DNA from: Halorutilus salinus
Lineage (GTDB): Archaea; Halobacteriota; Halobacteria; Halobacteriales; Halorutilaceae
DNA length: 64,000 bases
Reading direction: 5' to 3'
Assembly (NCBI RefSeq): GCF_026242195.1
Contig: NZ_RKLV01000001.1
Span: 1-64,000, forward strand
In this document: piece after piece, positions 1-64,000 of the stretch
How the letters are laid out: each line of letters opens with the position of its first letter
How positions within the stretch are numbered: the stretch's first letter is position 1
Notes under the pieces: generated by a model
Databases searched by the model: none
What the model saw: only the letters and a program-made list of their open reading frames with translations
What the model was told of the DNA's origin: nothing
Made by a program: the position numbers and the translations under genes

Positions 1-401
1 TCGAGAAGGTACTCCGTCTGTCGCGGCGACGAAGACGAGTAGACGCTCGTTACCACACCGCCGCGTGAAAGTAACGCGAAGTCGGAGAGCGCCCATTCGA
101 GACGTGTGTTGGCGAAGATACCTACACGGTCGCCCTTCGTTACACCGAGTTCGTCGAATCCTGCCGCAAGCCTCCGGTAGATTCGTCGGAAATCCCCGTA
201 CGTCACCGACGCAAACTCGCCCTCCGGTGCTTCGTCGATTACCTCCGGTGTGAGCGTTCGGTTGTATACGCCTCCTTTGTACATGCTCGCCGTCTCTTCC
301 GGACGTCTCTTTACCGCCGCTTCTACCGCCTCCGGAACCGTGTTCCAGCCTATTACCTCGTCGTCGTACTCCTTCTCCGCCTGCCGCCAGTCGGATACCA
401 T
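1..401 (-). CDS. long-chain acyl-CoA synthetase (AMP-forming), N-terminal part, runs off window
   Basis: The minus strand stays open from an ATG at 399-401 to the window edge, giving 133 N-terminal residues. They resemble the start of fatty-acid-CoA ligases of the ANL superfamily: a WxTVPEAV-like opening, a SVTYGDF segment followed by a helix, then KGDRVGIFANTRLEW and an S/G-rich VVTSVYSSSS stretch, typical of the eukaryotic-like FAA1 group found in haloarchaea. The family activates long-chain fatty acids with ATP and CoA for beta-oxidation. The AMP-binding P-loop and adenylation motifs lie beyond the edge, so substrate class is inferred. It has the same orientation as the dehydrogenase and SCP2 genes upstream, so a common catabolic cluster is plausible. 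Confidence 0.8.
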   Translation of the reverse strand, partial: MVSDWRQAEKEYDDEVIGWNTVPEAVEAAVKRRPEETASMYKGGVYNRTLTPEVIDEAPEGEFASVTYGDFRRIYRRLAAGFDELGVTKGDRVGIFANTRLEWALSDFALLSRGGVVTSVYSSSSPRQTEYLL

Positions 402-470
402 GCTCTACACGACGGGAAGAGGACGAAAAAGCCTTTCTCCGGATTCGGGCTTGACCTACCTCTCAGGTAC

Positions 471-1571
471 CTACCTCTCAGGCACCAGACTCGCGCGCGT
501 GAACTCCTGCTCTGCGCTTCTTTCGAGAGCTTCCTGCGCCTCTTCGAGAGGGAACTCGGCGTCGAGAAGGTCGTCGTACGGATACTTTTCGGCGTTCCTT
601 TCGAGGAAGTCGAGAGCCTGTTCGAGGTACCACGGCTGGTACAGGAGGAGAGCCTCGACGTTGATACGTTTCACGGTGAGTTCGGCGGGGCTGAACTCGG
701 TCGTTAGCTTCGTCGCTATGTTCCCCATCTCGACGTACCGCGCGCCGTTACGTAGCATACTGACGCCCTCCTTGAACGCCGGCGGTATACCCGCGACCTC
801 GATCCCGACATCCGCGCCGTCGCCGTCGGTGAGTTCCTGTACGCGGCGTATACGTTCGCCCGACTCCTCGTACTCGTTCATGTCGACGACGTGGTCAGCC
901 CCGAACTCCTTGGCGCGTTCGATACGTCCGGGCGCTCCCTCGACGACGATGACCTCCGCGCCCGTCTCCTTCGCAACCGCGGTGGCGTTGAGACCCAGAC
1001 CGCCCGCACCCTGAACGAGAACCGTCTCACCCTGTGTCAGGTTGGCGCGGTCGAGACCGAAGATGACCTGCGAGAGCGCACAGTTCGCACCCGCGGCGAC
1101 GTGGTTGGGTACGTCCTCAGGCACCTTGTAGAAGCGCTGTCCCGGGTTGACGTAGTAATGCGTCGCGAACGTCCCGCGGAAATGCGGCGGTATCGAATGC
1201 GGTTGCATCCATTCGCCCATGCTCTTGACGACCTCGCAAGCGTAGAACTGACCGTGCGAACAGCCGCTACATTCGCCGCACGGCTGGAAGTAGACGGGCG
1301 TAATCAGGTCGCCCTCCTCGACACTCTCACCCGCGGAGTCGGTCGTCACTTCGTCGCCAAGCTCCTCGACACGTAGGACGGCTTCGTGTCCGAGCACAGC
1401 GCCGTTGGGAACGGGGAACTCGCCCTTCCAGAAATGTATCTCGCTACCACAGACGTTGGTCTGTACGACCTCGGTGAAGACCGCCTCGTCCTCTACGTCG
1501 GGCTTGTAGTCCACCTCCTTGATCTCCGTCTCACGCTCCCCAGCGAGCGTTACGACCTTTCCGTACGACAT
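471..1571 (-). CDS. zinc-dependent medium-chain alcohol dehydrogenase family protein
   Basis: A 366-residue MDR-superfamily enzyme (alcohol/sorbitol/threonine dehydrogenase type). Catalytic zinc ligands are visible as C41 (NVCGSE) and H62-E63 (LGHE). A structural-zinc lobe has four cysteines at 98, 101, 104 and 112, and the NAD(P)-binding GAGGLG motif lies at 188-193. It oxidises an alcohol or secondary-alcohol substrate with NAD(P); the substrate cannot be read from sequence. The start ATG shares one base with the stop of the upstream SCP2-like gene (TGATG), so the two are almost certainly co-translated. Its place among acyl-CoA genes suggests a role in lipid or sterol-like substrate catabolism (inference). 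Confidence 0.88.
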   Translation of the reverse strand: MSYGKVVTLAGERETEIKEVDYKPDVEDEAVFTEVVQTNVCGSEIHFWKGEFPVPNGAVLGHEAVLRVEELGDEVTTDSAGESVEEGDLITPVYFQPCGECSGCSHGQFYACEVVKSMGEWMQPHSIPPHFRGTFATHYYVNPGQRFYKVPEDVPNHVAAGANCALSQVIFGLDRANLTQGETVLVQGAGGLGLNATAVAKETGAEVIVVEGAPGRIERAKEFGADHVVDMNEYEESGERIRRVQELTDGDGADVGIEVAGIPPAFKEGVSMLRNGARYVEMGNIATKLTTEFSPAELTVKRINVEALLLYQPWYLEQALDFLERNAEKYPYDDLLDAEFPLEEAQEALERSAEQEFTRASLVPER

Positions 1572-2023
1572 CAGTATACGAAGTTTGTCTCGATGTCGGT
1601 GGCGGTCTCGACCATCTCGACAGCCCCGTCGCTGTACTGCATAACGCGTTGCATGTCGCCGTTAAGCTCGAACTGACCACTCATGAGGCTGTCTATCGCC
1701 CCTATCTCGCCGTTTGCGAGCTTCTTCCAGTTCTCGTACGGACCTATAATCTCGAAGCCGTAGTCGACGTCTTCGAGGTCGTCGACCTGATACGCACCCG
1801 TGCATTCTCCGCCTTCGAGACCGATGAAGTACTGTACCTTGTCGTTGTCACCCACGAGTTCAGGGAACTTCTCCTTAGCCTCATCGTCGACCTCTATGGT
1901 GAATATGAAGTCACCGTTCCATCCTACACCCCAGTCCGACGCCTTCTCGGCGTACTCGTCGTTGTCGTTTAGCTGTGCCTTCCATTCGTCGATCCATCCG
2001 TCGCTTGGAAAATCTACTGCCAT
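1571..2023 (-). CDS. SCP2 sterol-binding domain protein
   Basis: 150 residues matching the SCP2/sterol-carrier fold in length and pattern: a WNGDFIF-type beta strand, a central acidic segment ending YGFEIIGPYENWKKL, then the typical 'GEIGAIDSLMSGQFELNGDMQRVMQYS' region (cited in part) in which a G-D/N-x-x-x-hydrophobic stretch lines the lipid tunnel. Such proteins bind acyl-CoAs or other lipids, usually as accessory proteins in lipid catabolism. It is first in a two-gene unit with the zinc dehydrogenase, overlapping it by one base. Ligand unknown. The family call is from pattern recognition only. Confidence 0.75.
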   Translation of the reverse strand: MAVDFPSDGWIDEWKAQLNDNDEYAEKASDWGVGWNGDFIFTIEVDDEAKEKFPELVGDNDKVQYFIGLEGGECTGAYQVDDLEDVDYGFEIIGPYENWKKLANGEIGAIDSLMSGQFELNGDMQRVMQYSDGAVEMVETATDIETNFVY

Positions 2024-2123
2024 TCTTGTACCTCCGTGTCGCTACGCAGGCGCGCCCTTCTATTAAAGCTGACTATGGTAGTGTTTCACAAGACGGCGAC
2101 GCCTCCCGCGTATGACCCGCACA

Positions 2124-2134
2124 AGACTTATGCG
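2124..2134 (+). promoter_or_regulatory. TATA-like element for the SDR gene
   Basis: AGACTTATGCG centred about 27 bases before the ATG at 2156, the spacing expected for a leaderless haloarchaeal transcript. Inference from position only. Confidence 0.4.
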
Positions 2135-2155
2135 CTCCGACCACCGTGACAGACC

Positions 2156-2932
2156 ATGGAGTTAGGACTCGACGACAAGACGGCGCTCGTCACGGGCGGT
2201 GCGGGACGTATAGGCAGTGTAGACGCCGAGATACTCGCCGACGAAGGCGCTGAGGTCGTGATCCTCGACGTCGACCTCGACGGTGCGGAGAACGTGGCGG
2301 AGGGAATACGTGACGACGGGGGTGACGCATTCGCCGTCGACTGCGACCTGACCGACCGCGACGACGTACGTGAGACCGTAGAGGAGGTACGTGACGACAC
2401 GGGCGGTGTCGACGTTCTCGTAAACAACGCAGGCGTCGTCGACGCCGTCGGACGCGTCGAAGGATACGACGACGACCTCTGGGATCGCGACATGGCTGTC
2501 AACCTCACGGGGACGTACAACATCACCAAGGAGATCTTCCCCGCGATGTGCGACCGCGGATGGGGGCGTGTCCTCACGATGAGTAGCATGGCGGGATGGG
2601 AAGGCGGCTTCGGTCAGGTTTCGTACTCGACGACCAAGGCGGGTCTCATAGGCTTCGGTAAGACGCTCGCGCTCGAAGGCGCGCAGTCGGGCGTTACGTC
2701 GAACGTACTCGCGCCGAGCATCGTCGTCGGAAGTCTGTCGGATCTCCCCATCGAACAGCTTGAAAACGTCAACGAGAAATGGGCGGATATAGCACGCAAC
2801 ACGCCGATGCGTAAGCTCGGCACGGAGGAGGACGTTGCGAACACCATCGCGTACCTTTCGAGCGAACAGGCGAACTACATTACAGGGCAGGTCGTCGGTA
2901 TCACGGGCGGTATCGACCTTTTCGCGTTCTGA
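2156..2932 (+). CDS. short-chain dehydrogenase/reductase (FabG-like)
   Basis: 258-residue classical SDR. The cofactor motif TGGAGRIG is at 13-20, NNAG begins at 90, and the catalytic set is S144, Y157 and K161 (YSTTK). An acidic residue at the end of the second strand (ILDVD) suggests NAD(H) preference. The family includes 3-oxoacyl reductases and 3-hydroxyacyl-CoA dehydrogenases. Flanking acyl-CoA ligase, AMACR-like and acyl-CoA dehydrogenase genes favour a 3-hydroxyacyl-CoA or related alcohol step (inference). Its stop directly abuts the stop of the convergent CoA-transferase-family gene. Confidence 0.87.
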   Translation: MELGLDDKTALVTGGAGRIGSVDAEILADEGAEVVILDVDLDGAENVAEGIRDDGGDAFAVDCDLTDRDDVRETVEEVRDDTGGVDVLVNNAGVVDAVGRVEGYDDDLWDRDMAVNLTGTYNITKEIFPAMCDRGWGRVLTMSSMAGWEGGFGQVSYSTTKAGLIGFGKTLALEGAQSGVTSNVLAPSIVVGSLSDLPIEQLENVNEKWADIARNTPMRKLGTEEDVANTIAYLSSEQANYITGQVVGITGGIDLFAF

Positions 2933-4075
2933 CTACAGCCCCTCTATCCCCTCGTCATCCCATCCCGCCTCACGTAGAACCTCCTCCGTATGCTCACCGT
3001 GCGACGGAAGAGACTCGTCCGTCTCGCGTTCGACCTCCGACGCCGTCTTCGCGGGGAAGCCTACACGCGGCGGTGCCTCGTCGCCCCCGCGCACGAGACG
3101 TTCCTGCACGTCTTCGTCCTCCAGCGCCTCGTCGACCGAACGTACGCGCCGAAACGGCACGTCGGTTCCGTCGAACGTCTCGTTCCACTCATCGACGGTC
3201 TTTGACGCGAGTATATCGGCGACCTCGTCGCGCGTCTCGGCGTCGCCCGGATGCTCCCCGACGAGTTCCTCGCGCCCGACGACCTCACAGAACTCCGACC
3301 AGAACTTGGGTTCGAGCGCCGCGAGCGTCGCGTACCCGCCGTCCGCCGTCTCGTAGACGTCGTAGCACGCGTATCCGCCCGTGAGCGCAGTCTCGCGCGC
3401 TTCTGCGTCCCCGTCCGCGAGAACATCAGGAACCACCGCCTGTGAGAAGGACAGGACCGACTCCGCCATCGACGTGTCGACGTACCCGCCCGTCTCCTCG
3501 CCGTCACCGCGCTCGCGTCCTAACAGCGCAGAGACGACAGAGAGGGCGCAGAAGACGCCGCCCGCCATGTCGCCGACGGGGAACCCGGGTACCGCAGGTC
3601 GTCCGTCCTCCTCCGCGCGCGTCATGTCGAGCAGACCCGCGTACGCGGCGTAGTTGAGGTCGTGCCCCGCCTCGTCGGCGGCGTCGGTATCCTGTCCGTA
3701 CCCCGATAAGGAGCAGTAGACGGTACCTTCGTTGCGTTCGCGTACGTCGTCGTATCCCACGCCGAGACGGTCGGCGACACCCGGACGGAAACCCTCGACG
3801 ACGGCGTCTGCGTCCCAACCGTCGTCGTCGACGAGCGCGTAGAAGGCTTCGAGACCGTCTTCGTCCTTCAGGTCGAGCGATACGCTCCTCTTCCCGCGGT
3901 TGACCATCGAGAAGACGCCGCCCTCGCCGTCGACACGCGGCGTCGAGTACCGCGCGTAGTCGCCCTCAGGCGGCTCTATCTTTACGACATCCGCGCCGAG
4001 GTCGGCGAGATGCTGTGTTGCGTACGGTCCGGGGAGCAGGCGCGTCATGTCCACGACGCGTATACCGTCGAGCAT
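2933..4075 (-). CDS. CoA-transferase family III protein, alpha-methylacyl-CoA racemase-like
   Basis: 380 residues of the CaiB/BaiF family: N-terminal VVDMTRLLPGPYAT, the family stretch NRGKRSVSLDLK at 59-70, and GHDLNY with H138 followed 31 residues later by D169 (VGDMAGG). That His/Asp spacing matches the H126/D156 pair of mycobacterial alpha-methylacyl-CoA racemase, so a racemase reading is preferred over CoA transfer; the family members are easily confused. Racemisation of 2-methylacyl-CoA would prepare branched chains for the dehydrogenase encoded divergently at 4126. The ATG at 4073-4075 lies 25 bases from a TATA box shared with that gene, so the transcript is probably leaderless. Confidence 0.85.
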   Translation of the reverse strand: MLDGIRVVDMTRLLPGPYATQHLADLGADVVKIEPPEGDYARYSTPRVDGEGGVFSMVNRGKRSVSLDLKDEDGLEAFYALVDDDGWDADAVVEGFRPGVADRLGVGYDDVRERNEGTVYCSLSGYGQDTDAADEAGHDLNYAAYAGLLDMTRAEEDGRPAVPGFPVGDMAGGVFCALSVVSALLGRERGDGEETGGYVDTSMAESVLSFSQAVVPDVLADGDAEARETALTGGYACYDVYETADGGYATLAALEPKFWSEFCEVVGREELVGEHPGDAETRDEVADILASKTVDEWNETFDGTDVPFRRVRSVDEALEDEDVQERLVRGGDEAPPRVGFPAKTASEVERETDESLPSHGEHTEEVLREAGWDDEGIEGL

Positions 4076-4095
4076 ACCGCACGTAGCGGGCTAAT

Positions 4096-4105
4096 CTATA
4101 TATTA
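4096..4105. promoter_or_regulatory. shared bidirectional TATA box
   Basis: The near-symmetrical CTATATATTA lies between the divergent AMACR-like and acyl-CoA dehydrogenase genes. Its centre is about 25 bases from the ATG of the first and 26 from the GTG of the second, the normal TATA-to-start distance for leaderless archaeal transcripts in both directions. Confidence 0.6.
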
Positions 4106-4125
4106 CCACGGGTTGTTTGTGTTAT

Positions 4126-5340
4126 GTGACCGAGCAACACGGTGGCGTCTCCTTCGGTGTCGACGAGGAGACGCGCCTAATCCTTGACAGCATAGACGAG
4201 TTCGTTGAGCAAGAGGTCGAACCCCGCGAGTCGGAACTCGGCGAGACGTTCGACAACCCGCGTCTGCGTAACGACCCGGACGGCGAGGTAGCGCCAGAGG
4301 TCATCGACGCCGTCGACGAGATCCGCCGCGCGAGCGCCGAGGCGGGCTTCTACGCCATGAACATGCCTGAGGAGCACGGCGGTCAGGACGTCTCGAACGT
4401 GACGTGGTACCGCGCCAAGAGACACGTCGCCGAGAAGGGGCGCGGTCTGTCGGAGTTCATGCTTGCGGGTCCCGAAGGTCCCAAACCCCTCCTCCTCCAA
4501 GCCGAGGGAGAACAGGTCGAACGTTACCTCGAACCGTGTATACGCGGCGAGAAGACGACGGCGTTCGCGCTCACGGAGCCGTCGGTGGGTTCGGACGCGC
4601 CGGGTATGAAGACGACCGCCGACCGCGACGGCGACGGATGGGTGATAAACGGACAGAAACAGTGGATTACGAACGCGCCCCACTGTGACTTCGCGCAGGT
4701 CTTCGCGCGCACGACGCCGGAGGACGACGCCGGGAGGTACGGCGGTATCACGTGCTTCCTCGTCGAGTCCGACGAGTTCGAACTCGGTTCGCGCAACAAC
4801 GCCGTGGGTCTCGAAGGGTTACAGGCGGAGATCGTCCTTGATGACGTACACGTACCCGACTCGCGCGTCCTCGGAACCGCCGACGCCGCGTTCTACAACG
4901 CGATGTCGTTCCTCTCGCTCGGACGCCTCGAACTCGGCGCGACGGCGGTCGGCATGACGCGTCATCTCCTTGAACTCTGCAAGGAGTACGCGGGCGAGCG
5001 CGAGGCTTTCGGGCGTCCCATAGGCAGGTACCAGAGCATATCCAACATGGTAGCCGAGGGTCGCGCGCGGAACTACGCCGCCGACTCCGCGGGTCTGCAT
5101 CTCGCGTGGCAGATGGACGACGGCGGAGGAACGACCGAGGAGTCGTCCATATTCAAATGGTACGCGACGGATACGTTCTGGAACGTCGCCGACGACGCCG
5201 TACAGGTACACGGCGCGTCGGGTCTTTCGGAGGACAACCCGTTCATGGAGCATCTCCATCTCGCGCGTATCCTACGTATCGTCGAGGGTACGGACGAGAT
5301 ACAGCTAAACACGGTGGCGAAACAGAACGGTCTTCTTTAG
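4126..5340 (+). CDS. acyl-CoA dehydrogenase
   Basis: 404 residues with the full acyl-CoA dehydrogenase layout: N-terminal helical domain, FAD-contacting AFALTEPSVGSDA and QKQWITNA segments, middle beta domain, and a C-terminal helical domain with REAFGRPIG, VHGASGLSEDNP and the IVEGTDEIQ motif whose Glu is the usual catalytic base. It oxidises acyl-CoA to 2-enoyl-CoA, passing electrons to an ETF. The reading frame continues upstream to a TTG at 4117, but the GTG at 4126 is chosen because it sits 26 bases from the TATA box at 4096-4105. It is divergent from the AMACR-like gene, and the two are probably co-regulated. Chain-length specificity is not readable. Confidence 0.92.
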   Translation: MTEQHGGVSFGVDEETRLILDSIDEFVEQEVEPRESELGETFDNPRLRNDPDGEVAPEVIDAVDEIRRASAEAGFYAMNMPEEHGGQDVSNVTWYRAKRHVAEKGRGLSEFMLAGPEGPKPLLLQAEGEQVERYLEPCIRGEKTTAFALTEPSVGSDAPGMKTTADRDGDGWVINGQKQWITNAPHCDFAQVFARTTPEDDAGRYGGITCFLVESDEFELGSRNNAVGLEGLQAEIVLDDVHVPDSRVLGTADAAFYNAMSFLSLGRLELGATAVGMTRHLLELCKEYAGEREAFGRPIGRYQSISNMVAEGRARNYAADSAGLHLAWQMDDGGGTTEESSIFKWYATDTFWNVADDAVQVHGASGLSEDNPFMEHLHLARILRIVEGTDEIQLNTVAKQNGLL

Positions 5341-5350
5341 CACCGACGCG

Positions 5351-6217
5351 TCAGTCCTCAGCCTCAGGCTCGTCGACCTCTACCCCGGCTTCGTTCTTCG
5401 TATCCGCGTCCTCCTCCGCACGTGTCTTTTCTTCGACCTCTTCCCCCTCCGCACCGCTCTCCTCCCCGTCCCCCTCCACGTCGCCCCCGTCGCCCTCCTC
5501 CTCACGTAGCCTCTCAAGCTCCTTACGAAGCTCCTCGTTCTTCTTCTCTAACTCCTCCAGCTTCTCTTCCTCTTCACCTTCCCTCTCGCCGTAGACCTCG
5601 TCGAGCCTGTCGACTATCTCACGCCTGAGATGCCCCTCAGCCTTGGGCATGACACGTAGAGCCTCCTTCGTGTATCCGATGCTGATAGGTCCGAGATCGA
5701 AACGTATGTTGAGACCGTCGCCGAACTCTTCGACTATCTTGTCGGTGAAGCTGAAGTGGTACTTGAGAACCTCCTCCGCCTCCCTGCGGTCGTACGACTC
5801 CTCAAGCGCTTCCCAGAAGTCGTCGGTTTCAACCTCGACGAGCGGAGCCATGTCGTGTGCGACCTCTTCGAGTCTCTGCATCATAACCTCCTCAAACTCG
5901 TCACCACGGTCGCCCTCGTAATGCTGGTAGAAGAAGTCGGAACGTAGGAAACGATCCTCGTACTCGCCCGCGTCGGGGTCGTTCCCCTCGGCTATCTCTT
6001 CCGAGTAGTCCATTATGAGGTTGAACTCGTTCTGCAGGCTGATCTTTATGCTACTTATCTCCTGATCGATTATAGGACCCAACAGTATCTTCGCCACGCC
6101 GTTCCCCGGAAGGAAGCCGAGTCCGATGACACCGAGAGGTCTGAACTCCTCAAGAGCGTACTCCGTGACGCCCCCCAAGAAGACATGTAGCTGGTCGCGT
6201 ACTGCTTCTTTCCCCAT
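5351..6217 (-). CDS. unrecognised protein with acidic coiled-coil tail, paralogue of next gene
   Basis: 288 residues; I do not recognise the family. Residues 1 to about 225 are homologous to the neighbouring gene at 6279-6947, sharing LPGN..AK..L.P.I..E, an N.F..IMDY segment, FLRSDFFYQ, DMAPL, DDFW, SYD..EA and HFSFTD in the same order. No signal peptide, membrane segment or enzyme motif is evident. Unlike its partner it adds about 60 residues of Glu/Lys-rich helix (heptad-like EEKLEELEKKNEELRKEL) and a very acidic end, suggesting oligomerisation. It lies 61 bases downstream of the paralogue in the same direction, so a tandem duplication transcribed together is likely. Confidence 0.72.
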   Translation of the reverse strand: MGKEAVRDQLHVFLGGVTEYALEEFRPLGVIGLGFLPGNGVAKILLGPIIDQEISSIKISLQNEFNLIMDYSEEIAEGNDPDAGEYEDRFLRSDFFYQHYEGDRGDEFEEVMMQRLEEVAHDMAPLVEVETDDFWEALEESYDRREAEEVLKYHFSFTDKIVEEFGDGLNIRFDLGPISIGYTKEALRVMPKAEGHLRREIVDRLDEVYGEREGEEEEKLEELEKKNEELRKELERLREEEGDGGDVEGDGEESGAEGEEVEEKTRAEEDADTKNEAGVEVDEPEAED

Positions 6218-6278
6218 GGTTTCGTGTCACTATATAACTCCTACGGTATAGTTCTTTCCGTGATACGGGTGAAAAACC

Positions 6279-6947
6279 TCAGTAGAACTCGTCCACACGC
6301 CGTCCGAGGTCGTTACGCAGGTTCGTCTCAGCGATACCGAGGACACGCATCGCCTCGTCGGTGTACTCTATCTCGGTGCTGAGGAGACCGCTTCCTATCT
6401 CGACCGTAAGGTTCAGATCCTCCTGATACCCCTTGACCGTATCCGTGTACGCGAAATGCTTGGGAAGCATCCTGCGCGCCTCGTCCTCGTCGTACGATGC
6501 GACAGCGGCGTTCCAGAAGTTGTCCTCGCCCGTCTTGAGGAGCGGAGCCATGTCGTCGCCCATGTTCTTCATACGTTCGGTCAGGTCGCGTTCGAGACGC
6601 CGGCGGTCGCTCCCCTCGAAGTTCTGGTAGAAGATGTCGGATCGCAGGAACTCGCGTCTGTGCTTTTCCGTGTCGCCCGTCTTCGCGTAGTCCATGACGA
6701 TACCGAACTGGTTCTCTATGTTGGCGCGGAACCGTCTTAGCTCGTCCTCTATCACGGGTCTCAGAACGGACTTAGCCGTCGAGTTTCCGGGAAGACGGTT
6801 GATGTTGACGACGCGCAGAGGCTCGAACTCGGATAGTGCGTCGTCGATAATCTCCTCCATGAACTCCTCGAACTTACCCAACACGGCTTCCCTGCTCCGG
6901 GGCTTGACGCGTTGCGCCGAGGCAGGCGCGTTTACGGACTCTGACAT
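6279..6947 (-). CDS. unrecognised protein, tandem paralogue without coiled-coil tail
   Basis: 222 residues, same unrecognised family as the downstream gene at 5351-6217. The ordered motifs LPGNSTAK, FGIVMDY, FLRSDIFYQ, DMAPLL, DNFW, SYDEDEA, HFAYTD and YTDEAMRV match it, but this copy starts with about 20 extra residues (Ala/Pro/Arg) and stops where the partner's coiled coil begins. It is predicted soluble and mainly helical. Pairing of a long and a short version next to each other suggests subunits of one complex (inference). Function unknown. Confidence 0.7.
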   Translation of the reverse strand: MSESVNAPASAQRVKPRSREAVLGKFEEFMEEIIDDALSEFEPLRVVNINRLPGNSTAKSVLRPVIEDELRRFRANIENQFGIVMDYAKTGDTEKHRREFLRSDIFYQNFEGSDRRRLERDLTERMKNMGDDMAPLLKTGEDNFWNAAVASYDEDEARRMLPKHFAYTDTVKGYQEDLNLTVEIGSGLLSTEIEYTDEAMRVLGIAETNLRNDLGRRVDEFY

Positions 6948-7050
6948 ACGTTGGACGTTCGTTAACCCGTTCGGTTAATAAGCCTTTGTACGACATCCGT
7001 CGAACCTGCGACCGCAACCCATTAAGACGTGACGGACGTACCCACGACCG

Positions 7051-8226
7051 ATGGAGCTACCCCAAGGGATCGACCGCGACACGGTCGCGTCGGTCGCCGA
7101 CGAACACGGAACGCCGACGTACGTCACCTCAGCGACGACCGTACGCGACAGGTTCGACAGCTTGCGCGATGCCTTCCCCGGTGCACGTATACAGTACGCC
7201 GCGAAGGCGAACACGAACCCGCGTATACTGGCGCTCCTGCGCGAAAGGGGCGCGGCGCTTGACACCGTCTCTGTCGGGGAGGTAATCGCGGGGGAGAGCG
7301 CCGGATTCGGAGGCGACGGGATGATGTACACGTCGTACGCACCCTCGCCCGAAGAACTCCGTGAGGTCGTCGACCGCGGCGTTCTCGTAAACGTCGACTC
7401 ACCGGGACAGATGGAGACGGTTATCGACGCGGGGGCGGAACGCGTCGGCGTACGTGTCAATCCGGGCGTCGGCGCGGGTCACAGCGACGAGGTGGTGACG
7501 GGCGGAAAGGGTGCGCGTTTCGGTGTCACGCCCGACGAGGCGGCGGCGCTCTTCGAACGCGCCCTCGGTGCGGGTGTCGAACCCGTCTGTCTTCACGCCC
7601 ACATAGGGAGCGGATTCCTCGAACCCGAACCCCTCGTACGCGCGACCGAACGTATCTGCGAGATCGTCGACGACCTGCCCGTCACGCCTGAGTACGTCGA
7701 TATAGGCGGCGGTCTCGGTATTCCGTACAGCGACGCCGAGGAACCGCTCGACGTTGAGGCGCTCGGTAAGATGGTGCGCGACGCCTTCGACGTTGACGCG
7801 ACACTTGTCGTCGAACCCGGACGTTACCTCGTCGCCGAGTCGACCGTTCTCGTTACACGCGTCAACACGGTCGGCGACGGCGTGATAGGCGTCGACGCCG
7901 GCTTTAACACCCTTCTACGTCCCGCGATGTACGACGCGTACCACGCCGTCACGAACCTTTCGCGCGACGCCGCGCCGACGGGACGGTACGACATCGCGGG
8001 ACCTATCTGTGAGTCGGGCGACTACCTCGGACACGGACGCCGGATCGCCGAACCGCGCGAGGGTGATCTACTCGTCGTCCACACCGCAGGCGCTTACGGC
8101 TTCGCCATGGCGTCGCGTTACAACTCACGTCCCCTCCCCGCCGAGGTCATCGTCGACGACGGTGTAGACGTGATACGTGAACGCGAGGCGGTCGACGAGC
8201 AGTTTAGAAACGTAAAGCTTGATTAG
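7051..8226 (+). CDS. lysA: diaminopimelate decarboxylase
   Basis: 391 residues of the fold III PLP decarboxylases. The PLP lysine is K52 in YAAKAN; HIGSG at 184-188, GGGLGIPY at 219-226 and EPGRY at 255-259 bind the cofactor phosphate; C320-E-S-G-D supplies the substrate-site cysteine from the partner subunit. These are the marks of LysA, which decarboxylates meso-diaminopimelate to lysine, rather than of arginine or ornithine decarboxylases. It starts a plus-strand run continuing with cmk and the Cbf5 gene. A CCCATTAAG element about 28 bases before the ATG fits a leaderless start. Confidence 0.93.
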   Translation: MELPQGIDRDTVASVADEHGTPTYVTSATTVRDRFDSLRDAFPGARIQYAAKANTNPRILALLRERGAALDTVSVGEVIAGESAGFGGDGMMYTSYAPSPEELREVVDRGVLVNVDSPGQMETVIDAGAERVGVRVNPGVGAGHSDEVVTGGKGARFGVTPDEAAALFERALGAGVEPVCLHAHIGSGFLEPEPLVRATERICEIVDDLPVTPEYVDIGGGLGIPYSDAEEPLDVEALGKMVRDAFDVDATLVVEPGRYLVAESTVLVTRVNTVGDGVIGVDAGFNTLLRPAMYDAYHAVTNLSRDAAPTGRYDIAGPICESGDYLGHGRRIAEPREGDLLVVHTAGAYGFAMASRYNSRPLPAEVIVDDGVDVIREREAVDEQFRNVKLD

Positions 8227-8246
8227 CCGGTTGCCGAACTTCCTAC

Positions 8247-8768
8247 ATGAGAGTAACCGTAAGCGGACCACCCGGTAGCGGCACGACGACGCTTGCCGAG
8301 GCTCTTTCGTCGCGTTTCGACCTTGAACACGTCTCAAGCGGCGATGTCTTCCGCGCTATGGCGCGCGAACGCGGTGTTTCGCTCGCCGAGTTCGGACGTA
8401 TCGCCGAGGAGGATCCGGAGATAGACCGCGAGATAGACGAGCGCCAGCGCGAGATAGCACGCGACCGCGACGGCGTCGTCATGGAAGGTCGTCTCTCAGG
8501 ATGGATGGTCGACGAAGCCACCCTACGCGTCTGGCTCACCGCGCCCGTCGACGTACGCGCCGAACGCGTCGCCGAACGTGAGGAACAGACGGTCGAGGGC
8601 GCGCGCGCCGAGATCGAGGACAGGGAGAACAGCGAGGCGAAGAGATACCGCGAGATACACGGTATCGATATAGACGACCTGTCTGTCTACGACCTCGTAA
8701 TCGATACGTCGCGGTGGGACGAGGACGGTGTCGCCAAGATAGCGACGACGGCGGTCGGTAACCTCTGA
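8247..8768 (+). CDS. cmk: cytidylate kinase, archaeal type
   Basis: 173 residues. A P-loop GPPGSGTTT at 7-15, an HVSSGDVFR segment for nucleotide binding, and VVMEGRLSGWM identify the short archaeal CMP/dCMP kinase, whose normal length is about 180-190. It phosphorylates CMP with ATP in pyrimidine salvage. Its stop codon shares one base with the start of the downstream pseudouridine synthase (TGATG), the conserved archaeal cmk-truB/cbf5 arrangement. Confidence 0.92.
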   Translation: MRVTVSGPPGSGTTTLAEALSSRFDLEHVSSGDVFRAMARERGVSLAEFGRIAEEDPEIDREIDERQREIARDRDGVVMEGRLSGWMVDEATLRVWLTAPVDVRAERVAEREEQTVEGARAEIEDRENSEAKRYREIHGIDIDDLSVYDLVIDTSRWDEDGVAKIATTAVGNL

Positions 8769-9598
8769 TGCGCGACAAGGGCGTCGTCGTGGTCGACAAG
8801 CCTTCGGGTCCCACGAGCCACGAGGTCGCGTCGTGGGTCGCGGAGATCATGGGCGTCGACAAGGCGGCGCATACGGGGACTCTCGACCCGCGTGTAACGG
8901 GATGCCTCCCCGTACTTTTCGGAACCGCGGCGCGCGTATCGGGTCTGTTCGCCGAAGCGTCGAAGGCGTACGTCTTCGTTCTCGAACTCCACGCCGAACC
9001 GACCCGTTCCGTCGAAGAGGTCTTCGACGAGTTCGAGGGCGAAATCTACCAGCGCCCGCCCGTACAGGGTTCTGCGAGACGCGAGCTACGCGTACGTAAC
9101 GTCGAAAGACTCGAACCGCTCGAACGCGGCGAGGGCGACGACGCGAACCGGTACCTCGGACGCGTCGTCTGCGGGTCGGGAACGTACGTACGTAAGCTCT
9201 GTCACGACATCGGTCTCGCCCTCGGCGTCGGCGGTCATATGGCGGAGCTAAGACGTACACGGAGCGGCTGTTTCGGTATAGAGGACGCGTGGTATCTACA
9301 GAGCCTCGCTGACGCCGTCGCCGTCCGTGGTGAACAGCCCGAACGTCTCGCCGACGCCGTCTTCCCTCTCGTAGAGGTACTCGAAACCCGTCTACCGCGC
9401 ATCGACGCCGCGCCGAACACCGTTGGGTCGGTCGAAAACGGCGCGCCGCTGTACGCTCCCGGTACCGTCTCCGTCGACGACGACGCGACACCCGACGAAG
9501 ACTGCTTCGTCGTTGCGGACGGCGAGGCGGTTGCTGTCGGAACCTTCCACGGACACGATGCCGAACCCGTCTTCACACCCGACACCGTTCTCGTGTAG
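8768..9598 (+). CDS. truB: Cbf5/TruB-family tRNA/rRNA pseudouridine synthase
   Basis: 276 residues. The catalytic aspartate is D40 in HTGTLDP, preceded by KPSGPTS; QRPPVQGSAR and GSGTYVRKLCHDIG are further active-site motifs. The C-terminal 75 or so residues look like a PUA domain. Archaeal Cbf5 is the catalytic subunit of H/ACA guide RNPs and can also modify tRNA U55. The protein is a little shorter than typical Cbf5, as in other haloarchaea. It overlaps cmk by one base. No guide RNA gene was recognised nearby. Confidence 0.9.
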   Translation: MRDKGVVVVDKPSGPTSHEVASWVAEIMGVDKAAHTGTLDPRVTGCLPVLFGTAARVSGLFAEASKAYVFVLELHAEPTRSVEEVFDEFEGEIYQRPPVQGSARRELRVRNVERLEPLERGEGDDANRYLGRVVCGSGTYVRKLCHDIGLALGVGGHMAELRRTRSGCFGIEDAWYLQSLADAVAVRGEQPERLADAVFPLVEVLETRLPRIDAAPNTVGSVENGAPLYAPGTVSVDDDATPDEDCFVVADGEAVAVGTFHGHDAEPVFTPDTVLV

Positions 9599-9653
9599 CC
9601 GACGCACCGGAAGCCAACGGAATTCTTAACACGCGCTCATCTCTACCTTGTCC

Positions 9654-10898
9654 ATGGAGATCGACGGCGACGCCGACGAAGGAAGACGTAAGATAGACTG
9701 GGCGCGCGAGCACACGCCTATACTCGCACGTATACGCGAACGTTACACCGAAGAGAAGCCGCTCGACGGCGTCGTGATCGGAATGGCGATGCACGTCGAG
9801 GCGAAGACCGCCGTCCTCGCGGAGCTACTCGCCGAAGGCGGCGCGGAGGTTGGTATCACGGGATGCAACCCGCTTTCGACACACGACGACGTATCCGCGG
9901 CGCTTGATGCGGTCGACGGCGTACACAGCTACGCGCGTCACGGTGTCGACAGGGACGGGTACTACGAGGCTCTTGACGCCGTTATCGAACACGAACCTGA
10001 CGTGACGGTTGACGACGGCGGTGACCTCATCTTCCGTATACACGAGGAGTACCCCGAACTTCTCGACGGTATCGCGGGCGGATGCGAGGAGACGACGACG
10101 GGCGTCCACCGTCTGCGCGCCATGGACGACGACGACGCACTGCGTTACCCCGTCTTCGCGGTCAACGACACGCCCATGAAACGCCAGTTCGACAACGTTC
10201 ATGGCACGGGCGAGTCGTCGCTTTCGAGCATAGCTATGACGACCAACCTTCTGTTCGCGGGGAAGACGGTCGTCGTCGGCGGATACGGGCACTGTGGACG
10301 GGGTGTTGCGAAGAAGGCGGACGGTCTCGGCGCTGACGTGACCGTCGCGGAGGTAGACCCGCGGCGCGCCCTCGAAGCCCATATGGAGGGCTACGACGTC
10401 GCACCTATGAACGAAGCTGTCGAGGACGCCGACTTCATAATTACGACGACGGGAAACCGCGACGTCGTGACGCGCGAGGCGTTCGAGAGTATGAATGACG
10501 GCGTCGTTCTCGCAAACGCAGGGCATTTCGATGTCGAGATAAACCTCGAACAGCTTTCGGAGTACGCCGTCGCCGAGCGCGATGTGCGCGACGGTATACG
10601 TGAGTACGAGACACCCGACGGACGCCGTGTGAACGTTCTCGCAGAGGGACGTCTCGTCAACCTCGCCACGCCCGTCTCGCTCGGACATCCCGCCGAGGTT
10701 ATGGATCAGTCCTTCGGCGTTCAGGCACTCTGCGTCGAACGCGTCCTTGACGCCGACCTCGCCGAAGGCGTCCACGAGGTGCCTGACGGTATAGACCGTC
10801 GTGTCGCCGAGATAAAGTTAGACGCACTCGGCGTCGAGATAGACGAACTCACCGACGAACAGCGCGACTACATCTCCTCGTGGCAACACGGGACGTAG
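9654..10898 (+). CDS. ahcY: adenosylhomocysteinase
   Basis: 414 residues with S-adenosylhomocysteine hydrolase motifs: TGCNPLST at about 69-76, DDGGD at 120-124, substrate-binding NDTPMKRQFDN at 171-181 and the NAD-binding GYGHCGRG at 210-217, plus GHFDVEI and SLGHPAEVMDQSF downstream. It splits S-adenosylhomocysteine into adenosine and homocysteine, regenerating the methyl cycle that also involves MetX/MetY at the far end of the window. The frame allows a TTG two codons earlier, but the ATG at 9654 is preferred, 27 bases after the TATA-like AATTCTTAAC. Confidence 0.94.
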   Translation: MEIDGDADEGRRKIDWAREHTPILARIRERYTEEKPLDGVVIGMAMHVEAKTAVLAELLAEGGAEVGITGCNPLSTHDDVSAALDAVDGVHSYARHGVDRDGYYEALDAVIEHEPDVTVDDGGDLIFRIHEEYPELLDGIAGGCEETTTGVHRLRAMDDDDALRYPVFAVNDTPMKRQFDNVHGTGESSLSSIAMTTNLLFAGKTVVVGGYGHCGRGVAKKADGLGADVTVAEVDPRRALEAHMEGYDVAPMNEAVEDADFIITTTGNRDVVTREAFESMNDGVVLANAGHFDVEINLEQLSEYAVAERDVRDGIREYETPDGRRVNVLAEGRLVNLATPVSLGHPAEVMDQSFGVQALCVERVLDADLAEGVHEVPDGIDRRVAEIKLDALGVEIDELTDEQRDYISSWQHGT

Positions 10899-10902
10899 AC
10901 GT

Positions 10903-12012
10903 ATGAGACGGAAGACCGGGGTGGTCGCGGCGGTTACCGTATGCGCCGTCGTTCTCGGTGCCGTCGTCTCCGCCAACTACCTCGGTCTTGTCGTCGCCCC
11001 ACAGGACACGACGCGTTTCGTCCCCGCGGACGCCGGTACCGCAGTCCGTGTCAACACGACCGCCCTCGGCGACGATCCGAACGTTGACAGACTCCTCGAA
11101 ACGGCGCTCGGAACGGGTTACGACGGACTCCTCGGTTCCGTCGAAGACCGTACAGGGATCGGGACGGACAGCCTGCTTGAGGCGACGTTCTTCGTCGGAA
11201 CGTCTCGCACAGACAGCACCGACGAAGGAAGCTACGCCGGCGTCGTCTTCCGCACCGAACCCGGTGTGGTAGACGTGCGCGGCTTGGAGACATTCGACGT
11301 CGAACGCTCGTCGTACAACCTCGTACCTTTCTACACAGTACGTTCCAACGCCACGGAGGACGCGCGTCCGTTCTACGCCACGACGGTCGGACGCGGCGTC
11401 TACGTCGTCGGAACCGAACGTGCCGTACGTGACGCCTCCGACGTGGCGTGGCGGAGCGCCGAAGCCCTCAACTCACCGTTACGTGACGAGCTAACCTCCG
11501 CCCCCGTGACGTTCGTTGCCACCGACGCACCTCTCGCGGATACATCGACAGTATCGGGAAGTTACCGACCCGATCCTCGCCTCAACGGTACCTCTATCAG
11601 ACTCGAACTCCGTCCGTCGGTCGGTGCGGGCGTCGGCGACGTACGCCGAACCGTCGGTGTGTACGTAACCGCGGCGCGGCTACCCAACGACGCGCGCCTC
11701 AACGACATTCTCGACTCGACGGAGGTCTACGAAACCAGCTCGTCGGTCGTTGTTGAGTACACGGGTTCTACCGACGGTACGGCGTCTGCGTTTCGTGTTT
11801 TCGACGCCCGTTTCGGCTGGACTGACGCGCTCAAAAACAGCCTCCGGACTGTCGGACTCTCCGATGTCTTCGGCTCACCGAACGACGTCACCGAAGGTAC
11901 CGCCTACCGAACGAACATCACGGATCACCAACCGAACGTCACGCCGCAAGATCCCTTTGCGGAGAAGACCCGAAGGGATCGTGAGGATACGGCGGAAGAT
12001 ACCGGAACGTGA
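10903..12012 (+). CDS. secreted or membrane-anchored protein of unknown function
   Basis: 369 residues. The first 28 form an uncleaved anchor or signal peptide (MRRKTG followed by an Ala/Val-rich hydrophobic run). The remainder is a soluble, acidic extracellular-type sequence with several N-x-S/T sequons and a tail rich in D, E, R and T. I do not recognise the family with confidence; length and the FVPADAGTAVRV opening are reminiscent of haloarchaeal surface proteins that contain two related halves. It starts four bases after ahcY, so the two are probably co-transcribed, though a functional link is not evident. Confidence 0.7.
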   Translation: MRRKTGVVAAVTVCAVVLGAVVSANYLGLVVAPQDTTRFVPADAGTAVRVNTTALGDDPNVDRLLETALGTGYDGLLGSVEDRTGIGTDSLLEATFFVGTSRTDSTDEGSYAGVVFRTEPGVVDVRGLETFDVERSSYNLVPFYTVRSNATEDARPFYATTVGRGVYVVGTERAVRDASDVAWRSAEALNSPLRDELTSAPVTFVATDAPLADTSTVSGSYRPDPRLNGTSIRLELRPSVGAGVGDVRRTVGVYVTAARLPNDARLNDILDSTEVYETSSSVVVEYTGSTDGTASAFRVFDARFGWTDALKNSLRTVGLSDVFGSPNDVTEGTAYRTNITDHQPNVTPQDPFAEKTRRDREDTAEDTGT

Positions 12013-12020
12013 GCAAATAG

Positions 12021-12254
12021 GTGAAACAAAACCGCAGGATGAAGCGGGCGTGAACCTCTCCCGGCGACCGGGCTGTCGTCGACCGTCCGTTGCTGACGGT
12101 AGAATGCGAAGTCATCGGCTTCCCTGAGAGAGCCGAAAAGCTGAAGATACGCTTCGACGGAGCGAAGGACGTGGTGACGAACGTCGGTAACCACCGTCTG
12201 CGCGACGAGGGACGTCCGCCATCGAAAAAAGGGCGGTTCGAGAGGTTCGACTAA
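12021..12254 (+). pseudogene. broken small ORF upstream of the Fic/Doc gene
   Basis: In one plus-strand frame a GTG at 12021 begins a ten-codon Lys/Arg-rich stretch, meets TGA at 12051-12053, then stays open for 66 codons to TAA at 12252-12254, two bases before the Fic/Doc ATG. The open part reads like a real protein (VECEVIGFPERAEKLKIRF) but has no good start codon except a TTG at 12090. It may be a decayed or internally stopped partner of the Fic/Doc gene, such as an antitoxin. No family was recognised. Confidence 0.35.
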
Positions 12255-12256
12255 GC

Positions 12257-12829
12257 ATGTTCGACCCGTACGACCCTACCGACGAGTTCGGAGACGATGA
12301 TGACGAGCCACGGATACGTGAGGAGGGGATACCCGATGACGCGATGACTCCGGTGGACGTGAACGTAAGTATAGCCGAGGATGCATCACAGATTTACGAA
12401 GGCGTACAGGTTAGCCGAATGTCGATGCGTATCACGAGGTCGCGTGTCATCCACCCAAGATACGAGATAGACGAAGTGGAGAGCCTGATAGGACAGTTCT
12501 TTGATGACTTCCCTCTTGACCGACCACTGATAGAACAGTCAGCTTACTGGCTTCGGTTCTTTGCCGGTTTTCATTTCTTTCAGGACGCGAACCACCGAAC
12601 CGGCATGAATACGCTTGAAGTAGCTATGATGGATTCGGGATTGAACTCTCCTGCGTTCATGGGAAAAGAATACAGGGGTAGGACGCGAGCCGCGAGAGAG
12701 AAGTCAAAGCATGTTCGTAACGTGGGGGGATGTCCGTGGAGGATATTTTCGAGAAAGATCGCCTTTTCCAGGTTTGGAACAGATACCTTGAGGATGTACT
12801 ATCTCAGTAGCCGAACTCTTCAGGGTTAA
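12257..12829 (+). CDS. Fic/Doc-family protein, C-terminus frameshifted
   Basis: As read, 190 residues. Residues 93-120 carry a helical core with HFFQDANHRTG, a variant of the Fic motif HxFx(D/E)(G/A)N(K/H/R)R that keeps the catalytic His. Fic/Doc enzymes transfer AMP or phosphate to target proteins and often act as toxins. After residue 157 the sequence turns basic and unlike the family. One base added to the G6 run at 12724-12729 would switch into a frame reading MSVEDIFEKDRLFQVWNRY and ending at TAG 12808-12810, a typical Fic C-terminus. So the gene is a recent frameshift pseudogene, a phase-variable gene or an assembly indel. Base composition is more AT-rich than neighbouring genes, suggesting transfer. 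Confidence 0.65.
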   Translation: MFDPYDPTDEFGDDDDEPRIREEGIPDDAMTPVDVNVSIAEDASQIYEGVQVSRMSMRITRSRVIHPRYEIDEVESLIGQFFDDFPLDRPLIEQSAYWLRFFAGFHFFQDANHRTGMNTLEVAMMDSGLNSPAFMGKEYRGRTRAAREKSKHVRNVGGCPWRIFSRKIAFSRFGTDTLRMYYLSSRTLQG

Positions 12830-12962
12830 CGCATCCCTCTTCATCGTCGCCGCCGAGATCGTCGTATAGCTCAGGATTGACCTCACTGAGGGCACGTGCT
12901 TTCTCCACCCATTCCCGCGATTCCTTGCTTCTCTCTGGATGTTTTGACTTTTCAGTGCTCAT
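12804..12962 (-). CDS. small acidic protein of unknown function
   Basis: 52 codons from ATG at 12960-12962 to TGA, reading MSTEKSKHPERSKESREWV, then an acidic GGDDEE stretch and a C-terminal NPEEFGY. Composition (charged, acidic, no rare-looking codons) is consistent with a real haloarchaeal small protein. It is convergent with the Fic/Doc gene and overlaps the last bases of its repaired frame, so it could be its partner or antitoxin (inference). No family recognised. Confidence 0.5.
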   Translation of the reverse strand: MSTEKSKHPERSKESREWVEKARALSEVNPELYDDLGGDDEEGCVNPEEFGY

Positions 12963-13005
12963 CTTATCCGATGATACGCGGCGGTCAGGTATAACTCCTG
13001 CGTCG

Positions 13006-13137
13006 TCACTCCCAGCGCTGGCGAGGGGCGGTCACGCCGTCGTCGTTCGGCTTGACGTAGCACCCGGGTTTCTTCGGCTCCTGGTTCGTCTCCGTCTGTC
13101 CGGGGTCGATGTGCTTAACCGCGTACCGGTTGGTCAT
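13006..13137 (-). CDS. possible 43-residue hypothetical protein
   Basis: Open from ATG at 13135-13137 (or GTG at 13156-13158) to TGA at 13006-13008, starting MTNRYAVKHIDPGQTE and ending TAPRQRWE. It has one cysteine and no recognisable domain. It lies inside a stretch of gene fragments and could itself be a fragment, since the frame is closed by TAG shortly upstream. Confidence 0.3.
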   Translation of the reverse strand: MTNRYAVKHIDPGQTETNQEPKKPGCYVKPNDDGVTAPRQRWE

Positions 13138-13196
13138 CTCCTTGATTTCGACGAGCACAAACCGGTTTCTCTATCGGGTTCTCCGTTGTCGTTCTC

Positions 13197-13262
13197 ACAC
13201 GTCGACGCGCCGAATATCACCTGTACGAAGTGTGGTACCGCTACTTTGAGGAGCTACTGTAA
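13197..13262 (+). pseudogene. C-terminal scrap of a second Fic/Doc gene
   Basis: A 21-codon stretch ending in TAA reads RRAEYHLYEVWYRYFEELL. The pattern LYxVWxRYxExLL closely matches the restored C-terminus of the nearby Fic/Doc gene (LFQVWNRYLEDVL). No Fic core precedes it, so it appears to be the tail of a deleted homologue. Confidence 0.4.
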
Positions 13263-13273
13263 CCTTCGGGTAG

Positions 13274-13336
13274 GAGATCGTGTTCATCGTGGTCTACCTC
13301 AAACCTCTCGGTGTCTCCGCCAAGCGCGTCGTATAA
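13274..13336 (+). pseudogene. possible TnpB (IS200/IS605-type) C-terminal remnant
   Basis: Between a TAG and a TAA one frame reads EIVFIVVYLKPLGVSAKRVV. The LGVSAKRVV ending resembles the C-terminal tail that haloarchaeal IS1341-type TnpB proteins commonly have. The rest of the gene and insertion-sequence ends are not visible, so this is only a weak resemblance. Confidence 0.25.
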
Positions 13337-13500
13337 CTAATTCTATACGTTACCGGAAACGAGTGTCTGATCACTCCCCGCGCCTACTTCCCGGCTACGA
13401 CGACCGTAACCGGTCATCGTCCATCCGAGAACCGTGTCTAAGGCATTCTCCGGAAGGGGTTTACGAACGCCCTTCCGTTGCTCTGCCCGGTTCCGTATAC

Positions 13501-14397
13501 TTACAGAAGAACAGAAGCGACGAGCGAAAAGAACAGCGCCGCGCTCACGACGGCGTTGACCGTGAAGAACGCCTTTCCTATGTCGTGTTCGGCTATGAGA
13601 TGCTCGTAGATGAGGAGAACGGCGGCGACGCCCACACCCGCACCGAAGACCGCCGTGTTGAACCCTGCCGTCGCCGTCCATCCGACGAGAACTACGAGGG
13701 AGACGATCATAATCCCGTGGCACACCGCGCTCACACGGCGCGCCGTCTCGCGCCCGTAGATCGCCGGGATCGAGTGCAGACCTTGGTCGCGGTCGAACTC
13801 AACGTCTTGAAAGCCATAGATGATGTCGAAGCCGGCGTACCAGAAGACGAGCGCACCGCCGAGGAGAAGCGACGGGTAGTACTCGAAGCTTCCGAGGTAC
13901 GCCGTGACCCCGCCTAAGCTATCGACGCCGCGTACCGCGATCCATCCCCCGATAGGCGCGTACGAGCCGTTCAGACCGAGTACGAAGTGCGACGCGCTCG
14001 TGTAACGTTTGGTGTAAGGGTAGACGTAGGCGTGTACGGGTATTATAGGCGACAGAACCAACGCCGTCGTGTTGATACGGTAGGCGCTGTAGAAAAGCAC
14101 CCCAACGGCGACACCGACGAGGACGTAAGCCTCCGCGCGCGACAGACGTCCGGAGGGCAGAGGACGGTCGTCGGTGCGCGGGTTCGCCGAGTCTATGGGT
14201 TCGTCGACGATGTCGTTTATCATGAGCGACGCGCTTCTTCCGCCGATTAGACCCACGAAGACCCAGAGCATGAGCATCAGGTCGGGCACGCCGCCGACGG
14301 CGAGAACCGCACCCATGAATGCGAAAGGAAGCGCGAACAGCGTATGCTCTACGCGCGTAAACTCGGCGATCGCACGTATCTTCTCGGCTACGTTCAC
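13501..14397 (-). CDS. UbiA-family prenyltransferase, MqnP-like
   Basis: 298 residues with about eight to nine hydrophobic helices. The first Asp-rich motif is NDIVDEPID at 61-69 (N61, D62, D65, D69), followed by RPLPSG; the second is DVEFDRDQGLHSIP at roughly 200. These bind Mg-prenyl diphosphate. The family transfers polyprenyl chains to aromatic acceptors in the membrane. The LHSIPAIYG pattern is like the 4-hydroxybenzoate/futalosine-pathway (MqnP) group, suggesting menaquinone synthesis, but archaeal lipid prenyltransferases also belong here and the acceptor is not readable. The gene follows hyuB by only 23 bases on the same strand, which may be coincidental. Confidence 0.82.
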   Translation of the reverse strand: MNVAEKIRAIAEFTRVEHTLFALPFAFMGAVLAVGGVPDLMLMLWVFVGLIGGRSASLMINDIVDEPIDSANPRTDDRPLPSGRLSRAEAYVLVGVAVGVLFYSAYRINTTALVLSPIIPVHAYVYPYTKRYTSASHFVLGLNGSYAPIGGWIAVRGVDSLGGVTAYLGSFEYYPSLLLGGALVFWYAGFDIIYGFQDVEFDRDQGLHSIPAIYGRETARRVSAVCHGIMIVSLVVLVGWTATAGFNTAVFGAGVGVAAVLLIYEHLIAEHDIGKAFFTVNAVVSAALFFSLVASVLL

Positions 14398-14420
14398 GGA
14401 CTGTGTTCGCGCGGATCCCG

Positions 14421-15941
14421 TTAATCGTTTTCTTTCTCGCCGTAACCGCCGCCTCCGGGCGTCCGTATCTCCACGCGCGTTCCGGGTTCGACACCGACGA
14501 CCGCCCGCCCACCGACACGTTCGCCGTCCACGAGGTTGACGCCCGTCTCGCCGTCGTCGCCACCCTCGGCACCGCGCGGCGGGTTCTCGCGTCTGTCGGT
14601 CAGGAAAGAAACCGAACAGCCTTCGAGTACGACGAGCGCACGTATGATACCGTCGCCGCCGTCGTGCGCCCCTTCCCCGCCGCTTCCGTCACGTAACGCG
14701 TACTCCTCGACGCGTAAAGGGTACTCACGTTCGAGCGCCTCGACGGGGGTGTTTAACGTGTTGGTCATACCGACGTGTACGCCGTCGGTACCGTCGCGTT
14801 CGCGCGTAGCGCCTCCACCGCCGCCCACAGTCTCGTAGTACGAGAAGCCGTCGTTACCGACGGTGACGCTGTTCATCGTACCCTGTCCCTGCGCGGGTAG
14901 CGACACGTCGGTCGCCTCGCGCAACGCCTCCACGACACCGTCGACGACGCGTTGGCTCGTCTCGACGTTCCCTCCCGCGACAGCTGAAGGCGGTTCGGGA
15001 TCGAGAAGACAGCCTTCGGGAACGCGTATACCGACGGGTGCGACCGAACCCGCGTTCGCGGGCACGTCGTTGCTCGTCACACAACGTACGACGAAGCCGA
15101 CTGCGCTCTCCGCGACAGCACGCGGCGCGTTGAGGTTGCCGTCGCCCTCCTCCGACGTTCCTGAGAAGTCGACGATGAGTTCGTCACCGTCGACCTCGAC
15201 GGATACTGAGATACGCGGATCGTCGCCGTTCCCACCGTCCATACGTTCAGTCGCCTCCCCGACGCCGTCCGCGAGAGACGTTATCTCTGCGCGCGTTCTA
15301 CGTTCGGCGTACCGTATGAGCGCGTCGAATGACCCCGTCCCGTTTTCGTCGACGTATCCGGAGAGACGGCTCACACCGCGTTCGTTCGCAGAAATCTGGG
15401 CACGGAGGTCGGCGCGGCGTTCGTCCGGGTCGCGTACGTTCGCGAGGAACGTCTCAAGAAGCGCGTCGTTCGTCTCACCGTTCTCGACGAGACGTACGGG
15501 TGGTATACGAACCCCTTCGTCGTGTATACTCGTCGAGTCCGCGGGCATGCTCCCCGGTGCCGTTCCGCCTACGTCGGCGTGATGGGCGCGCGTCGCAACG
15601 TAGCCTGCGCGCCCGTCGACGAAGACGGGTGAGACGAGCGTCAGGTCGGGGAGATGCGTACCGCCCGCGAAAGGATCGTTGACGGCTACGACCTCGCCCT
15701 CTCCGGGTTCGAGGCGTGCGGCGTGCGAGACGGAAGCCGGCATAGCGCCGAGATGGACGGGTACGTCCGCCGCCTGCGCAACACACCGTCCGTCGGCGTC
15801 GAAGACGGCGGCGGAGCAGTCGCGGCGCTCCTTGATGTTGGGCGAGTAAGCCGTCGAGACGAGGACGTCGCCCATCTCCTCGGCGATCCCTTCGAGCCTG
15901 TTGCGCGCGAGTTCGAGTTCGGCGGGGTCGGTCTCCGTCAC
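14421..15941 (-). CDS. hyuB: hydantoinase B / oxoprolinase B-family protein
   Basis: 506 residues of the HyuB family: N-terminal LEGIAEEMGDVLVSTAYSPNIKERRDCS, a GxxPxHLGxM-type segment, NDPFAGGTHLPDLTLV, a TSNDVPANAGS-like central part and a C-terminal RREGxxGG-like region ending TPGGGGYG. With HyuA it forms an ATP-dependent amidohydrolase acting on hydantoins, 5-oxoproline or N-methylhydantoin. The GTG start overlaps the hyuA stop by four bases (GTGA), so the subunits are translationally coupled. Confidence 0.9.
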   Translation of the reverse strand: MTETDPAELELARNRLEGIAEEMGDVLVSTAYSPNIKERRDCSAAVFDADGRCVAQAADVPVHLGAMPASVSHAARLEPGEGEVVAVNDPFAGGTHLPDLTLVSPVFVDGRAGYVATRAHHADVGGTAPGSMPADSTSIHDEGVRIPPVRLVENGETNDALLETFLANVRDPDERRADLRAQISANERGVSRLSGYVDENGTGSFDALIRYAERRTRAEITSLADGVGEATERMDGGNGDDPRISVSVEVDGDELIVDFSGTSEEGDGNLNAPRAVAESAVGFVVRCVTSNDVPANAGSVAPVGIRVPEGCLLDPEPPSAVAGGNVETSQRVVDGVVEALREATDVSLPAQGQGTMNSVTVGNDGFSYYETVGGGGGATRERDGTDGVHVGMTNTLNTPVEALEREYPLRVEEYALRDGSGGEGAHDGGDGIIRALVVLEGCSVSFLTDRRENPPRGAEGGDDGETGVNLVDGERVGGRAVVGVEPGTRVEIRTPGGGGYGEKEND

Positions 15942-17845
15942 CCCTCAGCCTCCATGTACAGGTCGCCGCCTTCGACACGCGCATTCCATCCCGGAGGGAC
16001 GACCGCCGTTGCCTCGCCGTACTCAACCACGGCGGGCGTCTCGACCGTACCTTCAGGGACGCCGTCGTAGAACGCCGTCTCGTAGACACCTTCCGAAAAG
16101 ACGGCATCGCGTACATCCACCTCCGCCCCTCCGTTGTTTCCGCCTGTGGCTGGCGGCGTCCTTTCGACCACAGCCTCGGCGCGTACCGAGACGACACGTA
16201 CCTCTTCCTCCATCGTGTACCCGTACCGTGTCGCGTGTTCTTCCTCGAAAGCCTCGCGCGCCTCGTCGGTGTCGAACGGACGACCGACGCGTACGGTCAG
16301 TTCGGTTCCCTGACCGGTGTAACGTATATCCGCGTAACGGCGCACGAGACAGCCCTCGCCGACGCCGTCGCGCGCCTCGTCCTCAAGCTTCCGTAGAACC
16401 TCCTCGACCCCTTCGCCCTCGGTCAGCGTGCGCGACGCCTCGGCTTTTTCGTCGGCGCAGAGAATCCCGTACGCCGACAGAACACCCGCGGGTCGGGGTA
16501 CGACGACGCGTTCGATACCGAGAGAACCGGCGACGGACGCGGCGTGCCCCGGACCCGCGCCGCCGAAGCCTACAAGGACGAACTCAGACGGGTCGTAGCC
16601 GCGTTCGACGGTCACCGAACGCACGGCGCGCGCCGTCTTCTCGTCCGCCACGCGGCGCACACCGAGAGCCGCTTCGGTTACGTCGTCGAAGCCGTCGAGC
16701 GCCGACAGTGCTTCGCGCGCCGCATCGGCGTCCACCGTGATCTCGTCACCCAGACCCTTGCCGTCGCGCACGTAGCCGAGTAAAACGTCCGCGTCCGTAA
16801 CCGTCGGTCTCTCGCCGCCGCGTCCGTAGCACGCGGGTCCCGGTTCGGAGCCAGCTGAGTCGGGACCTACGCGTAAAGCGCCGCCGTCATCGGTACGCGC
16901 GATGCTCCCCCCTCCCGCACCGACGGTCGTTACGTCGACCGAAGGTACGCCTATATGCGCGCCCTCGACGACCGTCCCCGTCGTCCTCTCCACGCCGTCG
17001 CGCACGAGACCCACGTCCGTCGACGTACCGCCCATGTCGAAGCTAACGACGCGGTCGCCGTACGTCGACGCCCCCACAACGCCACCGGCGGGTCCCGACA
17101 TGACCGTATCGACGGCGGTCTCGGCGACGCGCTCAGGGCTTTTGACGCCGCCGTTCGAGGACATAACGCGTGGCTCAGGGACGCCTATCTCACCGAGCCG
17201 TTCGTTGAGCCGTCTCAGGTACCCCGACACAACGGGCGTCACGTACGCGTCGATCGCTGTGGTCGATGCGCGCTCGTACTCGCGGAACTCGGCGAGTACG
17301 TCGGAGGATACGGAGACGTGCCCGTCGAACTCGTCGCGTAGAACACGCGCCGTCTCTTCCTCGTTCTCCGGATGTGCGTACGAGTGTAGGTAGCAGACGG
17401 CGACGCTTTCGATCCCGTCGAGAGGTAGGTCACGTATCTCCTCCTCGTCCACGCGCCGTTCGGTACCGTCAACCGTCGCGCGCTCGTCGACCTCGAAACG
17501 GCGTTCCGAAGGAACGACAGGAGGGGCACGTTCGGCGCACAGGTCGTACAGTTCGTCGCGCGTCTGTCTCCTGATCTCCGGAACGTCGCCGAAGCCCTCC
17601 GTCGTGACAACCGCGGTTCGCGCGCCCTCGCCCTCCAACAGAGCGTTGACGCCCACGGTGGTGGCGTGCACCGTACCCTCGACCTCCGAGGCTTCGACAC
17701 CCTCAGCGTCACATACCTTCTCTATACCACGTACGACGCCGACCGTCTGGTCTTCCGTCGTCGGCGTCTTCGCGGTTACGAGACCGTTTTCAGTAGAAAG
17801 CGTAATATCGGTAAACGTGCCGCCAACATCGACGCCTATGCGCAT
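15938..17845 (-). CDS. hyuA: hydantoinase A / oxoprolinase A-family protein
   Basis: 635 residues: N-terminal MRIGVDVGGTFTDI (ASKHA ATPase phosphate-1 loop), HATTVGVNALLEG, then SNGGVKSPE, TVMSGPAGGVVGA, FDMGGTSTDVGLV and the catalytic-domain AGGGSIAR and GPDSAGSEPGPACYG motifs; FGGAGPGHA lies near the C-terminus. It is the ATP-dependent subunit paired with HyuB at 14421. The ATP-driven ring opening of a hydantoin or 5-oxoproline substrate is known for the family; the exact substrate is not determined by sequence. It is the first gene of the unit, 36 bases downstream of trm5 on the same strand. Confidence 0.92.
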   Translation of the reverse strand: MRIGVDVGGTFTDITLSTENGLVTAKTPTTEDQTVGVVRGIEKVCDAEGVEASEVEGTVHATTVGVNALLEGEGARTAVVTTEGFGDVPEIRRQTRDELYDLCAERAPPVVPSERRFEVDERATVDGTERRVDEEEIRDLPLDGIESVAVCYLHSYAHPENEEETARVLRDEFDGHVSVSSDVLAEFREYERASTTAIDAYVTPVVSGYLRRLNERLGEIGVPEPRVMSSNGGVKSPERVAETAVDTVMSGPAGGVVGASTYGDRVVSFDMGGTSTDVGLVRDGVERTTGTVVEGAHIGVPSVDVTTVGAGGGSIARTDDGGALRVGPDSAGSEPGPACYGRGGERPTVTDADVLLGYVRDGKGLGDEITVDADAAREALSALDGFDDVTEAALGVRRVADEKTARAVRSVTVERGYDPSEFVLVGFGGAGPGHAASVAGSLGIERVVVPRPAGVLSAYGILCADEKAEASRTLTEGEGVEEVLRKLEDEARDGVGEGCLVRRYADIRYTGQGTELTVRVGRPFDTDEAREAFEEEHATRYGYTMEEEVRVVSVRAEAVVERTPPATGGNNGGAEVDVRDAVFSEGVYETAFYDGVPEGTVETPAVVEYGEATAVVPPGWNARVEGGDLYMEAEG

Positions 17846-17881
17846 ACGGTCGGCAGGCGCGCCTCCGTCGTAAGCCTGTCG

Positions 17882-18853
17882 TTAAACGAGACGCGCGTCG
17901 ATACAGACGTTGTAGTCGTACGGCGCGTACGACCGCACGACGACCTCTTCAAGAACCTCTACCTCGTACCCGCACCGGACAGCTGTCTCACGTATCTCCT
18001 CCACGGCACCTTCGAACAGGTCGTCCTCGTGGCGTATGTCGTAGTAATGCAGTACACCCCCGCTCCGTGCCGTTTCACACGCCGTTTCGAGGAACTCGTC
18101 GGCGGTATGGGGAAGGTTCATGTAGACGCGATCCGCACCGCCGGCGTCTGCGACACGTCGCCCAACGTCGCGTGCGTCGTCGTTGTACGCCGTGACACTA
18201 TCGCCAACCCCGTTGCGCTCGGCGTTCTCGCGTAGGAGTTCGACGGCGCGCCCGTTTATGTCCGACGCGACGACATCCGCGCCCGCCTCCGCGACAGCGA
18301 CCGAGAAGGGACCAACGCCCGCGAACATATCGAAAACCATCTCGTCGGGCGATACATCCGACGCGACCCTCTGACGTTCCTCCGCAAGACGCGGCGTGAA
18401 GTAGACCTCGGTCAGGTCGACGACGAAGCCGCGCCCGTACTCGCGGTGAACCGTCCGTGTCTTCCGTTCGCCTGCCACGTACGACATACGCCGCGTCCTC
18501 TCGCGTCCCTCGACCGCGGATTCGACGCGCAGAGCGGTTTCGATACCGTTGTCCGCCTCTACGAGCGCCTCGCCCGCCTCGTCGTTCTCTTCGGGTTCGA
18601 GAAGCGCGACGTCCCCCACGGTCTCGAAACGCGGCTCGTGTCCGAGTATATCCGCGGCGTCCGTCGCGTCGTCGCGTTCGTCGAACGCGCGCCGTGTCGT
18701 CGGTAGGTCGTCGTACGCCTCTGTCACGGGAATGTAGAGGTAACCGTCCTCCTCTTCTATACGCAGGTCGTGGTCAAGAACGCCGTCGCCGGCGAGACGT
18801 TTACGCGTCTCCTCGCCGTCTTGGCGCCGAACACGGACGCAGAGGCTCTTCAT
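17882..18853 (-). CDS. trm5: tRNA (guanine37-N1)-methyltransferase Trm5
   Basis: About 323 residues. The N-terminal part matches the small D1 domain; the Rossmann-fold domain has VFDMFAGVGPFSVAVA (SAM motif I), ASDINGRAVELL (motif II), and VYMNLPHTADEF (motif IV, NLP). This is the archaeal/eukaryotic Trm5 that makes m1G37 in tRNA to prevent frameshifting and supports wyosine synthesis. The frame extends to a GTG at 18862, but the ATG at 18853 is preferred because MKSLCVRVRR matches the family start. Confidence 0.92.
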   Translation of the reverse strand: MKSLCVRVRRQDGEETRKRLAGDGVLDHDLRIEEEDGYLYIPVTEAYDDLPTTRRAFDERDDATDAADILGHEPRFETVGDVALLEPEENDEAGEALVEADNGIETALRVESAVEGRERTRRMSYVAGERKTRTVHREYGRGFVVDLTEVYFTPRLAEERQRVASDVSPDEMVFDMFAGVGPFSVAVAEAGADVVASDINGRAVELLRENAERNGVGDSVTAYNDDARDVGRRVADAGGADRVYMNLPHTADEFLETACETARSGGVLHYYDIRHEDDLFEGAVEEIRETAVRCGYEVEVLEEVVVRSYAPYDYNVCIDARLV

Positions 18854-18942
18854 CGGTGCCACCTACACCCCGGATCGACAAGTGGCTGTCGGCATCCGAG
18901 GACGACCGTAAAGATAACTGTCCCCCTCGTAGAAACTAAGGT

Positions 18943-20196
18943 ATGGTCGAACCGATAGTGTTGGCTGGCGTCGCGGCTGTCGTCCTACTCATGATACTGA
19001 GTGCGTTCTTTTCGAGTAGCGAGATCGCTATGTTCTCGCTCGAACGTCACCGTATAGACTCCCTCGCAGAGGGTGAGGAGGCGAGCGCGGCTACGTTGGA
19101 GAGCCTGAGGGAGAACCCTCACCGTCTCCTCGTAACAATTCTCGTCGGTAACAACGTCGTCAACATAGCGATGACATCTATAGCGACCGCCCTTTTCGCC
19201 ATCTATGTCCCCGGTGGTCTGGCGGTTCTTCTCACAACCGTCATCATCAGCGTACTCGTACTCGTCTTCGGCGAGTCCGCACCCAAGTCGTACGCCGTTG
19301 AGAACACCGAGGAGTGGGCGCTACGTATCGCACGCCCTTTACAGGCTTCGCAGTACGTCATGTACCCTGCGGTCGTCTTCTTCGACCATCTCACGCGCGG
19401 CGTAAACCGTTTCACGGGCGGACGTTCGGACATAGAGACATCGTACGTGACACGTGACGAGATCGAGGGTCTCCTCCGTACCGGCGAGGAGGAGGGCGTC
19501 ATAGAGGAGGACGAGCGCGAGATGATACAGAGCGTCTTCCGTTTCACCAACACGATAGCCAAGGAGGTGATGACCCCACGTCTCGACGTCGTTTCCGTCA
19601 CCGCCGACGCATCGCTCGACGAGGTGCTCCAGACGTGTGTAGAGAACGACGTAACACGCGTACCCGTCTACCGCGACAACCTCGACAACATCGTCGGTAT
19701 AGTCGATATACGCGATATAATACCCGCTCTCGAAACCGATGCGACCCCCGCGGATATCGTCGAGCCTACGCTCCACGTACCCGAGACGAAGGAGATAGAC
19801 GACCTACTCCGTGAGCTACAGGACGAACGTATACATCTCGCGATCGTTATAGACGAGTTCGGCTCCACAAAGGGTCTCGTTACCGTCGAGGATATCGTCG
19901 AGGAGATCGTAGGCGAGATCTTCGAGACGGAGGAGGAGGAGCCTATCGAACGTATCGACGACGGTACGATAACCGTCAAGGGCGAGGTCAACCTCGACGA
20001 GGTGAACGAGGAACTCGGTATCGATCTCCCTGAGGAGGGCGAGTTCGAGACCGTCGCGGGCTTCATCTACAACCGTATGGGAAGGCTCGTCGAGGAGGGC
20101 GAGACGGTCGTCGACCAAGGCGTTACGCTTACCGTCGAGGAGACAGAAAACACAAGAATACTACGTGTCCGCGTAGAAAAGGAGGAACAAGAGTGA
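18943..20196 (+). CDS. CNNM/CorC-type transporter-associated CBS protein (hemolysin-like)
   Basis: 417 residues. Residues 1 to about 180 form a DUF21/CNNM membrane domain with FFSSSEIAMFSLERHR, VGNNVVNIAMTSIAT and GESAPKSYA. A CBS pair spans about 200-325 (VMTPRLDVVSV, RVPVYRDNLDNIVGIVDIRD, IDEFGSTKGLVTVEDIVEEIVGE) and a CorC_HlyC domain ends the protein. CNNM/CorC proteins handle Mg2+ efflux or divalent cation balance, with CBS domains sensing nucleotides. It heads a plus-strand unit: its last codons overlap the HyuA-like gene by four bases. Confidence 0.9.
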   Translation: MVEPIVLAGVAAVVLLMILSAFFSSSEIAMFSLERHRIDSLAEGEEASAATLESLRENPHRLLVTILVGNNVVNIAMTSIATALFAIYVPGGLAVLLTTVIISVLVLVFGESAPKSYAVENTEEWALRIARPLQASQYVMYPAVVFFDHLTRGVNRFTGGRSDIETSYVTRDEIEGLLRTGEEEGVIEEDEREMIQSVFRFTNTIAKEVMTPRLDVVSVTADASLDEVLQTCVENDVTRVPVYRDNLDNIVGIVDIRDIIPALETDATPADIVEPTLHVPETKEIDDLLRELQDERIHLAIVIDEFGSTKGLVTVEDIVEEIVGEIFETEEEEPIERIDDGTITVKGEVNLDEVNEELGIDLPEEGEFETVAGFIYNRMGRLVEEGETVVDQGVTLTVEETENTRILRVRVEKEEQE

Positions 20197-21770
20197 TTCT
20201 CGGAATAGACGCCGGCGGTACGAACTACGACGCCGTCGCTTTCGAAGACGGCTCAGTCGTCTCTGCCGCCAAGAGGTCGGCTGACACCGACGATGGCTTC
20301 GAGACCCTGCTCGCGGAGGTCGTCGAAAAGGTTGACGGGAGCGGTAATGCCGAGGTCGACCGCGTGGTTGTCTCGACAACACGCGTCCTAAACTCAGCCG
20401 TACAGAACCGTCTCCCCGACTGCACAAACGTCGTGGTTCCGGGTGTCGGTCTTTCGCCCGAGCTCGCCTACTCAGGCGACGAAAACCTCGTCGCGGACGG
20501 ATGCGTCGATCACCGTGGGCGTGTCACCGAACCCCTCGAAATCGACGGTGAGCCGTCGCACGGCGTCGTCGCTGTCACGGCGAAGTTCTCGACGCGTAAC
20601 CCGTCGCTCGAAACAGAGGCTTCGGAGTCTCTCGACGCACCCACGGTCGCTCTTGGACACGAGTCAGGAGGTGCTCTCGGCTTTCCGTCGCGCGCGGAGA
20701 CGACGGTCGCAAACGCAAAGTCGAAGCCCGTCTTCGAGAGCTTCGAGTCTTCGTTACACGACGCGCTCGACGAGACGGGTATAGACGCCCCTGTCTACTA
20801 CCTCAAGGGCGACGCCGCTATGCTGTCGCGCGAATCGGCGCGCACCACACCTGCGCATACGCTCCGTAGCGGTCCCGCTTCGAGTAGCCTCGGTCTCGTC
20901 GCACTCACCGAACGTTACGCAGAGACGCCTTCGTTGACCAACGCCGTCTGTGTCGACATCGGCGGTACGACCACAGACGTGACGCTTGTCAAGGACGGCT
21001 TCCCCGCCCTTGTCGACGAGGTTGAGGCGGGCTGTATATCGACGTTCTACGACGGCGTCGTCGCCGTCAACACGACCGCAGGCGGCGATACACGTCTCGA
21101 CGAGGACGGTCTTACTGGCGTCCGTGACGGACCCGCGGTGGCTTTCGGTGGTCCCTCGCCGACGCCTACGGACGCATTACATGTTCTCGGCGCGGTTTCG
21201 GAGGGCGACGCGACGGCGGCGCGTGAAGCACTGTCGGCGCTCGGCGATCCCGAACAGGTTGCGGAGGAGGTTGTCGAAGGCTTCGTCTCCGCGATCGCCG
21301 AGTCGGTACGGTCGCTTGAAGGACACGAAGACGTACCCGGTACGGTCGTCGTCGGCGGTGCGCTCGCCGACGCTCTCGCAAGCCGTCTCGCAGACAGGCT
21401 CGACTGTATCTCCGACGTTATCGTTCCTCAGAACGCCGCTGTCTGCGGCGCTGTCGGCTGTGCCGTCGCCTCGGTCAGCGTACGTACGCATGTACACGTC
21501 GACACCGCACGCGGCGAGATGACGGTTGCGTCGGCGGGTCCCGAAAAGGTCGAGGAGGTTGAGACGGGCGTCGAGTACGAAGAGGACGAGGCGCGCGAAC
21601 TCGTTGCGCGTGAGACCGCGGAGGCGACACGCCGCGCAGGCGGCGACGCTACGTTGGACGAGATCGAGATAACCGCTTTCCGTTCGTTCAACGTCGTCGA
21701 GGACGGACGCGTCGTCGGGCAGATAACCGACGCAACCGCCCGTGCGGAACCCGGGAGGAGGAAACGGTGA
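20193..21770 (+). CDS. stand-alone HyuA-like hydantoinase/oxoprolinase ATPase-fold protein
   Basis: 525 residues, about 100 shorter than usual HyuA. ILGIDAGGTNYDAVAF (phosphate-1), RSGPASSSLG and VCVDIGGTTTDVTLV (phosphate-2 and adenosine-like motifs) identify the ASKHA-fold hydantoinase A group, but the long C-terminal region with AGGGS/GPDSAG motifs of true HyuA is replaced by an AVNTTAGGDTRLDEDG segment and a shorter end. No HyuB neighbour is present, so it may act on another substrate or be regulatory. The GTG start overlaps the CNNM-like gene by four bases and its end overlaps the HDAC-like gene by four. Confidence 0.8.
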   Translation: MILGIDAGGTNYDAVAFEDGSVVSAAKRSADTDDGFETLLAEVVEKVDGSGNAEVDRVVVSTTRVLNSAVQNRLPDCTNVVVPGVGLSPELAYSGDENLVADGCVDHRGRVTEPLEIDGEPSHGVVAVTAKFSTRNPSLETEASESLDAPTVALGHESGGALGFPSRAETTVANAKSKPVFESFESSLHDALDETGIDAPVYYLKGDAAMLSRESARTTPAHTLRSGPASSSLGLVALTERYAETPSLTNAVCVDIGGTTTDVTLVKDGFPALVDEVEAGCISTFYDGVVAVNTTAGGDTRLDEDGLTGVRDGPAVAFGGPSPTPTDALHVLGAVSEGDATAAREALSALGDPEQVAEEVVEGFVSAIAESVRSLEGHEDVPGTVVVGGALADALASRLADRLDCISDVIVPQNAAVCGAVGCAVASVSVRTHVHVDTARGEMTVASAGPEKVEEVETGVEYEEDEARELVARETAEATRRAGGDATLDEIEITAFRSFNVVEDGRVVGQITDATARAEPGRRKR

Positions 21771-22831
21771 CGCTCGCACTCGTCTACCACGACGACTACC
21801 TTCTCCACGAGAACACGCCGACGCATCCGGAGCGCCGCGAACGTCTGACGTACACGATGGATCAGCTACGTGAGGAGGGTGTGCTCGATCATACGGATGT
21901 CGAACTTGTCGAACCCGAAGCCGTGACCGAGGACGAGATCCTCCGCGTCCATACGCCCGACTACGTCGGTCGTCTCAAGAAGATGTCGGAGGAGGGCGGT
22001 GGCGCGCTTACGGTCGACACGCACGTCTCCGAACATACGTGGGACTCTGCGCGTCTCGCCGCTGGCGGCGTCACGGACGCCGTCGACCGTGTCCTCAAAG
22101 GCGACAACCAAACCTCCTTCGTGATGTCACGTCCGGGCGGTCACCACGCATTCGCCGACCACGCACACGGCTTCTGCTTCACAAACAACACAGCCGTCGC
22201 TCTCAAGCACGCACAGGAGGTTTACGACCTCGACCGTATACTCCTATGGGACTGGGATGCGCACCATTTCGACGGTACGCAGTCGGTCTTCTACGACGAC
22301 CCTTCGGTTCTCACGATGTCGACACACCAGACCGGAAGGACGCTGTTCCCCGGCACGGGCTACACCGACGAGGTCGGCGAGGACGAAGGCGAGGGCTACA
22401 ACGTCAACGTACCCCTGCTACCCAAGACGGGCGACGAGGGCTACGAACGCGTCGTCGACGAGGTTTTCGAGCCTATCGCGCGTCAGTACGACCCGGATCT
22501 TCTTTTCGTCGAGGCGGGGCAGGACAACCACTTCACGGATCCTATCACCGACCTCGGCGTGACGGCGCAGGGGTACGCGTCGCTGATGAACTCAGCCGTT
22601 GAGACGGCGGAGGACGTATGTGACGGACGCGTCGTCGCCTCCCTCGCGGGCGGTTACGGCGTCGAGGGCGGTCTACCCTACACAAACCTCGCCGTAATCG
22701 CGTCGCTCGCGCGTCTCGATACGTCGAACGTACGCGAACCCGCGACGTACGAACCCCCCGCCGACGGACCGACGGTCGACGGCGCGGTCAGTAAGGTAAA
22801 GGAGAAGCTCGGCGACTACTGGGAGCTTTGA
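21767..22831 (+). CDS. histone deacetylase/acetoin utilization-family deacetylase
   Basis: 354 residues with the arginase/deacetylase fold motifs: HxxTPTHPERRERL at the start, RPGGHH at 122-127 (catalytic His pair), GFCFTNNTAVA, WDWDAHHFDGTQ with zinc ligands D164 and H166, and AGQDNHFTDPI carrying the third zinc Asp. It is related to class II HDACs and bacterial acetylpolyamine amidohydrolases; the natural substrate (acetyl-lysine, acetylpolyamine or other amide) is unknown. It is the last gene of the CNNM-HyuA-like-HDAC unit, overlapping its predecessor by four bases, and overlaps the convergent CBS gene by 16. Confidence 0.9.
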   Translation: MTLALVYHDDYLLHENTPTHPERRERLTYTMDQLREEGVLDHTDVELVEPEAVTEDEILRVHTPDYVGRLKKMSEEGGGALTVDTHVSEHTWDSARLAAGGVTDAVDRVLKGDNQTSFVMSRPGGHHAFADHAHGFCFTNNTAVALKHAQEVYDLDRILLWDWDAHHFDGTQSVFYDDPSVLTMSTHQTGRTLFPGTGYTDEVGEDEGEGYNVNVPLLPKTGDEGYERVVDEVFEPIARQYDPDLLFVEAGQDNHFTDPITDLGVTAQGYASLMNSAVETAEDVCDGRVVASLAGGYGVEGGLPYTNLAVIASLARLDTSNVREPATYEPPADGPTVDGAVSKVKEKLGDYWEL

Positions 22832-23337
22832 ACCGCGTCCCCATCTTCGCCACCCCCCGACATACCGCCGAGAACGTCCCCGCGCGTTACGATACCCACG
22901 AGCGTACCGTCCTCGACGACCGGAAGCCTGTTGTACCCCGTACGTACCATAACCCCCGCCCCTTCGTCGAGCGCAGTCGTCGGCGCGACCGTACGCGGAT
23001 CCTTCGACATCACGTCACGTACACGCGTCTCGCCTACGTCGTGTAACGTCTCCTTGAGCAAGCCGTGTTTCTCCGCCCATTCGCGCCACGGAAACGCGCG
23101 TAACGGAAGCTCGAAAGCCTCGAAAGGCGACGGAAGCCAGATGTTTGTGTCCTCCTGTTTGGCGTCGAGAAGGTCGAGGAGATCCGCCTCGCTCACTACG
23201 CCAACGACCTCGCTTTCATCGACAACCGGCGCACCGCTAACGTCCTCCTCGCGCAGACGCCGGGCTACGACGCTAACCTCCTCGTCGGGTTCGCACGTCA
23301 CCACGTCGGTCGTCATAACGTCTTCAACCGTCTTCAT
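22816..23337 (-). CDS. CBS-pair domain protein
   Basis: 173 residues, almost entirely two CBS domains: VEDVMTTDVVTCEPDEEVSVVARRL, SGAPVVDESEVVGVVSEADLL, then after a linker of about 40 residues with WLPSPFEAFELPLR, VRDVMSKDPRTVAP and NRLPVVEDGTLVGIVTRGDVL. CBS pairs bind adenine nucleotides as sensors. The frame is open much farther upstream but the ATG at 23335-23337 is chosen because the family starts with MxTVEDVMT and the extension would overlap the divergent gene. Confidence 0.87.
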   Translation of the reverse strand: MKTVEDVMTTDVVTCEPDEEVSVVARRLREEDVSGAPVVDESEVVGVVSEADLLDLLDAKQEDTNIWLPSPFEAFELPLRAFPWREWAEKHGLLKETLHDVGETRVRDVMSKDPRTVAPTTALDEGAGVMVRTGYNRLPVVEDGTLVGIVTRGDVLGGMSGGGEDGDAVQSSQ

Positions 23338-23410
23338 ACACCGTACTCGTACCGGACGGCGGTTAACGGTTGCGGCACGGTAGGTGAAAGACGCGTTTGA
23401 GCCTACGTCA

Positions 23411-23420
23411 GATATATTAC
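23411..23420 (+). promoter_or_regulatory. TATA box of the PGF-CTERM protein gene
   Basis: GATATATTAC about 29 bases before the ATG at 23444; a GTGAGGAG just before the ATG could also serve as ribosome binding site. Confidence 0.45.
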
Positions 23421-23443
23421 AGCCCCTCACATACGTGAGGAGT

Positions 23444-24061
23444 ATGAACACGAGAAGGCTCGTACTCGTCTCCGTCTGTGCCGCGGTGGCGCTCCTGTTC
23501 GCGTCCCCCGTAGCCGCGACCGCAGACGTTACAGTAACCGTCGACGGCGACGAGGTCGACGACGGCGAGACGGTCGAACTCGACTCATCGACGGCGGTCG
23601 TGAACGTCTCCGTGGAGTCCGACGGTACGCTTTCGTCGGTCAGCACAGAGACGGGTTCGTCGTCGAGCTTCGCGGGTCTCAACAGGTCGACGTTTACGAC
23701 GTCGCGGGCGCTGACGGTTTCGGGCGAGACAGTCTTCACCGTCGAGGCGACCGACGGCGACGGGACGACGACCTACGAGGTAACGTTAAGGAGATCCGTA
23801 GAGACGGCGGCGGGTGCGGAGGAGACCGTCGAAGATCTTCAGAACCGCGTCGGTGATCTTGAGGACGATGTCGAGAGCCTCGAAGACCGCAGGAACCAGC
23901 TACGTGAGACGCGCAACAACCTTTCGGATCGTCTCAACCGAACCGAGGGCGACGGCGGTACGAACGGTACCGACGACGGCGGCGGCGAAGGAATGCCCGG
24001 CTTCGGCGCACTCGTCGCACTCATTGCGCTCGCCTTCGTAGCCACCGCGAGGGCTTCCTAA
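23444..24061 (+). CDS. small secreted PGF-CTERM surface protein with coiled coil
   Basis: 205 residues: a signal peptide (NTRRLVLVSVCAAVALL to PVAATA), a beta-rich domain of about 105 residues with DGDEVDDGETVELDSS, then a coiled coil (VEDLQNRVGDLEDDVESLEDRR) and a linker rich in G, T and D, ending MPGFGALVALIALAFVATARA. The terminal PGF motif plus hydrophobic helix plus basic residue is the archaeosortase recognition tail: it is removed and replaced by a lipid anchor. The architecture (beta domain, coiled coil, PGF) is like the gene at 62691 and the S-layer gene. The ATG at 23444 is chosen over a longer open frame because it starts the signal peptide. Confidence 0.82.
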   Translation: MNTRRLVLVSVCAAVALLFASPVAATADVTVTVDGDEVDDGETVELDSSTAVVNVSVESDGTLSSVSTETGSSSSFAGLNRSTFTTSRALTVSGETVFTVEATDGDGTTTYEVTLRRSVETAAGAEETVEDLQNRVGDLEDDVESLEDRRNQLRETRNNLSDRLNRTEGDGGTNGTDDGGGEGMPGFGALVALIALAFVATARAS

Positions 24062-24099
24062 GCGAAAAGCAGAAAACCGTGCGGTGAGGACGGTTCCGT

Positions 24100-24489
24100 A
24101 TGTTCGATTCGGGCGGACACACGACGCGTTTCTACATCGACGTTCTCTATGGCGTACTGTTCTTCTCAGCCTTCGTCTCCCTCGTCTACGACATGAACAC
24201 CGTCGTCGCCGGGTTCACGGGCGGTCTCGTCGCGGGCTACTTCCTACACGTCTGGGGGAAGATGGAGACGTACGAAGCCAAGGTTGAGGAGACCGTCTCC
24301 GCCGAGGCGGAACGTCAGGTCTCGACCGAGGTAGACGAACAGGTCGGTGATGTCAGGAAACGCGTCGAGGGCGGCGTTGAAGAACACGTACAGGAGAAGG
24401 TTGAGGAGCGCGTTGAGGAACGCGTCGAGGAGTTCGTCGACAAGAAGGTGGAGGAACGCGTCGACGAGATACGTGACGGCGGCGCTTAG
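24100..24489 (+). CDS. membrane protein with cytoplasmic valine-glutamate coiled coil
   Basis: 129 residues: two hydrophobic segments within the first 55 (VLYGVLFFSAFVSLVY and VVAGFTGGLVAGYFLHVW), then a long charged helix with a short period: VEEHVQEKVEERVEERVE and VDKKVEERVDEIR. The repeated V-E-E/K-R pattern predicts an extended coiled coil. It may anchor an assembly to the membrane; no family recognised. It follows the PGF protein by 38 bases. Confidence 0.7.
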   Translation: MFDSGGHTTRFYIDVLYGVLFFSAFVSLVYDMNTVVAGFTGGLVAGYFLHVWGKMETYEAKVEETVSAEAERQVSTEVDEQVGDVRKRVEGGVEEHVQEKVEERVEERVEEFVDKKVEERVDEIRDGGA

Positions 24490-24506
24490 CTACAGGTATC
24501 CGTTAG

Positions 24507-25118
24507 CTAAAGGTATCCGTCCTCGCGCGCGAGAAGTATACCTTCGAGCGTTGCGTCGTTGGCGGGCATACCTTCTAGCGTTGCGTCGTTCGCCGGCGCG
24601 CCGCGCGCGACGTTTAGTGCTTCGTCCGCGGGCACGCGCCGGACGCTCGGGAACTCGTTATCGCCGAGCGACGTTTCGCCGCGCTCCTCAACGTCGACGT
24701 AGACAACAGCGCGCGTGTGACGCAGAACCCCCGTAGCGACGCGGTACTCCTGCAGGACGTGCGCCTCGTCACCCACGAAACCCGTCTCCTCACGTAGTTC
24801 GCGCAACCCAGCCTCCTCGTAGCCTTCACCGTCCTCGACGATACCCGCGACGAGTTCGAGGTGTTTTTCACGCACCGCCGGACGGTACTGTTCGACGAAG
24901 ACAACGTCGTCGCCGTCGCGGGCTACCACCACGACGGCGTCGGGCATCTCCGCCCAGTAGTACTTCTTCGTCGTCCCGTCAGGCTGTTTTACCTCGTCGT
25001 ATCCTCCGTCGTACCATCCCGTCTCGTACTCCGTCCGTGATTCGGTGACGCTCCAGTCTCCGTCTTCCATGTCCATGTTCGCGTGCCGACGCGCAAAAGC
25101 CTGTCTGACGCGCGTCAT
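24507..25118 (-). CDS. NUDIX hydrolase, ADP-ribose pyrophosphatase-like
   Basis: 203 residues. The Nudix box reads GIVEDGEGYEEAGLRELREETGF, i.e. Gx5Ex7REUxEExGU (cited here by its pattern), preceded by VVVVARDGDDVVFVEQYR and LELVAG, typical of ADP-ribose or nucleotide-sugar pyrophosphatases. It hydrolyses a nucleoside diphosphate linked to another group. A repeated ATLEG(M/I) PANDATLEG near the C-terminus is a small internal duplication (24540-24590). Start at the ATG of 25116-25118 is supported by the AT-rich TATA element about 30 bases upstream; an internal ATG at 25076 is an alternative. Confidence 0.87.
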   Translation of the reverse strand: MTRVRQAFARRHANMDMEDGDWSVTESRTEYETGWYDGGYDEVKQPDGTTKKYYWAEMPDAVVVVARDGDDVVFVEQYRPAVREKHLELVAGIVEDGEGYEEAGLRELREETGFVGDEAHVLQEYRVATGVLRHTRAVVYVDVEERGETSLGDNEFPSVRRVPADEALNVARGAPANDATLEGMPANDATLEGILLAREDGYL

Positions 25119-25141
25119 AATTCGCCGGTATCCACCAGAAA

Positions 25142-25154
25142 GTATATATAATTA
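25142..25154 (-). promoter_or_regulatory. TATA box, probably of the Nudix gene
   Basis: GTATATATAATTA lies about 30 bases from the Nudix ATG on the minus strand. It is almost palindromic, so it might also drive transcription toward the surface-protein gene at 25352, whose leader would then be about 170 bases. Confidence 0.5.
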
Positions 25155-25214
25155 CCTCTTTTCCCTATGACGTAGGGATGATGCCCCTGCAGTTACGGAA
25201 CCAACCCCAACGGC

Positions 25215-25230
25215 AAAGACTTTAACCCGT
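25215..25230 (+). promoter_or_regulatory. candidate promoter for the beta-helix surface protein
   Basis: CAAAGACTTTAACCCG includes a TATA-like CTTTAAC, followed by a small hairpin AACCC-GTT-GGGTT. Start of transcription near 25245 would give a leader of about 105 bases, similar to the S-layer gene leader. Weak evidence. Confidence 0.3.
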
Positions 25231-25260
25231 TGGGTTCAATCCCGTGACTGTAAGACACCC

Positions 25261-25278
25261 ATGGAGGTAGATCAATAA
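25261..25278 (+). promoter_or_regulatory. possible leader peptide MEVDQ in the 5' untranslated region
   Basis: The ATG at 25261 opens a five-codon frame MEVDQ ending in TAA. The sequence CCCATGGAGGT around it is repeated in the S-layer gene leader at 40461, where it also opens a short frame beginning MEV and ending in Gln-stop. It may be a conserved regulatory element (inference). Confidence 0.3.
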
Positions 25279-25332
25279 GCATGTATGGTACCACTATCGG
25301 AAGCACAGACGTAGAAACGACTACAGTAAGAC

Positions 25333-25342
25333 AAGGAGGTGA
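25333..25342 (+). promoter_or_regulatory. strong Shine-Dalgarno site
   Basis: AAGGAGGTGA ends nine bases before the ATG at 25352. It fixes the start codon and indicates a leadered mRNA, unlike the leaderless promoters of most neighbours. Confidence 0.75.
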
Positions 25343-25351
25343 CACGTCAAC

Positions 25352-28300
25352 ATGAACGATAGACTGTATAGAGTGACGTTGATCCTGTCGGTATTTGCGC
25401 TGATAGGTGCGGCTGGTGCAGGTGTCGTAGCCGCACAGGACGCTACGGTAGGTAACACAACACAAGGAGATGACTACGACTCGCTACAGAACGCGATTGA
25501 TGGCGAGGCGGCAGGTAGCACGATACAGGTCAATGATAGCTACGACTCGTCGGCGGATACCTTCCCCATAACGGTATCCAATGATCTCACCATCAATGGC
25601 ACGGCTAACGCTGAAATCGTGGCTCAAACGGGAGATGTACCCGACAGAGATGGTGTTATCAATCAGAACGGTGGAACGCTCAACGTTGAGGACGTGAGGA
25701 TAGAGGTCAACCTCGACGCCGATAGTAAGATCATCCGAGGTATCGACAGCTCGTCTGGAGAGCTCAACGTGGACAACGTTGTGTTTGACTCGTCGGACGC
25801 CAGCTTCGGATTCCCTCAGAACAACTATACCCAGCTGGTTAACTTCCAGTCCGGCAACGGTAGCGTTACGAACTCCGAGTTCAACGGGGAATTCGGTGAC
25901 GCCATCCAGGTAAGAACGACCGACCCGGTTACTGTTGATAATAACGACTTTAACGGCGTCGATTCGTCAGAGGGTATCGGCGTGAACGCCAACGCAGAGG
26001 ATGGTCACGATAACGTCACTGTGACGAACAATAACTTCGACACCCTCGGCGGTCCTGTCACTGACTTCAACAGTCCGCCAGCGAATGCGGACGGCTTACA
26101 GGTGAGCGGTAACACCATAACTAATTCCGACGGTCTCGGTGACAGGAGCTCCATCTCGGTGGCTGGTCTCAACTCCCAGTTCGACATAGATTCGGTAGAC
26201 CCTGCGGGCGCTGACTCGACCATAAATGTAGGGACGAACGAGACGTACAATGTGACGGTTACTAACTCCGGAGCCGATCAGGACGCTAAGAACGTCTCCG
26301 TTGAGGTAGACGTTCCCGGCGGTACAAACCTAACAGCTACCGAAGATCTGGTACTGAATGCTGGTGAGACTGACAACGTCACGCTTGAGCTAGACACGTC
26401 GGGTCTAGATGCGGACACGTACAATGTCTCCGTCCGCACCAACGACAGCAACGATGACGAAGTCACCGGCGACCTGACGGTTTCGGATCCTGACGCGAGG
26501 AACTTCATCGACGGTAACATCGGTGACGACCAGCTGAACCCCATCGATAACGCCGGAGATGTCGAAATAAACGTAACGTACATCGGTGGCAGTGGTACGA
26601 GAGCCACCGACTTCACGCTCATCAGCCAGGTCCAGATAAGCGAACTCGACGACATACAAGACATCATCGACGATCCGCTGGACAACCGCGTCGACGACTC
26701 CGTCGGTGACGCTGGCTACAACCCGACCGCTCCCGATCAGAGGGACGAGTACTTCATCAACCTCCCCAACTTCGGAGACGGGACTCAGTTCAACGTTGAA
26801 GCCGATCTCGAAGGCTTCGGTGCCTTCGACGGACCCACCACGCCGCCGGTTGGTCCCGGTGGGCAGGCGGTGAGGGACATACGTCTTGAGCGCCTGATCA
26901 ACGCCGACGAGATTGATATCGACAAGACCCCCGCAGACGGTAGGGTCGATCTCGGCGGCACAATAACCGACAACGTAACTGTCCTTACCAACGACACCGA
27001 ACCGGCGGACGAGCTTGAACCGCTGTCCGACACGCCGGTCAACGTCACGGTGGTCGACAGTACCACCGGTGAGTTCCCTGGAGCGATATCCGAGGGAGAC
27101 CTCGTCATAACTCCGGTGCCGCCCGCAAACACGGGTTCGAACGGTACCGTCGAGTTCCAGATATCGCTCAACCAATCGGGTATCAACGCGGAAGCGATAG
27201 ACGGCGGAGTTGACTTCACGCTTGAGTTCGAAGCGACTGCGTCGGGTGACGGACCTGCTGTGACACAACAGCAGAACATCACCTTCGTCGGTGAACCGCC
27301 TACGGGAGATGGCACGATAGCAGGCGACGTTGAGGAGATAGTCACCGACGGTGCCAGCAACACAGAGTCTGCAGACGGGGTCAGTGTGCACGCTGTAAAC
27401 ACAGACCGTGTTGACTCCAACACCCACGGGTTCAATACTTCCGGAGGTCCTGCCACCGTGGAAACCTGGGTTACTGCTGACGAAGAGCGTACAACTCCTG
27501 AAAGCGTTCCCGGCGAAGGGAACGACTACGGCGAGTACTTCCGTGTTGCGGAACTCAATACCGACGGTACCGTAGCGGAGATTCTTGACGTTCGGACGGA
27601 CTACCTCGTTAGTCCGAGCACTAACGCGTACTCGCAGAACCTCTCGATGCCCGGAACCGGATTCACGTCCGATTCCACATCTGATGTCGGTGTCGCACCG
27701 CTGGAGCCTGGTGACTACCAGATCCAGTACTCCACCGACGGCTCCTTCGACAGCCCCGACCTGTCGAACTTCACAGCGACCGCGAACCTGACGTACGAGT
27801 TCACCGAACAGAGGTACAACGGCTCCGCGGCTGTCCACACGGACGTGACCCGTGACGACGGAACGTACGAGCTGTACAACCTGTTCACCAACGCTGACGC
27901 AGACACCAACTCTGACGCAGGTCAGACGTACGTCACAATAGCGGCTGACGACACTACCGCACTCGGCTTCGCCAACTTCCGTGGATACGATACGGTTGAT
28001 GTTCAGCAGAACAGCGACGCCGGTGGAGCCGACGACGACACAGGACAGCTTGAGACGGACCTTTCCGTCTTTGAGGTTCCTGTCCAGCCGGACAGTGTCA
28101 ACGTCACCAACATAGGCACGGTTTCAAGCCCTGCCGACGCTGACGCTAACTTCAGCCAAGATCTCAGCGCATTTGCCGACACATCTGACAACACGCGCCA
28201 GGCCATACCGCGTGACGGTAGCACCGTGGACGTCATCGAACTCCGCACGTTTGCGGAGGAAGGCGATGTCTCGGTAGGCGCTGACGCTACCGTATCGTTC

Positions 28301-30196
28301 TCGGAAACCGATGTCCCCGAGACGTTCGCTGGTAGCTTCCTCGCCGACGGTGTCGGTGGGGATGTCTCGGTTAACAGCGACGACCAGATAACCGTCGATA
28401 CCAGCCCAGAGGAAGGAAGCTACGAAGCCGGCGAAGCCGTCATCTTCCTCCGGTCTGACTCGGCTGGTCTCGATGACGACGCTAACCTAACCGTTGAGGC
28501 TGACCTCTCTGGTCTCGACACGGACACCACCGACAAGCTGTTCGAGGGCGTCCTGTCGCAGAAGTACGAGAGTGCGAGTATAACCGGTGTCGTGACCGAC
28601 GATAACGACAACCCGGTTGACGCTCGTATCTTCGTCAGCGAGTTCGTTGACGAAGGTGCAGGCATCGAGATAACGTTCGTGCCCGACGACGTTGAGGATC
28701 TCAACAACTTCACGGCGACGGTCAGTCAGATAGGCGGTCCGACGCTTGAAACGGTGGATCTCACCGCAGAGGATATGCAGGAGTTCGAGTTCCAAGGATT
28801 CGGTTCCAACCTGTCGCTCGCGGCTGGTGAAGAGCCATACCAGCTCCTCGCAGACCGTGCGGCAGACAGAACCACCCTGTCACCTGTACCGGCTGTCCCG
28901 GATGCTCAGCTCGGACCTACTGAAGATGTCACCTACGCCCTCAGAGGCGTCTCGGCACAGGGTCAGACGGGTACATCGGTCAGTACAGCCGTCGAGGTCA
29001 ACCGTACGAGTACCGCCAGCGTCGTCATAGACGCTATCGAGACGGAGTACCAACTCTCCAACCTGAACCCTACCGACGCAACCATCCAGCAGGGTGACGA
29101 TCTGACGGTTACCGCCGAAGTCACCAACTCCGGTGACTTCGCCGATAACCAGAGCGTCACGCTCGAGGTTGAGAACGAGGCAGGGGACGTAACGGAGATT
29201 GCGAGTCAGTCCGTCGAACTCTCTGCTGACGCCTCGACAACGGTCACCTTCACCGCCGAAAACGTTGATCTAGCGCCGGGTAACTACACGCACGCTGTCG
29301 CGTCCGAAGACAGTAGAGTGGAAGGCAACCTAACGGTTGAGGAAGCGCCCGACGAAGCGAACTTCGAGGTTTCGAACCTCGATCCGGCTGACGCGACGGT
29401 GACGGAAGGAGCCGATCCGATCAACGTCACAGCAGACGTTGAGAACACGGGCGACCTTAGCGGAACGCAGAACGTGACGCTCGAAGTCACGAACGCGTCC
29501 GGTGAGGTTGTCTACTCCGACACGGTGAGCACGGAACTCGATGCTGGAAACAGCACGACGGTGGAGTTCACCGGCGTCCAAGCAGGTGACCTCGCACCCG
29601 GCGACTACACGCACGCTGTCGCGTCCGATGACAGTAGCGTGGAAGGTAACCTAACGGTTGAAGAGGCACCTGATCCGGCGAACTTCGGTGTCTCGAACCT
29701 CGTTCCGTCTGGCGCGACGGTGACGGAGGGAGACGACCCGATCAACGTCACAGCAGACGTTGAGAACACGGGCGATCTTAGCGGAACGCAGAACGTGACG
29801 CTCGAAGTCACGAACGCGTCCGGTGAGGTTGTCTACGACGAAGAGGAGAGCGTTGAGGTTGACGGCGGAAACACCACGACGGTGGAGTTCACCGGAGTGC
29901 CCGCAGGCGACCTCACGCCCGGAGAGTACACGCACGCTGTCGCGTCCGAAGACAGTAGCGTGGAAGGCAACCTAACGGTTGAGGCGGTTGATGACGGCAA
30001 CGGTGGCAACGGCGACGGTAGCGCCCCGTCCGACAACCCACTCTTCGATGAGAGCGGCGAGCCGATGGATGGGCTTGACGTCACCGACGCTCTCACCACT
30101 TGGACCGAGACAGGTGAGATAAACGGTGAGCCCGTTGAGGGTCTTGATCTTATCGACTACCTCAGCGATTGGAACGAAGCACAGAGCGGTAACTAA
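25352..30196 (+). CDS. giant secreted beta-helix/CARDB surface protein with dockerin-like C-terminus
   Basis: 1614 residues. A signal peptide covers about 1-30 (LILSVFALIGAAGAGVVAAQD). Residues 40-290 are rich in N, D, T and G with VTVDNNDFNG-, VTVTNNNFDTLG- and VSGNTITN-like turns, i.e. a right-handed parallel beta-helix. A CARDB-like domain follows at 290-380, then long beta domains that I cannot name. From about 1232 to 1547 come three tandem CARDB-like repeats (see repeat entry). The last 55 residues (DNPLFDESGEPMDG to YLSDWNEAQSGN) form the dockerin-like module shared with the next two secreted proteins. No PGF-CTERM tail is present, so retention must work otherwise. Probable role: cell-surface adhesin or scaffold (inference). 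A terminator hairpin follows. Confidence 0.8.
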   Translation: MNDRLYRVTLILSVFALIGAAGAGVVAAQDATVGNTTQGDDYDSLQNAIDGEAAGSTIQVNDSYDSSADTFPITVSNDLTINGTANAEIVAQTGDVPDRDGVINQNGGTLNVEDVRIEVNLDADSKIIRGIDSSSGELNVDNVVFDSSDASFGFPQNNYTQLVNFQSGNGSVTNSEFNGEFGDAIQVRTTDPVTVDNNDFNGVDSSEGIGVNANAEDGHDNVTVTNNNFDTLGGPVTDFNSPPANADGLQVSGNTITNSDGLGDRSSISVAGLNSQFDIDSVDPAGADSTINVGTNETYNVTVTNSGADQDAKNVSVEVDVPGGTNLTATEDLVLNAGETDNVTLELDTSGLDADTYNVSVRTNDSNDDEVTGDLTVSDPDARNFIDGNIGDDQLNPIDNAGDVEINVTYIGGSGTRATDFTLISQVQISELDDIQDIIDDPLDNRVDDSVGDAGYNPTAPDQRDEYFINLPNFGDGTQFNVEADLEGFGAFDGPTTPPVGPGGQAVRDIRLERLINADEIDIDKTPADGRVDLGGTITDNVTVLTNDTEPADELEPLSDTPVNVTVVDSTTGEFPGAISEGDLVITPVPPANTGSNGTVEFQISLNQSGINAEAIDGGVDFTLEFEATASGDGPAVTQQQNITFVGEPPTGDGTIAGDVEEIVTDGASNTESADGVSVHAVNTDRVDSNTHGFNTSGGPATVETWVTADEERTTPESVPGEGNDYGEYFRVAELNTDGTVAEILDVRTDYLVSPSTNAYSQNLSMPGTGFTSDSTSDVGVAPLEPGDYQIQYSTDGSFDSPDLSNFTATANLTYEFTEQRYNGSAAVHTDVTRDDGTYELYNLFTNADADTNSDAGQTYVTIAADDTTALGFANFRGYDTVDVQQNSDAGGADDDTGQLETDLSVFEVPVQPDSVNVTNIGTVSSPADADANFSQDLSAFADTSDNTRQAIPRDGSTVDVIELRTFAEEGDVSVGADATVSFSETDVPETFAGSFLADGVGGDVSVNSDDQITVDTSPEEGSYEAGEAVIFLRSDSAGLDDDANLTVEADLSGLDTDTTDKLFEGVLSQKYESASITGVVTDDNDNPVDARIFVSEFVDEGAGIEITFVPDDVEDLNNFTATVSQIGGPTLETVDLTAEDMQEFEFQGFGSNLSLAAGEEPYQLLADRAADRTTLSPVPAVPDAQLGPTEDVTYALRGVSAQGQTGTSVSTAVEVNRTSTASVVIDAIETEYQLSNLNPTDATIQQGDDLTVTAEVTNSGDFADNQSVTLEVENEAGDVTEIASQSVELSADASTTVTFTAENVDLAPGNYTHAVASEDSRVEGNLTVEEAPDEANFEVSNLDPADATVTEGADPINVTADVENTGDLSGTQNVTLEVTNASGEVVYSDTVSTELDAGNSTTVEFTGVQAGDLAPGDYTHAVASDDSSVEGNLTVEEAPDPANFGVSNLVPSGATVTEGDDPINVTADVENTGDLSGTQNVTLEVTNASGEVVYDEEESVEVDGGNTTTVEFTGVPAGDLTPGEYTHAVASEDSSVEGNLTVEAVDDGNGGNGDGSAPSDNPLFDESGEPMDGLDVTDALTTWTETGEINGEPVEGLDLIDYLSDWNEAQSGN
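29045..29993 (+). repeat. three tandem CARDB-like repeats in the beta-helix protein
   Basis: Units begin at about 29045, 29360 and 29681, spaced 315-321 bases (105-107 residues). Each contains SNLxPxxATxxxGxD and ends GxYTHAVASxDSxVEGNLTVE. The second and third are nearly identical over about 80 bases (GACGTTGAGAACACGGGCGA onward), implying a recent duplication or gene conversion. Confidence 0.85.
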
Positions 30197-30206
30197 AGAC
30201 CGAGCC

Positions 30207-30256
30207 ACGCGGCTGAGGTAGCCGCGTAACAATACGACCTTCTTCTTTCTTTCGAC
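30207..30256 (+). terminator. hairpin plus pyrimidine tract after the beta-helix gene
   Basis: A perfect 8-base stem ACGCGGCT / AGCCGCGT with loop GAGGT at 30207-30227 starts 11 bases after the stop, followed by a T-rich run (CCTTCTTCTTTCTTTC) ending near 30256. It separates the gene from the subtilisin gene. Confidence 0.6.
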
Positions 30257-30309
30257 AGCTCACCAGTAGCCACAGCGCAGTCTCGCCGGAGATATATCCT
30301 ATCCACACA

Positions 30310-30318
30310 AAGACTATA
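30310..30318 (+). promoter_or_regulatory. TATA box of the subtilisin gene
   Basis: GACTATATC centred about 28 bases before the ATG at 30342, matching a leaderless transcript; no Shine-Dalgarno site precedes that ATG. Confidence 0.5.
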
Positions 30319-30341
30319 TCCTCCTAGTGCCGACTTGATCT

Positions 30342-33300
30342 ATGAGACTAAAAATCGCCGTGCTCTGTATAGCCCTACTTGCATTTACTCTATTCCCAGC
30401 CGCGCAGGCTTCGGATACCACCGTCGCACACGAGGTAGAAAAGAAGATGGAAACCTCCACCGAACCCGTCGAGGTATTTGTCAACCTCAAGAAGCTAAAT
30501 GGGTTGATGACACAACGGACGAGGGAACACCAAACCACGATCTCCCAACAGCGCCTTATCGACTACGCAGAATCAACCGAAGGGATCCGTGTTCTCAAGG
30601 ATTTCTGGATAACAAACTCTGTCTTAGTTGAGATAGACCCGAGGTACGACCATGAGAAGCTAACCCGTATCGACGGGGTACGCTCCTTAAGCCCGAACGC
30701 TCAGATGGGTGTTCTCGGTTCGTCCTCGTTGGGTCTACAGAACTCATCCACCGGTTCTACCACTGATCGATCCCCGACTACCACGCAATCAGTATCCACG
30801 AAATCAACCGACACGACCTACGGTATACAACAGATAAACGCCACGGACGTCTGGTCTCAGTACAACACCCAAGGCGAAGATGTCCGGGTGGCTATCCTTG
30901 ACACGGGCGTTAACGTCAGCCACCCTGACATAGAGCTACGTACGACCGACCCCTCTAACCCTACCTATCCGGGAGGCTGGGCTGAGTTTGACTCCAACGG
31001 TAACAGGGTCACCGGATCTGAGCCACACGACACGGGCACCCACGGAACACATGTAACCGGCACAGTCGGCGGCGAACACACCGGTGTAGCTCCTAACGCG
31101 AGCCTGATGCACGCGCTCGTGGTGAATGACGGATCCGGTGGAACCTACGCACGGGTAATCGCAGGCATGGAGTGGGCTGTCGAAAACGATGCGGATGTCG
31201 TTTCTATTAGCCTAGGAGGGGATAAGATCCAATCCACCTGGATCGACGCCGTAGAGAACGCGAATCAGATGGGTACGGTGGTCATAGCCGCTACCGGAAA
31301 CTATAATCAAGGCGGGGACGGTAGAAGCTCTACCCCTGGAAACGTGTACGACGTTTTAGGGGTCGGTGCCGTTGATACTAAGCTTGAGGTACCGGGTTTC
31401 TCCGGCGGCGAACTTCTTAATACCGATTCAACCTGGGGTTCCTCTGCCCCGGAAGACTGGCCTAATCAGTACGTCGTGCCCGATATAGTAGCGGCGGGTC
31501 TTTCGGTAAACAGCACCTCGGCTAACGGCGGATATGAAATACAGAGCGGGACAAGTATGGCAACCCCACACGTCGCAGGCGCTACCGCACTCGCACTCTC
31601 GGCTACGGGCGACAAGAGTCCCGACCGCGTGACCGACGCGTTTGCACTCACGGCTTTCGGGTCGGGTTCGGAGGAACCGGGCACGAGATACGGACACGGG
31701 GTAGCGGACGCTCTCGCTGTTACCGAACATCTCATCGACGACGCTTCCGTATCGGGTACGGTTGTCAATGGTTCGGGGACTCCTATTAACGATGCCAATG
31801 TCACCGTGGACGGTCTTCGTGTAGATTCCACAGGAGGAAGCTACGATGTGGGTCTCACCTCCGGAAGCTGGGATCTTGAAGTATCCGCTCCCGGATACCA
31901 GGATACGACCGAGACGGTGACGTTTGAACAAGACGAAAACGTCCGGAGGGACATACAGCTACAAAAGACACCGGACGGAAACACACCCCCAAAAGCATCG
32001 TTCACCTACTCGCCGAACAGTCCACAAACGTCGGAAACGGTAACGTTCGACGCCTCGGCTTCGTCGGACACGGACGGAACGGTACAGGGCTACGACTGGG
32101 ACTTCGGCGATGGAACGACGGCTACGGGCGAAACCGTGTCACACTCGTACGGTAGTTCGGGTGATTACGTGGTTGAACTAACCGTAACCGACGGTAGCGG
32201 GGCGACGGATACAGGGACAGAAACAGTATCGGTACAGTCGCCGAATCAGGAACCGACAGCATCGTTCACGTACTCGCCAAGCAGTCCCGACACCTCCGAC
32301 AGCATAATCTTCGACGCGTCGGGGTCGTCGGATACGGACGGAAGGATACAGAGCTACGACTGGGACTTTGGCGATGGAACGACAGATATTATAACGAGTG
32401 ATGCAACGCAACATTTGTACACTGCACCCGGAGACTACACGGTTGAACTAACGGTCACCGATAACGAAGGTGCGACGGATACAGAGACTGAGACTGTATC
32501 GGTACAGTCGTCCGGAGGCGACAATACCCTGCCGATGGCTTCTTTCACGTACTCGCCGAACAGTCCAGAAACGTCGGATACGGTGAGTTTTGACGCGTCC
32601 GGTTCGTCAGACTCAGACGGTTCGGTAGTCCAGTACGAATGGGACGTCGACGGTGACGGGGTTATAGAGTACAGTTCCTCTATGCCCACAGTCTCACATT
32701 CATACACCAGTTCAGGAACATATACAGTCGAGCTAACCGTCACCGACGATGACGGGGATTCCGTATCTACGGGCAAGACCGTATTCATAAGATCGCCTAA
32801 CAGTCCACCGACTGCGTCGTTCACCTACCAACCGGATAGCCCCGATACATCCGACACCGTGTCTTTCGATGCCTCAGGCTCGTCGGATTCGGACGGCACA
32901 ATAACGTCCTACGAATGGAACTTTGGCGATGGGACGACGGCGGGCGGTGAAACAAGATCCCACTCCTATGCAGATGCCGATACGTTCACAGTCACCCTAA
33001 CTGTGACGGACGATACCGGTGCGACGGATACGACCACACAAACAGTTTCGGTAAGCTCTTCGCCAAGTAACTCACCACCTATAGCAGAGTTCTCGATTAC
33101 CTCTGACACTCCACAGACAGGTGAGACTGTCTCCTTTGATGCCTCTAACTCATCAGATCCGGACGGAACCGTAACATCCTATACCTGGAACTTCGGTGAT
33201 GGAACGACAACAACAGGAGAAACGGCGTTACACTCCTACAGCACTCCGGGGAGTTACACTATCGAACTCACAGTGACCGATGACGACGGTGCGACAGCGT

Positions 33301-34517
33301 CTACGAATACTACGGTGTCTGTGAGTTCGTCAAATACCGCACCGACGGCGTCGTTCACGTACTCGCCGAGTAAACCGGAAACGTCCGACACCGTGACATT
33401 CGACGCATCAGGTTCGTTGGACTCTGATGGGGTCATACAGTCCTACGACTGGGACTTCGGCGATGGAACGACGACTACGGGCGAAACAGCGACACACACG
33501 TACAGTAATCCTGGAGACTACACAGCAACACTGACTGTGACGGGTGACGAAGGAGCGACGGATACGGAGACACAGGCAGTATCGGTGAGTAGTAGCGGTA
33601 ACGGAGGCGGAGGGACACAAGGGGACATAACAGACATACAGACAACTTTGTCGGACACGGACGGGGACGGTTTGGACGATAGCATAACGGTCGACGTATC
33701 GGTGGAGTCGGACGGAGGTGTGACGGCGGTAGAGTTTGACGCGCCGTTCTCGCTTGACCTATCCGAAACGGATGAGAGTCAGGCGGCTGTCGTACAGATA
33801 ACCGACGACCAAGAGGAGGAAAACGTAACGTTCGGAAGTATAGGTGGTTACACAGGAACGTACACGGTAGAAGGAACGTTGTCGGATCAGTCCGAAGGAG
33901 ACGTGGGTAATGTAACGGCATGGATAGGTGGTGTATCGAGGGAATCTGCGAGTGAAACAAGCGAGACACGGTTCACGGTTGAATCGGACACGTCGCCACC
34001 GTCGGGTAGCGTTAGTATAGATGCACCGTCGACGGTTTCGCCAAATTCGAGCTTTGAGGTAAAGACGTCCGTGGAGTCGGACGGAGGAGCGACGGTGGTA
34101 CAGTTCGATGCGCCGTTTTCGCTTGACCTATCCGAGACGGACGAGAGCCAAGCATTCGTGGTGAGTATAAACGACGACCAGCCTAACGAGATGGTAGCTT
34201 TCGGAAGTATGGGGCACACGGGAACGTACACCGTAGACGTCAAGATAGAAGATGGAGGCGACGAGGATAGTATAGAAGTAGCGTCCTGGATAGGCGACCT
34301 TGACCGTAGCAAAGCAGACGCGGAGGATACGGAGGTGGTCGGGGTTTCGGCTGAGGACAACCCCAGCCCGTTTATTGACTCAGGCGGACAGCCACTTGGT
34401 GAGCTACAGGTGGTACAGCGTCTGGTTCGCTGGAAAGATGACGGGAAGATAGACGGAGAGAGCTACGGAGAGATACGACTCGTCCGGTATCTCATTGGAT
34501 GGAACAACGCCACATAA
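30342..34517 (+). CDS. secreted subtilisin-like protease with six PKD domains and S-layer-shared modules
   Basis: 1391 residues. Signal peptide 1-24 (Sec type, ending AAQAS). An I9-like propeptide occupies about 25-125. The S8 domain has the full triad: D187 (ILDTGVN), H234 (HGTHVTG), S405 (GTSMATPHVAG), with oxyanion Asn in ATGNYN. A carboxypeptidase-regulatory-like domain (SGTVVNGSGTPINDANVTV) follows near 470-540. Six PKD domains run from about 549 to 1085, each with SFTYSP, FDASxSSD and W(D/N)FGDGT. Then come two copies of a domain also found at the S-layer N-terminus (about 1095-1345), and the dockerin-like C-terminal module (DNPSPF to LIGWNNAT). No PGF tail. Predicted extracellular protease maturing by propeptide removal; the PKD array is probably a spacer or wall/substrate binder. 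Confidence 0.9.
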   Translation: MRLKIAVLCIALLAFTLFPAAQASDTTVAHEVEKKMETSTEPVEVFVNLKKLNGLMTQRTREHQTTISQQRLIDYAESTEGIRVLKDFWITNSVLVEIDPRYDHEKLTRIDGVRSLSPNAQMGVLGSSSLGLQNSSTGSTTDRSPTTTQSVSTKSTDTTYGIQQINATDVWSQYNTQGEDVRVAILDTGVNVSHPDIELRTTDPSNPTYPGGWAEFDSNGNRVTGSEPHDTGTHGTHVTGTVGGEHTGVAPNASLMHALVVNDGSGGTYARVIAGMEWAVENDADVVSISLGGDKIQSTWIDAVENANQMGTVVIAATGNYNQGGDGRSSTPGNVYDVLGVGAVDTKLEVPGFSGGELLNTDSTWGSSAPEDWPNQYVVPDIVAAGLSVNSTSANGGYEIQSGTSMATPHVAGATALALSATGDKSPDRVTDAFALTAFGSGSEEPGTRYGHGVADALAVTEHLIDDASVSGTVVNGSGTPINDANVTVDGLRVDSTGGSYDVGLTSGSWDLEVSAPGYQDTTETVTFEQDENVRRDIQLQKTPDGNTPPKASFTYSPNSPQTSETVTFDASASSDTDGTVQGYDWDFGDGTTATGETVSHSYGSSGDYVVELTVTDGSGATDTGTETVSVQSPNQEPTASFTYSPSSPDTSDSIIFDASGSSDTDGRIQSYDWDFGDGTTDIITSDATQHLYTAPGDYTVELTVTDNEGATDTETETVSVQSSGGDNTLPMASFTYSPNSPETSDTVSFDASGSSDSDGSVVQYEWDVDGDGVIEYSSSMPTVSHSYTSSGTYTVELTVTDDDGDSVSTGKTVFIRSPNSPPTASFTYQPDSPDTSDTVSFDASGSSDSDGTITSYEWNFGDGTTAGGETRSHSYADADTFTVTLTVTDDTGATDTTTQTVSVSSSPSNSPPIAEFSITSDTPQTGETVSFDASNSSDPDGTVTSYTWNFGDGTTTTGETALHSYSTPGSYTIELTVTDDDGATASTNTTVSVSSSNTAPTASFTYSPSKPETSDTVTFDASGSLDSDGVIQSYDWDFGDGTTTTGETATHTYSNPGDYTATLTVTGDEGATDTETQAVSVSSSGNGGGGTQGDITDIQTTLSDTDGDGLDDSITVDVSVESDGGVTAVEFDAPFSLDLSETDESQAAVVQITDDQEEENVTFGSIGGYTGTYTVEGTLSDQSEGDVGNVTAWIGGVSRESASETSETRFTVESDTSPPSGSVSIDAPSTVSPNSSFEVKTSVESDGGATVVQFDAPFSLDLSETDESQAFVVSINDDQPNEMVAFGSMGHTGTYTVDVKIEDGGDEDSIEVASWIGDLDRSKADAEDTEVVGVSAEDNPSPFIDSGGQPLGELQVVQRLVRWKDDGKIDGESYGEIRLVRYLIGWNNAT
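31987..33595 (+). repeat. array of six PKD domain repeats
   Basis: Six successive units of about 85-92 residues share ASFTYSP, FDASGSSDxDG, YDWDFGDGTT, HxYxxxGxYTVELTVTD and GATDTxTxTVSV. DNA-level similarity is visible (for example GGGACTTTGGCGATGGAACG and variants), so the array probably grew by unequal exchange. Confidence 0.85.
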
Positions 34518-34890
34518 TAAACTATCCTAACCTACCTCGTTGCTACCAACCAGGTTTGAGGTTGGTGTGTAGATCAGTACCCCCTCGCGCGTGACTGTCA
34601 ACCGTTGAACGTGTTTCATCGAGTGAATATATTTCATCGTTCTTTGGTCTATATTGATCTGTTTGTCGGGGATCACAAAGATATAAGTGTTGCGCGGTAG
34701 CGAATGGTAGTATACCGGAGTGAACAGAATGGGGGAGAACAATTAACCATGGCACGAGGTATGGGTGGGCGGATTTGGTCGGGTGGACTGAACCGAATAT
34801 GAGCGGGTGTACGAGCACCGGTGTTCGGATGACGTTCGGCGTAAGAAAGTCGTCCAACGCCTCAACTAGGACTGTTAAGTTACTTCGGGG
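34518..34890. other. AT-rich intergenic region
   Basis: 373 bases between two large surface-protein genes. Apart from the hairpin, it holds no convincing gene. Two overlapping minus-strand frames (34527-34742 and 34543-34857) are open but have unusual composition and no recognisable motif. TTGTTAAG-like AT patches and TATATTTC occur but no clear promoter. Confidence 0.5.
34545..34566 (+). terminator. hairpin after the subtilisin gene
   Basis: A 7-base stem ACCAACC / GGTTGGT with an 8-base loop, 28 bases after the stop. There is no clear T tract, so its role as terminator is uncertain. Confidence 0.35.
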
Positions 34891-36411
34891 GTGTCTATGA
34901 CAATAGAACGCACGGTTGACAAAGACAAGTACAGTACTCAGGCACGTGGTAGCATAGGCGCGCGAAACGGAGTTCGGTCCGGCTTAGCACGGGTAAGCGA
35001 CGGCATCGGTTGGGACGGGTACCGGATACCGGTTCTCCTCGCTATCGCGGCTGTCGCGCTCGTGGTTCTCGCTGGTTCGGCGGTTGACACGGTCGGTGCT
35101 GCCGACGGTGAGAACTTTACCGTTGATACTGGGACGAACGTGACAGTTGAACCGAAAAACTCTGCTGTTACGTCCACGGGTGAACTCTCAGAAACAGCAC
35201 GGATGCAGACATTTAACGTCACCCTTGACCGTGGTGATATTGAGGTGGGTGAAACTACCACATTTGAAGTGGAAATAGAGGTCGCCGAACAGATTGGTGG
35301 ACTCGCAGAGGTAGAAACAGTTGAGGATATCAAGGTGGAGAATATAGGTCATGACCATCCGAATCTTAGTGTTAGCCCAACCGAAGCTGATGTTGGAGAT
35401 CTTACTGTCGGGAAGTCCGAGACAGTTACCTTTGACGTAACGCAAACAACTGAGGATGAACTTTTCTTTACTCTGAGGATTACGGGCAACGTCAACGGAA
35501 CACAGGTTGAGCAACTGTTCTCACGTTCTATCAAACCCGAAGACGGAAACAAAACCGACTGGGTAGATACCCCTGAAGGAGAACCGTCACCAATTACGAG
35601 CGGAACCGAGTCGACTCCAACCGATAAGGTCACCAATGACTCTGTGTCTACTCAGGCAACCGCTACTGTCACAGGAACTTGGTACTACTTGGACGGTAAC
35701 GATAACAAGCAACCATGCAAAAGGTGCTGGGTTGAGGTAAAAGATAATGATCCGGTAAGTGACGGAACTCTGGCAAGTGGACGGACGGACGCAAACGGTG
35801 ATTATAGTTTCTCCTTTGACCCGACGAATTCGGGGGCTACCGAGTTCAGTAATGTTGATGTTTATGTGAAAGTCTACGCGGACAACGGGGTTGTGGAGGT
35901 AAAAGAAGATGGTATTTACCCAAATCCAACATACTCTGACACAACCGAAACTGAGAACGACGTTCAAGATGGGGCGTATATATCATTCTCTAACACGGTA
36001 AGTGAAAACAAGGAAGCTTGGCAAATCGCTGAAGATGCACGGACAGCTCGGGACTATATTCTGGATGAGACGGGCTGGACTAGAGACAGTATCCTAACAA
36101 GATGGCCTGCTGATAAGAGTGAATTCATGAAGTCACCAATTAGCGAACTAGATGAATATATTAAAATAGGGAGTGATTGGGATTCCGGAACTGTATACCA
36201 GGAATATGGGCATGCAGTTATGTATAGCATGTATGGTGATAGTTATCCGGATACTGATGATTATAATAACCGCCACTGCTTACATAGTCATACGGATCCT
36301 GGGTTTGCCGTTGTAGAGGGGTGGTCAGCGTTTGTCTGGGGAGCGGTGGCGGATGATTCGACTGAGGTTAGGCATAGTTACCTCAATACTAATATTGAAA
36401 TTAATACTTAG
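34891..36411 (+). CDS. surface metallopeptidase-like protein, N-terminal part before an in-frame TAG
   Basis: 506 residues from GTG at 34891 (an ATG two codons later is equally possible). The N-terminus is unusual: about 45 polar and basic residues precede a hydrophobic segment (VLLAIAAVALVVLAG), then an extracellular part. A beta domain follows (VTVEPKNSAV to about 225), then a transthyretin-like domain with a CxxC (PCKRCW), and a helical domain ending in a gluzincin-like site. That site reads YQEYGHAVMY: the first His of HExxH is Gln (residue 437), while H441 and the downstream EGWSAF Glu remain. The frame ends at TAG 36409-36411 but reopens without shift. DNA from about 35300 to 36400 is visibly more AT-rich than the flanks, suggesting transfer or decay. 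Confidence 0.75.
   Translation: MSMTIERTVDKDKYSTQARGSIGARNGVRSGLARVSDGIGWDGYRIPVLLAIAAVALVVLAGSAVDTVGAADGENFTVDTGTNVTVEPKNSAVTSTGELSETARMQTFNVTLDRGDIEVGETTTFEVEIEVAEQIGGLAEVETVEDIKVENIGHDHPNLSVSPTEADVGDLTVGKSETVTFDVTQTTEDELFFTLRITGNVNGTQVEQLFSRSIKPEDGNKTDWVDTPEGEPSPITSGTESTPTDKVTNDSVSTQATATVTGTWYYLDGNDNKQPCKRCWVEVKDNDPVSDGTLASGRTDANGDYSFSFDPTNSGATEFSNVDVYVKVYADNGVVEVKEDGIYPNPTYSDTTETENDVQDGAYISFSNTVSENKEAWQIAEDARTARDYILDETGWTRDSILTRWPADKSEFMKSPISELDEYIKIGSDWDSGTVYQEYGHAVMYSMYGDSYPDTDDYNNRHCLHSHTDPGFAVVEGWSAFVWGAVADDSTEVRHSYLNTNIEINT
36409..36411 (+). other. single in-frame amber codon splitting the metallopeptidase-like gene
   Basis: The TAG is the only stop between 34891 and 39558 in this frame: the ATG used for the downstream part at 36466 lies exactly 19 codons later. 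Sequence right after it continues the protein family (DGNSVEGSAASIWWDI). TAG is also the normal stop of several genes here (for example at 5340, 8226, 10898 and 43589), so general recoding as pyrrolysine is unlikely; a nonsense mutation is the simplest reading. Confidence 0.8.
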
Positions 36412-36465
36412 TTCGATCTAGCTTTCTCTTCAGACGTAGACTGTATCCCTGGTAAATTAGGTGAA

Positions 36466-39400
36466 ATGGACGGCAACTCTGTCGAAGGGAGCGCGGCGAG
36501 TATCTGGTGGGATATCATTGACAGTAATCAGGATAACTATCGTGAAGGAATCTCCGGCAAAGAATCCATGGACTACTCGTTTAACGATGTCTTCCAGACG
36601 ATGAAGGACAACAACATAGAGAGCATGAACGAGTTCTTCAACGAGTGGGACCACGGAGACAAACACGAACTACGCAAAATATACTACAACTACGGCATCG
36701 ACAGGAACACGCCACCTTCGGTCAGTAGCCCTGAGCCACCTTCTGCGAACGAAGAGAACTACGCCTACCCGTCCGGTTGGATATACTCGCCGAGTTGCTG
36801 TGGTATCGAAGTCTCAACGACTGCGAATGATCCAGATGACGGTGTAGTTAAGAACGTAACATTTGAGTATTCAACAGACGGAGGCAACTCTTGGACAGAA
36901 ATTGGCACCGATGAAGATGGTTCGGACGGATGGGAAGTACGCTGGGCTACAGGTGTCACACAGGAGGGAGTACACGTCAGAGCGAGAGCCTACGACGAAA
37001 TCGAGAGAGGCACATGGGAGGTCGATACCTCCTGGAACATAGATAACGACCGTCCGCTACCGACAGAGAACCTCAAAGCGTCGGTTCCTACCTCCGGATA
37101 TACCGACCAGACGGACGTAACGTTCAGTTGGGACCGTCCTTCTGACGAAGGAAGCGGTGTTCAGGGCTACTACTACGAACTTGACGACGACACCCCTGAC
37201 AACGAAATTACGAATCCCTCCCAAACCAGTAAGAGCTACTCGGGGCTCTCGGACGGCGAGCATACGTTCTACGTGACGGCGTACGACGGCGTACAGTTAG
37301 AAGGCGCTATGAGGGACAGAACGATAAAGATAGACACCACACCACCCACGACCACCCATGACGTCGATCAGCAGGACGGTTCCGCCGAGGTGTCGCTTGA
37401 CGCAACCGACGACGGAAGCGGTGTTGAGACAACCTACTACCGCATCGACGGAGGTTCGTGGCAGACGTACAACGGTCCGTTTACCCTAACTACCACCGGC
37501 GAAAGGACCGTAGAGTACTACAGCGAGGACTCGGTCGGGAACGAAGAACAGATACAGGAGACGACAGTAACAGTCAGCCATGACTCACAGCCACCTACTG
37601 CGGATGCAGGCGGATCTTACTACGTTGACGAGGGAGGGAGTGTGAACCTGGACTCTTCCGGATCGAACGACCCGGACGGCAACATACGGGATAAGTCATG
37701 GCAGGTGGTTACCGGATCGGGTTACGTGTTCGATGGAACGTACGTAGCACCCGATAACGTCGACAGCGACGCCGACGCGACGGTTGAACTGACGGTTACC
37801 GACAACGACGACCTAAGTAACAGCGGTACGGCGACCGTGACTGTGCGGGATACCGAGGATAACAGTGGCGGCGGGGGTGGCGGAGGTGATAACACACCAC
37901 CTGACGCGTCATTCACGTACTTACCAGGTAGCCCAGAGGTGGACGAAACGATAACCTTTGACGCGTCCGGTTCGTCGGATCCGGACGGAAACATACAGTC
38001 CTACGAATGGAACTTCGGCGACGGAAAAACGTCGACGGGCAAGTCCCCGTCGCACGCGTACGACGGTACGGGTGAGTACACAGTCACCTTGACAGTAACC
38101 GATGATAATGGGGGCACAGACACCGCCACACGGATGGTCCCTGTCGGTTCCCAGACAGAAACCGGGATGATCGTAGGAGAGGTCACCGACACGGACGGAT
38201 ATCCGGTAACCGGAGCCGAGGTTAGTCTGTACACCGGATCAAACGATGATCCCGTGGATACAGATATAACATCCCCGGACGGAAACTACAGCTTCTCCTC
38301 GCTAGAACCGGACACGTATACGGTCGAAGCTAGCTACGAGGGTTCGGTGAGTATAGACATAGTCTCGGTTGGAAGCGGTGAAACAGAATCAGCTAAAATA
38401 GCGTTGGATCTTGACGACACCGGCAACAAGACACCTGTTGCCGACTTCAGCTATTCGCCCTCGTTGCCGAGCGTAGGGGATTACATAATCTTTGACGCCT
38501 CTGACTCATCAGATCCGGACGGAGTTATACAGTCGTACGACTGGGAGTTCGGTGACGGAACGACGGCGACAGGTGTTACTCCGACACACTTGTACAGTAC
38601 CGCAGGCGAGTATACTGTCACACTGACGGTAACGGATAACGATGGGCTGACGCATAAGATTACACGAACGGTATCCGTAGATTCGTCGACATCTAACTCA
38701 CCACCGAGTGCAGGCTTCACTTACATGCCAAAAGGTGCGAGCGCCTCTGACAGCATAACCTTCGATGCTTCGGCTTCGTCAGATCCGGACGGAGTTATAC
38801 AGTCGTACGACTGGGAGTTCGGTGATGGAACGACTGCGACAGGTGTTACTCCGACACACTTGTACAGTACCGCAGGTAAGTACACTGTCACACTGACCGT
38901 AACGGATAACGATGGAGCAACCGACACGATGACACGGACTACCCCGATAGAGTCCGACGATGATGAGGGTGGCAGGGATGGCGAAGGTACAGTAGATGAC
39001 ATACAAACTAGCGTGTCGGACACGGACGGAGATGGTATGTCTGATAGAATTAAAGTAGTCGTAAAGGTATCGGACGTAAGCACGGGACATACAAGAGTAG
39101 ATCTAACAGAGAGTGAGTTTGACGTAGACGTGTCACCGACAGATATGGAAGACGGGGATCAAGAAGACTTCGTGTCGTCAGAGGATCCTGACAAAGACGG
39201 AACACCCGAATCCGTGGAGTTTGTTGGTGTAGCACCCGGCGGAGGTACGGTTGACGGTACCTACACTGTAGTAGCTGAACTTTCAGGTCACACAGCCGAA
39301 GAGACCGGTGTAGTTGAGGTTGACCTTGTCGGTGGTATGTCGGAATCCGAGACGTACGTTGTTGATAAAGATGGAGCCGCTGGAGAAGGAGTGTCATCTG

Positions 39401-39558
39401 ACAACCCGTTCGGAAACACTAACAACGAACCTGTTGGGGATATACAGGCAGTACGAAGTCTAGTTAGCTGGAGTGAAAACGGTGAGATGGATGGACGGAG
39501 CTACGGTGAGATACAGCTCGTCCGGTATCTCGTTGAGTGGAACAACGCTAGATCATAA
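36466..39558 (+). CDS. C-terminal part of the split surface protein: PKD domains and dockerin-like end
   Basis: 1030 residues from ATG 36466; it has no signal peptide of its own, so it is exported only if translated with the upstream part. Residues 1-85 complete the metallopeptidase fold (EGSAASIWWDI, FNDVFQTMK). Then Ig/FN3-like domains (about 85-370), a PKD-like domain with ADAGGSYYVDEGGSV, a Gly-rich linker, a PKD domain (about 480-565), a carboxypeptidase-regulatory-like beta domain (GEVTDTDGYPVTGAEV), two more PKD domains nearly identical in DNA, a diverged copy of the S-layer-shared domain (DDIQTSVSDTDGDGMSD), and the dockerin-like module (SSDNPFGNTNNEPVGD to LVEWNNARS). No PGF-CTERM. 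It may be a silent 3' fragment or be made by reading through the TAG. Confidence 0.75.
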   Translation: MDGNSVEGSAASIWWDIIDSNQDNYREGISGKESMDYSFNDVFQTMKDNNIESMNEFFNEWDHGDKHELRKIYYNYGIDRNTPPSVSSPEPPSANEENYAYPSGWIYSPSCCGIEVSTTANDPDDGVVKNVTFEYSTDGGNSWTEIGTDEDGSDGWEVRWATGVTQEGVHVRARAYDEIERGTWEVDTSWNIDNDRPLPTENLKASVPTSGYTDQTDVTFSWDRPSDEGSGVQGYYYELDDDTPDNEITNPSQTSKSYSGLSDGEHTFYVTAYDGVQLEGAMRDRTIKIDTTPPTTTHDVDQQDGSAEVSLDATDDGSGVETTYYRIDGGSWQTYNGPFTLTTTGERTVEYYSEDSVGNEEQIQETTVTVSHDSQPPTADAGGSYYVDEGGSVNLDSSGSNDPDGNIRDKSWQVVTGSGYVFDGTYVAPDNVDSDADATVELTVTDNDDLSNSGTATVTVRDTEDNSGGGGGGGDNTPPDASFTYLPGSPEVDETITFDASGSSDPDGNIQSYEWNFGDGKTSTGKSPSHAYDGTGEYTVTLTVTDDNGGTDTATRMVPVGSQTETGMIVGEVTDTDGYPVTGAEVSLYTGSNDDPVDTDITSPDGNYSFSSLEPDTYTVEASYEGSVSIDIVSVGSGETESAKIALDLDDTGNKTPVADFSYSPSLPSVGDYIIFDASDSSDPDGVIQSYDWEFGDGTTATGVTPTHLYSTAGEYTVTLTVTDNDGLTHKITRTVSVDSSTSNSPPSAGFTYMPKGASASDSITFDASASSDPDGVIQSYDWEFGDGTTATGVTPTHLYSTAGKYTVTLTVTDNDGATDTMTRTTPIESDDDEGGRDGEGTVDDIQTSVSDTDGDGMSDRIKVVVKVSDVSTGHTRVDLTESEFDVDVSPTDMEDGDQEDFVSSEDPDKDGTPESVEFVGVAPGGGTVDGTYTVVAELSGHTAEETGVVEVDLVGGMSESETYVVDKDGAAGEGVSSDNPFGNTNNEPVGDIQAVRSLVSWSENGEMDGRSYGEIQLVRYLVEWNNARS
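38508..38916 (+). repeat. near-identical direct repeats inside two PKD domains
   Basis: The stretch TCAGATCCGGACGGAGTTAT onward at 38508-38645 recurs at 38779-38916 with only a handful of changes. The spacing of 271 bases equals one PKD unit, so this is a recent domain duplication. Confidence 0.85.
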
Positions 39559-39590
39559 CCCTTCCTCGTACCAAATCTCGACGAAACCGT

Positions 39591-40291
39591 AGGGGTAGGT
39601 TTAGGAACTGTGACCGGCAGACTATTGACGAGGCTAATACGAACCTCACCGATATCAACGCGGATGGTACTGATAGTTACTGTGGAAATAAACGTAACAA
39701 ACGATCGCGGAGCTACTTCCGTTGAACTCAATGGATCTATTGATTCTTTAGAGGTACCGCCGGCGGGAGATGGGGTTGCCAAACCTCTGTAACGAACGTT
39801 TCAGGCGACGTAGCAAGGTTCGATAGCACGGTTACACAGGACATATTCTGTTGAGAGAACTATAGCCAATTCTCGGACGGTGACACTCTCAAGCTGACCG
39901 CGTGGGTTGGTGGTGTTGACCGGTCACAGCCGGATGATGTACGAGAAACCTCAACCACCCTTTCAGAAGGTGACAGCAATGGATCCAGCTCTAATGACGA
40001 GACAAGCTACAAGGCGATTGTGAACAAAATGATAGGGGCGACGAAGGATGTTGGAGAGAAAACCCCTAGATCTACACACCTCAGGCAGTTCTCGCCGTTG
40101 TTACGGTAGCTACCATGCGACTCTAATCAAAGAGTGGCGTTTGCTTACGAACGGGAGATGTTGGTACTGAACCGGTTCCAATAAAAACAGATGGTCAGCT
40201 GAAACGAAGATGTACAGATAGATGTACGGCGCCACGTAGGGATCCAGATCGCTCAGTATCTAATCGAGTGGAACTATCTACGGAAATAGAG
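39591..40291 (+). pseudogene. decayed copy of the S-layer-shared domain and dockerin-like module
   Basis: Several short frames line up with the neighbours in order: VTVEINVTNDRGATSVEL (about 39676-39735) matches VTVDVSVESDGGVTAVEF; TNVSGDVARF follows at about 39793; SDGDTLKLTAWVGGVDRS at about 39875-39930 matches the AWIGG part; NEPV-like TEPVPIKTDGQL at about 40168; and IQIAQYLIEWNYLRK ending in TAG at about 40245-40290 matches the end of the dockerin-like module. At least two frameshifts and stops separate them. This is the 3' end of a fourth gene of the set, degraded. Confidence 0.65.
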
Positions 40292-40393
40292 CGGTAAAGC
40301 AAGTAACTAGCTCCGGTTACCTTTGGGGTAGTGTATGTCTGTTTCATTCCTGGCTCTGGAGCCGTGAACGACGCCCGTATGACGTTTTAACAG

Positions 40394-40406
40394 AAAGTAT
40401 TTAAGC
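40394..40406 (+). promoter_or_regulatory. candidate promoter of the S-layer gene
   Basis: AAAGTATTTAAGC contains a TATA-like TATTTAA; transcription would start near 40427, leaving a leader of about 100 bases before the ATG at 40527. Long leaders are known for haloarchaeal S-layer mRNAs. Confidence 0.45.
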
Positions 40407-40463
40407 AATCCACGTATGCTATTTACCGTGAACCTGGTTAGCTGTAGGCGTATGGCTGTTCCC

Positions 40464-40522
40464 ATGGAGGTGGAGCCAGCCGAGGCTGACCTGAGGTTCG
40501 GACAATAGTCCGAAACAGGTGA
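40464..40522 (+). promoter_or_regulatory. S-layer mRNA leader: short upstream frame, hairpin and ribosome binding site
   Basis: An ATG at 40464 opens a 14-codon frame MEVEPAEADLRFGQ ending at TAG 40506-40508. That stop lies inside a perfect 7-base hairpin TTCGGAC-AATA-GTCCGAA (40497-40514), immediately before the Shine-Dalgarno AGGTGA at 40518-40523 and the ATG at 40527. Translating ribosomes could open or close the hairpin and so tune S-layer synthesis (inference). A similar CCCATGGAGGT start occurs in the leader of the gene at 25352. Confidence 0.45.
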
Positions 40523-40526
40523 AAAC

Positions 40527-43500
40527 ATGAATAGAAAATATAGAATCACTGCGGCGCTTCTGGCGCTTGTAGTGGCTGTGTCGGTAACGGCGCTCGCCGC
40601 GCCCGTGGCGGCACAGAGTGTTGATAACGTTGACGTCACCCTTAGCGATAGCAACGGTGACGGTCTTGACGATGCTGTGACGGTGGATGTATCGGTTACA
40701 GATGATGGCGCGGCAACTGCCGTGGAGTTCGGCAGTGGCACGACGGTTGACCTTTCGGCTACCGACGAAGGTCAGGCTCCGGTTGTCAGTATAAACGACA
40801 ACCAGCAGAACGAGAACGTTACGTTCGGTAGCACCGGCTACACGGGTACGTATACCGTGGAAGGCACGCTCTCCGGACAGTCTGACGGTGACTCCGTTGA
40901 CGTGACTGCCTGGATTGGTGCAGTCAGCCAGTCTGATGCGGACGATACCGCCACTGCTTCCGCGACGGTTCAGAACACCACAGACGGTGACGACGGCGGA
41001 AATGGTGACGACGGTGACGAAGTAACCGTCACACCCGGCGACCGTAACCAGAACGGTCCGTTCGGTACCGGTGAGATCTACCTCGGCGAAGCAGGAAACC
41101 GTCCGACGGTCTTCCAGGGCGAGTCCGACATACAGTTCATCGCCCCTGACGGCAGTTCGATCGATACCCTTACCAGTACCGACGATCAGAACCGTGTCCT
41201 CGACGTGCCCATAGGTACGAGCGAGGAGACGGGTGCGTACACCATACAGGGTACCGACGCGGCTGACGACCCCGGTGCCGTCGTTCAGGAGCCTGAGGTA
41301 ACGAGCCTCGAAATAATCAACGTCAACGGCGAGGACGTCAGTAGCGTCACGCAGGGCAACGAAATCGCCATCGGTGTTGACTTCAACTACGGAAACGCCG
41401 AGCCTCTCGACCCCGAGGTACTCGACGATGAAGGTGTCGACGTTACGGGTCAGTACGTACAGGCCGGCGCTCTCGAAGGTACGGATGGTTACGAGGATCT
41501 TCTTGGCAACGACAGTGACCTCGAAGAAGCTCAGAAGGAAAAGGTCGAGAACGAGGGCTACGACTACCTCATCTCGGCGAACTTCGGCGACTCCGGGCAG
41601 TTCGAGATAGTCGCGGGTCCCGACGGAGACGGTGACCTCGCTGACATCGACTCCGCAACGTCGACCGAGGTTCTCGAAGTCGCCTCCGACGACGACCCCG
41701 AGCTTGAACTCGAGCAGGATACGGCAAGCCAGGGTGAGGAGGTCGACGTAGAGGTCACCAACGTCGAAGACGGTGACACGTACTACGTCGCCATACAGAC
41801 TGACGACAGACGTGACGACAACTCTCCCGTGGACAGGTACGTCAACGACGTCTTCGTCAACGCCGGTGACACGGAGAACACCGGTGTTACCGACGACGAT
41901 GAGTACTACTACGCTGAGGTTGAGGCGGACGGTACCTCGGGACTCACGCGTATAGACACCGAGTTCCTTGACGACACGAGCATCGACATCTACCTCTACG
42001 GTGAAGGTGACCAGGATGTCGACTACGTCGGAGACACTGACTTCGAGCAGGACGATGTCTCGCTTGAAGTCTCGCAGGCACAGATAACCGTCGACTCGCC
42101 GGGTCAGACGTACGTCCCCGGTCAGGAGGTCGACCTCAACGGTACGGTCTCCGAGGGTGTCGACGATGTTGCGGTCTTCATACGTGACCGTGACAACTAC
42201 TTCCACGTTACAAACATCTCGGTTGACGACGACGACGACACGTACGAGGAGACCGACTTCGACCTTAGCGAAGATTCCAATACGCAGGACGCGGCTGACA
42301 TAGTCGGTCAGCCCGGTGTCTACCGTTACGGTGTCATCGACCTGCAGGACGTCGTTGCGGCGCAGAACGACCCCGACTCTGAGACTGACCGTCCGTTCGT
42401 CGGCTCCAACGTCGACGCTAACGCGGGTCTCACATCGTCCGACTTCAGTTCGGGCGCGAGCGTCCAGCAGTCGCTCCGTGTCGCCGAGCCTTCGCTCGAA
42501 GGCGCCATAGAGACGTACAACGGTGAGGTCTTCGCATCCGACGACGTTGACATCACCGGTACGCTCATCGGTCCGCGTGAGTTCGTGACGCTGTTCACCG
42601 ACTCGCGTGGTAACACTGTGGTCAACACGTACAACGCCGACAGGGACAACGGAGAGATAGACGAAGAGGACATCACCATCAACTCCCTCTCGACGGGTAA
42701 CGTCAGAGGCACCATCCTCAGCCCCGGACGTGACACCTCGTTCGGTGACGGCACGCTCTCGATACCGCAGTCCGAAGTTCCGGCTGGACTGGAGGCCCCT
42801 CTTGAGGGTACGGTCGACAACTTCGTCGCCGTAGCCAACGTTGCGGGTCAGGGCAGGACGCAGTCGCAGGTTACCGAGCTTCTGCTCTCCGAGACCGTCG
42901 AGGACGCGGCTAGCGACGACCTCATAGTCGCCGAGGAGTTCCGTCTCAGGGACGACTCGTCGACACAGATAGAGGACGTCGTTCCGTCGCAGATCTCCGA
43001 CAACGCGACCGGAATCGTCGACATCGAGGTTGGCGAAGAGATGGTCGTGCGCGGTACAACCAACCGTAACCCCGACGACGCGACGATAGTCGTCGAGGCT
43101 ACGGAAGGTCCCTCGCTCGCCGAACTCGGTACGGCGGTTACTGACGAATGGGGCTACGACGGCGAATGGAACGTCACCATAGACGTTCCCGAGTCCGTTG
43201 AACCCGGTCAGTACACCATCCAGTCCGACGACGGTGACCGTATCTCCGAGGCTAACGTCACAGTAGCCGCGGAAGGTACGTTCGAGCCGGGAGAGCGCGT
43301 CGGCGACCAGCTCGGTGAACTCCGGAACGAGATAGAGGAGCTTCAGTCCACGGTCGACAACCTTGAGTCCGAGCGTAACGATCTTGAGGAGCAGGTCACC
43401 ACGCTCGAAGATGAGAACAGCCAGCTAGAGGCTGATCTCGAAGCGGCTCAGAACGATACTGACACGGGTGGTGCAGACGACACCAACGAGACTGACGACG

Positions 43501-43589
43501 GACAGGGTCAGCCCGGATTCACGGCTGTCGCCGCCCTCATCTCGCTGATAGCGGTTGCGCTCCTCGCAATCCGCCGTCAGGAAGAGTAG
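40527..43589 (+). CDS. csg: S-layer glycoprotein with extra N-terminal domain, coiled-coil stalk and PGF-CTERM
   Basis: 1020 residues. Signal peptide 1-34 ends PVAAQS. Residues about 35-150 are a domain shared with the secreted subtilisin (VDVSVTDDGAATAVEF, FGSTGYTGTYTVEG, AWIGAV). From GDRNQNGPFGTGEIYLGE onward the protein matches the haloarchaeal cell-surface glycoprotein: VFQGESDIQF, EFLDDTSIDIYLYG, GRDTSFGDG, ETVEDAASDDLIVAEEFRL, NRNPDDATIVVEAT and DEWGYDGEWNVTID occur in the same order as in the Haloferax protein. The usual Thr-rich stalk is replaced by a coiled coil (LRNEIEELQSTVDNLESE...), then GQPGFTAVAALISL and basic RRQEE: a PGF-CTERM tail for archaeosortase lipid anchoring. It forms the paracrystalline cell wall. 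Confidence 0.92.
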   Translation: MNRKYRITAALLALVVAVSVTALAAPVAAQSVDNVDVTLSDSNGDGLDDAVTVDVSVTDDGAATAVEFGSGTTVDLSATDEGQAPVVSINDNQQNENVTFGSTGYTGTYTVEGTLSGQSDGDSVDVTAWIGAVSQSDADDTATASATVQNTTDGDDGGNGDDGDEVTVTPGDRNQNGPFGTGEIYLGEAGNRPTVFQGESDIQFIAPDGSSIDTLTSTDDQNRVLDVPIGTSEETGAYTIQGTDAADDPGAVVQEPEVTSLEIINVNGEDVSSVTQGNEIAIGVDFNYGNAEPLDPEVLDDEGVDVTGQYVQAGALEGTDGYEDLLGNDSDLEEAQKEKVENEGYDYLISANFGDSGQFEIVAGPDGDGDLADIDSATSTEVLEVASDDDPELELEQDTASQGEEVDVEVTNVEDGDTYYVAIQTDDRRDDNSPVDRYVNDVFVNAGDTENTGVTDDDEYYYAEVEADGTSGLTRIDTEFLDDTSIDIYLYGEGDQDVDYVGDTDFEQDDVSLEVSQAQITVDSPGQTYVPGQEVDLNGTVSEGVDDVAVFIRDRDNYFHVTNISVDDDDDTYEETDFDLSEDSNTQDAADIVGQPGVYRYGVIDLQDVVAAQNDPDSETDRPFVGSNVDANAGLTSSDFSSGASVQQSLRVAEPSLEGAIETYNGEVFASDDVDITGTLIGPREFVTLFTDSRGNTVVNTYNADRDNGEIDEEDITINSLSTGNVRGTILSPGRDTSFGDGTLSIPQSEVPAGLEAPLEGTVDNFVAVANVAGQGRTQSQVTELLLSETVEDAASDDLIVAEEFRLRDDSSTQIEDVVPSQISDNATGIVDIEVGEEMVVRGTTNRNPDDATIVVEATEGPSLAELGTAVTDEWGYDGEWNVTIDVPESVEPGQYTIQSDDGDRISEANVTVAAEGTFEPGERVGDQLGELRNEIEELQSTVDNLESERNDLEEQVTTLEDENSQLEADLEAAQNDTDTGGADDTNETDDGQGQPGFTAVAALISLIAVALLAIRRQEE

Positions 43590-43682
43590 AGCAGTAGCGA
43601 CGACGAAGTAGCTAAGAATCGCCCCGCCGAACATTTCTTTACTAAACAAACCGACAGCGACGCGTCTATCCTGAGACGGCAG

Positions 43683-43690
43683 ACTTATTA
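43683..43690 (+). promoter_or_regulatory. TATA element of rps6e
   Basis: ACTTATTA centred 28 bases before the ATG at 43714; leaderless arrangement. Confidence 0.45.
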
Positions 43691-43713
43691 CTCGTAGACG
43701 ACAACCAGCGCGT

Positions 43714-44091
43714 ATGTCAGTAAGGGTTGTAGTATCTAATCCAGAAACGGGAGCTTCGTATCAGGTCGAGGCGCAGGCTGACGACTTCGCAGGAACCGCG
43801 ATAGGCGACGAGGTCGACGGCGGCTACGTGGGTCTCGACGGCTGTACGCTCGAAATCACAGGCGGAAGCGACGACACGGGCAGACCGATGCGCGGCGACG
43901 TTGAAGGACAGTCTATAGACGAGATACTTATCGACGGCGGAACGGGTTTCAACCCGACGCGCGACGGCGAGCGCAGACGCGTCTCCGTCCGCGGCGGCGA
44001 GGTAGGCGACGCTACCGTACAGCTAAACACGAAGGTCGTCGAGCAAGGCGGTACGGATATCGAGGACGCCCTCGGCGAAGAAGAAGAGTAG
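43714..44091 (+). CDS. rps6e: ribosomal protein S6e
   Basis: 125 residues, the usual archaeal length. The S6e signature is clear: VSNPETGASYQVE, GTAIGDEVDG, LEITGGSDDTGRPMR and GERRRVSVRG. It belongs to the small ribosomal subunit. A single gene, convergent with the DUF2240-S8e unit: its stop abuts the stop of DUF2240. Confidence 0.96.
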   Translation: MSVRVVVSNPETGASYQVEAQADDFAGTAIGDEVDGGYVGLDGCTLEITGGSDDTGRPMRGDVEGQSIDEILIDGGTGFNPTRDGERRRVSVRGGEVGDATVQLNTKVVEQGGTDIEDALGEEEE

Positions 44092-44541
44092 CTACGAAAT
44101 CTCGTCGAGAGCCTCTTCTGCGAGATCCGCGACACGTACACCTTCCTTCCTCGCGGTTACGAGAGCCGCGGCTTCGACGCGCGCACCGTCCATGTCGGCG
44201 TGGATCCGGTTTATCTCCGCCACAGCCTCACGTCTGCCGTACCCCGTATCGACGAGACGGTCGACGGCGCGTTCGAAGACATCCCGACCGCCGTCGTCCA
44301 CGAGATCCGACGACGGTTCGAAGCCGTCTATCTCAACGTCCCCCACGTCGAACGACGGTCGTAGCTCCTCGCCGTCTTCGTTGAGAAGACCTTCCTCGAC
44401 GCCCGCGCCCAGAACGTCCTCCGCCTCACCGGGTTCGAACCAGCCGAGGTCGCCCGTCAGGCTGTATATGAACTCGGCGCGCGTTACCTCGTCGGTACCA
44501 CGTCGCAGAAACGGTGCGGCTGAGACCTTACGCAGACTCAC
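44092..44541 (-). CDS. DUF2240 family protein
   Basis: 149 residues. The opening MSLRKVSAAPFLRRGTDEVTRAEFIYSLT and EGLL motif match the archaeal DUF2240 family, which is commonly encoded beside rps8e in haloarchaea. Function unknown; a small helical protein without catalytic motifs. GTG start overlaps the S8e stop by four bases (GTGA), so translation is coupled. Confidence 0.82.
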   Translation of the reverse strand: MSLRKVSAAPFLRRGTDEVTRAEFIYSLTGDLGWFEPGEAEDVLGAGVEEGLLNEDGEELRPSFDVGDVEIDGFEPSSDLVDDGGRDVFERAVDRLVDTGYGRREAVAEINRIHADMDGARVEAAALVTARKEGVRVADLAEEALDEIS

Positions 44542-44912
44542 CCGTCGACGGCGACGGCGTTTACGACACCGTCCTGTCCGGGGCGCGAGACGACACGCGC
44601 GCGACCCTCAGGCGTCTCTATGATAGCCCCCTTGGTGATGATGTCACGCCGCGCGTAGTTGGGGTTCGCGCCGTTCTCCGCCACGTTCTGTATCTCAACG
44701 CGGTCTGTCTCGCCGCCGTCGATGTAGTTCACCTTGTCGGTCTGAAGAACGTGTGTCTTCCTCTCACCGCCACGTACGACGACCGTCTTGAACTTCTCCT
44801 CGCCTATCTGTGTCTCCGTCGGCTCGTCACCGAGCTCGTGCTTTCTCTTCTTCCTGCCGCGTTTTCTGCGTCCGCCCGTCTTCTTACGTGTCGAACGTCC
44901 TTGCCAGCGCAT
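44538..44912 (-). CDS. rps8e: ribosomal protein S8e
   Basis: 124 residues beginning with the basic MRWQGRSTRKKTGGRRKRGRKK N-terminus (shown in part elsewhere) and ending TKGAIIETPEGRARVVSRPGQDG, the normal S8e ending. Small-subunit protein. It is followed, with a four-base overlap, by DUF2240. The promoter is probably the GTTAAAGC element about 26 bases upstream, duplicated 68 bases further on. Confidence 0.95.
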   Translation of the reverse strand: MRWQGRSTRKKTGGRRKRGRKKRKHELGDEPTETQIGEEKFKTVVVRGGERKTHVLQTDKVNYIDGGETDRVEIQNVAENGANPNYARRDIITKGAIIETPEGRARVVSRPGQDGVVNAVAVDG

Positions 44913-44931
44913 ACACCGGATAGAACAGCCT

Positions 44932-45019
44932 GCGGTTAAAGCTAAACGGTTCTTCCCCGCCGCTTCACCCGCGGCAACGGGGTTCGACGGCGCGGCACCG
45001 CGGTTAAAGCTAAACGGTT
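44932..45019 (-). repeat. pair of direct repeats containing the rps8e promoter
   Basis: GCGGTTAAAGCTAAACGGTT occurs at 44932-44951 and again at 45000-45019, each followed by a pyrimidine-rich TTCCCCGCC or GTCCCCGCC. On the minus strand it gives TTTAGCTTTAAC, a TATA-like sequence, 26 bases before the S8e ATG for the first copy. The second copy may be a duplicated promoter. Confidence 0.6.
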
Positions 45020-45031
45020 GGTCCCCGCCCG

Positions 45032-45388
45032 TTACATACCGAGTTCGTCCTTCACGTCCGCCAGATCCTCGTCCTCCATCTCCTCTACCTCGTTCACGAG
45101 GCTTGCCGCTCCCTTCTCACCGAAGACGGTCGTCAGGTTGTCGACGACCGACGACAGGTACTCGTCACGTATGTCGACGTACTCGTAGACGTAACGCGAA
45201 CCCCCACGGTATGGCTCCTTCTCCCTGTCGACCATCTCCTTGTCGTACAGCCTGTCGAGCACCGTACTTACGGTCGTGTACGCGACATCGACACCCCTTT
45301 CGTCTAATTCTTCGACGACACCGCCTATAGTAGCCTCTTCCACGTCTTCGAGCACCGATACGACCTCCGTCTCAAGCGAGCCTAACAT
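45032..45388 (-). CDS. BlaI/MecI/CopY-family winged-helix regulator
   Basis: 118 residues. A winged helix spans about 1-75 (MLGSLETEVVSVLEDVEEATIGGVVEELDE, then AYTTVSTVLDRLYDKEMVDREKE with the recognition helix), followed by a helical dimerisation tail (LVNEVEEMEDEDLADV). The pattern TVSTVLxRL is diagnostic of BlaI/MecI repressors. No BlaR1-type sensor peptidase is nearby, so the signal is unknown. The adjacent creatininase gene is divergent. Confidence 0.82.
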   Translation of the reverse strand: MLGSLETEVVSVLEDVEEATIGGVVEELDERGVDVAYTTVSTVLDRLYDKEMVDREKEPYRGGSRYVYEYVDIRDEYLSSVVDNLTTVFGEKGAASLVNEVEEMEDEDLADVKDELGM

Positions 45389-45460
45389 ATAGCTTAATTA
45401 GGACGGAAGAATATTATATGTTTCGGGTACCATGTTCCTCGAAAGACAGGTGTGTAGGCT

Positions 45461-46150
45461 GTGAACCTCGGTAACTCCTCGTGGACGGAGGTCCGCGAAA
45501 CACCGCCCGGCGTCGCCCTCCTGCCTGTAGGTAGCACCGAACAGCACGGTTCGCACGCGCCTCTTTCGACCGACACACTCGTTGCGGAACGCGTCGCCGA
45601 GGAGGCGGGTAACCGCAGACAGGATACAGCCGTCCTACCCGCTGTTCCCGTCGGCGTCTCCGAGGAGCACCGCGGGTTCGACGGTACTCTGTACGTCTCG
45701 CCGTCGACGTTCAGGTCGTACGTCGCCGAGGTACTCGGTTCCGCGCCCGCGGATCGCGTCGTCGTCGTCAACGGACACGGCGGAAACGTGGACGCGTTAC
45801 ACGAACTCTGCGCACGTCTCACTCGCGACGAAGAAGCACCGTTCGCCACCTACTGGACATGGTGGCGCGCCGTCGATCTCGGGGAAGCCGAGATGGGACA
45901 CGCGGGACGCGTCGAGACATCCGTCCTTCTCCATCTCGCGCCCGAACTCGTCGATCGGGAATCCGCAGTCGAGGGGGTTGAGTCGTGGGGAAGGTACGCA
46001 GAGACCGCACCGCTCGCGTACGACTCCGATGAGTTTACGGAGAACGGCGTCGTCGGCGATCCCACGGAGGCGACCGCCGACGAGGGCGAACGTCTGTACA
46101 ACGACGCCGTCGACTCACTCGTCCGTCTCGTCGAACGTCTCGCCGACTAA
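45461..46150 (+). CDS. creatininase-family amidohydrolase (ArfB-like)
   Basis: 229 residues. Metal-binding motifs of the creatininase family are present: PVGSTEQHGSHAPLSTDT (E-Q-H and D), VGVSEEHRGFDGT, VVNGHGGN and MGHAGRVETS. Archaeal members act as creatinine amidohydrolase-like enzymes or as the formamide hydrolase ArfB of F420/riboflavin synthesis; the latter is a reasonable guess for a haloarchaeon but unproven. Starts with GTG at 45461, and its end overlaps the convergent DUF5802 gene by four bases. Confidence 0.85.
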   Translation: MNLGNSSWTEVRETPPGVALLPVGSTEQHGSHAPLSTDTLVAERVAEEAGNRRQDTAVLPAVPVGVSEEHRGFDGTLYVSPSTFRSYVAEVLGSAPADRVVVVNGHGGNVDALHELCARLTRDEEAPFATYWTWWRAVDLGEAEMGHAGRVETSVLLHLAPELVDRESAVEGVESWGRYAETAPLAYDSDEFTENGVVGDPTEATADEGERLYNDAVDSLVRLVERLAD

Positions 46151-46473
46151 CCGCCTCTGTCGCGCGTCAGGCTGAGTATACGTTCGGCGTGCTCCGGCTT
46201 TGCGAGAAGAACCTCCTTGAGCGACGGCGGGTTACGTAGGTCGAGCGAACCGAGATACCCGCGCGGTACGCCCAGAGTCCCTTCGGGCACCGCATCGTCG
46301 CCGTCGACCACGAGATGCTGTCTGTCGACCTTCATTACAACGTCGCCGTCGCCGCCGTAGACGCCGTCGCGCACCCTTTCGAAGTCGTCGTTCTGCATAA
46401 CGGGGCGTACGGCGTCGTGCGGCTCCACGTACATACGTCCGAGGTAGTACGCGGATGAAAACTCCTCGAACAT
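46147..46473 (-). CDS. DUF5802 family protein
   Basis: 108 residues starting MFEEFSSAYYLGRMYVEPHD, with VVMKVDRQHLVVDGDDAVPEGTLGVP (cited in part), the pattern of the haloarchaeal DUF5802 family. No known function; soluble and acidic. It is convergent with the creatininase gene. Confidence 0.78.
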   Translation of the reverse strand: MFEEFSSAYYLGRMYVEPHDAVRPVMQNDDFERVRDGVYGGDGDVVMKVDRQHLVVDGDDAVPEGTLGVPRGYLGSLDLRNPPSLKEVLLAKPEHAERILSLTRDRGG

Positions 46474-46481
46474 TTACGGTT

Positions 46482-46510
46482 AGGCTTACGTCTGCAACAC
46501 ACGTAAGCCT
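46482..46510. repeat. inverted repeat near the DUF5802 start
   Basis: AGGCTTACGT and ACGTAAGCCT form a perfect 10-base stem around CTGCAACAC. A related GTAAGGCTTAC follows at 46517 and ATAAGGCTTAC at about 47466, just upstream of the next minus-strand gene. It may be a terminator of the 46525-47436 gene or a regulatory site. Confidence 0.5.
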
Positions 46511-46524
46511 TTCCCGCGTAAGGC

Positions 46525-47436
46525 TTACTCTTCCCTGCTCGACTCTATCTCGTCGAAAACATCCGTTTCACCGTCTCCCTCAACGTCGAGTTCGAGTTCC
46601 TCGTCCTCATCGTCCCCGTCGTCTCCTCCGTTGTCACTCATACCGAGTTCGTCGGCGATATCCCCCTCGTCCATATCCATGTCGAGGTCGTCGCCGTCGG
46701 TCAGACCGCCGTCGTCGTCTCCGTCACCCTCGTCCATACCCAGACCCATGTCGTCGAGTATGTCGTCAGCCTTGTCCTCGAAGTCGTCGGAGATACCTTC
46801 GAGTTCGTCCTCCATCTGCTCGCCGATCACCTGCTTGCCCGACTCCTGCTCCTCAACCTTCTCCTCAGACATCCTGTAGATATCGATGGCAACCTCACCC
46901 TTACCGATGTAGCCGAGCGCCTTTTCGAGAGCGTCGTTACCGACGAATATCTCGTCGGGCGTGCTCAGCTTAGCCTGCGTCGGTATTCCGTCGACCATCG
47001 TAACCACGCCTGAGTACTCCTCGGAGATAAGTATGATATGACAGTCGTTCTCCTGGTCCGTGATGTTGGTACCGAGGAAGCTGGGTACGTCGACACCTGA
47101 TGTGTCGATACCCGACTTTATTTCCTCGTTCTTGAGCTTGATATCGACGATTTCGCGCCCCGACTCGTTGCAGTCGACGACCTGTACGGTGTACTCGTCC
47201 TTCTGCAGAACGTCCCGAACCGCGTCCGTTCCCTCCTCGGTACGTTCGTGACCGTTCCGGGTTATCTTTACGCGTCCCACCTTCCCTTGGTTGAGGACGG
47301 CGAACCCTCTCTCATCGTCGTTCTCAAAGCTCATGTACCCCGAAACATTCTCCTCGCTTACCTCTTTGAGTAGCTTCTCAAGGTCTACGAAGCTGGAGTT
47401 TAGATCCTTGTAGAGGTATTCGCCCTCAGGGAGCAT
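46525..47436 (-). CDS. acidic protein with DUF2226/DUF4388-like N-terminal domains
   Basis: 303 residues. About 200 N-terminal residues form alternating beta/helix segments (VSGYMSFENDDERGFAVLNQGKVGRVKI; ISEEYSGVVTMVDGIPTQAKL), resembling the archaeal DUF2226 or DUF4388 type, domains met in polarity and motility proteins; the assignment is tentative. The last 100 residues are a disordered Asp/Glu/Gly-rich tail typical of halophiles. It is divergent from MinD, which starts 136 bases away; a shared role in cell polarity is a guess. AGGTGAAAAG precedes the ATG as ribosome binding site. Confidence 0.6.
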   Translation of the reverse strand: MLPEGEYLYKDLNSSFVDLEKLLKEVSEENVSGYMSFENDDERGFAVLNQGKVGRVKITRNGHERTEEGTDAVRDVLQKDEYTVQVVDCNESGREIVDIKLKNEEIKSGIDTSGVDVPSFLGTNITDQENDCHIILISEEYSGVVTMVDGIPTQAKLSTPDEIFVGNDALEKALGYIGKGEVAIDIYRMSEEKVEEQESGKQVIGEQMEDELEGISDDFEDKADDILDDMGLGMDEGDGDDDGGLTDGDDLDMDMDEGDIADELGMSDNGGDDGDDEDEELELDVEGDGETDVFDEIESSREE

Positions 47437-47571
47437 CTTCTTTTCACCTTTGTTTTCAAACTTGCATAAGGCTTACGACGGTATATACCTGATGAATGCC
47501 TCAGACCGAATCCCACGCATAGTTTTTTAACCTCAGGGGTCTAAGACAGAACGAAGAAATAGAGGATCTGT

Positions 47572-48357
47572 ATGGCAAAGGTATATACTATCGCCTCCGG
47601 TAAGGGCGGGACGGGAAAGACGACGACAACGATAAACCTCGGTACGTCGCTCGCACAGATGGGTCACAGGACGACGGTGTTGGACGCAGACCTCGGTATG
47701 GCTAACCTCGGTCTCCTTCTCGGGCTTGAGGAGGAGCCGGTTACGCTCCACGAGGTGCTTTCGGGGGATCAGCGTATCAAGAACGCCGTCTACGAGGGTC
47801 CTGAGGGTCTGCAGGTCGTACCCGCGGGTCTGACGCTCGAAGGCTTCCAGAAGGCTGACCCTGAGAAGCTTCAGGACGCTCTGTCGTACATCATCGACAA
47901 CACCGAGTACCTCCTGATCGACGCGCCCGCTGGTCTGAGCAAGGACAGCGTCATACCTCTCGCCGTGGCGGACGAGGTTCTTCTGGTCGTCAACCCCGAG
48001 CTTTCGAGTATGGCTGACGGTCTCAAGACACGCGTCATGACCGACAAGGTGGGTAGCGATGTCGGAGGGATCGTCCTTACACGCGCCGGAAGCGCGGGTG
48101 ACGATCTAGATGTCTCGCGCGTTGAGGATCTTCTCGAAGCCGAGGTACTCGTCTCCGTTCCGGAGGACGCAGAGGTTCGCCGATCCGCATCGTACAAGAA
48201 GCCCGTCGTCCTCCATTCGCCCAACTCCCCCGCGTCGCAGGCGTACAAGAAGCTCGCCCACAAGCTCACCGACGAGGAGTTCGTCGAGGAGGCTCCGGCA
48301 CAGGAGGGCGAAGACGACGGATTCGTGAACAAGATGGCGAAAGCAATCTTCGGGTGA
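47572..48357 (+). CDS. minD: MinD/ParA-family ATPase
   Basis: 261 residues with a deviant Walker A KGGTGKTTT (11-19; signature Lys K11 and K16), switch I VLDADLGMANL, and Walker B LLIDAPAGL. The last 12 residues (GFVNKMAKAIFG) look like an amphipathic membrane-targeting helix, as in MinD. Such ATPases mark cell positions by dimerising on the membrane; archaeal MinD homologues affect motility and placement of surface machines. It starts a unit with the membrane coiled-coil protein, 4 bases downstream, and lies upstream of the pilus-like ATPase operon. A TTTTTTAAC TATA-like sequence lies at about 47523-47531. Confidence 0.88.
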   Translation: MAKVYTIASGKGGTGKTTTTINLGTSLAQMGHRTTVLDADLGMANLGLLLGLEEEPVTLHEVLSGDQRIKNAVYEGPEGLQVVPAGLTLEGFQKADPEKLQDALSYIIDNTEYLLIDAPAGLSKDSVIPLAVADEVLLVVNPELSSMADGLKTRVMTDKVGSDVGGIVLTRAGSAGDDLDVSRVEDLLEAEVLVSVPEDAEVRRSASYKKPVVLHSPNSPASQAYKKLAHKLTDEEFVEEAPAQEGEDDGFVNKMAKAIFG

Positions 48358-48361
48358 TAAC

Positions 48362-48589
48362 ATGGTCGCAACAACAAACATCATAATCGGGTTGCTCACG
48401 GTACTGCTCGTAGGGACGCTGTGGATGAGCTACCTGATGTACGTACGTCTGAGACAGCTTCAGGACGAGGTTCAGGAGCTTAGGTCGCAGGTGGAGATGA
48501 CCGACGACGAACTCGACAGGCTTGAATCGAGCATAAACTCGATAAAGCAGGACTCCATAGCGAAGGAAGCCGAACGCAAGAAGAAGTAG
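48362..48589 (+). CDS. small membrane-anchored coiled-coil protein
   Basis: 75 residues: one N-terminal transmembrane helix (IIIGLLTVLLVGTLWMSYLMYV), then a coiled coil (LRQLQDEVQELRSQVEMTDDELDRLE) and a basic end. It begins 4 bases after minD and is probably its partner, for example a membrane anchor or MinD-activating protein (inference). Confidence 0.75.
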   Translation: MVATTNIIIGLLTVLLVGTLWMSYLMYVRLRQLQDEVQELRSQVEMTDDELDRLESSINSIKQDSIAKEAERKKK

Positions 48590-48737
48590 CCGTAAGAAAC
48601 GCTTAAGACGCGTTGAGCAGTCCTTACCTCCCCGCAAGCTTTAATTAACTCCCCTGTTTATTCGGTTCACCGACAGATCTACGGGGGCAACTCTTATACA
48701 CCGAACGACCGTAACCTACACAACTGAGTGATAAACC

Positions 48738-50966
48738 GTGGACGAAAACCAAAACTCCGGGGGCTCCGACGACGAAGCCGAAGAGGAAGAGTTTGAAGAA
48801 GGGTTTGAGGACGAAGTATACGACTTCGGCGACTCAGAGGATACCCAAGAAGCCGACGACGAGGTCTTCGAAGAGGATAACGGGGGACAGACCGATCAAG
48901 ACACCGACGAATCCGAGGGCGGCGAACCGACCGACGAAGCCACCGACGAGATGGACGACGCCCTCGAAAGCCGTGATGTCCGCGGTATGCTTGACGACAC
49001 TGACGACGACGGCACCGATGGCTACGGTATCGGGGACGACGAGAACGAGGAGGACGACGCGTTCGGGGACGGTGAGGACGAAACCACCGAAGCCGACGAT
49101 CCGTTTGAGGAGACGGATGACGACGGTTCGGTCGCCGACCTTCCGGAGGACGACGACACCGACGGCTTCGATGAGGGCGATCAACCCGTGGACGCCGGCG
49201 ACGAAGGCTCCGCGATGCTCAGCATGGGCGAGGGCGATCTCGAAGGGCTACAGGACGCCGTCGAGGACGCCGACGAGGTTTCGGAGTTCTTCGACGCGCG
49301 CTCCGAAAGCTCCGGCGAGGTTCTCGAAGAGGTCGCCGATCAGGAGGTCGAGGGCTTCTTCGACGCGGGTTCTCAGCTCGAACAGGAGTTCTCCGAGAGC
49401 AAGCTACAGACGCTTCTGAGCGAGGCGAAGCAGGGCGTCGCCGAGTTCGAGGGTCTCGAAGGCTATGTCGAGCACGAACGTTACTGGGTCAACAAGCCGT
49501 ACGCGTACGTCGCTATACTTTACAGCGACCAGCAGAACGACTACATGTACCACGTCGTCGAACCGCGTCTCGACGACTTCGAGGAAGCCGTCCGACGCGA
49601 TCTCGAAGAGCGCCTCCGAGACGTTCTCATGTACGAGGAGATCGACGACGGGATGGAGGAGGACGAGGTGCTTGAGGCGAAGGTACGTAAGATCATCAAC
49701 GACTACGGCATCGATGTCGACAACGACTCGATGCACAAGATCCTCTACTACCTCAAACGCGACTACATCCACGACGGCAAGATAGACCCGATCATGCGTG
49801 ACCCCGCCATCGAGGACGTTTCGTGTGACGGTGACAACACGCCTATCTTCGTCTACCACCGCGACTACCGCGACCTGATGTCGAACGTCGAGTTCGAGAA
49901 GGAAGAACTCGACTCGTTCGTTATCAAGCTCGCACAGAAGGCGGGTAAGCATATCTCCGTCGCCGACCCTCTCGTCGACGCGTCGATGCCCGACGGTTCG
50001 CGTATACAGATGACGCTCGGCAAGGAGGTCACCGACCGCGGTTCGACGTTCACCATACGTCTGTTCCAGGACGAGCCGTTTACGCCCATCGACCTGATCA
50101 ACTACAACACGTTCTCGTTGGAGCAGATGGCGTACCTCTGGACGTGTATCGAGAACAACAAGAGCCTCATCTTCGCGGGGGGTACGGCGTCGGGTAAGAC
50201 GACGAGCATGAACGCCGTTACGCTGTTCATACCTCCGAAGTCGAAGGTCATATCCATCGAGGACACGCGCGAGGTTACGCTTCCCCACATGAACTGGATT
50301 CCGAGCGTAACCCGCGACTCGTTCTCCGACGACGGTTCGGGCGAGGTCGACATGTACGAGCTTCTACGCGCCGCACTCCGCCAGCGTCCTGAGTACCTTG
50401 TCGTCGGTGAGGTACGTGGTGAGGAAGCTCTCACGCTGTTTCAGGCGATGTCGACGGGGCACACGACGTACTCGACGATGCACGCCGACTCCGTCGACTC
50501 GGCGATTCACAGGCTCGAAAACCCGCCTATCAGTGTCCCGCGTTCGATGCTCAAGGCGCTCGACATCGTCTCGATACAGTCGCAGACCTTCGTCGGTGGT
50601 GAACGCGTCCGTCGTAACATGAAGCTCGTAGAGATTATCGGTATCGACCCCAAGACACGTAACATACGTACCGACGACATCTTCCAGTGGAACGCAGAGA
50701 CGGATACGTTCGTCCGTACGGGTAACTCGACGGCTCTACAGGATATAAAGAAGTCGCGCGGATGGACGGACGAGGAGCTCGAACGCGAACTCGACAAACG
50801 CCGCGAGGTTCTCCAGTACATGCTCGACAACGATATCGCCGACTACGAGGACGTGTCGAAGATAATCCAGTCGTTCATAATCGACCCCGACCGTGTCCTC
50901 AACCAGATACGCGAGGGAGAGCTTAACCTCGACGCACTCGAAGACCTCAAGACACTCAACATATGA
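48738..50966 (+). CDS. type IV pilus/secretion ATPase (PilB/TadA/GspE-like)
   Basis: 742 residues from GTG at 48738. The first 240 or so are an extremely acidic, disordered extension (EEEEFEEGFEDEV...). The rest is a FlaI/TadA-type secretion ATPase: an N-terminal domain, then GGTASGKTT (Walker A, Lys487), IEDTREVTLP (Asp box), RQRPEYLVVGEVRGEE (Walker B) and MSTGHTTYSTMHADS (His box). It powers pilin or secretion machinery at the membrane. It overlaps the 35-codon microgene by four bases, followed by the integral membrane partner. A CTTATACA element about 40 bases upstream may be its promoter. Confidence 0.9.
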   Translation: MDENQNSGGSDDEAEEEEFEEGFEDEVYDFGDSEDTQEADDEVFEEDNGGQTDQDTDESEGGEPTDEATDEMDDALESRDVRGMLDDTDDDGTDGYGIGDDENEEDDAFGDGEDETTEADDPFEETDDDGSVADLPEDDDTDGFDEGDQPVDAGDEGSAMLSMGEGDLEGLQDAVEDADEVSEFFDARSESSGEVLEEVADQEVEGFFDAGSQLEQEFSESKLQTLLSEAKQGVAEFEGLEGYVEHERYWVNKPYAYVAILYSDQQNDYMYHVVEPRLDDFEEAVRRDLEERLRDVLMYEEIDDGMEEDEVLEAKVRKIINDYGIDVDNDSMHKILYYLKRDYIHDGKIDPIMRDPAIEDVSCDGDNTPIFVYHRDYRDLMSNVEFEKEELDSFVIKLAQKAGKHISVADPLVDASMPDGSRIQMTLGKEVTDRGSTFTIRLFQDEPFTPIDLINYNTFSLEQMAYLWTCIENNKSLIFAGGTASGKTTSMNAVTLFIPPKSKVISIEDTREVTLPHMNWIPSVTRDSFSDDGSGEVDMYELLRAALRQRPEYLVVGEVRGEEALTLFQAMSTGHTTYSTMHADSVDSAIHRLENPPISVPRSMLKALDIVSIQSQTFVGGERVRRNMKLVEIIGIDPKTRNIRTDDIFQWNAETDTFVRTGNSTALQDIKKSRGWTDEELERELDKRREVLQYMLDNDIADYEDVSKIIQSFIIDPDRVLNQIREGELNLDALEDLKTLNI

Positions 50967-51070
50967 AGCCTAAGGAACTCCTTAGAACCGTGGGCGCGTC
51001 TGCAACGCGTCGGTACGACGTACAGACCGTTGTAAGCCGTCTAAAACGTCGTAGGAGTGTCTGTCAGTGA
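50963..51070 (+). CDS. 35-residue basic microprotein coupled to the pilus operon
   Basis: ATG at 50963 overlaps the ATPase stop as ATGA, and its TGA at 51068-51070 overlaps the GTG start of the next gene as GTGA. The frame is thus joined at both ends by the four-base overlaps typical of translational coupling. The peptide begins MKPKELLRTV and ends SRLKRRRSVCQ; it has about ten Lys/Arg and only two acidic residues, unlike the acidic neighbours. It may bind the acidic extension of the ATPase or simply carry ribosomes across the gap (inference). Confidence 0.55.
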   Translation: MKPKELLRTVGASATRRYDVQTVVSRLKRRRSVCQ

Positions 51071-53154
51071 GCCAGAAAACGGGCGGCGTACTCGGCGGAC
51101 TTCTCGGCGGCGACGACGAAGAAGGTCCCAAGGACGAACTCGGTGAGATAGCCGAGGAAGAGAGTACGGCAGGCACGATGGACAAGATAGCGTACAGCCT
51201 CTTCGGTGGCTACTTCAAAGGGAAGGGCGACACGTACGCCGGCTACAGGAAGAAGATAAATCAGGCGCGTATGGAGGTTGGATACGACATGTACCTCTCG
51301 CGTATAACCCTCTACTCCGTCGTGACGGGTCTCGTCGGAGCCTTCCTCGGTGTCGGTATCACGGTTCTCCTGTCGGCGCTGGGTCTGTTCGACGCTATCT
51401 CCCTGTCGCTCCGTCTCCCGCCCGGTGTCGCCGAATTCGTTAGCCAGTACGCTATCTTCATAGGGGGATTCTTCCTTACGATCATACTCGCCGCCGTCCT
51501 CGGAGGTATCGCGGGCGGTATACTCTACTACCTACCCAGCTTCTACGCGGGTGAGCGCCGCAGGAAGATAGACGCGTCGCTCCCGTTCGCAGTCACGTTC
51601 ATGTACGCCCTATCGCGCGGCGGCATGAACATACTTGAGGTCATGGAGAAGCTGTCGAACGCCGACGATGTCTACGGCGAGGTATCGCAGGAGTTCGACA
51701 TGATACTACGCGACATGGACTACTTCGGAAACGATCTCCGTATCGCCCTGCGCAACGCGAGCGACATGACACCGAGCGAAAACCTCTCCGACTTCCTCGA
51801 CGACCTTCTTAGTGTTATCGACTCCGGCGGTGAGATGACACCGTTCCTGTACAACAAGAGCCAGCAGTACCACGAGATACGTAAGCAGGATCAGAAAGGC
51901 TTCCTCGACACGCTCGCCCTCATGTCGGAGTCGTACGTCACGGCGTTCGTCGCCGCGCCGTTGTTCATCATAATCATAACGACCATCATGAGCGTCATGG
52001 GCGGTGCTAACATGATACAGCTGTACGCGATCATCTACCTCGTTCTGCCTATCGCGTCGCTCGGATTCGCCTTCGTCATAGACATAATCTCGACCGGAGG
52101 CGAAGGAGGTGCCGAACAGCTTGACGCTGACCACGACGAGTTCGATATAGAGGCGCTCGAACAGTTCGCCGAGGAGTCCGACGACGGCAGGGTGGACGAC
52201 CTCGTGCAGGCGAGGAAGATGCAGAGCGTCAAGGAGTTCGTACGTAACCCTCTCGGCGGTGTACGTGAAAACCCGCTCTGGTCGCTCGGATTCACCGTCC
52301 CTATCGCCGTGCTCGTATTCGCCGGCTTCGTCCTGACAGGCTCCGCGAGTCCGATGCCCGGAGCGATGAAGTCCAACCCTATATGGAACACGCTCTCGCT
52401 GTTCGTCCTCCCGCTTATGATCGTCACGGTGCCTCTCTCGGTCTTCCACGAACTGAAGTCACGGCGCGAGTCGGCGATCATACGTGAACTACCTGAGACG
52501 CTCAAGAAGCTCGAAAGCGCCAACGAGACGGGTATGACGCTCAACGAGAGCATGCTACTCGTCTCACAGACATCGTCGGGGGTTCTCTCCGGTGAACTCA
52601 AGAAGGTTCACAACGAGATACAGTGGGATACGAGCCTAAACGAGGCGCTCATCAGCTTCGCCAACCGTATGAAGATACCGCGTCTGTCGCGCACTATTAA
52701 GCTCATAACCAAGGCGAACGAGTCGTCGGGTAATATACAGGGCGTCCTACAGGTCGCGGCGCGCGATGTCGACACAGCGTACAAGCTTGACCGCGAGCGG
52801 TTCCAGAACATGATAATCTACACCGTGATTATCATCGTCTCCTTCCTCGTCTTCCTCTTCGTCATCATAATACTCGAAAACCAGTTCCTGAGCCAGATGG
52901 CTGAGGCTGGTGGCGGTGGCGGTTCGGGTAGCGGTGCGGGTGGAGGAGGTGCGGGCGGTGCCGGAGGCGCGGCGTTCAACATGGAGAGCGTCCCACTCGA
53001 CGCCTACAGAATGATATTCTTCCACGCGGGCATCATACAGGCGTTTGCGTCGGGTCTCGTGGCGGGTCAGATGGGTGAGAACGATGTCCTCAGCGGTCTC
53101 AAGTACGGGATAGTCATGACACTGATAGCCGTAGCCGTGTTCACGTTCATGTGA
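51067..53154 (+). CDS. PilC/TadC-like integral membrane platform protein
   Basis: 695 residues. Two T2SSF-like domains (about 140-290 and 430-590) contain SLPFAVTFMYALSRGGMNILEVME and ELPETLKKLESANETGMTLNESM, the typical cytoplasmic helices. They are separated by transmembrane pairs (VVTGLVGAFLGVGITVLL, FIGGFFLTIILAAVLGG, FVAAPLFIIIITTIMSVMGG). The C-terminus has a Gly-rich loop and more helices, as in archaeal TadC/FlaJ fusions. It is the inner-membrane base for a type IV pilus-like machine, partner of the ATPase. Starts GTG at 51067 (GTGA overlap with the microgene). An alternative start further upstream is not available because of the overlap. Confidence 0.88.
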   Translation: MSQKTGGVLGGLLGGDDEEGPKDELGEIAEEESTAGTMDKIAYSLFGGYFKGKGDTYAGYRKKINQARMEVGYDMYLSRITLYSVVTGLVGAFLGVGITVLLSALGLFDAISLSLRLPPGVAEFVSQYAIFIGGFFLTIILAAVLGGIAGGILYYLPSFYAGERRRKIDASLPFAVTFMYALSRGGMNILEVMEKLSNADDVYGEVSQEFDMILRDMDYFGNDLRIALRNASDMTPSENLSDFLDDLLSVIDSGGEMTPFLYNKSQQYHEIRKQDQKGFLDTLALMSESYVTAFVAAPLFIIIITTIMSVMGGANMIQLYAIIYLVLPIASLGFAFVIDIISTGGEGGAEQLDADHDEFDIEALEQFAEESDDGRVDDLVQARKMQSVKEFVRNPLGGVRENPLWSLGFTVPIAVLVFAGFVLTGSASPMPGAMKSNPIWNTLSLFVLPLMIVTVPLSVFHELKSRRESAIIRELPETLKKLESANETGMTLNESMLLVSQTSSGVLSGELKKVHNEIQWDTSLNEALISFANRMKIPRLSRTIKLITKANESSGNIQGVLQVAARDVDTAYKLDRERFQNMIIYTVIIIVSFLVFLFVIIILENQFLSQMAEAGGGGGSGSGAGGGGAGGAGGAAFNMESVPLDAYRMIFFHAGIIQAFASGLVAGQMGENDVLSGLKYGIVMTLIAVAVFTFM

Positions 53155-53167
53155 AGCAGAAGACTAC

Positions 53168-53177
53168 GTTTAAATTC
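53168..53177 (+). promoter_or_regulatory. TATA box of the RecA/FlaH-like gene
   Basis: GTTTAAATTC centred 28 bases before the ATG at 53200, so this gene has its own leaderless promoter. Confidence 0.5.
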
Positions 53178-53199
53178 TACCACGACCGAAACCTATACA

Positions 53200-53883
53200 A
53201 TGAGTGCACTCGGAGACGATGACGATAGATTAGGCGACGACTCGGTGGACGACGAAAAGCTCAGCACGGGCATAGAGATACTCGACAACCCCGAGTACCT
53301 CGACGGCGGGTTTCCCAAGGGGAGCGTCATAACGCTCGTCGCTAACCCTATCGCTACGGCGGAGCTTTTCCTGTACGATCTTGCGGAGGTTCGGCATACG
53401 CATTACTTCACGACGGCGCGGTCCGCCGACTCTGTTGGGAAGACGATAGAGATGATGGGTAGATCCGCCGACGGTTTCGATATCGTCGACCTCTACTCGG
53501 CGGACGACCTATTCGACACCGCCATGGGGGCGCTCGAAGACGTCGACAACGAGGAGAACATAATCTTCGACACGTTCTCCGACATAGTCCGGCATGACAG
53601 GGGGGACGAGATACTCGATCTGACCTACCGTGTCTCGCACGAAACAGGCTCCGCAACCTACCTCTACATGATAAAGGAGGACGAGGAGACGATGACGTAC
53701 GAGGAGAGCCGTGTCCCTTACTCGTCCGACGTTGTGATGAAGATGCTAACGGGTATCGAGGGTGAGAAGGTCGAGAACCGTCTCGCTATATCGAAGCTAC
53801 GTGGTCACACGCCGCCGCCTAAGACTATCAAGCTCAACATAGGCAAGGAGATCGTCGTCGACACCAGCCGCGACATCGCGTAA
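53200..53883 (+). CDS. RecA-superfamily HTR-like/FlaH-like protein
   Basis: 227 residues. It has the layout of KaiC/RadA-like domains (LSTGIEILD...GGFPKGSVITL, then VSHETGSATYLYMIKED), but the Walker A loop is degenerate: residues 48-57 read VANPIATAEL with no GKT, so ATP hydrolysis is unlikely. Similar haloarchaeal proteins, annotated HTR-like, are found beside PilB/PilC-type genes; FlaH is the archaellum equivalent. Probably a regulatory partner of the ATPase above (inference). It stops 24 bases before the convergent thioredoxin reductase gene. Confidence 0.72.
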   Translation: MSALGDDDDRLGDDSVDDEKLSTGIEILDNPEYLDGGFPKGSVITLVANPIATAELFLYDLAEVRHTHYFTTARSADSVGKTIEMMGRSADGFDIVDLYSADDLFDTAMGALEDVDNEENIIFDTFSDIVRHDRGDEILDLTYRVSHETGSATYLYMIKEDEETMTYEESRVPYSSDVVMKMLTGIEGEKVENRLAISKLRGHTPPPKTIKLNIGKEIVVDTSRDIA

Positions 53884-53906
53884 CTCGGGTTCGCGTACCG
53901 ACCTGC

Positions 53907-54917
53907 TCAGTCCGCCTTCTGCGCCTTCTTCTCCTCAGCCTCTATACCGTCGAGCCACTCCTCGGCGTCTATCGCCGACATGCATCCCATTCCCGCGGCG
54001 GTCACGGCTTGCTGGTAGTGTCTGTCCGCAACGTCGCCGCCGACGAAGACGCCTTCGACGTCCGTTTCGGAGGTACGTCCTTCGAGCGTCTGTACGTAGC
54101 CATCGTCGTCCATACGGACGTCCGTGTCTTCAAGGAAACCCGTGTTGGGCGTATGTCCGATGGCGTAGAAGACGCCGCCGCAGTCGAAGTCGAAGAGATC
54201 GACGTTTCCGCCCTCCTCGTGCGCCTCCTTCGGATGTCCGTCGTCGTTCGAGACGAGCCTCGCGCCCGTCACGCCCTCGTCCTGATCCCCGTAGATTTCG
54301 AGTAGCTCGGTGTTCCACATAAACTCTATGTCGTCGTCGTCCATCGCGCGTTCCTTCATGATCTCCGACGCACGTAGCTCCTCCCTGCGGTGGACGACGT
54401 AGACGCGTTCCGCGAACTTGGTTAGGAACAGCGCCTCCTCCATCGCTGAGTCACCGCCGCCTATGACGAGAACCTCGTCACCGCGGTGGAAAGCACCGTC
54501 GCAGGTCGCGCACGTCGAAAGACCGTGACCCATCATCTCGTCCTCGTTCTCCGCGCCTACCCACCGTGCCGAAGCCCCGGTTGCGACGATGAAGGCGCGC
54601 GTACGGATCGTCTCGTCGGTCGAGAGTTCGAGCGTGAAAGGGCGCTCGTCGAGGTCGGCGTCCACCACCGACGCTGTATCGTACTCCGCGCCGAAACGTC
54701 CAGCCTGCTCCTTCGACTCCTCGACGAGTTCGAACGCGTCGACGCCCTCCGAGAAACCCGGATAGTTCTCCACGTCCGTCGTCAGCGTCAGCTGTCCGCC
54801 CGGTTCGTCGCCTTCGAGAACGAGGGGTTCGAGATCGGCGCGCGCGGCGTATATCGCCGCTGTGAGACCCGCCATACCCGAACCCGCGATTACGACGTCT
54901 CTTACTTGGTCTGTCAT
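53907..54917 (-). CDS. trxB: thioredoxin reductase
   Basis: 336 residues: FAD-binding GSGMAGLTA at 12-20, redox-active C136-A-T-C139 (CATCD), NADPH-binding GGGDSAMEE near 153-161, and GGDVADRHYQQAVTAAGMGC near the C-terminus, the usual TrxB order. It reduces thioredoxin with NADPH. Start: the open frame extends 34 codons farther, but ATG at 54915-54917 gives the family N-terminus. Confidence 0.93.
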   Translation of the reverse strand: MTDQVRDVVIAGSGMAGLTAAIYAARADLEPLVLEGDEPGGQLTLTTDVENYPGFSEGVDAFELVEESKEQAGRFGAEYDTASVVDADLDERPFTLELSTDETIRTRAFIVATGASARWVGAENEDEMMGHGLSTCATCDGAFHRGDEVLVIGGGDSAMEEALFLTKFAERVYVVHRREELRASEIMKERAMDDDDIEFMWNTELLEIYGDQDEGVTGARLVSNDDGHPKEAHEEGGNVDLFDFDCGGVFYAIGHTPNTGFLEDTDVRMDDDGYVQTLEGRTSETDVEGVFVGGDVADRHYQQAVTAAGMGCMSAIDAEEWLDGIEAEEKKAQKAD

Positions 54918-55017
54918 CGGTCTTTGTACGTCTCTACGCTCCTTCAAACTACCGTGTGTACACCCCACACGCGACGACCACCGAAAGGTAGTAGTGGCGC
55001 GCGGATGTTTCACAAAC

Positions 55018-55434
55018 ATGACCGACTGCGTGTTCTGCTCGATACTCGACGACGAGATACCGTCGTACGGCGTCTATGAGGACGACGAGACGTACGCCTT
55101 CCTCGACGCAAACCCGCTCGCGCGTGGACATACGCTCGTCATACCCAAGACGCACGCGGAGACGCTCGGTGACCTCGACGACGGTGGGAAGGCGGTCTTC
55201 GAAACGACGCGTCGGCTCGCGCCGCGTACCGCCGACGCCGTCGACGCACCCGCGTACAACCTCGGCTTGAACAACGGCGAGGAGGCGGGTCAGGAGGTTC
55301 CGCACGCGCATATGCATATAGTGCCGCGTTTCGACGGCGACGGCGGCGGTCCTATACACGCGTTACAGCCATCGCCCCCGTCGATCGACGACGAAGAACT
55401 CGCCGAGATCGCCGACTCCGTCCGCGACGCCTGA
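55018..55434 (+). CDS. HIT-family protein
   Basis: 138 residues. C4 and C7 (CVFC) begin the protein, as in zinc-bearing HIT hydrolases; the histidine triad HAHMH at 96-100 is followed by IVPR. HIT proteins hydrolyse AMP derivatives such as diadenosine polyphosphates or adenosine phosphoramidate. The ATG at 55018 is chosen because it starts the CVFC motif. Divergent from trxB, 100 bases apart. Confidence 0.93.
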   Translation: MTDCVFCSILDDEIPSYGVYEDDETYAFLDANPLARGHTLVIPKTHAETLGDLDDGGKAVFETTRRLAPRTADAVDAPAYNLGLNNGEEAGQEVPHAHMHIVPRFDGDGGGPIHALQPSPPSIDDEELAEIADSVRDA

Positions 55435-55482
55435 TCCGCATCCGCGCAAAGGCTTTTGTCCCTCCCGTCTCATAAAACATCT

Positions 55483-56037
55483 ATGACGCAAGTCGCTGTC
55501 ATCGGCGGAGGTCCTGCGGGGCTTTCCGCCGCACTGTTCACGGAGAAGAACGGTCTGAGCACGACGGTCTACGACACCGACGAGACATGGATGCACAAGG
55601 CGCATCTATTCAACTACCTCGGCATCGACTCTATGGACGGAACCGAGTTCATGGAGGAGTCACGCGAACAGGTCGAGGGCTTCGGTGTCGACGTACTCGA
55701 TCTTGAGGTTACGGACGTATCGCACGACGGCGACGACTTTCTCGTAGAGACTGACGGTGACGAACGCGACGCCGACTACGTCGTACTCGCAACCGGCGCG
55801 GATCGATCCCTCGCCGAGTCGCTCGGATGCGGCTTCACCGACGAGGACGTTGTCGATGTCGACGTAACCATGGAGACATCGGTCGAAGACGCATACGCGA
55901 CGGGGGCTATGGTACGCGCCGAGGAGTGGCAGGCGGTCATCTCCGCGGGCGACGGAGCGGCGGCGGCGTTGAACATACTCACCAAGGAGAAGGGCGAGCA
56001 TTTCCACGACTTCGACACGCCCGCCGACGCCGAGTAA
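55483..56037 (+). CDS. small FAD-dependent oxidoreductase, thioredoxin reductase-like
   Basis: 184 residues. VIGGGPAGLSAALF at the N-terminus binds FAD; LFNYLGIDSMDGTEF and YVVLATGA lie mid-protein and YATGAMVRAEEWQAVISAGDGAAAAL is the C-terminal flavin motif. It lacks the NAD(P)-binding domain and a CxxC, so it is a single-domain member of the pyridine nucleotide-disulfide family. The electron partner is unknown. Confidence 0.82.
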   Translation: MTQVAVIGGGPAGLSAALFTEKNGLSTTVYDTDETWMHKAHLFNYLGIDSMDGTEFMEESREQVEGFGVDVLDLEVTDVSHDGDDFLVETDGDERDADYVVLATGADRSLAESLGCGFTDEDVVDVDVTMETSVEDAYATGAMVRAEEWQAVISAGDGAAAALNILTKEKGEHFHDFDTPADAE

Positions 56038-56078
56038 AGAAAGCCAACCCTTTTGCGCTCCCCCGTCGAACCACGTAC

Positions 56079-56693
56079 ATGAGCTACGAATCCGACCTCG
56101 ACAGAGCCTTCGACGAGATGCCCGAAATCGAGGGCGACGGCGACCGTTTCGAGGTACCCGAACCCGAGGTACGTGTCGAAGGAAGTTCGACTATACTGAT
56201 GAACTTTCAGGACGTACTCGACACGCTCAACCGCGACGAGGATCACCTGATGAAGTACCTCCTGCGCGAGATAGGCACCGCAGGACACGTCGACGAAAGC
56301 GGCAGGGCGCAGTTCAAGGGCGAGTTCTCGCCCGACGAGTTCGCGCGCGTCCTCGACGCCTACGTCGGCGAGTACGTCCTCTGTTCCGAATGCGGACGCC
56401 CCGACACGCGTCTCAAGAAGGAGGATCGCACGCTGATGCTGAGATGCGACGCTTGCGGGGCGTTCCGTCCCGTTTCAAAGGGTTCGACGAAGAAGGCGGA
56501 GACGACAAAGAAGGAGGTTGAGGAGGGCAAGACGTACGAGCTAAAGATTACCGCCATAGGCAACAAGGGCGACGGCATCTCAAAGAAAGGCGGCTACACC
56601 ATATTCGTCCCCGGAGCGCAGGAAGGTGAGGTCGTACAGGCGCGTATCAACAACATATCGGGTAATCTCGCCTTTGCACAACGCGTCGACTGA
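56079..56693 (+). CDS. translation initiation factor aIF2-beta fused to a TRAM domain
   Basis: 204 residues. Residues 1-95 have the aIF2-beta/eIF5 helical fold with MNFQDVLDTLNR and HLMKYLLREIGTAG; the zinc-binding ribbon has C102, C105, C123 and C126; a TRAM domain at about 145-204 (YELKITAIGNKGDGISKKGGYTIFVPGA, given in part) is the usual halophile fusion. aIF2 brings initiator tRNA to the small subunit. The ATG at 56079 fits; the longer open frame upstream overlaps the flavoprotein gene. Confidence 0.93.
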   Translation: MSYESDLDRAFDEMPEIEGDGDRFEVPEPEVRVEGSSTILMNFQDVLDTLNRDEDHLMKYLLREIGTAGHVDESGRAQFKGEFSPDEFARVLDAYVGEYVLCSECGRPDTRLKKEDRTLMLRCDACGAFRPVSKGSTKKAETTKKEVEEGKTYELKITAIGNKGDGISKKGGYTIFVPGAQEGEVVQARINNISGNLAFAQRVD

Positions 56694-56750
56694 CGCCGAC
56701 ACGCGACGGCACCGTTCCGTTTATTACCCGCGTGACGCTTTTTCGACGCG

Positions 56751-58205
56751 ATGACTCTCACGAACAACGAGCGCCGCGTCCTCGATGCTCTCGCCGAAGG
56801 CGATGGAGATACGGACGCAGAGGCGCTCGCACGGACGACGGGCTTAGGGCGCGGACCCGTCGAAGGCGCGGTCGAACTCCTCGCCGAGAAGGGGTACGTC
56901 AATGTGGACGAGACAGCCGAGACGCTGTATAAGCTCACAGACGAGGGGCGCGGGTACGCCGACGACGGACTGCCGGAGCGGCGTCTACACGACTACCTTG
57001 TGGAAAACGACGACGTGACCACCGACGAACTCCGCGACGTTGAGGGGTTCGAGATCGGTATCGGTCATCTACGGCGCAAGGGATGGGCTGAGATGGGCGC
57101 GACAGTCGAACCCAACGAAGCGTCGCGTGGCGACGACGAGGAGGCGCTCGAAGCCCTCGCGTCGGGTGAGAATGTCGACGGTGTACCCGAAACACTCGTC
57201 GATCGCGGACTCGTCGAGCGTGAGGAGGAACGCACCGTAAACGTACGTATAACCGACGAAGGACGCGAATCCGCGGAGGGTGACGACCGCGGGACCGTCG
57301 GCGCGTTGACGCACGATCTTCTCGCTTCGGGCGACTGGAAGGACGCCGACCTCGCCGAGTACAACGTCGAGGCGGACGCCGAGACGACCCATGGCGGACG
57401 CGAACATATACTCCGTCAGATGGCGAACCGCGTAAAGGAGGTCATGACCGACATGGGGTTTCAGGAGATGGAGGGTCCCCATGTCGACGCCGAGTTCTAC
57501 ATCAACGACCACCTGTTCATGCCACAGGATCACCCCGCGCGTACCCACTGGGACAAGTTCCTCGTCGAGGAACCCCAACGTATCGACGAACTTCCCGACG
57601 AAGCCGTCGAGAACATCCGTAACGTCCATCGCGAAGGTGCTGAGGGCGGCGACGGCTACCACTCCGAATGGGATCGCGACGTCGCGCGTACGCTTAACCT
57701 ACGCGGACACACGACGAGCCTTTCGATGCGTTACCTCGCCGAGGGCGTCGAACCCCCCGCGCGGTACTTCAGCGTAGACAAGGTCTACAGGAACGACACC
57801 CTCGACCCGACGCACCTGCTGGAGTTCTTCCAGATAGAGGGCTGGGTGATGGCGCGCGACCTCTCTGTACGTGACCTCATGGGTACGTTCGTCGAGTTCT
57901 ACTCCCATTTCGGCATCGAGGACATAGAGTTCAAGCCACATTACAACCCTTACACGGAGCCGTCTTTCGAGATCTTCGGCGAACATCCCGAGACGGGTGA
58001 GCAGATCGAGATCGGCAACTCAGGCATGTTCAGACGCGAGGTCGTCGAGCCTCACGGTATCGACGAAGATGTCGAGGTCATGGCGTGGGGACTCGCCCTC
58101 GAACGTCTCCTGATGCTTATCTACGGCTTCGAGGATATACGTGACGTACACGGGACGCTCTGCGATCTCGAACTCCTCAGGGAGGTGCCCGTTCTATGGA
58201 ACTGA
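56751..58205 (+). CDS. pheS: phenylalanyl-tRNA synthetase alpha subunit
   Basis: 484 residues. Three winged-helix-like N-terminal domains (1 to about 200) precede the class II catalytic core: HILRQMANRVKEVMTDMGFQ, motif 2 PARYFSVDKVYRND with the LEFFQIEGW segment, motif 3 MAWGLALERLLMLIYG. The archaeal/eukaryotic alpha type. It is followed after 37 bases by pheT. Confidence 0.95.
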   Translation: MTLTNNERRVLDALAEGDGDTDAEALARTTGLGRGPVEGAVELLAEKGYVNVDETAETLYKLTDEGRGYADDGLPERRLHDYLVENDDVTTDELRDVEGFEIGIGHLRRKGWAEMGATVEPNEASRGDDEEALEALASGENVDGVPETLVDRGLVEREEERTVNVRITDEGRESAEGDDRGTVGALTHDLLASGDWKDADLAEYNVEADAETTHGGREHILRQMANRVKEVMTDMGFQEMEGPHVDAEFYINDHLFMPQDHPARTHWDKFLVEEPQRIDELPDEAVENIRNVHREGAEGGDGYHSEWDRDVARTLNLRGHTTSLSMRYLAEGVEPPARYFSVDKVYRNDTLDPTHLLEFFQIEGWVMARDLSVRDLMGTFVEFYSHFGIEDIEFKPHYNPYTEPSFEIFGEHPETGEQIEIGNSGMFRREVVEPHGIDEDVEVMAWGLALERLLMLIYGFEDIRDVHGTLCDLELLREVPVLWN

Positions 58206-58228
58206 GACGGATGGTACGTAACGAAACC

Positions 58229-58238
58229 AAGGAGGTGA
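58229..58238 (+). promoter_or_regulatory. Shine-Dalgarno of pheT
   Basis: AAGGAGGTGA ends four bases before ATG 58243, supporting internal translation initiation in the pheS-pheT mRNA. Confidence 0.6.
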
Positions 58239-58242
58239 CACC

Positions 58243-59916
58243 ATGGCTGTAGTAGAGGCTGACCCCGACGAACTACGAAGGCTCGTAGGACGCGATCTGT
58301 CGCGCGACGAACTCGTCGACGAACTGTTCGCCCTCGGCGTCGAGTTCGAGGGTGAAGGCGACGACGGTCTGGAGTTCGAGGTCGTACCCGACCGCCCCGA
58401 CCGTCTGAGCGTCGAGGGTCTCGCGCGCTCACTGCGGTACCAGTTCGGCGACGACCGTGGCGTCCGCGTCCCTGAGATCGGAAGGAGCGACTACAAGATA
58501 CGCGTCGAGAGCGTTCCCGAACGCCCCTACATCGTCGGCGCTGTCGTCCGCGACATCGATCTGACGGGCGGCGTCCTCGACTCGCTCATACAGCTACAGG
58601 AGAAGCTACACGCGACGCTCGGAAGGCGCAGGAACAAGGGCGCTATAGGCGTACACGACCTGACGATGCTGAAGGGCGAGGAGTTCGTCTACCGCGGTAT
58701 CGACCCCGACGACGAGAGCTTCGTACCTCTCGAAATCGGCGACGCGGGCGCGCGCGAGATGACGCCGCGCGAGGTTATGGAAGACCATCCGGTCGGTAAG
58801 GAGTACGCGCGTATACTCGAAGGAGCCGAACGCGTCCCCGGTATCTACGACGACATAGGCATGTTCTCTTTCCCGCCCGTTATCAACGGTAAACGTACGG
58901 AGGTACGCGAGGACTCGCGCGACCTTCTCGTCGAGATGACCGGTACGGACGAATGGACCGTCGACAAGATGCTAAACATACTCGTCTACGCCCTCTCCGA
59001 CCGCGGCGCTACTGTCGAGGAGGTCGAGGTCGAGTACGACGACCGACGTGCACTCAAGCCCGACCTGTCGACAGAGTCTAAGACCGTGACGCACGACCGT
59101 ATCGAGTCGATGCTTGGTGTCGAGTTCGGGACGGACGATGTCGTCGACCTTCTCGAACGTTCGGGGATGGACGCGGAGACGGAGACGCGCGACGGCGCGA
59201 CGGCATACGACGTAACCGTACCGCCGTACCGTACCGACGTTATGCACCCTCTCGACGTTGTCGACGACATCGGACGCGCGTACGGCTTCAACGAGATGGA
59301 GCCGCGTTACCCCGACGTGTCGACCGTCGGCGGTCTAACCGAGTCGACACGTCTCGAAAACGCCGTACGTAAACAGCTCGTAGGTCTCGGGTTTCAGGAT
59401 CTACTCAGCTTCGTACTGACCAACGACGACGACTGTTACACGCGGATGCGCCGCGACGCACCCGATGATGGTGTGCGTATACCCAACCCGTACAGCGAGG
59501 AGTACGACGTCGTACGTAGCTGGCTCCTTCCGTCGATCGTCTCGGTTCTCGCCAACAACACACACCGCGGGTATCCGCAGAACCTCGCCGAAGTCGGCTT
59601 CTGCGCCGTACAGGACGACGACGAGAACACGGGGATCCGCGAGGAGACACACGTCGCCGCCGCCGTCTCCGGAACTGACGCGGGGTACGAGGGCGCAAAG
59701 TCGCGTCTCACCTCCCTCGTCGACGACTTCGACGCGACAGTCGGAACACCGACGACGGAGCACCCTTCTTTCATCGACGGACGCGCCGCGACCGTCGTAA
59801 TCGACGGCGACGACGCGGGCGTAATCGGTGAACTCCATCCTGAGATACTCGCCGAACGCGAGATCCTACAGCCCGTCGCGGCTTTCGAGTTCGAGATAGA
59901 CGCGTTGAGGTCGTAA
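58243..59916 (+). CDS. pheT: phenylalanyl-tRNA synthetase beta subunit
   Basis: 557 residues. The archaeal/eukaryotic beta-type domains B1, B3/4 and B5 appear in order: DELVDELFALGVEFE, VPDRPDRLSVEGLARSL, LGRRRNKGAIGVHDL, PRYPDVSTVGG and GFQDLLSFV; the C-terminal part ends with EIDALRS. It forms the heterotetramer with PheS. The Shine-Dalgarno site supports the start. Confidence 0.95.
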   Translation: MAVVEADPDELRRLVGRDLSRDELVDELFALGVEFEGEGDDGLEFEVVPDRPDRLSVEGLARSLRYQFGDDRGVRVPEIGRSDYKIRVESVPERPYIVGAVVRDIDLTGGVLDSLIQLQEKLHATLGRRRNKGAIGVHDLTMLKGEEFVYRGIDPDDESFVPLEIGDAGAREMTPREVMEDHPVGKEYARILEGAERVPGIYDDIGMFSFPPVINGKRTEVREDSRDLLVEMTGTDEWTVDKMLNILVYALSDRGATVEEVEVEYDDRRALKPDLSTESKTVTHDRIESMLGVEFGTDDVVDLLERSGMDAETETRDGATAYDVTVPPYRTDVMHPLDVVDDIGRAYGFNEMEPRYPDVSTVGGLTESTRLENAVRKQLVGLGFQDLLSFVLTNDDDCYTRMRRDAPDDGVRIPNPYSEEYDVVRSWLLPSIVSVLANNTHRGYPQNLAEVGFCAVQDDDENTGIREETHVAAAVSGTDAGYEGAKSRLTSLVDDFDATVGTPTTEHPSFIDGRAATVVIDGDDAGVIGELHPEILAEREILQPVAAFEFEIDALRS

Positions 59917-59947
59917 CACCCTTGAGCGTCTAACCCGTCTATACGGC

Positions 59948-60172
59948 ATGACAGACGAAGTAGAGGACGACATCCGTTCCGCACTCCACGACGACCTCGA
60001 AGAACGCGGCTTCGGCTGTCCGTCGTGCGACTCGGAGATTTTCGAAGTCGATATCTGGGGCGTCGGCGACGGTGTAAACGGCGAGGAGGTACGTGCCGCG
60101 GTCGTATGTGAGTCCTGCTCCGCACGTCTCAACGTACCCGTCGACTCCGAAATCGTCAACGAGTTCGTGTAA
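59948..60172 (+). CDS. small zinc-ribbon protein
   Basis: 74 residues with two CxxC knuckles, C24-x-x-C27 (CPSC) and C54-x-x-C57 (CESC), and an acidic N-terminal helix. Predicted zinc ribbon binding nucleic acid or protein. It lies 31 bases after pheT. No family recognised. Confidence 0.7.
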   Translation: MTDEVEDDIRSALHDDLEERGFGCPSCDSEIFEVDIWGVGDGVNGEEVRAAVVCESCSARLNVPVDSEIVNEFV

Positions 60173-60222
60173 CATCTTCCCCTTCCGCCGAACTTATGTA
60201 GGTACGACCCGGTCTTAGACGT

Positions 60223-61506
60223 ATGTCCGACGAAGACGAAGGATTCAACACACGTAGCGTACACGCAGGACAGGAACCCGACTCGGCGACGAACGCACGC
60301 GCACCCCCTATCTACCAGACGACCTCGTACGTATTCGACGACGACGAGCACGCCGCCGATCTCTTCGCACTCGAAGAGGCGGGCAACATCTACTCGCGTA
60401 TAATGAACCCGACGAACGCGATGCTCGAAAAACGTATCGCGTCGCTCGAAGGCGGCGTTGCGGCGCTCGCAACGTCGAGCGGTATGGCGGCTTTCGACCT
60501 CGCCAACTTCGTCCTCGCCGAAGCGGGTGACAACGTCGTCGCGTCCTCGTCGATGTACGGCGGAACCTACACCTACCTGACGCATACCGCTCCGCGGCGC
60601 GGTGTCGAGACGCGTTTCGTCGGTTCGACCGACTACGACGCGTACTCAGAGGAGATAGACGAAGATACGGCGTACGTACATCTCGAAACCATCGGCAACC
60701 CCGCTCTCGATATCCCCGATATCGAACGCGTCGCCGAAATCGCGCACCAGAACGACGTCCCTCTGTTCGTCGACAACACGTTCGCCACGCCGTACCTCTG
60801 CAACCCCATAGAGCACGGCGCGGACATAATCTGGCACTCGACGACCAAATGGATACACGGAAGCGGCTCCACCGTAGGCGGTGTCCTCGTCGACGGCGGG
60901 ACGTTCGACTGGGAGAACGGCGACTACCCCAACCTGACCGAGGACAACCCCGCGTACCACGGTCTCAACTTCCGCGACGCATTCGGGGACGCCGCGTTCG
61001 CGTACGCCGCACGCACACGCGGTCTGCGCGACCTTGGCAACCAGCAGGCACCTTTCGACTCGTGGGTGACGCTCCAGAAGCTCGAAACGCTCCCCCTCCG
61101 TGTCGAACGCCATTCGGAGAACGCACTCGAAGTCGCCCGGTGGCTCGAAGACCACGACGCCGTCGACTGGGTCAACTACCCCGGTCTTGAGTCTCACGAG
61201 ACACACGAAAACGCGTCCGAGTACCTCGACGGTGGCTACGGGGGCATGATAACGTTCGGTATCGAGGGCGGATACGAGGCGGGACGTACGCTGTGTAACG
61301 AGGTCGAACTCGCGTCGCTACTCGCAAACGTCGGCGACGCCAAGACGCTGATCATACATCCGGCTTCGACCACGCACCAACAGCTTACAGATGAGGAGAA
61401 GGAGTCGAGCGGAGTCCTCGACGAACTCGTACGTCTTTCGGTCGGTATCGAGGACGTTGACGACATAATAGACGACCTGTCGCAGGCTATAGACACAGCC
61501 ACGTGA
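60223..61506 (+). CDS. metY: O-acetylhomoserine sulfhydrylase
   Basis: 427 residues of the Cys/Met metabolism PLP family. The PLP lysine is K209 in [20 protein letters not shown] at the start, [36 protein letters not shown] and [17 protein letters not shown]-like motifs (here [15 protein letters not shown]) mark the homocysteine-forming type, which joins O-acetylhomoserine and sulfide. The next gene makes O-acetylhomoserine, sharing one base. Confidence 0.93.
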
Positions 61507-62633
61507 TGGAGTCACAGACCGCCGACCTCGGTGAGTTCGAGTTCGAGAGCGGAGAGAAGCTCGAACTTGAGGTCGCCTACGAGACCTACGGCGACCACGA
61601 CGGCGACAACGCCGTCCTCGTCTGCCACGCGCTTACGGGAAGCGCACATGTCGCGGGACGCGAGGAGGACCGCGGCACCGCCGGACAGGCTTCAGCGTGG
61701 TGGGACGACATCGTAGGTCCGGGGAAGGCGGTCGACACCAACGACTACTACGTCGTCTGCGCCAACGTTCCGGGTTCGTGTTACGGTACGACGGGACCCG
61801 CGACCGAGAACCCCGATACGGGCGAACCGTACGGAGCCGAGTTCCCGCCGGTAACAGTCTCCGACTGGACGCGTTCACAGCGCCGTCTACTCGAAATACT
61901 CGGCGTCGACAGCCTCCACGCAGTAATCGGCGGGAGCGTCGGCGGTATGAACGTACTCGAATGGGCGAAGCTGTACCCCGACTACGTCGACCGTCTCATA
62001 CCCGTCGCAACAGCGGCGCGTCTCGACCCTCAGTGCCTCGCCCTTGACGCCGTCGCACGCCGTGCGATACTCTCCGACCCCAACTGGAACTCCGGAAGCT
62101 ACTACGGCGACGACGACGAGCCACCCGACGACGGACTCGCGCTCGCGCGTCAGATAGGGCATATAATGTATCTGTCGAAGGACTCTATGCGCGACAAGTT
62201 CGGTAGGCGCTCGGCGCGGCGCGAACCCAGCGACGACGCACCCGTCACCGAAGACCCGACGGCTGACTTCTTCCCTTACCGCGACGTCGAGTCGTACCTC
62301 GACTATCAGGCGGAAAAGTTCGTCGAACGTTTCGACGCCAACTCGTACCTCTACCTCCTACGCGCGATGGACGAGTACGACCTTGCGAGCGGCTACGACT
62401 CCGACGCCGACGCACTTGCGGCGTACGACGGCGAAGCCCTCGTTATCTCGTTCACGGGCGACTGGCACTTTACGGTCGATCAGGCGGAGTCGCTCGCCCG
62501 CGCGTTCGAAGAGGCGGGCGCGGATGTCGAACACCACGTTATCGAGAGCGACTACGGACACGACGCCTTTCTCGTCGAACCCGAAAAGATAGGACCCCCT
62601 CTGCGCTCGTTCCTCGGAACCGGCGTACGCTGA
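61506..62633 (+). CDS. metX: homoserine O-acetyltransferase
   Basis: 375 residues of the alpha/beta-hydrolase type homoserine acyltransferases. ALTGSAH near 42-48, nucleophile S144 in [12 protein letters not shown], and the C-terminal Asp/His pair in TGDWHF and YGHDAFL are present, giving the Ser-Asp-His triad. It uses acetyl-CoA and homoserine. The TGATG overlap with metY indicates an operon; a GTG one codon earlier is possible. Confidence 0.93.
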
Positions 62634-62690
62634 ACCGCTCCGAAGCCGTTCCGCAAACTTTATCTCTCGTCTCCGTCGTTAAACTTCAAG

Positions 62691-63521
62691 ATGCGAAAGA
62701 AGATGCTGTTCGCCGCTGTAGCCGTAAGCCTGTTCGTCGTAGCCGCACCCGCGGCGGCACAGGACGCATCGGTGAACGCCGAGCCGCAGGCTACCGCCGG
62801 TGACAACGTTACCGTAGAGAGCGTGGAGATAGACGACGACGGCTGGGTCGCCGTCTACCCCGAGTCGGTTGACGGAGAACCCGACTTTGACGATCTCAAA
62901 GGTGCCGCCGAGGTCGAACAGGGCGGTAACGACGACATCCTGATCGAGACCGACGGACTCGAACAGAACGACTTCTACTACGCCGTTCTCCATTACGAGG
63001 AGGAGGGCGCGGGCGAGTTCAGCTACCCCGAGGACACCGAGGTTACGTACAACGACTCGACGGTGCAGGACGACTTCTACGTTGCCGTCGGTACGCAGGA
63101 CGTACTCGGAAGCTACGCCGAGGCGAACCAACAGCGCCGTGACTTCAGAAACAGGATCGACTCTCTACAGGATCGCCTTGACGAGCTTGAACGGCGTTCC
63201 GAGAGGGCGAGCGGTGCCGACAGCGATCTTCAGGATCAGATAGACACCGTCAGCGACGAACTCGAATCTACACAAGACAGCCTCGACTCCATAGACTCCA
63301 CCATACAGGAGACGGAGAGCCTTCTCGAAGAGGTGTCTAATCAGTCCGAGACCGACGGCTCTGACGGCGACGGTAACGGCGGCGCGGACGAAGGTAACGG
63401 CACCGGCAACAACACCTCCGACGACGGAGCCGAAGAGCCGCAGGGTCTGCCCGGATTCACGGCGCTCGGGGCGCTCGTCGCGGGTCTGACCGCCGCGGTC
63501 TTCCTCAACAGACGCGACTGA
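62691..63521 (+). CDS. secreted PGF-CTERM protein with DUF7282-like domain and coiled coil
   Basis: 276 residues. A signal peptide ends AAPAAAQD; about 120 residues form a beta domain with VTVESVEIDDDGWVAVYPE and YYAVLHYEEEG, as in haloarchaeal DUF7282 proteins; a coiled coil follows (RIDSLQDRLDELERRSERA, LESTQDSLDSIDS), a T/N/G/D linker, then LPGFTALGALVAG and R-R, a PGF-CTERM tail. It shares the S-layer gene layout: exported domain, coiled coil and archaeosortase tail. Confidence 0.83.
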   Translation: MRKKMLFAAVAVSLFVVAAPAAAQDASVNAEPQATAGDNVTVESVEIDDDGWVAVYPESVDGEPDFDDLKGAAEVEQGGNDDILIETDGLEQNDFYYAVLHYEEEGAGEFSYPEDTEVTYNDSTVQDDFYVAVGTQDVLGSYAEANQQRRDFRNRIDSLQDRLDELERRSERASGADSDLQDQIDTVSDELESTQDSLDSIDSTIQETESLLEEVSNQSETDGSDGDGNGGADEGNGTGNNTSDDGAEEPQGLPGFTALGALVAGLTAAVFLNRRD

Positions 63522-64000
63522 ATGTCGGTTGAGGTTTCGGGTATAGGATTCGACGACCCGGTTCTTCTTGCCTCGGGTATTCTTGGCTCCACGGGTGCGT
63601 CGTTAAACCGCGCCTTGCGTTCCGGGGCGGGCGGTGTCGTCACCAAGAGCATCGGTCCGCGTGAACGCACGGGACATCCGGGTCCGAACGTCTTCGTAGA
63701 CGACTCCGAGGAGTACGCACTCAACGCCGTCGGTCTTTCGAACCCCTCCGACGCGTTCACCGACGAGGTTGAGAAGGTCGAGGGACCGACCGTCGTCAGC
63801 GTCTTCGGCGGCACGGCGGACGAGTTCGCCGACGTGGCAGGTACGTTCGCGCCGTACGCCGACGCTTTCGAGCTAAACGTCTCGTGCCCCCACGCCGAAG
63901 GGTACGGCGTCGATATAGGCGCTGACGCCGAACTGACGCGCGACGTAACCGCCGCGGTCGACGAAGCCGTCGATGCTCCCGTCTGGGTAAAGATGACCCC
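63522..64000 (+). CDS. pyrD: dihydroorotate dehydrogenase, 5' part, runs off window
   Basis: 159 codons from ATG 63522, directly after the upstream TGA. VSGIGFDDPVLLASGILGS, GGVVTKSIGPRERTGHPGPNVF, EYALNAVGLSNPS, VSVFGGTADEFADVA and ELNVSCPHAEGYG are the FMN-enzyme motifs of PyrD, with the NVSCPH catalytic region. It oxidises dihydroorotate to orotate in pyrimidine synthesis. The C-terminal part lies beyond the edge. Confidence 0.93.
   Translation, partial: MSVEVSGIGFDDPVLLASGILGSTGASLNRALRSGAGGVVTKSIGPRERTGHPGPNVFVDDSEEYALNAVGLSNPSDAFTDEVEKVEGPTVVSVFGGTADEFADVAGTFAPYADAFELNVSCPHAEGYGVDIGADAELTRDVTAAVDEAVDAPVWVKMT

Follow-up and report, generated by a model that had tools for sequence, protein, structure and literature searches.

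To our knowledge, little is understood about how archaeal exoenzymes are retained on a surface made only of an S-layer, apart from the use of lipid anchors and PGF-CTERM. The PGF-CTERM/archaeosortase system (TIGR04126, TIGR04216) retains exported haloarchaeal proteins on the cell, and the S-layer glycoprotein of the locus described here (P0005) itself uses PGF-CTERM. Canonical cohesin-dockerin pairs are present in other haloarchaea, and the ANME archaea likewise have exoproteins with docking modules, together with scaffoldin-like proteins that bear several receptor domains (PMC9012536). One 2.7 Mb genome of the same order as ours (G006; e.g. L054, L060, L061, L063-L065) has 56 type I dockerin matches and a cohesin + dockerin protein. 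No canonical cohesin or dockerin (PF00963 / PF00404) was found in the genome that holds our locus (G000) or in its relative G003.

We analysed a 64,000-nucleotide stretch of G000, called the window here, and compared it with two related genomes: G002, of the same genus, and G003 (MAG Ods02, JAQZDA01), placed in the same family and a different genus. The latter belongs to Ca. Ordosarchaeia, a class proposed between methanogens and haloarchaea and described from soda-saline lakes of the Ordos Plateau (PMC10873845). The island under study, with its surroundings, has the following features:

25200..25351, + strand: S-layer-type leader before P0001, with TATA-like AAAGACTTTAA
25352..30196, + strand: P0001, secreted, 1614 aa, CARDB/NEW3-like repeats; a beta-helix protein according to the original prediction
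30032..30181, + strand: terminal module of P0001 (alignment)
30342..34517, + strand: P0002, S8 subtilase with CarboxypepD_reg, six PKD domains, two A8 domains and the module
33627..33992, + strand: first A8 domain of P0002
34002..34358, + strand: second A8 domain of P0002
34365..34511, + strand: terminal module of P0002 (alignment, AF2)
34891..39558, + strand: P0004+P0003, one gene, metallopeptidase-like (YQEYGHAVMY) with PKD; in-frame TAG at 36409-36411
38992..39378, + strand: A8 domain of P0003
39400..39549, + strand: terminal module of P0003 (alignment)
39560..40300, + strand: decayed A8 + module gene remnant, between P0003 and the S-layer gene
40527..43589, + strand: S-layer glycoprotein P0005, TIGR04216-like, PGF-CTERM
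40620..40982, + strand: A8 domain at the N-terminus of P0005 (AF2)

The third protein had been read as split, with P0003 first listed as an ORF at 36466-39558; that ORF is the downstream part of a single gene (34891-39558, 1555 codons) that is open apart from one in-frame TAG, which may be a nonsense mutation, an assembly error or a site of read-through. The three genes were also said to lie directly upstream of the S-layer gene: they do adjoin it, but across a 968-bp gap occupied by the remnant, which retains traces of A8 (39559-39792 and 39861-39962) and of the module (40188-40274, with a stop).

The terminal module and its carriers

The tails of P0001, P0002 and P0003 align over ~50 residues with pairwise local scores of 103, 112 and 165, where shuffled sequences reached at most 44, 51 and 58 (shuffle p ~1e-10 or lower), which bears out the shared terminal module of the original prediction. 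Twelve copies align over 50 positions, with P11, L21, G32 and W47 invariant, and each consists of two tandem 23-residue loop-helix units, roughly [D/N]GxPVxxx[E/Q][V/I][I/V]xxLLxW, a conserved Trp closing each helix. Compared with itself, the module scores positively at an offset of 23 only (mean BLOSUM +1.47, with negative values at every other offset between 15 and 31), and the repeat is individually significant in 10 of 11 copies (p <= 0.0002). The two-helix layout that had been proposed also agrees with the AF2 model of the P0002 tail, in which the module (pLDDT about 89-96) has two 14-residue helices (residues ~1354-1367 and ~1377-1390) and loops that contain short bridges; this loop-helix / loop-helix layout is read from predicted secondary structure alone.

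The resemblance to dockerins suggested earlier holds for architecture and fails for membership. Tandem repeats of ~22 residues, as in dockerins, have their counterpart in the peak at 23 residues, and the predicted loop-helix / loop-helix structure is also that of a dockerin; the D-x-N/D-x-D-G calcium loops, however, are absent, the 12-copy alignment keeping only (D/N)G-like positions with the first ligands missing, and the module gave no hmmscan match to PF00404 and an hhalign probability of 0.6% against 11 haloarchaeal dockerins. Pfam and NCBIfam scans matched no model to the module tail, a PDB sequence search with the module and A8 profiles returned no match for either, and a Foldseek search with the three-domain P0002 tail, whose matches are dominated by the first A8 domain, found no fold match of the module.

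The 12 carriers are divided between G000 (five genes) and G003 (seven). A search of G000 with its own module recovered the three island genes, a 763-aa protein (C12:116261), a 932-aa protein (C11:86352) and the decayed copy (window 40188-40274), so that the module genes of this genome are spread over three contigs. On C11 (L008 6780-12001), five related membrane-like proteins ('SIGMVGA..GVGIGGFV') are arrayed directly behind the module gene. G003 has an island of its own, in which four consecutive module genes encode a 1096-aa protein, an S8 subtilase, a beta-helix/NosD protein and a GLUG protein; its three further carriers (1063-1186 aa) share an HELGH...DLYG motif and are M6-peptidase-like by inspection. 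The module is C-terminal in nine of the 12 carriers and directly follows the signal peptide in these three HELGH...DLYG proteins, a placement which argues that it is not strictly a C-terminal sorting signal and which favours a binding module. The upstream domains of the carriers are unrelated, and outside the module most of the proteins do not align between the genera; P0002 and the S8 protein of the G003 island are 43% identical over 452 aa.

All 12 carriers have a signal-like N-terminus and look secreted rather than cytoplasmic, none has a C-terminal hydrophobic stretch, and none of the 12 ORFs is matched by TIGR04126 (PGF-CTERM), a model with five, 10 and 15 places above cut-off in G000, G003 and G002, respectively. 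That the module proteins lack PGF-CTERM was thus correctly predicted, and the idea that the module is an alternative to it stands as a correlation.

The A8 domain and the distribution of both domains

A second domain, A8, is shared by P0002 (two copies), P0003 (one) and the S-layer protein P0005 (one), the A8 of P0002 being 60% identical to that of P0005; this sharing, and the position of the island inside the S-layer gene relative to the sister genome, go beyond the original prediction. P0001 carries the module without A8, as do the C11 and C12 carriers. AF2 models the A8 of P0005 as a nine-stranded beta-sandwich (pLDDT 83.8, pTM 0.78), for which Foldseek returned mixed Ig-like sandwiches (BslA, TM 0.60) with a Ruminococcus cohesin at rank 5 (5lxv, E 6e-4, TM 0.44 only). 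The predicted structure is compatible with a cohesin-like fold, and A8 is not demonstrably a cohesin: it gave no match to PF00963 and an hhalign probability of 0.6% against 12 haloarchaeal cohesin sequences. The AF2 model of the P0002 tail contains no module-A8 contact, its second A8 domain having a pLDDT <50 and the model a pTM of 0.39.

In both genomes an anchored protein carries A8, and an A8 gene is the last of the cassette. In G000 the anchored protein is the PGF-CTERM S-layer protein (P0005 scores 398 bits against TIGR04216, cut-off 400); in G003 it is a 239-aa protein with a signal peptide and a hydrophobic (TM) tail, LPGGFTAGVTVAALVALFATRTMRSF, which is PGF-like without matching TIGR04126. 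This protein has the sole A8 domain found in G003, and its gene lies 68 bp behind the four module genes, which themselves lack A8. Both full-length S-layer proteins of G002 are without A8; in G003, where the S-layer gene is cut by a contig end, and in G001, where it is partial, the N-terminus falls outside the sequence. The canonical haloarchaeal cohesin proteins at L043, L046, L050 and L053 end in a PGF-like motif and a hydrophobic tail, a layout reminiscent of the anchored A8 proteins.

Among 295 genomes of the order, the module was found at E <= 0.001 in G000 and G003 only, and among 394 genomes drawn from the phylum in G000 only; this is the profile search that had been proposed for the module, as the AF2 model and the calcium-loop comparison above are the structural one. 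A8 occurs among the 295 in G000, in G003 and, as two tandem copies without a recognisable module, in G074. Both domains are present in two of the 295 genomes (G000 and G003) and adjacent in both, so every genome found with the module also has A8, adjoining it. The positives are few and related, which makes this co-occurrence suggestive only; as the two genomes with both domains belong to one family, it may reflect a single evolutionary event. A scan of genome contigs matched the module in Ods02 only and A8 nowhere; the module was found in no viral contigs and A8 in no plasmids.

Several weaker candidates were rejected. Module matches in G058, G132 and G251 (E 0.005-0.007) cover only 23-36 positions, and a G075 match with A3 (E 4e-5), located in an oxidase-like ORF, was put down to compositional noise. 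The gene before the A8 gene of G074 has a dockerin-like tail, possibly two-helix (L041 8986-11672), which the module profile scores at 5.5 bits (E 3.9). A match in G285 (E 0.004), to a cohesin-like domain beside a real dockerin, was too weak to count; the G285 protein (L039) combines PKD repeats, a cohesin-like domain and a canonical dockerin.

The island inside the S-layer gene

The neighbourhood in G002 (hydantoinase-like, HDAC-like, CBS, PGF protein, NUDIX, S-layer, NAC-like, MinD-like) is otherwise the same as that of the window and has no island, and the module and A8 are absent from this genome as well. The DNA alignment of the window with G002 runs from 20191 through 25434, where it covers the leader and signal peptide of the G002 S-layer gene, and is picked up again at 42049, within the S-layer body. 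At the protein level, P0001 (residues 1-33) shares 70% identity with the G002 S-layer protein (residues 6-38), and residues 187-1020 of P0005 are homologous to residues 217-1092 of that protein, residues 1-186 of P0005 not being so. These alignments assign the leader and signal peptide of the S-layer gene to P0001; the S-layer protein begins afresh with a signal peptide followed by A8. A small fragment of the S-layer start recurs at P0005 (score 37, shuffle maximum 26).

In G003 the island is preceded by the same upstream genes and stands at the end of contig C20; the first bases of C33 already lie within the S-layer gene, an arrangement compatible with the same place as in G000. The leaders before the first island gene of G000 and G003 are 84% identical over 147 bp (window 25200-25351; L018 8260-8425), for comparison with protein identities of 72% (HDAC-like) and 43% (S8) between these genomes, and the window leader also resembles the S-layer leader of G002. 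Two of these three leaders contain ATGGAGGTAGATCARTAA, possibly a short upstream ORF or an extra Shine-Dalgarno; predicted folding of the leader RNA does not surpass that of shuffled sequence. Since the island stands at the same place in two genera, it could have been lost in G002 as well as gained in G000.

A candidate docking pair

We propose that the module would be a transferable docking tag by which secreted proteins, including many peptidases, are tethered to the cell surface. That the module works like a docking module is probable; that A8 is what it binds is a more tentative suggestion, and we hold just as tentatively the combined reading, in which module and A8 form a dockerin/cohesin-like pair that tethers exoproteins to the S-layer. 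The A8 beta-sandwich would be the most likely receptor, residing in the S-layer protein in G000 and in a separate small hydrophobic-tailed protein in G003, and P0002 and P0003, having A8 as well as the module, could serve as adaptors to which other module proteins bind. Relative to G002, the cassette occupies the 5' part of the S-layer gene; expression of its first gene is therefore probably driven by the promoter and leader of the S-layer, perhaps at S-layer level. The retention or assembly role envisaged in the original prediction draws its support here from genomic context, namely the A8 domain and the S-layer locus.

The main rival gives A8 and the module separate partners: the module would bind another surface partner (S-layer glycan, S-layer body or another protein), and A8 would be an independent stalk or self-association domain placing P0002 and P0003 in the S-layer through A8-A8 contacts. 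Such homotypic contact also explains why A8 occurs in P0002, P0003 and the S-layer protein, and both the carriers that have the module without A8 (P0001 and those on C11 and C12) and the failure of AF2 to give a docked model fit it; it is, however, hard to square with G003, where the only A8 protein is encoded 68 bp behind four A8-less module genes, and we regard it as unlikely. A dimerisation or oligomerisation tag that clusters exoproteins with one another, and needs no surface receptor, would suit a small, internally two-fold repeated unit of two helices, each ending in a conserved Trp, but is improbable, as it leaves unexplained the distribution shared with A8 and the place of the cassette in the S-layer gene. 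It is quite improbable that the shared tail is a functionless by-product of tandem duplication and gene conversion within a rapidly evolving array of exoprotein genes, of which the tandem arrays in both genomes and the decayed copy would be signs, given that the carriers have unrelated upstream domains, occupy three contigs in G000, and keep the module between genera while most of their other sequence does not align. A secretion or sorting signal processed on export, like PGF-CTERM or a type IX C-terminal domain, would account for the C-terminal position in nine of 12 carriers and the mutual exclusion with PGF-CTERM, yet it is far-fetched for a module that is predicted to be folded, has no hydrophobic segment and comes right after the signal peptide in three proteins of G003.

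If docking between the module and A8 is true, a docking tag and an S-layer-borne receptor would make up a second, non-covalent route of retention, the S-layer gene would have been remodelled around an exoprotein cassette in Ca. Ordosarchaeia, and a short salt-tolerant tag for surface display would be at hand. A further-reaching version, which we consider somewhat doubtful, is that the pair arose independently of dockerin-cohesin with the S-layer lattice as its scaffold, a cassette of docking-tagged exoproteases having settled within the S-layer gene, taken over its promoter and signal peptide and left a receptor domain fused to every subunit.

Set beside the known systems, the module differs from PGF-CTERM in having neither the PGF motif nor a hydrophobic segment, in being N-terminal in some proteins and in being absent from PGF-CTERM proteins. 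The ANME proteins were found with standard domain libraries (PMC9012536), whereas the module and A8 match neither Pfam family. The closest likeness is to cohesin-dockerin, in that secreted proteins of various kinds bear a small duplicated loop-helix module, a cell-anchored partner has a beta-sandwich and some proteins combine both kinds of domain; the window module differs in its 23-residue repeat (vs ~22) without calcium loops, and neither half of the pair matches by Pfam or profile. Though their sequences are not demonstrably related to either family, the module and A8 would dock as dockerin and cohesin do, with the difference that here the putative receptor is fused to the S-layer protein itself and the cargo is rich in peptidases.
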